A DNA stretch of 30,849 nucleotides from a virus, in IMG/VR virus record IMGVR_UViG_3300009152_000140, positions 1 to 30,849 of that record; one strand, given 5' to 3'. The first letter of the stretch is position 1, and each line of letters starts with the position of its first letter. The notes below the pieces were generated by a model. That model saw nothing but the letters and a program-made list of their open reading frames with translations, did not search any database and was not told the origin of the DNA. This document shows positions 1 to 30,849 of the stretch, in pieces. A program made the translations under genes and the position numbers.

Positions 1-1
1 A

Positions 2-193
2 GCAGAGACGCTCGTCCCCGGAGCGGTGACGGCCGTTCAGGTGCCCGGGGATATGACGCTCCGACAGTTGGCGATCACCTACTACGGCAACGCGGACGCA
101 TGGCAGACGATCGCCGACGCGAATGGCCTCGTCGGCTCGATTGTCCGAGCCGGGACCCTGATCGCGATCCCACCCGTCGGGTCGAGGGTCTGA
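2..193 (+). CDS. LysM-domain tail protein (C-terminal part; gene starts before the window)
   Basis: The reading frame is open from the first bases of the window to the TGA at 191-193, so only the last 63 residues are visible. They contain a LysM-type fold: LRQLAITYYGNADAWQ, then TIADANGL, then a hydrophobic TLIAIPP ending. LysM proteins at this place in contractile-tail gene clusters usually sit next to the hub (compare P2 gpX or the LysM adaptor at the tube/baseplate junction) and are thought to help assemble it or contact peptidoglycan. The next gene is a gpD-like hub only 1 nt downstream, which supports that role. The N-terminus and true length are unknown. Confidence 0.75.
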   Translation, partial: AETLVPGAVTAVQVPGDMTLRQLAITYYGNADAWQTIADANGLVGSIVRAGTLIAIPPVGSRV

Positions 194-194
194 C

Positions 195-2243
195 GTGGCG
201 ATCATCCGGCCCTCCGCTCGCGTCCAGCTTGTCCTCCGCCTGGAGGAGTACGCCGACGATGGCTCCCTCCGGAGGTCGATGGGCGCGGCCTCTCCGGACG
301 TTGCGGACGCGGCCTCCGAGGCCGTCTCCTCGACGCTCTCCCGGGAGATGGTCGAGTCGAAGCTCTCGGACGTAGGTCAGGCGATCGAGATCCTCCAGAA
401 CAACCCGGACGACCTCCCTCCCTCGATCCTCTCTGCTCGCCTCGCGGCGCTTCGAGCGCAAAGGGAAACCCTCCTCGCCCAGGCCGGAGTCCCGGCAGCC
501 GGGACGGGAGCGGAGGCCGTTCCGTCTCCGATCGGAGGCCCTTCTCCGGACGACCGCGTCGTGCTCGGCTCGATCATCCCTCTCTCGGTCCAGATCGAGC
601 GGAACTCGATCCGTCAGGCCGATCAGGCGTCGGTCACGATCTCGCACTCGGACGCTCCCTTCGACCCTCGCCTGATTCGAGCGGCGGCGATCGAGATCAC
701 GCTGGGGGTCGTCGACGCCTCCGACTACGAGGCGGGCGTCGCCGGAGAGCGTCGAGACGACGGCTCTCTGGTCTCGATGGTCGGGAGGTCGAGAACGCTC
801 ACGGGCACGGACTCTCGCCTTGCGGGGACGACCCGCTTCGTGGGCTGGGTCGACTCGTGGACGATCTCTTACGACGACCAGGACGGCGACACGATCTCCC
901 TGGAGTGCCGGGACCTCTCGGCGATCTGCTTCGACACGCCGCTGGCGACCGGGACCGGAGTCGACCTCTCCCAGCCGATCGACCGAGGCGTGCGGAGCTT
1001 CCTGAAGGGCTACGCGGAACTGCGAGGGATCGAGGTCGTCTACGGTCGACCCGGGCAGCGGAACGCAGGGACGCCTCCGGTGCCGCTCGAAGCCGTGCCT
1101 CCGATCTCCCGAGCCCGTCGAGGCCGAGTAGCCCAGCAACGCCGGAGCGGAGACCAGCGCCAGAGCGTCTGGGACCACCTGACCGACGTGACGGCGAAGG
1201 TCGGCCTGATCCCGATCGTCTACGACTACCAACTCCACATCGTCGAGGCCCGCACCTACTTCGTCGGGCGCGACGTCGCCCGAAGGATGGTCTACGGGCG
1301 GAACCTCTCCCACCTGGAGTTCGCCAGGAAGCTCGGAGGCGTGAAGGTCCCGACCATCGAGGTCCGATGCTACGACGCGACCTTGGGGCGGACTCGTTGG
1401 GCCCGTTGGCCGAGTCCTCCCGGGAGCGGCTTCGGAGTCTTCGGAGAGACAAGCCCGCCGACCACTCCGCAGAGGCCGAACGAGACCTCTGTTTCGGGTC
1501 ACGACCCGAGCGAGAGGATCCAGACCTACCTCGTGACCGGAGTCACGAGCGGGGAACTCCTCCAGCGGGTCGCGAGGAACCTCTTCGACTCGATCGGGCG
1601 TCAGGAGATCGAGGGCAACTGGGAGACCTACGACGTGCAGAGCTACTCGGAGAGCGAGGAAGAGGGCACGGACCTCCTCGCGCTCGACTCCGGGGACGCG
1701 GTGGAGATTCTCATCGCCGGAGGCCCTCGCCTCCCGTACACGACCGGACCGGAGCCGCTCTCTGCGGCTCAGATCGCGGGCCTCTCTCGACAGTCCCGGG
1801 CGGCTTATCTCCGGTCGATCGGATGGTCCGAATCCGTCGCGGAGAGGTTCGCGGCGATCCAGGACGCGACGGCGAACCAGACGGTCTTCCGAGTCCAGAA
1901 CGTCCGCCTGAACTGGGATCGCGAGGAGGGCGTGAAGATCTCCTCCGACTTCATCAACTTCGTGACGGTCCGAGAGAGCCCGGGGCCCGCCTCGGAAGAG
2001 CAAGCCGCTGCGGCCGTCCAACTCGCTCCGACCCTCCCGGCCGACGTCTCGTCTCTGGTGGGGACCAGGACCGATCGGTGGGCGAACGACCTCCGAGGGC
2101 TCTACGCTCAGAGAGAGACGCTGACCGAGCTTCGTCAGTCGGGCGCGCTCTCGTCGGAGGAGTACGACGCGAAGATGGAGGTTCTCGGAGGCGAGATCGA
2201 GCGGTCTCGTGCGATCGTTGAGACTGGAGTGGAGGCGGGCTGA
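195..2243 (+). CDS. Baseplate/tail hub protein, late control gpD-like
   Basis: Predicted hub of the contractile-tail baseplate, the ring joining tail tube to central spike. The core after about residue 130 has the VSITISH/PFDP-like opening followed by a FVGWVDSWTIS segment and a long beta-rich region (SLECRDLSAIC, LRGIEVVYG), as in the P2 gpD/gp27/VgrG-N fold. At 682 aa it is long for this family. The extra length is a charged helical N-terminal stretch (about 20-130, with ARLAALRAQRETLLAQAG) and a similar helical tail (LYAQRETLTELR) at the end. The GTG start at 195 follows a GAGGG Shine-Dalgarno and lies 1 nt after the LysM gene. The next gene, the spike, starts immediately after its stop. 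The hub call rests on context and motif resemblance, not on an alignment. Confidence 0.72.
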   Translation: MAIIRPSARVQLVLRLEEYADDGSLRRSMGAASPDVADAASEAVSSTLSREMVESKLSDVGQAIEILQNNPDDLPPSILSARLAALRAQRETLLAQAGVPAAGTGAEAVPSPIGGPSPDDRVVLGSIIPLSVQIERNSIRQADQASVTISHSDAPFDPRLIRAAAIEITLGVVDASDYEAGVAGERRDDGSLVSMVGRSRTLTGTDSRLAGTTRFVGWVDSWTISYDDQDGDTISLECRDLSAICFDTPLATGTGVDLSQPIDRGVRSFLKGYAELRGIEVVYGRPGQRNAGTPPVPLEAVPPISRARRGRVAQQRRSGDQRQSVWDHLTDVTAKVGLIPIVYDYQLHIVEARTYFVGRDVARRMVYGRNLSHLEFARKLGGVKVPTIEVRCYDATLGRTRWARWPSPPGSGFGVFGETSPPTTPQRPNETSVSGHDPSERIQTYLVTGVTSGELLQRVARNLFDSIGRQEIEGNWETYDVQSYSESEEEGTDLLALDSGDAVEILIAGGPRLPYTTGPEPLSAAQIAGLSRQSRAAYLRSIGWSESVAERFAAIQDATANQTVFRVQNVRLNWDREEGVKISSDFINFVTVRESPGPASEEQAAAAVQLAPTLPADVSSLVGTRTDRWANDLRGLYAQRETLTELRQSGALSSEEYDAKMEVLGGEIERSRAIVETGVEAG

Positions 2244-2993
2244 ATGGCGACTCGATCGAGAATCCGAACCCGCTTCGACGCGGGACGTCTCCGAGAGGTC
2301 GTCTCCGCTCCCGGCATTGACCAGCGATCGTGGGTCTTCCTCGCCCGGGTCGACGACGACCCTGACGCGATCCGTTGGGAGACCGACTACGGGTGGATCG
2401 CGGACGTCACGATCACGGGCTCTCAACTCGACGGCGAGGGCCCGATCCCGTGTCGCGTCTCGTTCAGCTACGCCGGGGACGGCGTCGCCCGATCGGAGCC
2501 GATCCAGCGCGGCGTCCAGGTCGTTGTCGTGATGCCCGAGGGGGACGCGAACGGGACTCCTGTGATCGTCGGGATCCTCTCGACGCCTGACCTCCCTCCG
2601 CCGTCGAGCGTCAACGAAGAGAGCGTCGACGAGGCCTTCGCGGAGGCGACGCACTTCCTCCGATCGACTCACAATGTGGACGAGGAGATTGGGCAGACGT
2701 GGCGCGTCAAGGCCGAGGGCTCGACGAAGCTCCTCGCTCCGACCGTCTACCTCGCCGAGGACAACGCGGCCCAGGCGTTCGTCCGAGGCAACGACCAACT
2801 GTCCGCCCTCGGGACTCTCCTCGACGCGCTCGACGACTTCGCGACGGCCCTCGCGACTCCTCCGGGAGCCCCTCCGAACGCGGCCGTGACGGTCACGGTC
2901 GCGGCGGCGGCGGCCTTGGCCCTCGCGACCTCGATCGCCTCCGTTCGGGCGAGCCTCCAGGGGGCTCTCTCGTCGCGGATTCTGGGCGAGTAG
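2244..2993 (+). CDS. Baseplate spike/puncturing protein with gpV-type OB fold
   Basis: Residues about 45-120 look like the OB-fold of gp5/gpV/VgrG spike proteins: WIADVTITGS, then CRVSFSYAGD, then GVQVVVVMPEGDANGTPVIVGIL. These proteins trimerise under the hub and carry the membrane-piercing tip. The protein ends in an Ala-rich, probably helical segment (AAAAALALATSIASV) rather than the long beta-helix found in P2 gpV, so the tip may be a separate protein or very short. The ATG at 2244 directly abuts the hub stop, indicating coupled translation. At 249 aa the length is normal for the family. Confidence 0.7.
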   Translation: MATRSRIRTRFDAGRLREVVSAPGIDQRSWVFLARVDDDPDAIRWETDYGWIADVTITGSQLDGEGPIPCRVSFSYAGDGVARSEPIQRGVQVVVVMPEGDANGTPVIVGILSTPDLPPPSSVNEESVDEAFAEATHFLRSTHNVDEEIGQTWRVKAEGSTKLLAPTVYLAEDNAAQAFVRGNDQLSALGTLLDALDDFATALATPPGAPPNAAVTVTVAAAAALALATSIASVRASLQGALSSRILGE

Positions 2994-3015
2994 TGCGCTC
3001 GACGCCCGAGCGGTG

Positions 3016-3021
3016 TACGCT
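3016..3021 (+). promoter_or_regulatory. Putative leaderless promoter -10 (TACGCT)
   Basis: TACGCT lies six bases upstream of the GTG at 3028, in a gap between two structural genes with no Shine-Dalgarno before that start. The same arrangement (TAC-G/C-G/C-T hexamer, 6-7 nt, start codon, no SD) occurs before 11203 and 29845. This matches the TANNNT-before-start layout of leaderless genes in several high-GC phyla. No convincing -35 is visible, and TACGCT also occurs inside genes, so confidence is moderate. Confidence 0.4.
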
Positions 3022-3027
3022 CGCGGC

Positions 3028-4644
3028 GTGACCGCACAGATGAGGATCGATCAGGCGGGCCTCCCTCTCGGGTCGCCTGGATTCGCTCGCACGGACGGCC
3101 TCGACACGGGCGCGCTCGTGACGCTGACCTCGCTCGGGAGCGGGACCACGCACACGTTCCGCCTCCTCTGGGTTCCGCCCGGGGACGTGACCGCGGTCGC
3201 CTCCCTGGCTCCGACCTCGGCGACCGTCTGGACTTTCTCGCCGACTGCGGGTCAGGCCGGGACGTATCGGATCGAGCTTGTGGTCGACGAGGGCCTCCCG
3301 ACGGAGGCGAGGCAGATCCGGATCTTCGGTGTCCGGACCCCGGTTCAGTCTCTGTTGATTCCGGCGGCGAACGAAGCGGCGAACCCGACCGCGACGCTCC
3401 TCTCCGCTGGCTCGGCGACGATCGCCGACTCGGAGAACAACGAGGCGTTCCCGCCCTTCACCTCGGGCTCCTCCTGGGGCTGGTGGAGGTCGATCTCCGA
3501 ACTCGTCGCGGCCGTCGAGGCGGGAGGAGGCGGAGGCGGGTCGCTCCAGGCCGCCTACAACCTCGGATCGACGATCTCGCTCGCGGCCGCCACTCCCGTT
3601 TCGATCTCGGACGTGACCGGGAGCGCGACTCCTCTCCTCGATCTCCAGGCGACGGCCCTCGGGGCGACGGGCCCCGCGCTCCACGCCGTGATCACCTCGG
3701 CCTCTCCCGTCTCCGTCGTGACCTTGGGAGACCTGGGCGGAGACAAGCTCGAACTGTGGGCGGACGGTATTCACGGGGCCTCCGCGCTCGACGTGGCCCC
3801 CTCGACTCCTTTCGGAGTCGGACAGCAGGGCTACCTCCTCGCGATCGCTGGCGGCGACGGGAGCGCGGGCAACGGAGTCCTTCCCGGAGGCGACGCGGCG
3901 AACCTCACGCTCGACGCTGGCCTGAAGGGCCCGGACGGAGGAGCGGGGCCCGGGAACGCCGGGACCGTTGCGATCGCGACGCTCCACGAGCACGCCTTCG
4001 TGATCTCCGGTCAGTCGACGGGGACGAACAACCTCCCGTGGCAGCACTTCGGCTCGATCGGTCTCCAGCAGACCCCGCAAGGGGTGGACCCGGACGAATA
4101 CGTCCAGGCGATTGCTCTCTCCACGAGGCTCGGGGAGATCCGATCGGTCGAGGTCTTCCACGCCGAGGGAGACCCGGAAGGGAAGATCCCGGCGAACGCT
4201 GGCTCGATCGCCCTCTCCTCGGCCTCCGCTGACGCGGATTCCGACGCGCTCTACCTGAAGCGAGGGCAGAGCGGGACGACGGACTCCTGGGTCCGAATCG
4301 ACGGCTCGATCAACACTTTCCTGACCGGGAGCCACAACAACGCGACCCCGGCGATCATCGGGGCAATCTACCTCCCGACCGCTCGCGTCCTCTCGACCGA
4401 GTCGAGGGCGTGCCTCTACCTCGGCGGAGGAGTCGGGCTCCAGGGATACGCGGACCTCACGCCGCTGAACGCGGCCGTTGCCTCGGCGACGTTCCTCACC
4501 TTGCCCAACCTCGCGGCGGGCTACTACGACGCTCCGATCGCGACCGGCGCGGGGACTCTCCTCGCGGCGGGCTGGTACCACGTCTGCGTCGCGGCTCTCT
4601 CCGGAGGGCAGACGGACGCCCAGGCCCTCTTCCTCGTCGTCTGA
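3028..4644 (+). CDS. Fibre-like virion protein with hexaglycine hinge
   Basis: A 538-residue protein inserted between spike and gp25-like genes. It has three parts. Residues about 1-165 form a beta-rich, Ig-like head (TFRLLWVPPGDVT, TYRIELVVDEG). A run of six glycines follows (codons at 3523-3540). The rest is a Gly/Ala-rich beta-structured region with SLQAAYNLGSTISL, GGDGSAGNG and GPDGGAGPG loops, ending in a compact C-terminal domain (WYHVCVAALSGG). This is how phage fibres or baseplate-attached receptor-binding proteins look, but no specific family was recognised. GTG 3028 is chosen because of the TACGCT hexamer upstream. GTG 3013 and ATG 3040 are in-frame alternatives. Part of the fibre gene at 30260 has the same hinge. 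Confidence 0.6.
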   Translation: MTAQMRIDQAGLPLGSPGFARTDGLDTGALVTLTSLGSGTTHTFRLLWVPPGDVTAVASLAPTSATVWTFSPTAGQAGTYRIELVVDEGLPTEARQIRIFGVRTPVQSLLIPAANEAANPTATLLSAGSATIADSENNEAFPPFTSGSSWGWWRSISELVAAVEAGGGGGGSLQAAYNLGSTISLAAATPVSISDVTGSATPLLDLQATALGATGPALHAVITSASPVSVVTLGDLGGDKLELWADGIHGASALDVAPSTPFGVGQQGYLLAIAGGDGSAGNGVLPGGDAANLTLDAGLKGPDGGAGPGNAGTVAIATLHEHAFVISGQSTGTNNLPWQHFGSIGLQQTPQGVDPDEYVQAIALSTRLGEIRSVEVFHAEGDPEGKIPANAGSIALSSASADADSDALYLKRGQSGTTDSWVRIDGSINTFLTGSHNNATPAIIGAIYLPTARVLSTESRACLYLGGGVGLQGYADLTPLNAAVASATFLTLPNLAAGYYDAPIATGAGTLLAAGWYHVCVAALSGGQTDAQALFLVV

Positions 4645-4647
4645 CCC

Positions 4648-5502
4648 ATGACGTATCCCTGCGGAGGCGCGTTCGGCTCGATGGGATTCGGCGGAGGCCC
4701 GTTCGGCTCCGGCGCGTCTCTCTACGTCGCGTCGGCCGTCCAGGAAGCTCTGAACGCGATCCTCGTAGCCTTCTCGGTCGAGCCTCGGGCGACCGACTCC
4801 GCCGACGTTCACGACGCGACGTTCCCGGCCAACTGGACGATCTCGGCCGAGTCTCCCTACGACGCGACCGTGCGTCTCTGCCAGAGCGTCGAGAGGGTCG
4901 ATACCCTGACGGTGCGCGTGCTCCTCGACGGGCCTCTCTCGGCTCCGGCGACCTACCGGATCGCGTGCTCGACGATGGTCGAGGACGTCCACGGTCTGCC
5001 GATCGCTCCGCTGTGCTCGACGCTGGTCTTCGGGACGGTGCCTCCGACGAGGCTCGCCCCGGCTCCGCCGAAGCGGGAGGTCCCGTCTGACCTCTCGAAT
5101 CCTCAGATCCTCCGGGACGCGGTCCTCGTCGATCCTCCTCCTCTCGGGACGTTCCAGATCAACGACAGGGGGGACTACTCCAACGCCTCGGGTCGGGCGT
5201 ACCTCCGGAAGAGGATTCTCCGGAGAGCGGTCACGCAGATCGGAGAGTACTTCCACCTCGCGGGCTACGGATTCGCGGAGCCTCAGAAGGGGACGATCTC
5301 TCCCGATCTCCTCCGTCGACTCCAGACGAGAGCCCAGACTCAGATCGCCCGAGAGCCCGACGTGAAAGCCGTCCGCGTCTCGGCTCGCCTCGCGTCCGAT
5401 CAGGCCCCCGGGATCGTCGTGCTCGACATTCGCGTGGAGGACCGCTACGGGGAGATCGAGGAACTCACGGTGCCCGTCCGACTCCGGACGAGCGGAGGTT
5501 GA
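4648..5502 (+). CDS. gpW/gp25-like baseplate wedge protein with N-terminal Ig-like domain
   Basis: The C-terminal ~120 residues resemble the gp25/gpW sheath-initiator family: two helices (AYLRKRILRRAVTQIGEYF, LLRRLQTRAQTQI), the REPDVKAVRV segment and a final beta-strand pair (IVVLDIRVEDRYGEIEELTV). Proteins of that family start sheath polymerisation on the baseplate. Residues about 30-140 instead form a beta-sandwich that looks like a bacterial Ig-like domain (VHDATFPANWTIS, LTVRVLLDGPLSAPATYRIAC, EDVHGLPI). That makes it roughly twice the usual family length. The N-terminus is Gly-rich. The ATG follows the previous stop by 3 nt and has no clear Shine-Dalgarno, so it probably depends on coupling. 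Confidence 0.62.
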   Translation: MTYPCGGAFGSMGFGGGPFGSGASLYVASAVQEALNAILVAFSVEPRATDSADVHDATFPANWTISAESPYDATVRLCQSVERVDTLTVRVLLDGPLSAPATYRIACSTMVEDVHGLPIAPLCSTLVFGTVPPTRLAPAPPKREVPSDLSNPQILRDAVLVDPPPLGTFQINDRGDYSNASGRAYLRKRILRRAVTQIGEYFHLAGYGFAEPQKGTISPDLLRRLQTRAQTQIAREPDVKAVRVSARLASDQAPGIVVLDIRVEDRYGEIEELTVPVRLRTSGG

Positions 5503-5505
5503 CGC

Positions 5506-6630
5506 GTGCCGGATCTTCCCACCAGAGCGGACCTCTTCCAGGTCGGAGCGGACGAGATCTTCATCCGGTCGGCGGCACGTCCCGCGGGCCAGCGGATCAC
5601 GGCCGAAGAGGTCTTCACCGAAGGCTCGGACATCAACATCGTGACGGCGTCCGCCTCGGCGATGGCCGAAGAGACTGTCCGCCAGCTTGCCGTCCGGGTC
5701 TCCGCGCTCTTCCTCGACGGGGCTTCCGGAGAGGACCTCGATCGCCTCGTGGGTGACCGCTTCTCTCCGACGGTCGTCCGGAAGTCAGCGACTCCGGCGA
5801 TCGTGACGCTCTCGTTCTTCCGTGTCTCCGGGGCTCTCCCGGGCGTCACGATCCCGGTCGGGACGATCGTCGCGACGGCGAACGGGACGCAGTTCGCGAC
5901 GACGACCGTCGCCACCCTGCCCGTTGGCTCAACGGGGCCCGTGACGGCGACGGCTCGGGCGTCTCAGGCCGGGACGGCTGGGAACGTCGCGGCCTCCTCC
6001 CTGAACTCCCTCGCGGCTCCTCTCTCGGACCCTCTCGTCCAGGTAACCAACAACGCACCAGCGACCGGCGGCGACGAGACCGAGACCGACGCGAGGCTGC
6101 GGGCCAGAGCGCGGGACTTCTTCCGGACGGCTCGACGCGGGACGCTCGCGGCGATCGAGTTCGGAGCCCTCACGGTCCCCGGGGTGAGGCAAGCGACGGC
6201 GATCGAGGAGACCGACTCCTTCGGGATCCCGACCGGCCGCGTGGCCCTCTACGTCGCGGACGCTCTCGGTCAGGCGAACGCGGCGCTCTGCGCTGCGGTT
6301 CGTGCGGCCCTCCTGGAGTATCGGGCGGCCGGGATCTACGTCGACGTGGTCGGCTCGACTCCGAACTTCGTCCCGATCCTCTACCGCCTCCGCTTCGAGG
6401 CGGGAGTGGACACGACGGCGGCCTTCTCGCAGATCCAGAGCGCGACCGTCGCGGCCGTGAACAACCTCCGCCCGAGCGAGACCCTCGCCGTCTCGCTCCT
6501 CTTCTCGGTCGCCCGGAGCGTCCCCGGAGTGATCGTCCTCGATGACGCGGTCCAGGAACCCGTCGGCGACCTCGTCCCGGCTCCGAATCAGGTGATCCGA
6601 ACGCGAGCCGACCTCGTCCAGGCGGAGTGA
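5506..6630 (+). CDS. Baseplate J-like protein (first copy)
   Basis: Baseplate_J family protein, a wedge component linking the baseplate centre to tail fibres in P2/Mu/T4-type tails. Visible hallmarks are an N-terminal helical part (AEETVRQLAVRVSALFLDGASGEDLDRLV), a beta-domain with VTIPVGTIVATANGTQF and GTAGNVAASSLNSLAAP, then GGDETETDARLRARARDFF followed by TLAAIEFGALTVPGVRQATAIEE. The 374-aa length is normal for the family. GTG at 5506 is preceded by GGAGG and separated from the gp25-like gene by 3 nt. Family assignment is confident; the place in the wedge is inferred from gene order. Confidence 0.88.
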   Translation: MPDLPTRADLFQVGADEIFIRSAARPAGQRITAEEVFTEGSDINIVTASASAMAEETVRQLAVRVSALFLDGASGEDLDRLVGDRFSPTVVRKSATPAIVTLSFFRVSGALPGVTIPVGTIVATANGTQFATTTVATLPVGSTGPVTATARASQAGTAGNVAASSLNSLAAPLSDPLVQVTNNAPATGGDETETDARLRARARDFFRTARRGTLAAIEFGALTVPGVRQATAIEETDSFGIPTGRVALYVADALGQANAALCAAVRAALLEYRAAGIYVDVVGSTPNFVPILYRLRFEAGVDTTAAFSQIQSATVAAVNNLRPSETLAVSLLFSVARSVPGVIVLDDAVQEPVGDLVPAPNQVIRTRADLVQAE

Positions 6631-6633
6631 TCG

Positions 6634-7929
6634 GTGGCCTTCGACCCGACCGACTACGATGCGTTCCTGGCTCTCTGGCGGACGCTCTTCCCGAGGAGCT
6701 ACACGGTCCCGATCGAGACCGAGGGCGACGGGCAAGGGCTGGACGTCTACGCGCAACAGGCGGCCCAGTTCGCTCGTCTGAGCGACGCTCTCAACACGAC
6801 GACCCAGGCCTACTACCTCCGGCCTCACTCGACGCAGACGGCTCCGGAGTCGGCGGGAGCCGTGAGAGCGTCGGGCTCGATCGAGGTCTCCCGGGAGGCC
6901 CCGGCGACGGGCGCGATCACGCTCTCCCAGGGAACGCAGTTCGTCGCCGACGTCCGATCTCCGGACGGCTCGATCTTGGACGGGATCTTCGTCGAGGCGA
7001 CAGAAGACGTCCTCCTCCCGGCCGGGACGCTCGGACCCTACTCCGTTCCCGTCCGGGCGGTCCGTCCGGGCTACCAGGGAAACGTCCCTGCGGGCTCGAT
7101 CGTTCGCTTCGCTCTCCGGGGTCGAGCGACCATCCTCGGCGCGACGGTCGAGGCCGGGAACGTCCTCCGGGACACCGGAGTCCCGGACCGCCTGACCCAG
7201 GCGATGATCGGACAGTACGTCCGCCTCGTCGGCGGAGCGAACGGAGGCACGGTCCCGCGTCGCATCCTCTCTGTGACCCAGGGCCCCACGAGCTTCGCGG
7301 TCCTCGACGGCGCTCCCTTGGTCGCTCCTGACACGCTGACCCAGGCGGAGGTCGAGGAGTTCGGCGACCTCGGCCTGACGGTCTCGCAGTCCTCCGCGCT
7401 CTCGGGAGGGCGGCACGGCTTCCTCGACGCGATCGCGGCCGACCGGAACACGGGGAGACAGCCCGGAGAGAGCGACGAGCAACTCCGGGCCCGTCTCGTC
7501 GCGCTCGACGACGTCGTCTCTCCGGCGGCGATTCGTCGGGCGGCCTCTCGCGTCCTCTCGCCTCTCGGGATCGCGTTCGACCTCCGAGAGACGCGAGACC
7601 CTGGAGGGCTCTTCGGCTTCGTCTACGACTTCCACCCCTACGACGCGTTCGACCTCTTCTCGAACGGCTCGCCGGTCTACGTCGACGAGTTCTCCTCCGT
7701 GACCTTCTTCGTCCTCCTCGTCGCCTTTGGGAACCAGGGAGAGTTCGGCTTTTCCTACGATGCCCCCTACCCTCGGAACGCCTACGACGCGACGACGGCG
7801 GACGCCCTGAACTTCTACGACGGATCGCCGAGGCTCTATCTCGCGGCCCTTGCCTCGCTCTACGATGCGGTGAACCGTGCGCGGGCGGCCGGAGTCGGCT
7901 GGGTGTTGGCGAGAGACCCGAACCTCTGA
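6634..7929 (+). CDS. Second baseplate J-like protein
   Basis: A second, divergent J-like wedge protein. It shows the same order of elements as its neighbour: N-terminal helical segment, a sticky beta-domain (ITLSQGTQFVADVRS, VPVRAVRPGYQGNVPAGSIV), then GRQPGESDEQLRARLVALDD followed by SPAAIRRAASRVLSPLG, the usual J-family signature. It carries an insertion around residues 185-255 containing IGQYVRLVGGANGG, and a unique C-terminus rich in Tyr/Phe/Asp (YDFHPYDAFDLF) that may form an attachment face for the fibre gene downstream. GTG at 6634 has GGAG upstream. Two tandem J-like proteins suggest a wedge with two different inner arms. Confidence 0.82.
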   Translation: MAFDPTDYDAFLALWRTLFPRSYTVPIETEGDGQGLDVYAQQAAQFARLSDALNTTTQAYYLRPHSTQTAPESAGAVRASGSIEVSREAPATGAITLSQGTQFVADVRSPDGSILDGIFVEATEDVLLPAGTLGPYSVPVRAVRPGYQGNVPAGSIVRFALRGRATILGATVEAGNVLRDTGVPDRLTQAMIGQYVRLVGGANGGTVPRRILSVTQGPTSFAVLDGAPLVAPDTLTQAEVEEFGDLGLTVSQSSALSGGRHGFLDAIAADRNTGRQPGESDEQLRARLVALDDVVSPAAIRRAASRVLSPLGIAFDLRETRDPGGLFGFVYDFHPYDAFDLFSNGSPVYVDEFSSVTFFVLLVAFGNQGEFGFSYDAPYPRNAYDATTADALNFYDGSPRLYLAALASLYDAVNRARAAGVGWVLARDPNL

Positions 7930-7941
7930 CAGAGAGAGACC

Positions 7942-9414
7942 ATGAGCGGCAACGACAACGTCCTGATCAACAACCTGGAGCGTGCGCTCTCCACGGACAC
8001 GAACAACCTCCAGAGCGTCCAGGCTCGGGTGCTCGCGGAGCTTGCGCGGTTCCTCTTCCGGTCTCGGGTCCAGGGCGCGGCCTTCGTGGAGACGACGGAG
8101 CCCTTCCTCGCCGGTCTGGCGGTGACGGCCTCGGGCTCGGATCTCCAGGTCGGAGTCGGGGTCCTTGGTCAGCAGAGCGCGACGGTGCTTCCCGTCCCTG
8201 GCCCTCTGGACTCGGACTACCGGCTTTCGCGGCTCGACACTCCCGCGACGATCGCGGGGCCCGTTCCGGGCGTGAACACTTGGTATCTCGTCGAGGCCCA
8301 GGCGACCCAGGTCGTCGCGTCCTCGGTCGTCCGGGACATCTACAACCCGGGGACGGGGACCTTCGCTCCCGCGCTCGTGAACAAGCTCCTGACGAACTCG
8401 ATCCAGTTCCAACTCACCGCGGGCGGAGCCAACGTGCCCCTGCCGGTCGGAGGAGACTGGGTGCCGTTGGCGGCCGTGCAATTCCCGGCGGGCGGAGGCG
8501 CTCCGCTCCAGATCGTGGACGTCCGCCCGTTGCCGGAGATTGACTCCGAGGGCCGGAGCATCGACGGTCAGATCTTGCACCAGACGATCAGGACGACCTC
8601 GACGCCTGACGTCCCGTCGAACACGGCCTTCGTCTCGGCCTCGGTCGTCGGTCCCGCCGGAAAGCTCGGAGGGCTCTACTCCGGGAGCCTGACGGCCTCC
8701 TCGGTCCTGGAGCCCGGGACCGTCCTCGCGGGGTCGACTTGGTACTACCTCTGGTTGTGCCCTTGGTCCGCGTTCGACCTCCGACCGAGCCCCGGTCAGG
8801 TCTCCGGAGCCGACTTCCAGGGCGTGCTCTGCGTCTCTCCGACTCCTCCCTCCGCCGGGACCATCCTCCCGTCGGCTCCGATCCAGCTTCCCGTCCCGTG
8901 GTCGCTCTTTTCGACCTCGGACGCGGTCTGCGTCGGAGCGGTCCGGAGGAACGCGGCGAACTCGGGCTGGGTCTCCTCGATCGAGGCCGCGCACCAGGGC
9001 TCGCTCCCTCTCGGAGCGTTCTCTCTCGCGGGCGTTCCCGTCGACGGAACGCACTTCGTCCGGGCCTATTTCGACGCGGTCCCCTCGGCCGTCCTGAACA
9101 CTCGGACCGTGGCCGTGAACCTCGCGGGCTTCGTCCCGGAGCACGCCTCGTCCGTTCGCCTCGCGGTCCACGTCGAGACGTCGCTGAACGTGGGGACGGG
9201 TCGCTTTGACCTGGGCGTCGCTGCGAGCGGGAGCACGTTCGGGTGGTCCTACCAGTCGATGGGCCAGGAGAACGGAACGGGCTCGACGACGACGGAGGTC
9301 TGGTCTTTCGTCGACTGGCCTCGCGGCTCCCTCGGCGACGCGATCGACGTGAACACGCTCTGCACCGCGGCGGCCCAGCAACTTTCCGTGTACGTCGTCG
9401 GGTGGACGGTCTGA
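7942..9414 (+). CDS. Putative tail fibre / baseplate-attached structural protein
   Basis: A 490-aa protein following the J-like wedge genes, where fibre or fibre-connector genes normally lie. The first ~55 residues are helical (NNLERALSTDTNNLQSVQARV) and could bind the wedge. The rest is beta-rich with many short Gly/Pro-rich turns and no repeats, including SIDGQILHQTIRTTS, FVRAYFDAVPSAVLNTRT and VNLAGFVPEHASSVRLAVHV, which resembles a jelly-roll receptor-binding tip. No specific family was recognised. ATG 7942 follows AGAGAGAG, 12 nt after the upstream stop, and its own stop overlaps the amidase start (ATGA). Confidence 0.55.
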   Translation: MSGNDNVLINNLERALSTDTNNLQSVQARVLAELARFLFRSRVQGAAFVETTEPFLAGLAVTASGSDLQVGVGVLGQQSATVLPVPGPLDSDYRLSRLDTPATIAGPVPGVNTWYLVEAQATQVVASSVVRDIYNPGTGTFAPALVNKLLTNSIQFQLTAGGANVPLPVGGDWVPLAAVQFPAGGGAPLQIVDVRPLPEIDSEGRSIDGQILHQTIRTTSTPDVPSNTAFVSASVVGPAGKLGGLYSGSLTASSVLEPGTVLAGSTWYYLWLCPWSAFDLRPSPGQVSGADFQGVLCVSPTPPSAGTILPSAPIQLPVPWSLFSTSDAVCVGAVRRNAANSGWVSSIEAAHQGSLPLGAFSLAGVPVDGTHFVRAYFDAVPSAVLNTRTVAVNLAGFVPEHASSVRLAVHVETSLNVGTGRFDLGVAASGSTFGWSYQSMGQENGTGSTTTEVWSFVDWPRGSLGDAIDVNTLCTAAAQQLSVYVVGWTV

Positions 9415-10118
9415 TGCTTGTCCTCGGAGGAAAGATCGTCGCCGGAACGGAGTGGATCCTCGGCTGGAGAGAGACCGGCCTCCTCTTCGACCCCTCGCAG
9501 TACGCGGGGTGCCGCAAGCGCAAGGGGACCGTGCGCCACGTCGTCGGTCATTGGACTGGAGGCGAGGCCGGGACGACGAACGGCGACGATGATGGGAAGC
9601 GTGTGTACGACGCGCTTCGAGGCCGAAAGGACGCGGACGGGAAGCCCGCTCCGCTCTCGATCCACTTCACGATCGGGGCGACCGGGAAGGTCTGGCAACA
9701 CGCGGACGCCCTCTCGACGGTGGCCTTCCACGCCGGAGCGGTCAACGAGACGTCGATCGGGGTCGAGGTCGTCTCGAAGGGCTTTCCGCCGTCCGACCCA
9801 GGCCGTCCTCGGCCGGAGGTCGAGCACGTCGTCCACGGCCGGAAGGTCCGACAGGTCGCGTTCCTCCCGGCTCAGATCGAGAGCTACGTCCGACTGTGCG
9901 CGGTTCTTGCGAGAGAGTGCGCTCTTCCGATGCGAGTCCCCGGGAAGGGCGTCGCTGGGGAAGTCGAGATCGCGAGCGATCGAATCTCCGACGAGGCCGT
10001 CCAGCGATGGTCTGGCTTCCTCGAACACCTCCACGTCTCGTCTCAAAAGGCCGACGCGGGGACCCAACTCTCCCGGGCTCTCCGGGAGGCGGGCTTCGTG
10101 GCCTCCGTTCCGTCGTGA
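9414..10118 (+). CDS. N-acetylmuramoyl-L-alanine amidase (Amidase_2 endolysin)
   Basis: Predicted Zn-dependent amidase that cuts the MurNAc-L-Ala bond of peptidoglycan during lysis. Residues about 40-50 carry the first zinc histidine in HVVGHWTGG (H46). The central SIHFTIGATGKVWQHAD and NETSIGVEVV strands are typical of the PGRP/Amidase_2 fold. Near the C-terminus HLHVSSQKADAG supplies the usual His and acidic pair (normally H-x-KxDPG; here Pro is Ala). No signal peptide or cell-wall-binding domain is visible, so a holin would be needed for release. The start is the ATG at 9414, which overlaps the fibre gene's TGA. Upstream in-frame codons would run into that gene. It heads the lysis block. 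Confidence 0.85.
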   Translation: MLVLGGKIVAGTEWILGWRETGLLFDPSQYAGCRKRKGTVRHVVGHWTGGEAGTTNGDDDGKRVYDALRGRKDADGKPAPLSIHFTIGATGKVWQHADALSTVAFHAGAVNETSIGVEVVSKGFPPSDPGRPRPEVEHVVHGRKVRQVAFLPAQIESYVRLCAVLARECALPMRVPGKGVAGEVEIASDRISDEAVQRWSGFLEHLHVSSQKADAGTQLSRALREAGFVASVPS

Positions 10119-10136
10119 TGCTACCCCGAGGGGCCT

Positions 10137-10718
10137 ATGCGCTACCTCCTCGCCCTGACCGTCCTCCTCCTGCCCTCTCTCGCCTCGTCGCAGGACCGGC
10201 GGAGAGAGCCTGACGCGCTCCTCCTGGCTCGAATCTGCGCGCACGAGGCGGGCTGGGAAGCTCGCGGAGAGTGCGCGGCCATCTACGACGTCCTCCTCCG
10301 AGTCGCCGAGAGGCACGGGATGACCTTCCGAGGCGCGGCCTACGCCTACTCGGGAAGGGCTCTCCGGGGCTCGACGAACCGAGCGTGGGTCTCCCAACTC
10401 GACGAAGCGGGGACCGCTCCCTCGTCCTGGCCTACGATCCGGACCGTCTGCCGTCGGGCGGGCGAGCCTTGCTCGGTGGAGAGGCACGCCCCTTGGGTCT
10501 CTTATCGTCGGCCCTGGCTTGACCTCCTGGACCACGCTCGCTCGATCGTGCGCGGCGACGTCGCGTCTCCCTGCGCTTCGCGGCCCGACGACTGGGGTGG
10601 GGCCATGGACCGAGATCGGGCCTCGCGGATCGGCCTCGTCGAAGTAGACTGCGGAGAGACTCGGAACGACTTTTACGTCCGACCGTCAACCCTCCGGGAG
10701 CAGTATGAGCCTGAGTGA
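10137..10718 (+). CDS. Secreted cell-wall-hydrolase-like protein
   Basis: A 193-residue protein with a clear N-terminal signal peptide (MRYLLALTVLLLPSLASSQ, cleavage expected after about residue 18). The mature part begins LLLARICAHEAGWEARGECAA followed by IYDVLLRVAERHGMTF. This resembles the Glu-containing helix of SleB/cell wall hydrolase and related muramidase-like enzymes, where ExG...E precedes a run of hydrophobics. Four or more cysteines in the mature part (TVCRRAGEPC, SPCASR, VDCGE) suggest disulphides in an oxidising compartment. It lies between the amidase and a membrane coiled-coil protein, so it probably acts as a second lysis enzyme or virion-linked hydrolase. The exact bond it cleaves cannot be told. 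Confidence 0.55.
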   Translation: MRYLLALTVLLLPSLASSQDRRREPDALLLARICAHEAGWEARGECAAIYDVLLRVAERHGMTFRGAAYAYSGRALRGSTNRAWVSQLDEAGTAPSSWPTIRTVCRRAGEPCSVERHAPWVSYRRPWLDLLDHARSIVRGDVASPCASRPDDWGGAMDRDRASRIGLVEVDCGETRNDFYVRPSTLREQYEPE

Positions 10719-11082
10719 TGTGCTGGTTGCAGCGGTCTCGATCCTCGGCTCCGGAGGCTTCGCCGGAGCGATCGGAGGAGCAATCCAGGCAAAGGCCCGA
10801 GAGAGCCAAGAGCACGCGACGGCCGAAAGAATGAAGGCCGAGAGCGAAGCTCGAACAGCCCAGGCCGTCGCGGACGCGTTGAGCCACGCGAGGGCAGATC
10901 TGAACGACGCGAAGAAGCTGTACGACGAGGCGATTCGCAACGAGCGGGCCTGTCATCAACGGGTCGAAGACCTCCGCCGAGAGGGCGAGACGCAGCGAGC
11001 GGAGTGCGACCGTCGCGTGGAGGAACTCGCGAGGAAGGTCGAGCGGCTCGGCACGACGATCCGGCCTCCCGCGCACACTTGA
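10705..11082 (+). CDS. Membrane-anchored coiled-coil protein, possible inner-membrane spanin or holin
   Basis: 125 residues: a hydrophobic, Gly/Ala-rich segment at about 5-28 (VLVAAVSILGSGGFAGAIGG) that could span the inner membrane, followed by a charged helical region to the end with heptad-like spacing (AERMKAESEARTAQAVADAL, RRVEELARKVERLG). One N-terminal transmembrane segment plus a long periplasmic coiled coil is the layout of Rz-type inner-membrane spanins. The small lipoprotein gene at 11203 would be the outer-membrane partner. A holin role is the alternative. ATG 10705 overlaps the previous gene by 14 nt. Assignment rests on topology and position only. Confidence 0.5.
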   Translation: MSLSDVLVAAVSILGSGGFAGAIGGAIQAKARESQEHATAERMKAESEARTAQAVADALSHARADLNDAKKLYDEAIRNERACHQRVEDLRREGETQRAECDRRVEELARKVERLGTTIRPPAHT

Positions 11083-11154
11083 CGGACGATCCCGGAGCGG
11101 ACACGATCGGAGGGCGAGGTAGGGTGCCCCGCATCGCTCCGGAGACGGAGCCGG

Positions 11155-11185
11155 AGCCTCGGGGAGACCTGGGGCTTCGCCTTTT
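11155..11185 (+). terminator. Weak terminator-like hairpin with T run
   Basis: AGCCTC at 11155-11160 pairs with GGGGCT at 11171-11176 (one G-T wobble) around a 10-nt loop, followed shortly by TTTT at 11182-11185. It lies in the 120-nt gap after the coiled-coil gene and just before a leaderless-type start. The stem is short and the T run is offset by 5 nt, so this is only a candidate. Confidence 0.25.
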
Positions 11186-11190
11186 CGTGC

Positions 11191-11196
11191 TACCGT
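11191..11196 (+). promoter_or_regulatory. Putative leaderless promoter -10 (TGC-TACCGT)
   Basis: TACCGT with an upstream TG (extended -10 form TGCTACCGT) lies six bases before the ATG at 11203. That ATG has no Shine-Dalgarno (CAACGG precedes it). It shares its layout with the sites before 3028 and 29845. The 120-nt gap upstream otherwise holds GC-rich inverted repeats and a second TAGGGT box at 11120-11125 that is too far from any start to be leaderless. Confidence 0.42.
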
Positions 11197-11202
11197 CAAC
11201 GG

Positions 11203-11445
11203 ATGCACGCGACCCCTCTCCACGGTCTTGCCGTCGTCCTCGGGACGTCGCTCCTCTTCGGAGCGTCCTGCGGAGCCTCGGCGGAGCTTCGAGCCCGCTA
11301 CGCGACCGAAGTCGCCCGATGCACCGCGAACGAGCGGGCGATCGTCGACCGCGAAGACTCGACCTACGAGCAGGACCGAGCCGACCTCGCGACCGAGCGG
11401 GCTCGGTGCGACGCGGCCCTGGCGGCGATCGGAGGTGCCCCGTGA
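11203..11445 (+). CDS. Small lipoprotein, candidate outer-membrane spanin
   Basis: An 80-residue protein with a signal-peptide-like start (LHGLAVVLGTSLLFGASC) ending in Cys. The lipobox is imperfect (GASC, without Leu at -3). The mature part is short, helical and charged (AELRARYATEVARCTANERA, DREDSTYEQDRADLATERAR) with two more cysteines. Small Cys-lipidated proteins next to a membrane coiled-coil protein in a lysis block are typical o-spanins (Rz1-like) that fuse the membranes of diderm hosts. Unlike Rz1 it is not embedded in the partner's reading frame and is not Pro-rich. It could also be an unrelated lipoprotein. Confidence 0.5.
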   Translation: MHATPLHGLAVVLGTSLLFGASCGASAELRARYATEVARCTANERAIVDREDSTYEQDRADLATERARCDAALAAIGGAP

Positions 11446-11609
11446 CCGCGGAGCAAGTCGTCCGCCTCGCGGTCGAGGCGATCCGGGCCGTGATCTCCCT
11501 CGCCGAGGGCCTGGGCCACAGGGACGCGGTCCTCGCGGCTCTCGACGCGACCCTGGCGGCCGTCCGCGGCCGAACGGACTCCGACCTCGAAAGGAAGCAC
11601 GGCCGATGA
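11442..11609 (+). CDS. Small hypothetical protein of the lysis block (55 aa)
   Basis: Starts at GTG 11442, which overlaps the lipoprotein's stop (GTGA), with GGAGGTG seven bases upstream. Its own stop overlaps the following ATG. The product is a single amphipathic helical peptide (VVRLAVEAIRAVISLAEGLG, AVLAALDATLAAV) with a basic end. No transmembrane segment is clear. Both overlaps and the strong ribosome site argue that it is real. Function unknown; a holin regulator or antiholin is possible only by position. Confidence 0.55.
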   Translation: MTAEQVVRLAVEAIRAVISLAEGLGHRDAVLAALDATLAAVRGRTDSDLERKHGR

Positions 11610-11770
11610 AGCTCCCGAAGATCGATGGTCCCCAAGCGGCCGTGATCGTCTCGATCGTCATCGCTACGACGGCGATCTGCGTCCTGGCCCCCGAGGAGTA
11701 TCGGGCACCGATCGTCGCCCTCCTGACGGCTCTCGCTGGCCTCGCTCGATCTCCTGCCTCGCCGACCTGA
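11606..11770 (+). CDS. Small holin-like membrane protein (54 aa)
   Basis: The frame from ATG 11606 encodes a basic N-terminus (MKLPKIDG), a strong transmembrane segment at about 12-30 (AAVIVSIVIATTAICVLA), a short charged turn (PEEYRAP) and a second weaker hydrophobic stretch (IVALLTALAGLA). Two short membrane hairpins in a peptide of this size, last in a lysis block, fit a small class II-type holin. The ATG overlaps the upstream stop. No family match is claimed. Confidence 0.55.
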   Translation: MKLPKIDGPQAAVIVSIVIATTAICVLAPEEYRAPIVALLTALAGLARSPASPT

Positions 11771-12150
11771 CGGGAGCGGACCGAGCGGAGGGATGGAGGG
11801 AGTCCCCCCTCACCCCCCAGAGCAGGGAGCAAGGGAGGGCCCTTTCGACGGTCCGCGTCCTCGCGTCGGTCAGTCGGTCGGCCTCGCGGTCTCGCCTCTC
11901 TGGAGGCTCGGTCCCGCGACACCCACTCCTCCCGCGGCTCGGCGCTCCTGGGGCGCGCGTCTCCTCGCGGCTGACCCTCGTCCGCCGGAGGCTATCCAGG
12001 CGGAGGATTGACGTCCGAGCCCCGGACGCAGGGTTCGCGGCGAGGCCGCTTAGGGTGGGTGCCCCAAGCCCTCCGAGGAGGGCACGAGCACAAGTTCCCC
12101 CATCTTCCGAGGCAGATCAAGCGGTCGACCAGAATTCGCACCGAATCAAA
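11771..12150 (+). other. Non-coding late-to-early switch region
   Basis: About 380 bases with no credible gene; the two open frames here have no family look, SD or coupling. It contains several strong GC hairpins: GTCCG-AGCCC-CGGAC at 12013-12027 and GCCCTC-CGAG-GAGGGC at 12068-12083. It also has a C-rich run near 11806-11820, repeated CGGTC words near 11868-11900, a TTGACG at 12008 and a TAGGGT at 12051. It separates the lysis block from the first early promoter and could hold a terminator, an origin or regulatory sites. None is proven from sequence. Confidence 0.4.
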
Positions 12151-12155
12151 GATTC
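12134..12155 (+). promoter_or_regulatory. Operator-like overlapping inverted repeats upstream of early promoter P1
   Basis: Two AT-rich inverted repeats share the GAAT core. ATTCG-CAC-CGAAT is at 12134-12146 and GAATC-AAA-GATTC at 12143-12155. They end 4 nt before the P1 -35 hexamer. AT-rich palindromes are rare in this GC-rich window, and the place suits a repressor or activator site. The other copies of the promoter do not carry them. Confidence 0.4.
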
Positions 12156-12188
12156 TTTCTTGAACTTCTCTCCTTTCGAGGCTAGAAC
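12151..12188 (+). promoter_or_regulatory. Early promoter P1
   Basis: TTGAAC at 12160-12165, a 17-bp spacer and TAGAAC at 12183-12188, preceded by the AT-rich block GATTCTTTC. The 13-mer GATTCTTTCTTGA at 12151-12163 is repeated exactly at P2 and P3. The expected start is just downstream of 12194, leaving a leader of about 35 nt with a hairpin and GAAGGAG ribosome site before ATG 12229. Confidence 0.75.
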
Positions 12189-12195
12189 ATCACTC

Positions 12196-12210
12196 GTGGC
12201 GCAGGGCCAC
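12196..12210 (+). promoter_or_regulatory. Leader hairpin H1 (GTGGC-GCAGG-GCCAC)
   Basis: Perfect 5-bp stem with a 5-nt loop ending GG. Its 3' end is 18 nt before ATG 12229, just upstream of the AAGGAG ribosome site. No T run follows, so it is not a terminator. First of eight hairpins of similar geometry. Confidence 0.6.
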
Positions 12211-12228
12211 AGCGAAGGAGAAACGAAG

Positions 12229-12456
12229 ATGAGCAGCAAGGTCGAGTTCTGCACCCGAGGCTACGTCAACTCGCACGGCCGAGAGCCCCGCGGCTACGGT
12301 TCCTGGGCCTTCGACTTCGGCGGCGGGCCGGTCTTCGCTCCCGCCTCGACCTACACCGACGCGAAGAAGTGGGCGAAGGAGGTCGCCTCGCTTGTCAATC
12401 GCGGTCGCAAGCTCGCGGGCCTTGGTCCGGTCTTCTCGGTCGAAGTCCTTCCCTGA
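12229..12456 (+). CDS. First early gene, small conserved-looking protein (75 aa)
   Basis: Expressed from P1. The product has a compact start (EFCTRGYVNSHGREPRGYGSWAF), a phenylalanine/glycine core (FDFGGGPVF) and a helix (DAKKWAKEVASLVNRG). A beta-beta-alpha order ending in a beta-strand is likely. No family was recognised. ATG 12229 is chosen over upstream in-frame codons because it follows GAAGGAG at 8-nt spacing and lies behind the promoter. Being first behind the early promoter makes a regulatory or host-takeover role plausible, but this is inference. Confidence 0.75.
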   Translation: MSSKVEFCTRGYVNSHGREPRGYGSWAFDFGGGPVFAPASTYTDAKKWAKEVASLVNRGRKLAGLGPVFSVEVLP

Positions 12457-12527
12457 AGGGGAAGAGCCCCGTCAGAGGACGGCCGCCGGTTCGACACCGG
12501 CACGGGGCTTTGGTCCAAAGGGGACCA
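12448..12527 (+). ncRNA. Structured intercistronic RNA with tRNA-like acceptor/T-arm minihelix
   Basis: Three abutting hairpins fill the gap between two genes. (1) CTTCCC-TGAAG-GGGAAG at 12448-12464 covers the upstream stop codon. (2) A minihelix at 12466-12508: a 7-bp acceptor-like stem GCCCCGT/ACGGGGC directly joined to a T-arm GCCGG-TTCGACA-CCGGC, whose loop is a canonical TTCRANN. The place of D arm, anticodon arm and variable loop is taken by 12 nt (CAGAGGACGGCC). (3) TGGTCC-AAAGG-GGACCA at 12511-12527. The bases after the minihelix are TTTGG, not CCA. It could be an RNA-processing site, an attenuator or a decayed tRNA. All pairings are exact; function is inference. Confidence 0.6.
12511..12527 (+). 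promoter_or_regulatory. Leader hairpin H2 (TGGTCC-AAAGG-GGACCA)
   Basis: Perfect 6-bp stem with a 5-nt loop ending GG. The 3' end is 18 nt before ATG 12546, exactly as for H1. It is also the last element of the structured intercistronic segment. Confidence 0.6.
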
Positions 12528-12545
12528 GCAAAGGGAGAGAGAAAC

Positions 12546-13466
12546 ATGACGATCCAGGACGTTCGCTCGGTTCTTCGCGGTGAGGGCTCGCACATTGTCG
12601 GCGCGATCACGATGTGGTCGCTCTCCGAGGTCCGCGTTCGCTGGGACGACCTCCGGACCGCCTTCGAGGCGATCGGCCTGGGCGACGCGGTCCCGCGTCG
12701 TCCAGTCGCGAAGGCTCTGATCAAGCGGGCGTGCCGTCGAGCGAGCCTCGGGCGTGCGGCCCTCGTCGCCGACGTCGTTCGCGACGATGTCGATCAGGTG
12801 ATCGTCGCCCTCTCCTCCCGAGCGACCGACGAGACCCAGGCCGAGGCTCGCTACGCTCACCAGACCCGGATCATGGTCTCGAAGCGGGACGGCTCGATCC
12901 TCCTGGAGAACTCCGAGCACGCGGCGGCGGCCGAGGTCTCGGCCCTCTACCTCGACAGCCTGGACTACGCGACCGGCGAGGACCTCGCGACGGCGCTCCA
13001 CCACGCCCTCTCGGGGCGGACGCACGACCCGATGCTTGCAGGGGTCAACCTCCGCGGCGACGCGGGAGGCGTGTACTTCGTCCCGCAGACCCACCTCGCT
13101 CGCCTTCAGGCTCTCGCGGGATTCGTCTCCGAGCAGGGCTCCTCGACGATGGAGGTCTGGGAGGTCACGGGCTCGGACAAGCACCTTGCCCAGGCCGCCC
13201 GAGCGGTCGAGGGGGCCTTTGGGGTCAAGCTCGCGAAGCTCCGCGAGGACGTGGCGGCCTTCGCGACGAAGCTCCGCTCCGAGTCCTCCGACCCGAAGGC
13301 CCAGGAGGCCCTCGACGAGGCGATCTCCTCCCGTCGAGCGCGCTACGAGGAACTCGCGGCCCAGGTCGACACCTACGCGGACGTCCTCGGAGCGAAGCGA
13401 GACGGACTCCTCTCCTCGATCTCGGAGGCCCGCGACGCCCTCCGAGCGGCGATCCTCGGGGACTGA
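12546..13466 (+). CDS. Uncharacterised partner protein of the RavA/ViaA-like module (306 aa)
   Basis: The N-terminal ~100 residues read like a small alpha/beta domain (EGSHIVGAITMWSLSEVRVR, DLRTAFEAIGLGDAVPRRP, then a basic helix KALIKRACRRASLG). The middle contains strands and GDAGGVYFVPQTHLARLQAL. The last ~90 residues are a long charged helix or coiled coil (AQAARAVEGAFGVKLAKLRE, ARYEELAAQVDTYADVL). It looks like a family of phage-encoded unknown proteins, possibly the group annotated DUF6744, but this could not be checked. ATG 12546 follows AAAGGGAGAGAG and hairpin H2. Downstream, behind its own promoter, is the MoxR ATPase, so it may be an adaptor or client. Confidence 0.7.
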   Translation: MTIQDVRSVLRGEGSHIVGAITMWSLSEVRVRWDDLRTAFEAIGLGDAVPRRPVAKALIKRACRRASLGRAALVADVVRDDVDQVIVALSSRATDETQAEARYAHQTRIMVSKRDGSILLENSEHAAAAEVSALYLDSLDYATGEDLATALHHALSGRTHDPMLAGVNLRGDAGGVYFVPQTHLARLQALAGFVSEQGSSTMEVWEVTGSDKHLAQAARAVEGAFGVKLAKLREDVAAFATKLRSESSDPKAQEALDEAISSRRARYEELAAQVDTYADVLGAKRDGLLSSISEARDALRAAILGD

Positions 13467-13476
13467 CAGTCGAGCC

Positions 13477-13517
13477 AAGGCGGAGCGGACAAGATTCTTT
13501 CTTGACCCCTCCGCCTT
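13477..13517 (+). repeat. Inverted repeat spanning the P2 -35 region
   Basis: AAGGCGGAG at 13477-13485 and its exact complement CTCCGCCTT at 13509-13517 flank the GATTCTTTC block and -35 hexamer of P2, with 23 nt between arms. Transcribed from upstream it would form a 9-bp stem followed by TTTC, so it could be a weak terminator for the preceding gene as well as an operator. Confidence 0.4.
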
Positions 13518-13530
13518 TCGAGATTAGAAA
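13493..13530 (+). promoter_or_regulatory. Early promoter P2
   Basis: TTGACC at 13502-13507, 17-bp spacer, TAGAAA at 13525-13530, with the GATTCTTTCTTGA 13-mer at 13493-13505. The spacer also shares CCTTTCGAG with P1. It drives the MoxR-like gene at 13570 through a short leader with a hairpin. Confidence 0.75.
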
Positions 13531-13538
13531 CACAACTC

Positions 13539-13553
13539 GCGACTGCGGGTCGC
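13539..13553 (+). promoter_or_regulatory. Leader hairpin H3 (GCGAC-TGCGG-GTCGC)
   Basis: Perfect 5-bp stem with a 5-nt loop ending GG. The 3' end is 16 nt before ATG 13570 and is followed by the GAAAGG ribosome site. Confidence 0.6.
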
Positions 13554-13569
13554 AGAAAGGCAAGTCACG

Positions 13570-14697
13570 ATGACCGTCCACTCCCAGGTCCTGGCCCTCC
13601 GCTCCTCCCTCCTCGGCGCGTTCTGCGAGCGGGAGCGAGAGATCGACTCCCTCCTGATCGCGGCCCTCGCTCGCGAGCACATCCTCCTCCTCGGCCCTCC
13701 GGGGACGGCGAAGTCCGAACTCGCTCGCGCCTTCGCGGGTGCCCTCTCGGGCGCGAACCACTTCGAGTGGCTCCTCTCCCGCTTCTCCTCGCCGGAGGAA
13801 CTCTTCGGGCCGGTCAGTCTCTCGGGCCTGAAGGCCGACCGCTTCGAGCGCGTCACGACCGGAAAGCTCCCGGAGGCCCACGTCGCCTTCCTCGACGAGG
13901 TGTTCAAGGCGAACTCCGCGGTCCTGAACTCGCTCCTCGGCGTGATCAACGAGAGGCACTTCCACAACGGGACCGGGATCCAGAAGTGCCCGCTCGTGAC
14001 GTGCGTCGCGGCCTCGAACGAGCTTCCGGAGGGCCCCGAACTCGGCGCGCTCTGGGATCGGTTCGTCCTCCGGCATTGGGTGGACTACGTCCAGAGCCCG
14101 GACTCGTTCGCGGCGATCGTCGGCGGGACGAAGAGCCTCCGGGCCTCGGTCTCGATCTCCCTCGGCGAGTGGGAGGCGGCCCAGGCCGAGGTCGACGCGG
14201 TCGCCCTCCCGAAGAAGGTCATCGACGCCCTCTTCTCGCTCCGGGCGAAGCTCCAGGCCGAGGGCATCACGGCCTCCGACCGTCGGTGGCGCAAGTGCGG
14301 CGCGCTCCTCCGGGCGGCCGCTTGGCTCGACGGTCTCCAGGCCGTCGAGGTCGAGCACCTCGCGGTCCTCGCTCACGCGCTCTGGAACACGCCCGATCAG
14401 GCCCCGAAGGTCGCGGCCCTCGTCGCGGGCTTCGCCTCGGAGGAACTCGCCAAGGCGCAACAGATCGCGGACAGCCTCGTCGAGGTCCTCGCGAAGGTCC
14501 CGGCGGAGTCGGACGGGAGCTTCGAGGCTCGGGCGGTCTCGGCCCGACGAGAGGTCCGGAAGGGCCTGGAGCGGATCTCCGCCCTCCGGTCCGCGGCAAG
14601 CCCGAGCGCGGCGCGGAAGATCGAGGCGATCGCCTCCGACCTCCAGGCCCGGAGCGCGACCCTCCGCGAGGCCGTCGAGCGTCTCCTCTCGCTCTGA
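13570..14697 (+). CDS. MoxR-type AAA+ ATPase, RavA-like
   Basis: A 375-aa AAA+ ATPase. Walker A is GPPGTAKS (42-49), Walker B VAFLDE (105-110), sensor 1 is N150 in AASNELPEG, and the arginine finger is probably R164 in LWDRF. The stretches FEWLLSRFSSPEELFGPVSL, LPEAHVAFLDEVFKA and GVINERHFHNG closely follow E. coli RavA as remembered, more than generic CobS/MoxR proteins. RavA hexamers work with the VWA protein ViaA as a chaperone-like pair linked to respiratory and Fe-S enzymes. A VWA gene lies next downstream with its own promoter. Helices after residue 300 (RREVRKGLERISALR) probably bind a partner. ATG 13570 follows GAAAGG. Confidence 0.88.
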   Translation: MTVHSQVLALRSSLLGAFCEREREIDSLLIAALAREHILLLGPPGTAKSELARAFAGALSGANHFEWLLSRFSSPEELFGPVSLSGLKADRFERVTTGKLPEAHVAFLDEVFKANSAVLNSLLGVINERHFHNGTGIQKCPLVTCVAASNELPEGPELGALWDRFVLRHWVDYVQSPDSFAAIVGGTKSLRASVSISLGEWEAAQAEVDAVALPKKVIDALFSLRAKLQAEGITASDRRWRKCGALLRAAAWLDGLQAVEVEHLAVLAHALWNTPDQAPKVAALVAGFASEELAKAQQIADSLVEVLAKVPAESDGSFEARAVSARREVRKGLERISALRSAASPSAARKIEAIASDLQARSATLREAVERLLSL

Positions 14698-14701
14698 CGA
14701 T

Positions 14702-14739
14702 GATTCTTTCTTGACCCCGCTCGCCGTCGAGTCTATACA
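14702..14739 (+). promoter_or_regulatory. Early promoter P3
   Basis: TTGACC at 14711-14716, 17-bp spacer, TATACA at 14734-14739, with the third exact copy of GATTCTTTCTTGA at 14702-14714. An 8-bp inverted repeat, CCGTCGAG (14724-14731) with CTCGACGG (14744-14751), straddles the -10 and is an operator candidate. Confidence 0.75.
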
Positions 14740-14741
14740 AA

Positions 14742-14758
14742 GGCTCGACGGTCGAGCC
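14742..14758 (+). promoter_or_regulatory. Leader hairpin H4 (GGCTCGA-CGG-TCGAGCC)
   Basis: Perfect 7-bp stem with a tight CGG loop. The 3' end is 19 nt before ATG 14778. It starts only 2 nt after the -10, so the transcript may begin inside the hairpin. Confidence 0.5.
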
Positions 14759-14777
14759 GTCAGAGAGGCAAGGCAAG

Positions 14778-16250
14778 ATGGATCAGGCGAAGGCGATCGA
14801 GATCATGCAGGGCGGCGCGGACGGCGCGGTGCGGGTCGGTTCCTGGGTTCGCTCCCTCGCGGTCGAGGAGGCCCAGGGAGGCGGAGCCTTCGGCGACTCG
14901 ATCACCCGCCACGACTCCGCGGCCTGGGCGGGCTTCTCCCGAGAGGTCTTCGGATCGCTCTACGGTCTCGGGGTCGAGGCCGTCGAAGGCTCCTCCTGGG
15001 CCCGGGAGATCCTCTCCCAGGCGGAGAGCCTCCCGGAGTGGCGGGCCCTTCAGGCGCGGGCCGAGGGCGACTCCTGGGCGTGCGGCCTCGCGGCTTCGCA
15101 AGCTCTCGACGTCCTCGCCCCGATCTCGACGCCTCCCTCCGAGGACGCGGCTCAGGCACGCGAGAAGGCCGAGGCTCTCCGCGAGGCTCTCGCCGAGAAC
15201 CCGACCTCGGAGCGTCTCTTCTCGAAGCTGTCCAGGGCGATCGGCGACCTCGCACGGGCCGAGAAGTCCGACGAGGATGCGGCGGCCCAGGCTCGGGAGA
15301 GCGCGGCGAAGATTCGATCCGCCCTCCGTCGGGCGGCCGCTTCGGCCTCGGAAGCGGTCGACGAGGCCCAGGAGGCCCTCGCCGGTCTCGGGTGCTCGAA
15401 GGAGCCCGGATCGAAGGGCCAGGGCAAGCGTCCGGAGGCCGTCGCGGCTCTCCGCGGCTCGGCGAAGCTCCGCCGGATCGCCCGTCTCGCCGGTCGGCTG
15501 AAGGCCCAGGCGATCGCGAAGCAGAGCACGAAGGCCGACCACGGCCGGGAGGAACTCTGCGACGTCGAGTGCGGAGACGACCTCGGCCGCCTCCTCCCGA
15601 GTGAGTCGGTCTTCCTCGCCGACTCGGATCTGGAGGCCGTCCTCTTCCGCCGACTCCTGGAGCGGAGCGCGCTCCAGTACCGGCTCCGCGGGCGGGACGT
15701 CGAGGCCCAGGGCCCGATCGTGGTCGCGATCGACGAGAGCGGCTCGATGCAGGGCTCTCGCGACGAGTGGGCGAAGGCCGTCGCCCTCGCTCTGCTGGAG
15801 ATCGCGCAGCGTCAGAACCGAGCCTTCGCCGTCGTCCCCTTCTCCGGCAAGGTGGGCGCGATCGCGGAGTTCCGAGCCCCGAAGAGCGCAAGCCTGGAGG
15901 AGATCCTCTCGGTGCTGGGCGGCTTCCTTGGCGGCGGGACGGCGATCGGCGACGCCCTCTCGGCCTCCGCCGGTTTGATCTCGGCCGACTCCGAGCGTCG
16001 CCTCACCTCGGGCTCGAAGGCCTGGAAGAAGGCGGACGTCGTCTTGATCACCGACGGGGTCGACCACGACCTCTCCGGGATCTCCCTGGGCCTCGACCGA
16101 GTCCGGGACTCCGGCGCGACGCTCCACGCGATCGCGATCGGATGCGACCTCGGGAAGACGATCTCCGATCGGGCCGCGAGCACGACCCGAATCGACCACG
16201 AGGACCTCGGCGGCGCTTCGCCGAAGGTCGACGCGGTGTTCTCGATCTGA
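14778..16250 (+). CDS. VWA-domain protein, ViaA-like partner of the MoxR ATPase
   Basis: 490 aa, close to the length of E. coli ViaA. The first ~300 residues are helical and Ala/Glu-rich with coiled-coil segments. The C-terminal von Willebrand A domain begins GPIVVAIDESGSMQGSRDEW and has a full MIDAS: D319, S321 and S323 in DESGS, T388 in GGGTAIGDAL and D426 in LITDG. MoxR-VWA pairs act as ATP-driven, metal-dependent remodelling machines (RavA-ViaA, CbbQ-CbbO, CobS-CobT type), with the MIDAS contacting the client or ATPase. ATG 14778 follows an AGAGAGG/AAGG site. It is expressed from P3. Target in the infected cell unknown. Confidence 0.85.
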   Translation: MDQAKAIEIMQGGADGAVRVGSWVRSLAVEEAQGGGAFGDSITRHDSAAWAGFSREVFGSLYGLGVEAVEGSSWAREILSQAESLPEWRALQARAEGDSWACGLAASQALDVLAPISTPPSEDAAQAREKAEALREALAENPTSERLFSKLSRAIGDLARAEKSDEDAAAQARESAAKIRSALRRAAASASEAVDEAQEALAGLGCSKEPGSKGQGKRPEAVAALRGSAKLRRIARLAGRLKAQAIAKQSTKADHGREELCDVECGDDLGRLLPSESVFLADSDLEAVLFRRLLERSALQYRLRGRDVEAQGPIVVAIDESGSMQGSRDEWAKAVALALLEIAQRQNRAFAVVPFSGKVGAIAEFRAPKSASLEEILSVLGGFLGGGTAIGDALSASAGLISADSERRLTSGSKAWKKADVVLITDGVDHDLSGISLGLDRVRDSGATLHAIAIGCDLGKTISDRAASTTRIDHEDLGGASPKVDAVFSI

Positions 16251-16265
16251 CGGGCCCCGGGCCCG
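16251..16265 (+). promoter_or_regulatory. Leader hairpin H5 (CGGGC-CCCGG-GCCCG)
   Basis: 5-bp stem with a 5-nt loop ending GG, starting right after the VWA stop codon. The 3' end is 14 nt before GTG 16280, with GAAAGG between. No new promoter is visible here, so the hairpin lies inside a longer transcript. Confidence 0.55.
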
Positions 16266-16279
16266 AGAAAGGCAGAAAC

Positions 16280-17497
16280 GTGACCAAGCACTCGAAGAAG
16301 CGGACGCTCTGCGTCCTGACGAACTCGGAGACGGAGACCTTCCGGACGTGCCCTCAGAAGTGGAGCTTCGCCTACCGCGAGGGGCTCCGGCCGAAAGTGG
16401 CGGCTCGGCCTCTCGCCTTCGGCTCGGCGATTCACTCCGGCCTAGAGGCCGCCTACCGCGAGATCGCGGCGGCCCGTCAGGCCGGGACGCATCAGGAATT
16501 GTCGCCGGAGGGCCTCTCGGCGATCTCCAGGGCAGCGTGCGAGGCGAAGCTCCGGGCCTGGGACGAACTCGTCGCGGCCGCCTCCGCCGAGCCGAACGAG
16601 GACGCGGTCGAAGAGTCCGAGCAGACGGCCGACCTCGCGAAAATCATGCTGGCTAGGTACTGGGATCGGTTCCAGCACGACGCGGTCGACCTGATTCCCC
16701 TCGCGATCGAGTGGCCCTTCGAGGTCGTCCTCCGATCCTCGATCGGTCGAGCGGTCTCCCACCTTCGGTGGGCTGGCGTGATCGACCTCGTCGCCTTCGA
16801 CCCTGTCGCCGGAGACGTCGTGATCTTCGACCATAAGACCACCAGCGGGCCGGTCTCTTCGATCGATCGCAGGGTCGAGATGGACCCGCAGATCGCGGGC
16901 TACCTCTGGGCCCTCCGCGAGGTCTTGATCCGAGACAAGGAACGAGCCCTCCCTCTCTTCGGCCTTTTGACGCCGGAGCAGAGGTCGCGGGCCATCTCCG
17001 GCCGCGCTCCGCTCGGTCGAGTGATCTACAACGTCCTCCGGAAGACGGCTCCGAGGCAGCCCGTGGTCACGCTGAAGGGCCTCGTCTCCTCCGCGGCGAT
17101 CGACACGACGTCCGAGGTCTACGAGACCGCCCTACTGGCCCAGGAGGCCCGAGGGGTCCCAAGGACGGAGGCCCAGGCGGATCGCCTCCACGGGCTCCGA
17201 GAGCGCGGGGACGTCTTCGTCTCTCGTCGAGCGTTCTGGAGGTCGGACTCCGAGATCGACCGCTGGCGTCGAGAGGCCCTCCTCGACGCGAGCCGGATTC
17301 GTCAGGCGAAGGACGACCCGAGCTTGCTGACCCGGAGCCCGGGAGCTTGCACGGCTCCGTGGTCGCCTCCCTGCGCTTACCGATCGATCTGCCTCCAGCC
17401 CGAGTCCCAGGAACTCCGGAGCCTGTTCCGGGTCGCGACGACGGCCCACGAGGAGATCCGAGAGGCCGAAGAGGTGGCGCAGCCCGACCCGTTCTGA
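16280..17497 (+). CDS. PD-(D/E)XK nuclease with Fe-S cysteines (RecB/Cas4/AddB-like)
   Basis: A 405-aa nuclease of the RecB/Cas4 type. The N-terminal FRTCPQKWSFAYR has C24, followed by GSAIHSGLEAAY. The catalytic core is D169 (GVIDLV), D184 and K186 (IFDHKTT) and the Q204xxxY motif (DPQIAGYLWAL). Near the end C357, C365 and C371 (spacing C-x7-C-x5-C) together with C24 would bind a 4Fe-4S cluster, as in AddB and Cas4. Such phage enzymes resect DNA ends for recombination with the Sak4-like ATPase and SSB encoded just downstream. GTG 16280 is supported by GAAAGG and hairpin H5. Confidence 0.88.
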   Translation: MTKHSKKRTLCVLTNSETETFRTCPQKWSFAYREGLRPKVAARPLAFGSAIHSGLEAAYREIAAARQAGTHQELSPEGLSAISRAACEAKLRAWDELVAAASAEPNEDAVEESEQTADLAKIMLARYWDRFQHDAVDLIPLAIEWPFEVVLRSSIGRAVSHLRWAGVIDLVAFDPVAGDVVIFDHKTTSGPVSSIDRRVEMDPQIAGYLWALREVLIRDKERALPLFGLLTPEQRSRAISGRAPLGRVIYNVLRKTAPRQPVVTLKGLVSSAAIDTTSEVYETALLAQEARGVPRTEAQADRLHGLRERGDVFVSRRAFWRSDSEIDRWRREALLDASRIRQAKDDPSLLTRSPGACTAPWSPPCAYRSICLQPESQELRSLFRVATTAHEEIREAEEVAQPDPF

Positions 17498-17499
17498 AC

Positions 17500-17531
17500 T
17501 TGACTTGCGGCGAACCATCGAGGATTAGAAC
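17500..17531 (+). promoter_or_regulatory. Possible promoter P4 before the coiled-coil gene
   Basis: TAGAAC at 17526-17531 matches the P1 -10 exactly and is also preceded by CGAGG-AT. The TTGACT at 17500-17505 is 20 bp away, longer than the 17 bp of P1-P3; TTGCGG at 17505-17510 would give 15. The GATTCTTTC block is absent. A start near 17538 leaves only about 12 nt before ATG 17551, and there is no leader hairpin. Confidence 0.45.
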
Positions 17532-17550
17532 CAAGGAAGGTGAGGCGAGG

Positions 17551-17958
17551 ATGAAGGACGAGACGAAGAAAGCGGTCGCTGACGCGATCGCGAAGGGCGG
17601 AGAGCGGGAGCGACAGATCGTCGCCCGCTTCCGAGCCTGGGAGGGCTTCCAGAAGGCCCTCCAGGACGCGAGGCGGACGGCGAAGGAGCGTGTCGACGCG
17701 GCCCAGGCTCGGTTCCGAGAGGCGATCGAGGCGGGGACTCAGCAGACCCAGGCGAGCAAGGCCGGGAAGCTCCAGGCCGTCGAGTCTTCCTGGCAAGCTC
17801 TGGAGGAGGCGAAGGCGGAGAAGATCGAGGACGTCAAGGCGGCGAAGGACGACCTCCAGGTGGCGGAGTCGAGGCTCCGGGAGGCCGTCGAGAACGCGGC
17901 CCAGTTGACGCTCTGGCCCTCTGAGGAGACCGGAGAGATCGAGGACGAGGACGCCTGA
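17551..17958 (+). CDS. Coiled-coil protein between nuclease and Sak4-like ATPase (135 aa)
   Basis: Almost entirely helical and charged, with heptad-like repeats through residues 15-115 (FQKALQDARRTAKERVDAAQ, SWQALEEAKAEKIEDVKAAK) and an acidic tail (EETGEIEDEDA). No enzyme motif or transmembrane segment. The place between an Fe-S nuclease and a recombinase-like ATPase suggests a structural partner in recombination, for example an SbcC-like clamp or scaffold, but this is only context. ATG 17551 follows AAGGAAGGTGAGG. Confidence 0.65.
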   Translation: MKDETKKAVADAIAKGGERERQIVARFRAWEGFQKALQDARRTAKERVDAAQARFREAIEAGTQQTQASKAGKLQAVESSWQALEEAKAEKIEDVKAAKDDLQVAESRLREAVENAAQLTLWPSEETGEIEDEDA

Positions 17959-17984
17959 CGTGGTGTTAGGCTCCGAGCGAGGCA

Positions 17985-18000
17985 CGAGGATTCGGCCTCG
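17985..18000 (+). promoter_or_regulatory. Leader hairpin H6 (CGAGG-ATTCGG-CCTCG)
   Basis: 5-bp stem with a 6-nt loop ending GG. The 3' end is 18 nt before ATG 18019, followed by AAAGAAAGGGAAGAG. A TG-T-TAGGCT box (17967-17972) just upstream is an extended -10 candidate without a clear -35. Confidence 0.55.
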
Positions 18001-18018
18001 AAAGAAAGGGAAGAGACC

Positions 18019-18879
18019 ATGCGACGAGTAGACGAAGACCCGAACGAGCGGTGGGTGAAGGCGGGCCTCTACGGGCCTCCCGGGAGCGGGAAGACGGACT
18101 TCGGAGTCTCGGCTCCGAAGCCCCTGATCCTCCTCTCGGAGAGGCAGGGCCTCCGGTCGATCAAGGCGGCGGCGGCGCGACGAGGCGTCCCCGTTCCGAC
18201 GGTCCTGGCGATGGACAACCTCCAGGACTACCGGGACGTCCTCCGGGCCCTCCACGGGCCGAAGGATCAGCCGTTCCGGATCGTGACCGGCCGAGGCGAG
18301 GTGGCTCACGAGGGCGAGTGGCCCGAGACCGTCGTGCTCGACTCCCTGACCGACGCTTGCGAACTCGTCGAGGCCGAGGTCCGGAAGGAGAGCCCTCCGG
18401 AGAAGGCGAAGGACGGGCTCGAACGCTGGACGGAGCGCCATTGGTCCGCGCTGCGGGACCGCTGCGAGCGGCTGATTCGCTCCTTCCGAGACGCTCCGGT
18501 CCACGTCCTCTTCCTGGCTCTCCAGGACGATCGGACGGTCGGCGAAGGAGAGGAGGCGGCACGTCAGGTCGGCCCGTCGCTCCCGATGCGAGCCCTCCCG
18601 GGAGTTCTCGCGGCGAGCGTGAACGTGGTCGGGATCACGTCTCGGGCGTTGAGAGACCGAGGCGAGGACGGGCAGAGGGAGATTGCCTACGAGATCCGGA
18701 CCGTCGGGCCCTCGTTCTACCTCCTGAAGCCGTTCCGCCCGCTCCTCGACCTGGAGACGAGCGACTTCGCCTCCTGGGTTCAGAGGATCGCGTCCGCGGA
18801 GTCTCCGCAGACCAAGGAACCGAAGAAGAACGAGAAGGCCGAGAAGAAGACCGAGAAGAAGGACGAGGTGGCGCGATGA
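18019..18879 (+). CDS. Sak4-like RecA-fold ATPase (AAA_24 type), DNA recombination
   Basis: 286 aa with Walker A GPPGSGKT (19-26) and a Walker B-like TVVLDSLTD around D108. The arrangement, WVKAGLYGPPGSGKTDF early, a short core, then a strand VHVLFLALQDD and a late VVGITSRAL, is that of phage AAA_24/Sak4 single-strand annealing ATPases, which are small RecA relatives working with an SSB. The next gene is a DUF669-like SSB joined by ATGA overlap, the usual partner. The C-terminus is a lysine/glutamate-rich tail (KKNEKAEKKTEKKDE) likely to bind DNA or the partner. Confidence 0.8.
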   Translation: MRRVDEDPNERWVKAGLYGPPGSGKTDFGVSAPKPLILLSERQGLRSIKAAAARRGVPVPTVLAMDNLQDYRDVLRALHGPKDQPFRIVTGRGEVAHEGEWPETVVLDSLTDACELVEAEVRKESPPEKAKDGLERWTERHWSALRDRCERLIRSFRDAPVHVLFLALQDDRTVGEGEEAARQVGPSLPMRALPGVLAASVNVVGITSRALRDRGEDGQREIAYEIRTVGPSFYLLKPFRPLLDLETSDFASWVQRIASAESPQTKEPKKNEKAEKKTEKKDEVAR

Positions 18880-19370
18880 TGTTCGACCCGAAGAAGCACT
18901 CCGAAGACGGCGGCGGCGGCGGAGACTCGAAGACCGTTCCGGCGGGCGACTACATCCTGGCGGCGACGTGGCTGGAGAAGAAGGTCAGCAAGGCCGGAGC
19001 CCCGTACCTCCGGGTCAAGTTCCAGGTGGTCGGCGGACCTCTCGCCGGTCGCTCCTTCTTCGCGGCTTGCTCCCTGAACCAGGGCTCGCCCGGGGCGATG
19101 AAGCGGCTCGCGACGTGGTGCGCCTTCCTCGGTCAGCAGGACTCGTTCGACCTCGGAAAGGACTCGGACCTCCGTCGAGTCTTCCTCGATCGACCCTTCG
19201 CGGCTCGCGTCGCTCTCCGGACCGAGGGCGGCTTCACGAACAACGACATTGAACGCTACACGGCGATGACGCCCGACCAGCGTCGAGTCGCTGACGGCTG
19301 GGTGCTCGACCGGCAGGAGAGCGCGGCGATGGGCGGCCGAGACGACGACGAGGATCAGATCCCGTTCTGA
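18876..19370 (+). CDS. DUF669-like single-stranded DNA-binding protein
   Basis: 164 aa. The core VPAGDYILAATWLEKKVSKA and YLRVKFQVVGGPLAGRSFF is the OB-like pattern of DUF669 phage proteins. The final DDDEDQIPF is the acidic, Phe-ending tip typical of SSBs, through which partner proteins dock. It begins with a Gly-rich flexible stretch (EDGGGGGD). ATG 18876 overlaps the ATPase stop; the next codon is also ATG. It probably coats single strands for the Sak4-like annealing ATPase and the replication proteins. Confidence 0.8.
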   Translation: MMFDPKKHSEDGGGGGDSKTVPAGDYILAATWLEKKVSKAGAPYLRVKFQVVGGPLAGRSFFAACSLNQGSPGAMKRLATWCAFLGQQDSFDLGKDSDLRRVFLDRPFAARVALRTEGGFTNNDIERYTAMTPDQRRVADGWVLDRQESAAMGGRDDDEDQIPF

Positions 19371-19393
19371 CCCTGCGCGAGGTCTGATAGGCT
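19365..19393 (+). promoter_or_regulatory. Possible promoter before the replication-initiation gene
   Basis: TTCTGA at 19365-19370 (covering the SSB stop), 17-bp spacer, TAGGCT at 19388-19393 with TG one base upstream (TGATAGGCT). The same TG-N-TAGGCT occurs at 17964-17972. The -35 is poor, and a further TTGACT at 19413 has no matching -10. Confidence 0.35.
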
Positions 19394-19447
19394 CGGGCCT
19401 CGCGCTCCTCGCTTGACTCGGTCGAGCGCGGAGCGGAAGGTCCGAGC

Positions 19448-19461
19448 GGGCTCCAGAGCCC
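19448..19461 (+). promoter_or_regulatory. Leader hairpin H7 (GGGCT-CCAG-AGCCC)
   Basis: Perfect stem with a 4-nt loop (or 6 bp with CA). The 3' end is 15 nt before GTG 19477, with GAGAGGAGAG between. Position matches the other leader hairpins, but the loop does not end in GG, so it is the weakest member. Confidence 0.4.
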
Positions 19462-19476
19462 AGAGAGGAGAGACGG

Positions 19477-20025
19477 GTGGATCGACTTCAACACCTCGCG
19501 ACGCTGGCGGACCTTGCGGCTCGCTACGCTCGCGGAGAGGACGTGAGGGCAGACCTCGCGAAGCTCGCGGAGACGATGGGCGGAGGGCCCCAGCTTGCGC
19601 TCGTGCCTCAGGCCCAGGAGGCCGAGAGCCCTCGTGACGTCGCGCTCCGGGTCTTCAGCTACTGGCAGAAGCGGACGGGTCATCATCGAGCGAAGGTTAC
19701 GCCCGAGAGAGCCAGGAAGATCCTCGCGAGGCTCCGCGAGGGATACTCGGAGGATGACCTCCGGAGGGCGATTGACGGGTGCGCGGCGAGCGCGTTCCAC
19801 TCGGGCCTGAACGACTCAGGCGTCCGGTACGACGATCTGGAGTTGATCTTCCGGACGGGCTCGAACGTCGAGCGGTTCCGGGAACTCAACGGAGGAGAAG
19901 CTCCGATCCAGACGGAGCAAGATCCGGAGGCGGCGAAGCGGGCCTCCCTCATGGCGGAAGCGAAGCGGCTCCGGGCCGCAGGAGACGTAGATGGCTACAA
20001 CAGAATCATTCGATCCCTCGCTTGA
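19477..20025 (+). CDS. Replication-initiation-like protein (phage replisome organiser C-terminal type)
   Basis: 182 aa. Residues about 60-130 contain VFSYWQKRTGHHRAKVTPER, ARKILARLREGYSEDDLRRA and a YDDLELIFRTGSNVERF ending. This pattern is common in phage replication proteins next to helicase-loader or SSB genes. It probably helps recruit the host helicase at the phage origin. The N-terminal 55 residues are helical and the C-terminal helix (AKRASLMAEAKRLRAAG) is basic. GTG 19477 follows a strong GAGAGGAGAG. It overlaps the next gene by 35 nt. Confidence 0.65.
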   Translation: MDRLQHLATLADLAARYARGEDVRADLAKLAETMGGGPQLALVPQAQEAESPRDVALRVFSYWQKRTGHHRAKVTPERARKILARLREGYSEDDLRRAIDGCAASAFHSGLNDSGVRYDDLELIFRTGSNVERFRELNGGEAPIQTEQDPEAAKRASLMAEAKRLRAAGDVDGYNRIIRSLA

Positions 20026-20599
20026 AAACCCCGTCAAGGCGGCGAAGCTTTTCGCCCGTGCCCTCGGTCGGCTCTACGACCCGAAGGCCGGGGCGGACGA
20101 GAGGCTCTCCGTCCGCTTCGAGGTTGCCGAGGAGATCCGTCGAGGCCTCCGCCGGTTCCGTCGCCCGGAGCTTCCTCTCCGAGACCCGACGTGGCCTCGG
20201 GACGAGAGGGCGATCCGAGAGCGCATCCGGTTCGCCTCCCGCTCGAAGGCTCCCGAAGACCGCTCCTTCCTGGGCGAGTACGGGGAGTGGCGCTACGCGA
20301 TCTGGCAAGTGGAGAGCGTCGCCGAGGGCAACGTCCAGGCCCTCCTCTCCTGCCTGGACACCTACGAGGCGATCCTGGAGCGCATCCCGGGAGAGCCGAA
20401 CGTCGAGGCGGCGAGGCTCGACGTCGAGGGCTGGCTACTGAGCGAGTGGCGGATCCCGGGACCTATCCCGAAGGCCTACGCGGACCGGAAGGTGTACGTC
20501 GAGGCGCACGTCCGGGCCGTGATCCGAGGAGAGCCGGTCAAGCTCGCGGGACCGACGATGAACAACGCGTCCTGGTACGACGCAGACGAGGAGAGGTGA
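19991..20599 (+). CDS. Hypothetical protein of the replication block (202 aa)
   Basis: Starts at ATG 19991 behind GCAGGAGACG, 35 nt inside the previous gene. The middle is Arg-rich (EEIRRGLRRFRRPELPLRDP), followed by an acidic and aromatic helical part (EYGEWRYAIWQVESVAEGNV, LLSCLDTYEAILERI) and a C-terminal segment ending NNASWYDADEE. It looks cytosolic and helical. No family was recognised. Its place between replication-initiation and RusA genes suggests a DNA-metabolism role. Confidence 0.7.
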   Translation: MATTESFDPSLENPVKAAKLFARALGRLYDPKAGADERLSVRFEVAEEIRRGLRRFRRPELPLRDPTWPRDERAIRERIRFASRSKAPEDRSFLGEYGEWRYAIWQVESVAEGNVQALLSCLDTYEAILERIPGEPNVEAARLDVEGWLLSEWRIPGPIPKAYADRKVYVEAHVRAVIRGEPVKLAGPTMNNASWYDADEER

Positions 20600-20604
20600 A
20601 GGCG

Positions 20605-21189
20605 ATGAACGAGAACAACAACGAGGAACTGCTCCGAGAGAGGCTCCGCTCGCTCCGCCTGGAGAGCGGCGACATGGTCGAGATCGAGGCCGAGGACGCG
20701 GGACGCTACGCCCTCCGGATGCGTCCGGAGTTCGCGGCCCTCGTCGCCCAGATGAGGGCGACGATGGGGCCCGAGACTCTGAAGCCCCACGGGATCCTTT
20801 TCTTGAACGAACTCGCGTGCCTTTCGGTCTCGGTCTACCGGGACGCTCAGAAGACAATCGGAGACGGCCTGACCGCGGAGAGCTTGATCGGGGTCGACGA
20901 CATGGGGTTCGTGATCGGAGCGGTCGGGGAACTCCTCCACGGGGCAGCCCGAGCGGCCCTCTCTGCCTACGAGGGCGAGAGGGGGCGAGACGACGGCGAC
21001 ACGCTCCGGGAGTACGAGGCCGGTCAGAGAGCGGGCGTGCGCTGGGTCGAGGCTTTCCGCAAGGCTCAGGAGAAGGGGTCGATCGTCCAGATCGCGGGAG
21101 GTCTAAACTTCCAGGCCGATCGAGACCAGAAGTTGACGGTCGACGACCTCGCCCTGCTCCTCCGGAAGCGAGACGGAGCCGTCTCGTGA
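20605..21189 (+). CDS. Hypothetical protein upstream of RusA (194 aa)
   Basis: ATG 20605 follows GGAGAGGTGAAGG and lies 5 nt after the previous stop. The N-terminus is polar (MNENNNEELLRERLRSLRLE). A hydrophobic helical core follows (ILFLNELACLSVSVYRDA, MGFVIGAVGELLHGAARAAL) and the C-terminus is mixed (LTVDDLALLLRKRDG). The core is too interrupted by charges to be a membrane span. No family recognised. It ends in an ATGA overlap with rusA. Confidence 0.7.
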   Translation: MNENNNEELLRERLRSLRLESGDMVEIEAEDAGRYALRMRPEFAALVAQMRATMGPETLKPHGILFLNELACLSVSVYRDAQKTIGDGLTAESLIGVDDMGFVIGAVGELLHGAARAALSAYEGERGRDDGDTLREYEAGQRAGVRWVEAFRKAQEKGSIVQIAGGLNFQADRDQKLTVDDLALLLRKRDGAVS

Positions 21190-21584
21190 TGGAGGTCCGA
21201 TTCGTCGTCCTCGGCCCTCCGCAGCCAAAACAGAGGCCTCGTCGAGCGACCCTCGGCCCGGGGAACAAGCGGGCGGTGTGGTACACGCCGAAGCCGACCA
21301 AGCTCTACGAGGAGTGGGTGGGTCTCTCCGGCTGGAAAGCCCTCGAAGCTGCGGGTCTCTGGGCCTCTTGGCCTCGGAGGGCATCCTACGAGGTCGACCT
21401 CCGGATCGTCCGGAGAATGAAGCGGAAGCTCGACGTCGACAACGTAGCGAAGTCCGTCCTCGACGGCCTGAACCGCGTCCTCTGGGAGGACGATTCTATG
21501 GTGAGGAAGCTCTCCGCGGAGATGCTCGATCCGGACGGGACGCCTCGCGTCGAGGTCTTCGTTCGAGCCCTGGAGGGAGCATGA
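21189..21584 (+). CDS. rusA: RusA-type Holliday junction resolvase
   Basis: 131 aa, the normal RusA size. It opens with VRFVVLGPPQPKQRPR, the family's N-terminal strand and basic patch. It has the catalytic signature D82-V-D84-N-V-A-K88-S-V-L-D92 followed by VLWEDDSMV (D101, D102). RusA dimers bind four-way junctions and nick them symmetrically with Mg2+, resolving recombination or branched packaging intermediates. All acidic residues expected for activity are present. ATG 21189 overlaps the upstream TGA. Confidence 0.92.
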   Translation: MEVRFVVLGPPQPKQRPRRATLGPGNKRAVWYTPKPTKLYEEWVGLSGWKALEAAGLWASWPRRASYEVDLRIVRRMKRKLDVDNVAKSVLDGLNRVLWEDDSMVRKLSAEMLDPDGTPRVEVFVRALEGA

Positions 21585-21880
21585 TCTCGGAGCAACAGGC
21601 GAGGGAGGCGACGGTCTGGCGTCTCCTCCGGCAGACCTACCTCCGCCTCGTCGGGCACTACACCGGGAAGGACCTCCTCCGGGCTCGGAACGAGGAGCAG
21701 GAACTCGCCCTCGACCGCTGGCACCGCTCGATGGAGGGAGACCTCGCTCTCCTGTCCGAGGCCCTCCGGGCCGCTCGCTCCTCCGGGATCGCGGAGGTCC
21801 ACCGGAGGCTTCACTCGGCGGAGAACACCGACCACGAGATGCTCGATCAGGCGATCGAGTATGCGGAGGAGGACGGATGA
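21581..21880 (+). CDS. Small helical hypothetical protein (99 aa)
   Basis: Coupled to rusA by ATGA overlap and to the next gene the same way; TGGAGGGAGC provides the ribosome site. The protein is helical and charged (TVWRLLRQTYLRLVGHYTGK, EEQELALDRWHRSMEGDLAL, HRRLHSAENTDHEML). No enzyme or DNA-binding signature was found. Function unknown. Confidence 0.7.
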   Translation: MISEQQAREATVWRLLRQTYLRLVGHYTGKDLLRARNEEQELALDRWHRSMEGDLALLSEALRAARSSGIAEVHRRLHSAENTDHEMLDQAIEYAEEDG

Positions 21881-22170
21881 AGCCCGCTCGGAACGCCCGA
21901 CACCTCCGCCTCGTCCGGGCTCTCCCGTGCTGCTACTGCGCGGCTCCAGCCCCGAGCGATGCTCACCATTGGGGCCCGAGAGGAGTCGGGCAGAAGACGT
22001 CCGACTATCGGACCGTGCCCCTTTGCCGGAAGTGCCACGACGGCTTCCACGCCTCCGGGACGGTGGGGAACATGACCGCGGAGGACACGCGGTGGTTTTT
22101 TCTGCGGACCCAGGTCGAAATTCTGGAGCGTCGGATCGAGGGAGAGCTAGACTCCGGAGACGCGACTTGA
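21877..22170 (+). CDS. HNH-like zinc protein (DUF968/Ref-type)
   Basis: 97 aa. The segment LPCCYCAAPAPSDAHHWGPRG, then GVGQKTSDYRTVPLC, then RKCHDGFH has paired Cys, an HH, the K-x-S-D, PLC-x-x-C-H and a final His of HNH-type proteins such as DUF968 and recombination-linked phage Ref proteins. In that fold the cysteines bind zinc and His/Asp form the beta-beta-alpha-metal site. It may nick DNA during recombination or act without catalysis. The position after rusA fits recombination. Start overlaps the previous stop. Confidence 0.75.
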   Translation: MKPARNARHLRLVRALPCCYCAAPAPSDAHHWGPRGVGQKTSDYRTVPLCRKCHDGFHASGTVGNMTAEDTRWFFLRTQVEILERRIEGELDSGDAT

Positions 22171-22187
22171 TCGCGAGGGAGGCGAGG

Positions 22188-22364
22188 GTGGAGAACGAGT
22201 GGAAGGTCTACCTACTGCGCGGCCGTCAATGGTGGCCCGCGAGGCACGCGCCGACGATCGAGGCGGCCAGGAAGAACGCGAAGGCGGGTCTCGCCGAGTG
22301 GCCGAACGCCGAGAAGGCGAGGATCCTCCGCGACTTCGTCGTGGTCGAGGAGGTCGTCCGATGA
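22188..22364 (+). CDS. Small hypothetical protein (58 aa)
   Basis: GTG 22188 sits behind GAGGGAGGCGAGGG; a TTG at 22167 is an alternative start. The product has two short strands (EWKVYLLRGRQWWPARHAP) and helices (AARKNAKAGLAEW, KARILRDFVVVEEVV). The next gene starts inside its stop (ATGA). No family recognised. Coupling supports reality. Confidence 0.6.
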   Translation: MENEWKVYLLRGRQWWPARHAPTIEAARKNAKAGLAEWPNAEKARILRDFVVVEEVVR

Positions 22365-22561
22365 GCGCCAGGAAGCTTGCGGCCCTCGTCCTCGAAGCGA
22401 TCCAGGAAGACGTCCGGATCTCCGACCCTGCCTCCGGGTCCGAAGACCTCGCCGACGTCCTCGTCCGAGGCCGGGACGGGCGGCCTTCCTACAGAATCAC
22501 GGTCCAGCGTCTCTCCGGGAAGGCAACCCTCGGGGACGTCTTGCTCGACGGCGAGTCCTGA
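22361..22561 (+). CDS. Small hypothetical protein (66 aa)
   Basis: ATG 22361 overlaps the previous stop. The sequence (KLAALVLEAIQEDVRISDPA, DLADVLVRGRDGRPSYRITV) suggests one helix followed by a small beta-sheet. No signature found. It sits in a chain of coupled small genes typical of phage accessory or anti-defence content. Confidence 0.6.
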   Translation: MSARKLAALVLEAIQEDVRISDPASGSEDLADVLVRGRDGRPSYRITVQRLSGKATLGDVLLDGES

Positions 22562-22570
22562 GAGGCTACG

Positions 22571-22969
22571 ATGCGGAAGATCATCGAAGTCGGGCGCGAA
22601 GAAAGCGCGAGAGAGGCGAGGCCGATCATGCACCACGACGGAAGCGGGACGCTCGGACCGAGGATCGAGCGGGTCAACGCGAAAATTGGGATCTTGGAAC
22701 GTCGGTGCGACTGGCTCCGGACCCGTCTCGCGGAGCCTGGAAGGAACGACCGTCAGCAGAGCTTCGACCGAGCCGAGGTCGAGGCCCTGGAGGCCGCTTG
22801 CTCGGCTCTCCGGTATCATCGTCAGTCGCTCGACGCGGACACCGATCCGGTCCTCTCCCTCGCGGAGATCCTCGACGCGGTCGAGGAGTCGGGCCCCGCA
22901 CTCTCGGACCGAATCGAGAGCGCGATCATCCGAGCGAGGCGAGTTCTCCGAGACCTGTCACCAGACTGA
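22571..22969 (+). CDS. Hypothetical helical protein (132 aa)
   Basis: ATG 22571 is 9 nt after the previous stop behind GAGAGG. The first 30 residues are basic and His-containing (EARPIMHHDGSGTLG). The rest is helical (IERVNAKIGILERRCDWLRT, AEVEALEAACSALRYHRQSL, RIESAIIRARRVLRDL) with possible coiled-coil pairing. No recognised family. Confidence 0.65.
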   Translation: MRKIIEVGREESAREARPIMHHDGSGTLGPRIERVNAKIGILERRCDWLRTRLAEPGRNDRQQSFDRAEVEALEAACSALRYHRQSLDADTDPVLSLAEILDAVEESGPALSDRIESAIIRARRVLRDLSPD

Positions 22970-22973
22970 TCGA

Positions 22974-22988
22974 GCGTCCGCGGGACGC
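22974..22988 (+). promoter_or_regulatory. Leader hairpin H8 (GCGTC-CGCGG-GACGC)
   Basis: Perfect 5-bp stem with a 5-nt loop ending GG. The 3' end is 18 nt before ATG 23007. It matches H1-H3 and H5 in geometry although it lies about 3.5 kb beyond H7, showing the element is not restricted to promoter-proximal leaders. Confidence 0.6.
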
Positions 22989-23006
22989 AGGAAGGCGAGG
23001 GAAGAG

Positions 23007-23291
23007 ATGGAAACGAAAGCGAGAGCGAAGCTCCTGGGGCTTGGGAAGGGCGTCACCTACATGGACCTCCGGGAGGCGATCCGAGCGGCGGCGGCCCAGG
23101 TTGTCGCCGAACTGATGGCCGACTTCCCTGGATGCGAGCACGAGGTGATCGAGGAACTCTGGCGAGCGGGGAGTGACGCGACCTTCGAGGCCGGATTCCA
23201 GCAAGCGATCCGAGACGCGGCGGAGCCTCCCGAGGCAGAGCAGAGCGACGAGTCCGACGAGACCTGGGGGGCTGACGATGACGCAGACTGA
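23007..23291 (+). CDS. Hypothetical acidic-tailed protein (94 aa)
   Basis: Starts at ATG 23007 behind GGAAGGCGAGGGAAGAG and hairpin H8. It has a basic start (METKARAKLLGLGKG), a helical core (YMDLREAIRAAAAQVVAELM, EVIEELWRAGSDATFEAGF) and a strongly acidic end (ESDETWGADDDAD). The only gene of the orphan chain with the leader hairpin, so it is probably regulated with the recombination genes. Function unknown. Confidence 0.65.
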   Translation: METKARAKLLGLGKGVTYMDLREAIRAAAAQVVAELMADFPGCEHEVIEELWRAGSDATFEAGFQQAIRDAAEPPEAEQSDESDETWGADDDAD

Positions 23292-23619
23292 CCTCTTCGC
23301 CCTGATCCCGGTCGAGCCCCCTCCTCCGGCTCCTCCGACCGAGGAGGAGAAGCGGGACGCGGTCCTCGACCACCTCGCGAGCCTCCGGGCGAACCTCGTC
23401 CGACTCGCCCGAGAGGCGGCCCTCCGCCTCGCTCACATGAACGGCTCGGTCACGTCATCGGACGTCCTCCGGGAGCTTCGGTCGACGGGCCACGGACCGG
23501 CGATCGACTCGGTCGACCGGCGCTTCATGGGAGTGGTCTTCCGCGACGGCTGGGAGCGGACGGGCTGGGTCCCGGACGGATCGCACAGCCGACCGATCGC
23601 GGTCTGGAGGCGGCGATGA
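23278..23619 (+). CDS. Hypothetical protein (113 aa), possible winged-helix
   Basis: ATG 23278 overlaps the previous gene by 14 nt behind a GGGGGG run. A Pro-rich linker (PVEPPPPAPPTEEEKR) leads to a helical domain (DHLASLRANLVRLAREAALR) and SVTSSDVLRELRSTGH followed by DRRFMGVVFRDGWERTGWV. The last part reads like the helix-turn-helix plus wing of phage DNA-binding proteins in which a recognition helix is followed by a Gly/Trp-rich hairpin. DNA binding is suggested, not shown. Confidence 0.6.
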   Translation: MTQTDLFALIPVEPPPPAPPTEEEKRDAVLDHLASLRANLVRLAREAALRLAHMNGSVTSSDVLRELRSTGHGPAIDSVDRRFMGVVFRDGWERTGWVPDGSHSRPIAVWRRR

Positions 23620-23855
23620 ACCGCTTCGCCTTGACCTTCGCGGCCCTGCTCTCGGGGTGCGGCTTCTTGCGGGAGGCCCCGAGTCCTCGCAGGGAGGCGT
23701 ACGCCTACACGTTCTGTCGAGAGCAGACGGAGGCCGACCGGGAACTGATCCTGAACCGTCTCCTGGAGATCGGATGGGTCTACGAAGGACCGCTGAACAA
23801 CGACGGGCTGAACTGCTCGACCGTCCTGTTTACTCGGGAAGCGAGGGAGCGATGA
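23616..23855 (+). CDS. Early-region lipoprotein (79 aa)
   Basis: MNRFALTFAALLSGC is a short lipoprotein signal peptide with a good lipobox (LSGC, Cys at 15). The mature part of about 64 residues is polar with two further cysteines (FCREQTEADRE, GLNCSTVLF). It is coupled at both ends by ATGA overlaps, among DNA-metabolism and orphan genes rather than in the lysis block, so it is probably made early. Early phage lipoproteins such as T5 Llp or streptococcal Ltp block superinfection; that role is possible here. No sequence relation to those was seen. Confidence 0.7.
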   Translation: MNRFALTFAALLSGCGFLREAPSPRREAYAYTFCREQTEADRELILNRLLEIGWVYEGPLNNDGLNCSTVLFTREARER

Positions 23856-24280
23856 GCGTCCTCGATGGTCCCGGCGATGAGACGCAATCGCTCCTCGCGG
23901 CGTCCCTCGAACTGAACCTGCGGCTCGAAGCAAAGCTCCGAGAGGTCACCGCCGACGCGATCGGCCTCGCAGAGCGCCTCGACGATGCGGAGGCCGAGGT
24001 CGAGCGGCTCCGAGGGGTTTTCGAGCGCATGAAGGCGGAGGAAGAGCAGGGAGTCCGGGACTACCTCGACCTCCGAGACGTCGCCGACCGAGCAATCTCC
24101 GATCGTGGGAGAGCGGAGATCAGGTCCTCGGCGCTCCTCGAAGAGATCGGCCGACTCCAGAGCAGGGCGGAAAGACATCGGACCTACCGTCTTTTGGTCG
24201 ACGGCTTCGCCCGAGACACGATGACGCCCGCGGCCTACGAGACCCTCCGCGGCTTCGCCGAGATCCTGGAGGAGCCGTGA
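23852..24280 (+). CDS. Coiled-coil hypothetical protein (142 aa)
   Basis: Helical throughout with long heptad-like stretches (SLELNLRLEAKLREVTADAI, DDAEAEVERLRGVFERMKAE, SALLEEIGRLQSRAERHR), ending in a small helical cap (TPAAYETLRGFAEILEE). No transmembrane segment and no catalytic motif. ATG 23852 overlaps the lipoprotein stop; its own stop overlaps the next GTG. Confidence 0.65.
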   Translation: MSVLDGPGDETQSLLAASLELNLRLEAKLREVTADAIGLAERLDDAEAEVERLRGVFERMKAEEEQGVRDYLDLRDVADRAISDRGRAEIRSSALLEEIGRLQSRAERHRTYRLLVDGFARDTMTPAAYETLRGFAEILEEP

Positions 24281-24633
24281 CAGGCGAGCACAGGGCGATG
24301 GCGCTCTACGCGATCTCCGTCGCGACCAAGGCCGTCCGGGCTCGACTCGCCGAGGCGGAGAAGCTCCCGACGTCGACGAATCGAGAGCGAGGCGAGAGTG
24401 CTCGGAGGCAGCGTCTGGAGCGAGGACGCCTCGCGGCCTTGAAAGCCGCTCGCGTCGGGATCTCGGTCGACGAGGCTCCGGCGAAGAACGCGAAGACCAG
24501 AGCGATCCTCGAAGATCTGGTCCAGTTCTACGCGGCGGCCGAGAGGGCTCCGGCGATCCGACGTCAGGCGGCGCTGGAGAGCCTCGCCCAGGTCGTCCTG
24601 AAAGCCCGAGCGCATCTCCGGGAGGAGTGGTGA
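24277..24633 (+). CDS. Hypothetical basic helical protein (118 aa)
   Basis: GTG 24277 overlaps the previous stop and follows GGAGGAG; ATG 24298 is an alternative. The protein is helical and basic (IRRQAALESLAQVVLKARAH, SARRQRLERGRLAALKAARV). It is the last of the orphan chain before the DNA-modification genes, which it joins by overlap. Function unknown. Confidence 0.65.
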   Translation: MTGEHRAMALYAISVATKAVRARLAEAEKLPTSTNRERGESARRQRLERGRLAALKAARVGISVDEAPAKNAKTRAILEDLVQFYAAAERAPAIRRQAALESLAQVVLKARAHLREEW

Positions 24634-25184
24634 CCGGCTATCGATGGAGGACCGCCCTCGTCGATCCTCCCTGGAACGAGACCGGCGGAGGACGAATCAA
24701 GCGAGGGGCAGACCGGCACTACGGGCTCCTGGAGACCGGCGAGATTGCTCCGGTCCTCCTCGACTCCGGGCTCTGGGCCCCGGAGAAGGACGCTCACCTC
24801 TACCTCTGGACGACCGCGAGCCACCTCCGGGCGGCCTTCGACGTCATCGACGCCCTCGGCTTCCGCTATGTCTCGAACGTCGTCTGGGTGAAGCGCCAGC
24901 CAGGACTCGGGCAGTACTTCCGAGGCAAGCACGAGACCCTCCTCTTCGCGACGCGAGGGAAGGGCTTCGAGGTCAGAACAGAGCGTCGGGACCTCCCGTC
25001 GGCGATCTTCGCCGAGCACGTCCGAGACGAGACCGGGAAGAGGGTCCACTCGGCGAAGCCCGAGGCGTTCTACGAGTTGGTGGAGGCTCGGAGCCGAGGC
25101 CCGTTCGCGGAGTTCTTCGCGAGGCGGCCTCGGGTGGGTTGGGCGGCCTGGGGCAACGAACTGAAGATCGAGGAGAGCGAGTGA
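24627..25184 (+). CDS. MT-A70-family DNA N6-adenine methyltransferase
   Basis: 185 aa. The catalytic motif DPPW is at 13-16 (TALVDPPWNE). It is followed by LYLWTTASHLRAAFDVIDAL, then GFRYVSNVVWVKRQPGLGQYFRG and KHETLLFATRG, and a C-terminal GWAAWGNEL. This is the standard order of phage MT-A70 proteins, which transfer methyl from S-adenosylmethionine to adenine N6 in DNA. The recognition site cannot be read from sequence. Start is GTG 24627 or the adjacent GTG 24630 behind GGGAGGAG. It heads the modification cluster and could protect against host restriction. Confidence 0.9.
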   Translation: MVTGYRWRTALVDPPWNETGGGRIKRGADRHYGLLETGEIAPVLLDSGLWAPEKDAHLYLWTTASHLRAAFDVIDALGFRYVSNVVWVKRQPGLGQYFRGKHETLLFATRGKGFEVRTERRDLPSAIFAEHVRDETGKRVHSAKPEAFYELVEARSRGPFAEFFARRPRVGWAAWGNELKIEESE

Positions 25185-26002
25185 TGCCGAAGGAGAGAGA
25201 GAAGATCCACGCGCAGTTGGAGCCGCTCGCGGTCCAGATCTCGACGCTCGTCCCGGACCCTCACAACGCGAGGAAGCACGACGCGAGGAACGTCGACGCG
25301 ATCGCCGAGAGCCTCCGGGAGCACGGGCAGAGGAAGCCGGTCGTCGCCCAGAAGGTCGGCGACACGCTCGTGGTCCGAGCCGGGAACGGGACGCTCCAGG
25401 CGGCGAAGAAGCTCGGCTGGAAGCGGCTCGCGGTCCTCGTCGTCGAGGAGGACGACCGAGAGGCGACGCGGTTCGCGATCCGTGACAATCGGACGGCGGA
25501 GCTTGCGGAATGGGACGACGAGGCCCTCCGGAAGGCCCTTCAGGAGTGCGCGGAGAACGAGGCCGAGATCGCGGATCTCGGCTGGAACCCGGACGAGTTC
25601 CGGGTCGACGGGTCGGATCCTACCTCGGCGGAGGAGGGCCCGGACCTCTCGACGTACACCCAGAAGGTGAAGGCTCCTGTCTACGTCCCGACCGGAGAGA
25701 AGCCCGCGGTCTCGGCGCTGTTCGACCGGACGAAGGCGTCGGAGCTTGTCTCGCAGATCGACGCGTCGAACCTTCCCGACGACGTGGCGATGTTCCTCCG
25801 GCTCGCGGCGGAGAGGCACACCTCTTTCGACTTCGGAAGGATCGCTGAGTTCTACGCCCACGCGGACGCAAAGACGCAACGCCTGATGGAGTCCTCGGCC
25901 CTCGTGATCGTAGACTTCAATCGGGCTATTGAGGGCGGCTTCGTAGCGCTGACCTCCGCCCTCGGCCGCCTCGCCGACTTCGAGGGAGAGCCGGATGCGT
26001 GA
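25184..26002 (+). CDS. ParB-like protein of the DNA-modification type
   Basis: 272 aa. Residues 15-110 are a ParB/sulfiredoxin fold: VPDPHNARKHDARNVDAIAE, LREHGQRKPVVAQ, then VRAGNGTLQAAKKLGWKRLA and a DNRTAELAEWDDE tail. The C-terminal half (VSALFDRTKASELVSQIDAS, FLRLAAERHTSFDFGRIAEF, LVIVDFNRAIEGGFVAL) resembles an extension seen in phage proteins encoded beside DNA-modifying enzymes. ParB-fold proteins in that setting bind DNA or CTP/ATP and direct the modifiers, rather than partition plasmids. It overlaps the methyltransferase by one base and precedes the glycosyltransferase. Confidence 0.82.
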   Translation: MPKEREKIHAQLEPLAVQISTLVPDPHNARKHDARNVDAIAESLREHGQRKPVVAQKVGDTLVVRAGNGTLQAAKKLGWKRLAVLVVEEDDREATRFAIRDNRTAELAEWDDEALRKALQECAENEAEIADLGWNPDEFRVDGSDPTSAEEGPDLSTYTQKVKAPVYVPTGEKPAVSALFDRTKASELVSQIDASNLPDDVAMFLRLAAERHTSFDFGRIAEFYAHADAKTQRLMESSALVIVDFNRAIEGGFVALTSALGRLADFEGEPDA

Positions 26003-26861
26003 CGACTTCTGCGTCTTCATCTTGACGCACGGGCGACCGGGCAACGTGAAGACGTTCCACAGTCTCGCGAAGGCGGGCTACACAGGGAAGTTGTTCCTCG
26101 TCGTTGACAACGAAGACGCGTCCCTCCCGGAGTACGTCTCGCGCTTCGGCCGAGAGAAGGTTCTCGTCTTCGACAAGGCTGCGGCGGCAGCGAAGACCGA
26201 CCAGGGCGACAACTTTCGAGGGCGAGGCACGGTCCTCTACGCTCGGAACGTCTGCTTCGACCTTGCGGCGAAGGTAGGCTGCCGTTTCTTCGTTGAGTTC
26301 GACGATGACTACAGCGGCTTTTACCTTCGGATCAACTCCCGAGGGGACTACGGGTCGTTCCGGGTCAAGTCGACGATGGACGACGTCTTCGAGGCCTTCC
26401 TGGAGTTCTACGAGGCGACTCCGGCGCTCACGGTCGCGTTCTCGCAGGGAGGGGACTGGATCGGCGGCCTTCCGGCGACGAAGCACGGTCTGAAGCGCAA
26501 GGCGATGAACTCCTTCTTCTGTAGCGTCGACCGTCGCTTCGACTTCGTCGGCCGATTGAACGACGACGTGAACACCTACGTCGTCCGGAGCCGAGCGGGC
26601 GGCCTTTTCCTGACCGTCATGCAGATGCAGTTGAACCAAGCTCAGACGCAGTCGCAAGCGGGCGGGCTGACCGAGGCCTACCTTGACGCGGGGACCTACG
26701 TGAAAAGTTTCTACACCGTGATGTATGCCCCGTCCTGTGCGAAGGTCTCGGTTCTCTCCGACCCGAGGTCTCCGCACGCTCGGATCCACCACGAGATCGA
26801 CTGGAACGCGACCGCTCCCAAGATCGTGAGCGAGTCGCTTCGGAAGGCGGAGGAAGCGTGA
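25995..26861 (+). CDS. TET-associated-type glycosyltransferase (GREB1-like GT), candidate DNA base glycosyltransferase
   Basis: 288 aa GT-A-like enzyme. It opens with VFILTHGRPGNVKTFHSL and YTGKLFLVVDNED, the first half of a nucleotide-sugar-binding fold. VLYARNVCFDLAAKVG is followed by FFVEFDDDY with a D103-D104-D105 metal site. The later WIGGLPATKHGLKRKAMNSF and LNDDVNTYV segments fit the phage TAGT family. TAGTs are predicted to add sugars to hydroxymethylated bases made by TET/JBP dioxygenases. No dioxygenase or cytosine methyltransferase is in this window, so the acceptor base is open. ATG 25995 lies inside the ParB gene behind GAGGGAGAG. Confidence 0.8.
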   Translation: MRDDFCVFILTHGRPGNVKTFHSLAKAGYTGKLFLVVDNEDASLPEYVSRFGREKVLVFDKAAAAAKTDQGDNFRGRGTVLYARNVCFDLAAKVGCRFFVEFDDDYSGFYLRINSRGDYGSFRVKSTMDDVFEAFLEFYEATPALTVAFSQGGDWIGGLPATKHGLKRKAMNSFFCSVDRRFDFVGRLNDDVNTYVVRSRAGGLFLTVMQMQLNQAQTQSQAGGLTEAYLDAGTYVKSFYTVMYAPSCAKVSVLSDPRSPHARIHHEIDWNATAPKIVSESLRKAEEA

Positions 26862-27211
26862 AGACGATCGTCCGTTGGCAGGAGGAGATTCACGCCCTCG
26901 CCACCTCGAAGGGTTGGTGGTCCGACCCGGACTCCGGAGAGCCCGTCGATCCCGTCCTCCGAATCCCCGAAGCTCTCTGCCTCGTCCACTCCGAGGTCTC
27001 CGAGGCCCTGGAGGAGTACCGGCGCGGCAAGCTGGACGCGTACCTCGGGATCGCAGGCAAGCCCGAGGGCTTCGCGGTCGAGGTCGCCGACGCGGTCATC
27101 CGACTCCTCGACCTCTGCGGCGCTCTCGGGATCGACCTCGAAGAAGCGATGGTCCGGAAACACGCCTACAACCAGACCCGACCCTACCGGCACGGTGGAA
27201 AGCGGGCGTGA
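26858..27211 (+). CDS. MazG-like nucleoside triphosphate pyrophosphohydrolase
   Basis: 117 aa, all-alpha. It has LVHSEVSEALEEYRRGK, which supplies the ExxE of the metal site, then EVADAVIRLLDLCGALG, supplying the ExxD. The final VRKHAYNQTRPYRHGGK resembles the KxxYNxxRPxxHGGK end common in phage MazG proteins. Such enzymes remove NTPs or dNTPs, cleaning the nucleotide pool or lowering (p)ppGpp. Here the place after modification enzymes suggests control of modified or competing nucleotides. GTG 26858 overlaps the glycosyltransferase stop. Confidence 0.85.
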   Translation: MKTIVRWQEEIHALATSKGWWSDPDSGEPVDPVLRIPEALCLVHSEVSEALEEYRRGKLDAYLGIAGKPEGFAVEVADAVIRLLDLCGALGIDLEEAMVRKHAYNQTRPYRHGGKRA

Positions 27212-27900
27212 TTCCGCTCTTCGTGGGCGAGCATCCTCCTCCCGGCGCTCCCTGGGCCGAACCCTGGGAGGGAGAGAGCGGGACGAGGCTCGCCCTCCTC
27301 GCTGGCCTGGAGACGAGGCAGGACCTCCTCGACCTGATCGAGGGGGCCCATCTCGTCGACCGGCCTTCCGAGTCCAGAATGACCCTCCGGGCCGCGGCGG
27401 CGACCCTCGCTCAGAGAGCCGGAGACCATCCCCTCGTCCTCTGCGGCTGGAAGGTCGCCTGGGCCTTCGGGGTCGACCCTCGGGCCTACCGGCTCCGCTG
27501 GACCTGGGCCGAGGTCGGGGGGCGAACTCTGAGGGTCTCCGCTTTCCCGTTCCCGAGCGGTCGGTGCCCGACAATCTGCAATCCTGCGTTCCGTCTCTCC
27601 GCCCGGGGCTGGCTTCGCGAAACACTAGGAATTCCGCTTGCGGGACGTTACGAGACGTTACAAAATTTTGATGTGCGGCTTACGCTTCCGGACCCGGACG
27701 AGACTCTCCTGGACTACGAGGCGGCGGCGAGGCTCCTCGGATGCTCGGTCGGCGCTCTCCGGGTGAGGGTCCACCGGGGGCTCGTCCCGGTGATCCGCAC
27801 GGGCCCGAGGACGGTCCGGTTCAGGGAGCGGGACCTCCGGGCGTGGCTTCGTCGGGTGACGGTCCTCCCGGCGGTCGGACGAAAGGCGGAGGCAAGGTGA
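27208..27900 (+). CDS. UDG-superfamily-like protein fused to a MerR/excisionase-type HTH
   Basis: 230 aa in two parts. Residues 4-150 look like the uracil-DNA-glycosylase fold: LFVGEHPPPGAP at the start (motif A-like), a G-x-RLALLAGL helix, PLVLCGWKVAWAFG in the middle and AFPFPSGRCPTICNP (about 112-126), similar to the HPSG motif. The expected HPSG histidine is Phe, so catalysis is doubtful. Residues 169-218 (LDYEAAARLLGCSVGALRVR, VHRGLVPVIRTGPRTVRFRE) are a MerR/excisionase winged helix. The two are joined by an AT-rich stretch containing repeats and an in-frame GTG (27673) that may give a separate HTH protein. Start GTG 27208 overlaps MazG. Confidence 0.6.
   Translation: MIPLFVGEHPPPGAPWAEPWEGESGTRLALLAGLETRQDLLDLIEGAHLVDRPSESRMTLRAAAATLAQRAGDHPLVLCGWKVAWAFGVDPRAYRLRWTWAEVGGRTLRVSAFPFPSGRCPTICNPAFRLSARGWLRETLGIPLAGRYETLQNFDVRLTLPDPDETLLDYEAAARLLGCSVGALRVRVHRGLVPVIRTGPRTVRFRERDLRAWLRRVTVLPAVGRKAEAR
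27644..27670 (+). repeat. AT-rich tandem decamer plus palindrome inside the UDG/HTH gene
   Basis: GACGTTACGA at 27644-27653 is followed at once by GACGTTACAA at 27654-27663, giving tandem copies one helical turn apart. They overlap the palindrome CAAAATTTTG at 27661-27670. The 50 bases around it are about 56% A+T, against about one third in the window. The array ends 2 nt before the in-frame GTG at 27673. It looks like an operator or promoter for an internal HTH gene; coding reads through it without a stop. Confidence 0.5.
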
Positions 27901-28334
27901 AGCGGACGATCCGAGTCGGGCACCAGAAGCGGGAGGCGATGATCGCCCTCGCGGCGGACGGGCTCTCGAACAGGCAGATCGGCGAACGGCTCCAGACGGC
28001 GGAACGGACGGTCTACGACGTCCTCCGGACCGAGGACGCGAAGGCCGAGGTCCGAGAGGCACGGGAGGCCCGGGTCGCCCGAGCCAAGGCCCGCCTGGAG
28101 TTCCTCGCCGATGCGGCGATCGGAGCCCTCGGTCAGGCGATCGTCGGGAGCCACGAGTCGAAGATCCGCCTCGCGGCGGCGGACTCGATCCTCGACCGAA
28201 TCGGCCTGACGCGGAGCGTCAAGACGGAGAGCGTCACCCGCCACGCCTCCGGAGGAGGAGACGGCTTCGGTTCGAGGTCAGAAGAAGACCTCCGTTTCTT
28301 CGTCGAGTTCGGCCGCTGGCCCGAGGAGACGTGA
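27897..28334 (+). CDS. Terminase small subunit-like protein with HTH
   Basis: 145 aa directly before the large terminase, coupled by GTGA overlap. Residues about 10-45 are a sigma/LuxR-type helix-turn-helix (AMIALAADGLSNRQIGERLQ, ERTVYDVL), followed by a coiled helical region (AKAEVREAREARVARAKARL, AAIGALGQAIVGSHESKIRL) that would oligomerise. The end is acidic and aromatic (DLRFFVEFGRWPEE), a possible contact with the large subunit. Small terminases bind the packaging site and stimulate the motor. The assignment is from position and layout. GTG 27897 follows GGCGGAGGCAAG. Confidence 0.72.
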   Translation: MKRTIRVGHQKREAMIALAADGLSNRQIGERLQTAERTVYDVLRTEDAKAEVREAREARVARAKARLEFLADAAIGALGQAIVGSHESKIRLAAADSILDRIGLTRSVKTESVTRHASGGGDGFGSRSEEDLRFFVEFGRWPEET

Positions 28335-29812
28335 CCGCCTGGGCCGCTCGGGCAAGAGCCCGGAAGGAACTCCTCCTCCGCTCGTGCCGGAGGTCGGCCT
28401 CGGCCTTCATCGAGTACGCGCTCTCCCACGAGAAGACCGGGAAGCGACTTCAGAACGCGGCTCATCACGTCGAGTGGCAAGCCTTCCTCGATGCGAACGA
28501 CCGAGCGGTGCTCTGGGCCCCGGTCGAGCACGGGAAGACGCAACAGATCGCGATCGGGCGCGTCCTCTGGCTCCTCGGGAACGACCCGTCGAGGCGTCTC
28601 GCCTTGGTCTCGAACACGTCCTCCCAGGGGGCGAAGCTCATCGCGTCGATCAAGGCCCACATCGAAAGGAACGAGCGAGTCCACGAGGTCTTCCCTCACC
28701 TCCGGCAGAGCCCGCACGAGGAGGACCCGTGGCACGCGACGGCGATCACGGTCGAGCGCGCTACGATCGCGAAGGACCCGAGCGTCCAGGCCCTCGGGGT
28801 CGGAGGCCCGATCGTCGGCTCTCGCCTCGACGGCGCGATCCTCGACGACGTCCTCGACTTCGAGAACACCCGGACGGCCGACCAGATGGGCAAGCTCGAA
28901 GAATGGTTCGACTCGACCCTCTCGACCCGCGTGGTCGAGGGCGGGTTCATCCACGCGATCAACACGCCCTGGCACACCGAGGACCTCTCGCACCGTCTCG
29001 CGAGGCGTCCGGGCTACCAAAGTCGACGCTACTCGGCGATCGAGAACCCGTCCGATCCTCCGGACCTTTGGCGGCCGCTCTGGCCCGAGCAGTTCTCGGT
29101 GGAGCGTTTGAAAGGGATTCAAGCGGGGACGACCGGCCCGAACTTCGCGAGAAAGTACCTGTCCGAAGTGCGGGTCGACTCGGCCTCTCGCTTCTCCCAG
29201 GCGTGGCTCGACTCGATGGTCTCGGCCGGTCGAGGCTGGGGGACCTACCGTCGAGCCCCGGTCTCGGGCGGGAAGCTCTGGCCTTGCTTCACCGGGGTGG
29301 ACCTCGGGATCGGCGAGAGCGCACAGCACGGGCTGACCGTCCTCTTCACGATCGCCCTCGAACCGACCGGGAGGAGGAGGAGGATCGTCGTCGAGATCCA
29401 GAGCGGGCGCTGGACCGCTCCGGAGATCGTATCCCGACTCCAGGACGTCCAAGCTCGCTACCAGAGCCTGATCCTCGTCGAGTCCAACGGGGCCCAGAAG
29501 TTCCTCGTCCAGTTCGCGAGCGACCGGCACCTCCCGGTCCGACCCTTCTTCACGACGGCCCAGAACAAGTTCTCCGAGTCTTTCGGCGTCGAATCGCTCG
29601 CGGTCGAGATGCGGAACAACCTCTGGGTGGTCCCGAGCGGAGAGCAGGGCGACGACGTCGGCTCCGAGGCCCGGGAATGGATGCGGGAGGCCCTCTTCTA
29701 CTCGCCCGAGGCTCACACCGGGGACCGGCTCATGGCGTCGTGGTTCGCCCGGGAGGGAGCCCGTCAGTACGCTCCGACGGTCTTCGGTCAGCACAACCTC
29801 CAGGCTAGGTGA
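28331..29812 (+). CDS. Terminase large subunit (DNA packaging motor)
   Basis: 493 aa, the usual length. The ATPase half has a Walker A-like APVEHGKT (63-70), a Walker B ending at D172-D173 (DGAILDDVLDF) and the TPWHTEDLSHRL coupling-type segment. The RNase H-like nuclease half has candidate acids D324 (TGVDLGIGES), E384 (LILVESNGAQ) and D465 (GDRLMASW). It translocates DNA into the prohead and cuts it into genome lengths. GTG 28331 overlaps the small subunit stop. The relaxed Walker A (EHGK rather than GxGK) is common in this family. Confidence 0.92.
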   Translation: MTAWAARARARKELLLRSCRRSASAFIEYALSHEKTGKRLQNAAHHVEWQAFLDANDRAVLWAPVEHGKTQQIAIGRVLWLLGNDPSRRLALVSNTSSQGAKLIASIKAHIERNERVHEVFPHLRQSPHEEDPWHATAITVERATIAKDPSVQALGVGGPIVGSRLDGAILDDVLDFENTRTADQMGKLEEWFDSTLSTRVVEGGFIHAINTPWHTEDLSHRLARRPGYQSRRYSAIENPSDPPDLWRPLWPEQFSVERLKGIQAGTTGPNFARKYLSEVRVDSASRFSQAWLDSMVSAGRGWGTYRRAPVSGGKLWPCFTGVDLGIGESAQHGLTVLFTIALEPTGRRRRIVVEIQSGRWTAPEIVSRLQDVQARYQSLILVESNGAQKFLVQFASDRHLPVRPFFTTAQNKFSESFGVESLAVEMRNNLWVVPSGEQGDDVGSEAREWMREALFYSPEAHTGDRLMASWFAREGARQYAPTVFGQHNLQAR

Positions 29813-29831
29813 CTCGCTCCTTCGGTCGCGC

Positions 29832-29837
29832 TACGCT
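29832..29837 (+). promoter_or_regulatory. Putative leaderless promoter -10 (TACGCT)
   Basis: TACGCT lies seven bases before ATG 29845, with no Shine-Dalgarno between. GTGACT at 29809-29814, 17 bp upstream, is a weak -35 and overlaps the terminase stop. Same layout as the sites before 3028 and 11203. Confidence 0.42.
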
Positions 29838-29844
29838 CTCGGCC

Positions 29845-30258
29845 ATGTTCTTCCCTGCCGTCGCCTCCTCGTCCCCGGGCCTCGTCGGGCCCGATCCCGT
29901 CGCCTCTCCCGGCGACGTCCCCTCGGAGTTGCTCCTCCGCTTCCCGGCGATCATGCCCGGGACGAGCGTCTCTCCGGTCTCGGCCCACCTTGTCCTCGAC
30001 GCTCCTGCGGCCGAGACGATCACGGTCGACCTCTACGTTCTCGACGAGGCGACCGACGTCGACCAGACCCAGGACGACCCGACGGCGGCCCTCGCGTCTC
30101 GTCGGTTCTACCTCTGGGCCTCGGCGGTGACGTTGACGGGCGGGACTGTCACGGCGATTACGGTCGCGGGCGTCGCGGCCGTTCTGGGCTCGGTCTATGT
30201 TCGGCCGACGGCGGACACTCTGGCGGCGGATCGGACGATCCGCGGATCGGTGGCCTGA
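29845..30258 (+). CDS. Small beta-rich protein after terminase (137 aa)
   Basis: A Ser/Pro-rich start (FFPAVASSSPGLVGPDPVAS) leads into a beta-rich, Ala/Val/Thr-dominated domain (AETITVDLYVLDEATDVD, FYLWASAVTLTGGTVTAITV, VAAVLGSVYVRPTADTLA). It looks like a virion component, perhaps a fibre-attachment or decoration protein, but no family was recognised. ATG 29845 is preferred because of TACGCT just upstream. An in-frame GTG at 29809 overlapping the terminase stop would add 12 residues. The next gene begins about 2 nt after its stop. Confidence 0.55.
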   Translation: MFFPAVASSSPGLVGPDPVASPGDVPSELLLRFPAIMPGTSVSPVSAHLVLDAPAAETITVDLYVLDEATDVDQTQDDPTAALASRRFYLWASAVTLTGGTVTAITVAGVAAVLGSVYVRPTADTLAADRTIRGSVA

Positions 30259-30259
30259 C

Positions 30260-30849
30260 ATGGCGCTCTATCTCGTCTTGGAAGACTTCACGGGTCCCGC
30301 GACGATCACGGCCGGGAGCGTCATTGACTCCGGGGCCTACGACCTCCCGGCGCTCCAGGCCTCGGGCCTCGCCGTCCTCCCGTACCTCTCCACGATGGAC
30401 GGGGCGATCGCGGCCTACCTCTCCCAGCGAGGCTCGACGCCTCCGGTCAAGACGGCGGAGGGAGACCTCCTCGCGCTCCTTGCGGCGGCAGGGTTCATCG
30501 GCGGAGGAGGAGGAGGAATCACCTCCGTCGGAGCGACCGCCCCGATCAGCGCGGTCACCGTCGGGACTACCGTCACCGTCGGGATGGTCCCCGGAGTCAC
30601 CCCCGGCAACGTCCTGACCTGGAACGGGATCAATTGGTCCGGAGCGGCTCCGGCTCCGGGAGGCGTCTCCGCAGTCTCCGGCAGCGCCCCTATCACCTCG
30701 ACGGGAGGCGCGACCCCGGCGATCGGCATTGCGGCTGCAACGACTCTCGCGGCGGGCTCCATGTCCGCAGCCGACAAGACGAAGCTCGACGCGATCTCGA
30801 CGATCGTCTCCAGCGTCGGAGCGACGTCCCCTCTCGCCTCCTCCGGAGG
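30260..30849 (+). CDS. Fibre-like virion protein (N-terminal part; runs off the window)
   Basis: Open frame from ATG 30260 to the window end (196 residues seen). The first ~75 residues form a small domain (LVLEDFTGPATITAGSVIDS, AYDLPALQASGLAVLPYLST). A run of six glycines follows (30500-30517). Then come short repeats typical of tail or head fibres (ITSVGATAPISAV, GVTPGNVLTWNG, VSGSAPITSTGGATPAIGIA, AGSMSAADKTKLDAI). Such segments form trimeric beta-stalks. The hexaglycine hinge is shared with the fibre-like gene at 3028. The C-terminal tip, which would show receptor binding, is outside the window. Confidence 0.65.
   Translation, partial: MALYLVLEDFTGPATITAGSVIDSGAYDLPALQASGLAVLPYLSTMDGAIAAYLSQRGSTPPVKTAEGDLLALLAAAGFIGGGGGGITSVGATAPISAVTVGTTVTVGMVPGVTPGNVLTWNGINWSGAAPAPGGVSAVSGSAPITSTGGATPAIGIAAATTLAAGSMSAADKTKLDAISTIVSSVGATSPLASSG

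Follow-up and report, generated by a model that had tools for sequence, protein, structure and literature searches.

Leader hairpins of the early genes

The window analyzed here is a stretch of 30,849 nucleotides of viral DNA that carries short hairpins on its plus strand in front of early genes. Eight of these (H1–H8) were listed in a preliminary description, and every sequence was matched exactly at its site. The hairpin-to-start distances of 14–19 nt, the GG at the loop end in seven of the eight hairpins as originally drawn and the closure C-NNNGG-G in five of them (H1, H2, H3, H5 and H8) were also found as described.

H1 (GTGGC-GCAGG-GCCAC, 12196–12210) is followed by AGCGAAGGAG and the start codon at 12229, and a candidate promoter, TTGAAC-17-TAGAAC (12160–12188), can be read 7 nt upstream of it. 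This hairpin scored 25.6 bits (E 0.0028) with a covariance model for which it was itself one of the building sequences. H2 (TGGTCC-AAAGG-GGACCA, 12511–12527) precedes the DUF6744 gene (start 12546), and H3 (GCGAC-TGCGG-GTCGC, 13539–13553) precedes the gene of a MoxR-type ATPase (start 13570), with the candidate promoter TTGACC-17-TAGAAA (13502–13530) 8 nt upstream. The fourth hairpin was originally drawn as GGCTCGA-CGG-TCGAGCC, and this sequence is present at 14742–14758. It is better read as the overlapping GACGG-TCGAG-CCGTC (14747–14761, 21.2 bits), followed by AGAGAGGCAAG and the start of the VWA protein gene at 14778, because this form is in register with the other hairpins and lies 7 nt past the TATACA box of the candidate promoter TTGACC-17-TATACA (14711–14739), compared with 7 nt for H1 and 8 nt for H3. 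The loop of the re-read H4 has no GG at its end.

H5 (CGGGC-CCCGG-GCCCG, 16251–16265, 24.4 bits) directly abuts the stop codon of the VWA gene and precedes a PD-(D/E)XK nuclease gene (start 16280). H6 (CGAGG-ATTCGG-CCTCG, 17985–18000), in front of a Sak4-like ATPase gene (start 18019), is weak by ensemble folding (P 0–0.29), and its orthologues have good stems. H7 (GGGCT-CCAG-AGCCC, 19448–19461) precedes a gene resembling those of replication initiation proteins (start 19477); there is no GG at the end of its loop, and it scored 15.2 bits (E 0.67). H8 (GCGTC-CGCGG-GACGC, 22974–22988, 28.1 bits) stands before the start at 23007. One more NNNGG hairpin lies within coding sequence at 19965–19979, 11 nt before the start at 19991, and may be a chance occurrence.

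Enrichment over chance

For comparison with chance, a hairpin was defined by at least 5 perfect pairs, a loop of 3–6 nt and an end 13–20 nt before the start. Early leaders with a gap of at least 24 nt (n = 10 in the window) were compared with 2000 dinucleotide shuffles. Hairpins were found in 8 of the 10 early leaders against 0.50 expected (shuffle maximum 4 in 2000) and in 1 of 5 late leaders against 0.34 expected. The corresponding values were 6/7 against 0.44 for the leaders of the related genome L014 and 8/11 against 0.59 for the early leaders of G001, where 0 of 8 late leaders had a hairpin. Across three genomes, short-gap or overlapping starts were preceded by a hairpin in 7 of 76 cases. 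Shuffled leaders, a comparison named in the preliminary description, thus contained far fewer hairpins than the real ones.

Nearly all early genes with a leader carry a hairpin, and the start at 17551 is the exception. A candidate −10 box, TAGAAC (17526–17531), precedes 17551, and the leader of about 13 nt after it leaves no room for a hairpin. The contrast between early and late starts does not count as evidence for an early-gene regulator, because the late transcripts appear to be leaderless or closely spaced. Boxes of the common form TANNNT, with no Shine-Dalgarno (SD) sequence, were found on the plus strand 6 nt before the starts at 3028 (TACGCT, 3016–3021) and 11203 (TACCGT, 11191–11196) and 7 nt before 29845 (TACGCT, 29832–29837), and these three starts are probably leaderless. 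The late start at 7942 lies 12 nt past the preceding stop codon.

Geometry of the module

The order of elements is a stem of 5–6 bp, a loop of about 5 nt usually ending in GG, AG, the SD core and the start codon. Of 22 copies, most have an SD core that begins exactly 3 nt past the stem (mean 3.0, sd 1.2), and 20 have AG immediately 3′ of the stem; the hairpin-to-start distance is 16.2 ± 1.6 nt. The −10 box lies at a variable distance, 6 to 20 nt upstream, so the position is locked to the ribosome site and not to the promoter. The module occurs at early genes with an untranslated leader of their own, some following a promoter and others at a junction between cistrons. A conserved spacing and loop ending had been proposed earlier; the spacing is confirmed, and the terminal GG is present in 19 of 24 clade members, not in all, compared with 12% of all hairpins of this kind in the three genomes' background (nominal p 1e-13). 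The loops of the five exceptions are GAAG, CCAG, ACGAA, ATCAC and TCGAG.

Relatives and covariation

Two diverged relatives were found (Sak4 67–70% identical; one contig of 55.6 kb), and both carry the same module before early genes, with stems that are different yet paired. The H1 leader is kept in L005, though the gene behind it has been replaced there, and is duplicated before an inserted gene; H2 has the loop GAAGG in the same sequence. The orthologues of H2 are GCCTC-CTCGG-GAGGC in L014 and GCCGC-GATAGG-GCGGC in L018, and those of H6 are GCCCG-ATCAC-CGGGC and GGTCGG-CGAGG-CCGACC, respectively. In L018, H3 corresponds to GCCGC-ACGAA-GCGGC, H4 to GTCGGC-GCAGG-GCTGAC and H8 to GACGC-CGAAGG-GCGTC, the last at apparently the same junction with a different gene behind it.

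In an alignment whose rows were picked by structure, 95.3% of pair cells are paired, changes on both sides occur at all five pairs, and the covariation score is 0.868 against 0.18 for shuffled and at most 0.17 for slid alignments. A search of the genome and its relatives with the covariance model R1, as had been suggested, revealed two further modules on opposite-strand genes that were absent from its building set. The earlier claim that covarying stems reflect selection on RNA structure is supported by the shuffles and by the both-sided changes in the relatives, where pairing was retained and not lost without compensation. The stem sequence changes freely while pairing is kept; judged from these sequence comparisons, the hairpin is therefore a genuine RNA element, with a presumed role in control or protection, in a little-known group of bacterial viruses. 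A scan of viral contigs with a DNA pattern (the module with a CTC/GAG stem) returned L014 only, two genome scans for a host that used alignments of DUF6744 and terminase did not yield a relative, and no close relative was found in a collection of named phages.

In about 75 distant phages, hairpins 12–21 nt before starts were seen 138 times against 47.5 expected (about threefold), with a peak at 16–17 nt. Their loops are different, for example the recurring TGGGC in L088, so GG is a clade trait. The module was absent from the four named phages examined (of Variovorax, Pseudomonas, Sphingomonas and Brevundimonas), several leader hairpins of which are long and resemble terminators of the preceding gene.

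A three-way junction after stop codons

Just 5′ of H2, at 12464–12510 on the plus strand, lies an RNA element with a three-way junction and the P3 loop TCGAC, of which covarying copies were located by a descriptor search in L014, L018 and L005. In 5 of 6 copies from the window, L014 and L018, the element begins about 6–8 nt past a stop codon, and no more than about 10 nt separate its end from a hairpin. H5 and the copy at 4837 in L014 directly abut the stop codon and have no junction element. A tRNA-Phe called by ARAGORN at 12424–12510 is regarded as spurious, because it shares sequence with the junction and with the end of a coding region and because no tRNA was called there in the relatives.

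Comparison with known systems

In phage T7, hairpins cut by RNase III precede successive early genes, as the hairpins do here. The stems considered here, of 5–7 bp, differ in being too short for RNase III. Leader hairpins recognized by CsrA/RsmA likewise have GG in a loop near the SD sequence; CsrA requires GGA. Here all 17 copies tested have G or C directly after the GG of the loop, the two copies on the opposite strand have G or T, and a CsrA/RsmA site was rejected. With Rfam covariance models the window gave only two matches, both below threshold and both away from the hairpins, and the relatives gave none.

Cluster K mycobacteriophages contain start-associated sequences (SAS) and extended SAS (PMC3203893). 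Conserved 13 bases long, GGGATAGGAGCCC, the SAS usually lies 3–7 nt before the start, and the extended SAS has 17-bp repeats whose changes, according to the authors, do not support RNA pairing; participation in translation initiation is suspected (PMC3203893). The hairpins resemble SAS (PMC3203893) in having many copies per phage, only in the non-structural half, gene-oriented and just upstream of starts. Unlike SAS, they are free in sequence and keep pairing. Loose matches to GGGATAGGAGCCC in the window numbered 14 against 18.6 expected by chance, none of them at the hairpins.

The stabilizing stem-loops of ompA, papA and Bacillus subtilis aprE (PMC3997798), which lie at or near the mRNA 5′ end, are likewise short and placed beside a ribosome site. 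A stem within a few bases of the predicted transcript end would fit H1, H3 and the re-read H4, 7–8 nt past the −10 box, in a range of 6–20 nt over all copies. Unlike those single leaders, the module has more than 20 copies in the clade, stands about 3 nt above the SD sequence and also occurs between cistrons. A description of this module was not found in the literature searched, the coverage of which was incomplete.

Possible role

Our preferred explanation, tentative and in our opinion slightly short of probable, is a cis-acting 5′-leader hairpin that abuts the initiating ribosome and protects an mRNA boundary. The hairpin would touch the initiating 30S subunit on its upstream side, and little bare RNA would remain between them. 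Each early cistron would thereby gain a closed upstream boundary that resists 5′-end-dependent decay and marks the entry site. The GG of the loop would be a refinement particular to this clade, either for loop stability or for contacting the ribosome or some host factor. In the three promoter-proximal copies of the window, the predicted transcript start falls at about the first stem base. In Escherichia coli and B. subtilis, mRNA can be stabilized by a hairpin or a ribosome site close to its 5′ end (reviewed in PMC3997798). As counterpoints, an intercistronic hairpin would come to lie at a 5′ end only through cutting of the RNA, in most promoter copies of L014 and L018 the hairpin is preceded by several to about 14 nt of unpaired RNA, and the preference for GG loops requires an additional reason.

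Folding gave no support for simple unmasking of the ribosome site. SD accessibility was 0.581 against 0.584 with shuffled upstream sequence (p 0.82) and 0.54 against 0.52 when the bases of the 5′ arm were blocked (p 0.50), a form of the test used because the pair-forbidding option of earlier folding may not have acted. In folding, the presence of the hairpin did not raise SD or start accessibility.

A 5′-terminal stabilizer like that of ompA, arising at the promoter and, between cistrons, by putative RNA cutting at the upstream three-way junction, seems doubtful. H1, H3 and the re-read H4 begin 7–8 nt past the −10 box, where transcripts are predicted to start at about the first stem base, and the junction ends close to the hairpin in 5 of 6 copies; the lock to the SD sequence rather than the promoter, and the two copies directly after stop codons, argue against it. 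Quite improbable is a two-part punctuation of the early operons. In it, a tRNA-like post-stop junction would act as a cut site or 3′ cap, a dedicated factor would recognize the SD-locked GG-loop hairpin as the 5′ cap, and every early cistron would become a separate mRNA with its own protection. A shared translational operator, with one phage or host RNA-binding protein reading NNNGG-loop hairpins and the adjacent AG and jointly controlling early genes, appears unlikely. The excess of GG over background and the free stems agree with readers of shape plus loop, and other phages have recurring loops of their own, such as that in L088, as if each had its own reader. However, five members have no GG, opposite-strand genes carry the module too, no protein that reads the loop was found, GG is never followed by A as CsrA/RsmA would need, and the same pre-SD hairpin occurs with other loops in other phages.

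Terminators, DNA operators or chance hairpins are hardly credible, even though GC-rich DNA (68%) forms perfect hairpins often (10.8 per kb): the counts far exceed those in shuffles, and the hairpins, as described previously, have no T run and are locked to the SD sequence and to gene orientation. No terminator-like call (a GC-rich hairpin with a T run on the coding strand) was made on the plus strand at any of the eight, and intrinsic terminators were rejected; a DNA operator was also rejected, the stems differing completely and having no common half-site.

In this virus group one leader design recurs before almost every early gene that has a leader; the covariation is strong, the distance to the SD sequence is fixed, and a looser form occurs in many other phages. 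If boundary protection is true, the hairpin would offer a portable leader part that could be used in high-GC hosts, and if a reader of the loop exists, it would define a new phage regulon.

Leader hairpins of the early genes

The window is a record from IMG/VR of 30,849 bases and 68% GC, probably a fragment of a virus genome, with almost all genes on the plus strand and the large terminase gene at 28331–29812. All eight early leader hairpins of the preliminary description (H1–H8) were found in it letter for letter. The genes behind them include those of a DUF6744 protein, a MoxR-type ATPase, a VWA protein, a PD-(D/E)XK nuclease, a Sak4-like annealing ATPase and a replication initiation-like protein.

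Called genes with leaders of at least 24 nt were searched for stems of at least five perfect pairs ending 13–20 nt before the start. Such a hairpin occurs in 8 of the 10 early leaders; the comparison proposed earlier, here with dinucleotide-shuffled versions of these leaders, gave 0.50 expected and a maximum of four in 2000 shuffles. The nearly complete cover of early leaders thus holds, with a second gap besides 17551, already named as an exception: 22188, probably a mis-called start. Among starts lacking their own leader, pooled from three genomes, 7 of 76 have a hairpin.

The four late starts named in the preliminary description are hairpin-free, as had been stated, but the contrast is one of leadered versus leaderless or closely spaced starts, and not of early versus late as such. 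The starts at 3028, 11203 and 29845 have no Shine-Dalgarno (SD) core and a TANNNT ending 6–7 nt upstream (motif, about TGCTACGCTCKCGGCC, to start: 3016–3028, 11191–11203, 29832–29845), and the same −10-like motif lies 6–7 nt before the SD-free starts 5234, 19140 and 32259 of a 55.6-kb relative (G001, reversed; also L018). This arrangement suggests that all six transcripts are likely leaderless. The late start 7942 lies 12 nt behind a stop codon.

Anatomy and covariation of the module

In 22 copies, the hairpin lies 16.2 ± 1.6 nt from the start. The stem is immediately followed by AG in 20 of them, and in the majority the SD core starts 3 nt past it (3.0 on average, sd 1.2). The −10 box, where nameable, stands 6–20 nt upstream of the hairpin, whose position is therefore fixed relative to the ribosome site. 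In the three promoter copies of the window, the hairpin begins 7–8 nt after the −10 box, approximately at the expected transcript start; for this to hold in all three, H4, described at 14742–14758, would have to be read as GACGG-TCGAG-CCGTC at 14747–14761, which also brings AGAGAGGCA into register. Of 24 copies in the clade (the window phage and its relatives), 19 have a loop ending in GG, versus 12% of all comparable hairpins.

A gapless alignment of 17 module copies, with some rows off register, nevertheless has 95.3% of pair cells forming a pair, changes on both sides for all five stem pairs and a covariation score of 0.868; shuffling gives 0.18, and sliding no more than 0.17. Since its rows were picked for structure, the leader-versus-shuffle test is the unbiased evidence. 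A covariance model, as proposed earlier but built from these copies, recovered the known members. It also picked up two further modules, both before opposite-strand genes and neither supplied to it: GCGGC-TCTGG-GCCGC in the relative L014 (11–35, minus strand, E 0.0015) and GGCTA-CGAGG-TAGCC in the locus L022 (14242, plus strand, E 0.075); thus, the hairpins follow gene orientation.

Several early promoters of relatives carry ACGCTCCGAAGCGT-like inverted repeats just upstream of the −10 box (L014 before 389 and 1836; L018 before 2203, 3765 and 8133), unlike the ATTCTTTCTTGAC type in the window.

Relatives and wider distribution

A near-identical phage (L005/G002, 97–98%) keeps the hairpins, with the H2 loop GAAGG instead of AAAGG. 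In its region 6350–7060, the gene behind H1 has been swapped for another with the leader retained, and an extra small gene is inserted behind a duplicated promoter and H1-type leader, which indicates that leader cassettes shuffle independently of genes.

The decisive evidence comes from two diverged relatives, L014 (6.2 kb; identity to the window phage: Sak4 70%, DUF6744 55%) and the 55.6-kb phage (Sak4 67%, terminase 78%). The module precedes all six leadered plus-strand genes of L014, or six of seven called leaders, the seventh call lying within the Sak4 gene. In G001, it is present in 8 of 11 early leaders and in none of 8 others; the VWA leader, beyond these eight, has it with one G-U pair. 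Orthologous leaders have unrelated stems and still keep the pairing expected by the preliminary description: TGGTCC/GGACCA, GCCTC/GAGGC and GCCGC/GCGGC for DUF6744, CGAGG/CCTCG, GCCCG/CGGGC and GGTCGG/CCGACC for Sak4, and GCGAC/GTCGC and GCCGC/GCGGC for MoxR. The Sak4-like gene of L014 contains an in-frame TAG (5614–5616), which may be an error or mark a broken gene.

In about 75 distant phages with a MoxR gene, some of the loci being near-duplicates, a hairpin stands 12–21 nt before the start in 138 of 946 leaders (47.5 expected), with a peak at 16–17 nt. Their loops are different ones, and individual phages use the same loops repeatedly (TGGGC in L088; GCGGT, GATTT and GTTGT in L032; AGGGT, ATGGA, ACGCA and ACCGA in L028). 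L028 (MoxR 55%) also gave three covariance-model matches (E 0.01–0.05). Four named cultured phages do not show the module. The GG loop is a trait of the clade, and the pre-SD hairpin is wider. Another distant phage (L006, L007) repeats a sequence-conserved hairpin, GGAGC-AATCAA-GCTCC, before several genes at 20–21 nt.

A three-way-junction RNA element

A second element, beginning about 6–8 nt past a stop codon, is a three-way junction with an outer stem of about 6 bp and two inner hairpins, the second loop being Y-TCGNN-A. Its stems covary across copies; TCG is conserved in one loop, and GAGGA occurs in another loop of one subgroup. A descriptor search found it at 12464–12510 of the window, L014 627–677 and 1653–1701, and G001 42565–42607 and 48743–48788 (L018 2486–2529 and 8665–8711): five matches in three genomes, compared with zero on the reverse strand and, on average, 0.05 after shuffling. 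Other phages gave five matches in 2.9 Mb of strand-bases searched. A changed copy lies in the locus L025 (6531–6572), and a further one was found by eye at L014 2331–2373. All except L014 1653–1701 and the L025 copy lie directly upstream of a hairpin.

The element has no Rfam match and resembles a tRNA without a D-arm, in resemblance only. The tRNA-Phe called by ARAGORN at 12424–12510 of the window, overlapping a coding end and the junction, is probably spurious. In the 55.6-kb relative, the late region contains a called tRNA-Arg whose anticodon, GCG, is unusual (L024 4996–5075, minus strand).

Possible role of the hairpin

The nearest published pattern found is that of the start-associated sequences of cluster K mycobacteriophages, which, unlike the hairpins of this clade, are conserved in sequence and, by their authors' account, unsupported as paired RNA (PMC3203893). 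Unmasking of the SD by the hairpin was tested and not supported, and action of a loop-reading protein is possible. In E. coli and B. subtilis, mRNA can be stabilised by a 5′ hairpin or by a ribosome site close to the 5′ end (review PMC3997798). For this demonstrated and conserved RNA module, we infer that the stem would abut the upstream edge of a 30S subunit bound at the SD, and in this position it would close the leader against nucleases and mark the entry site.
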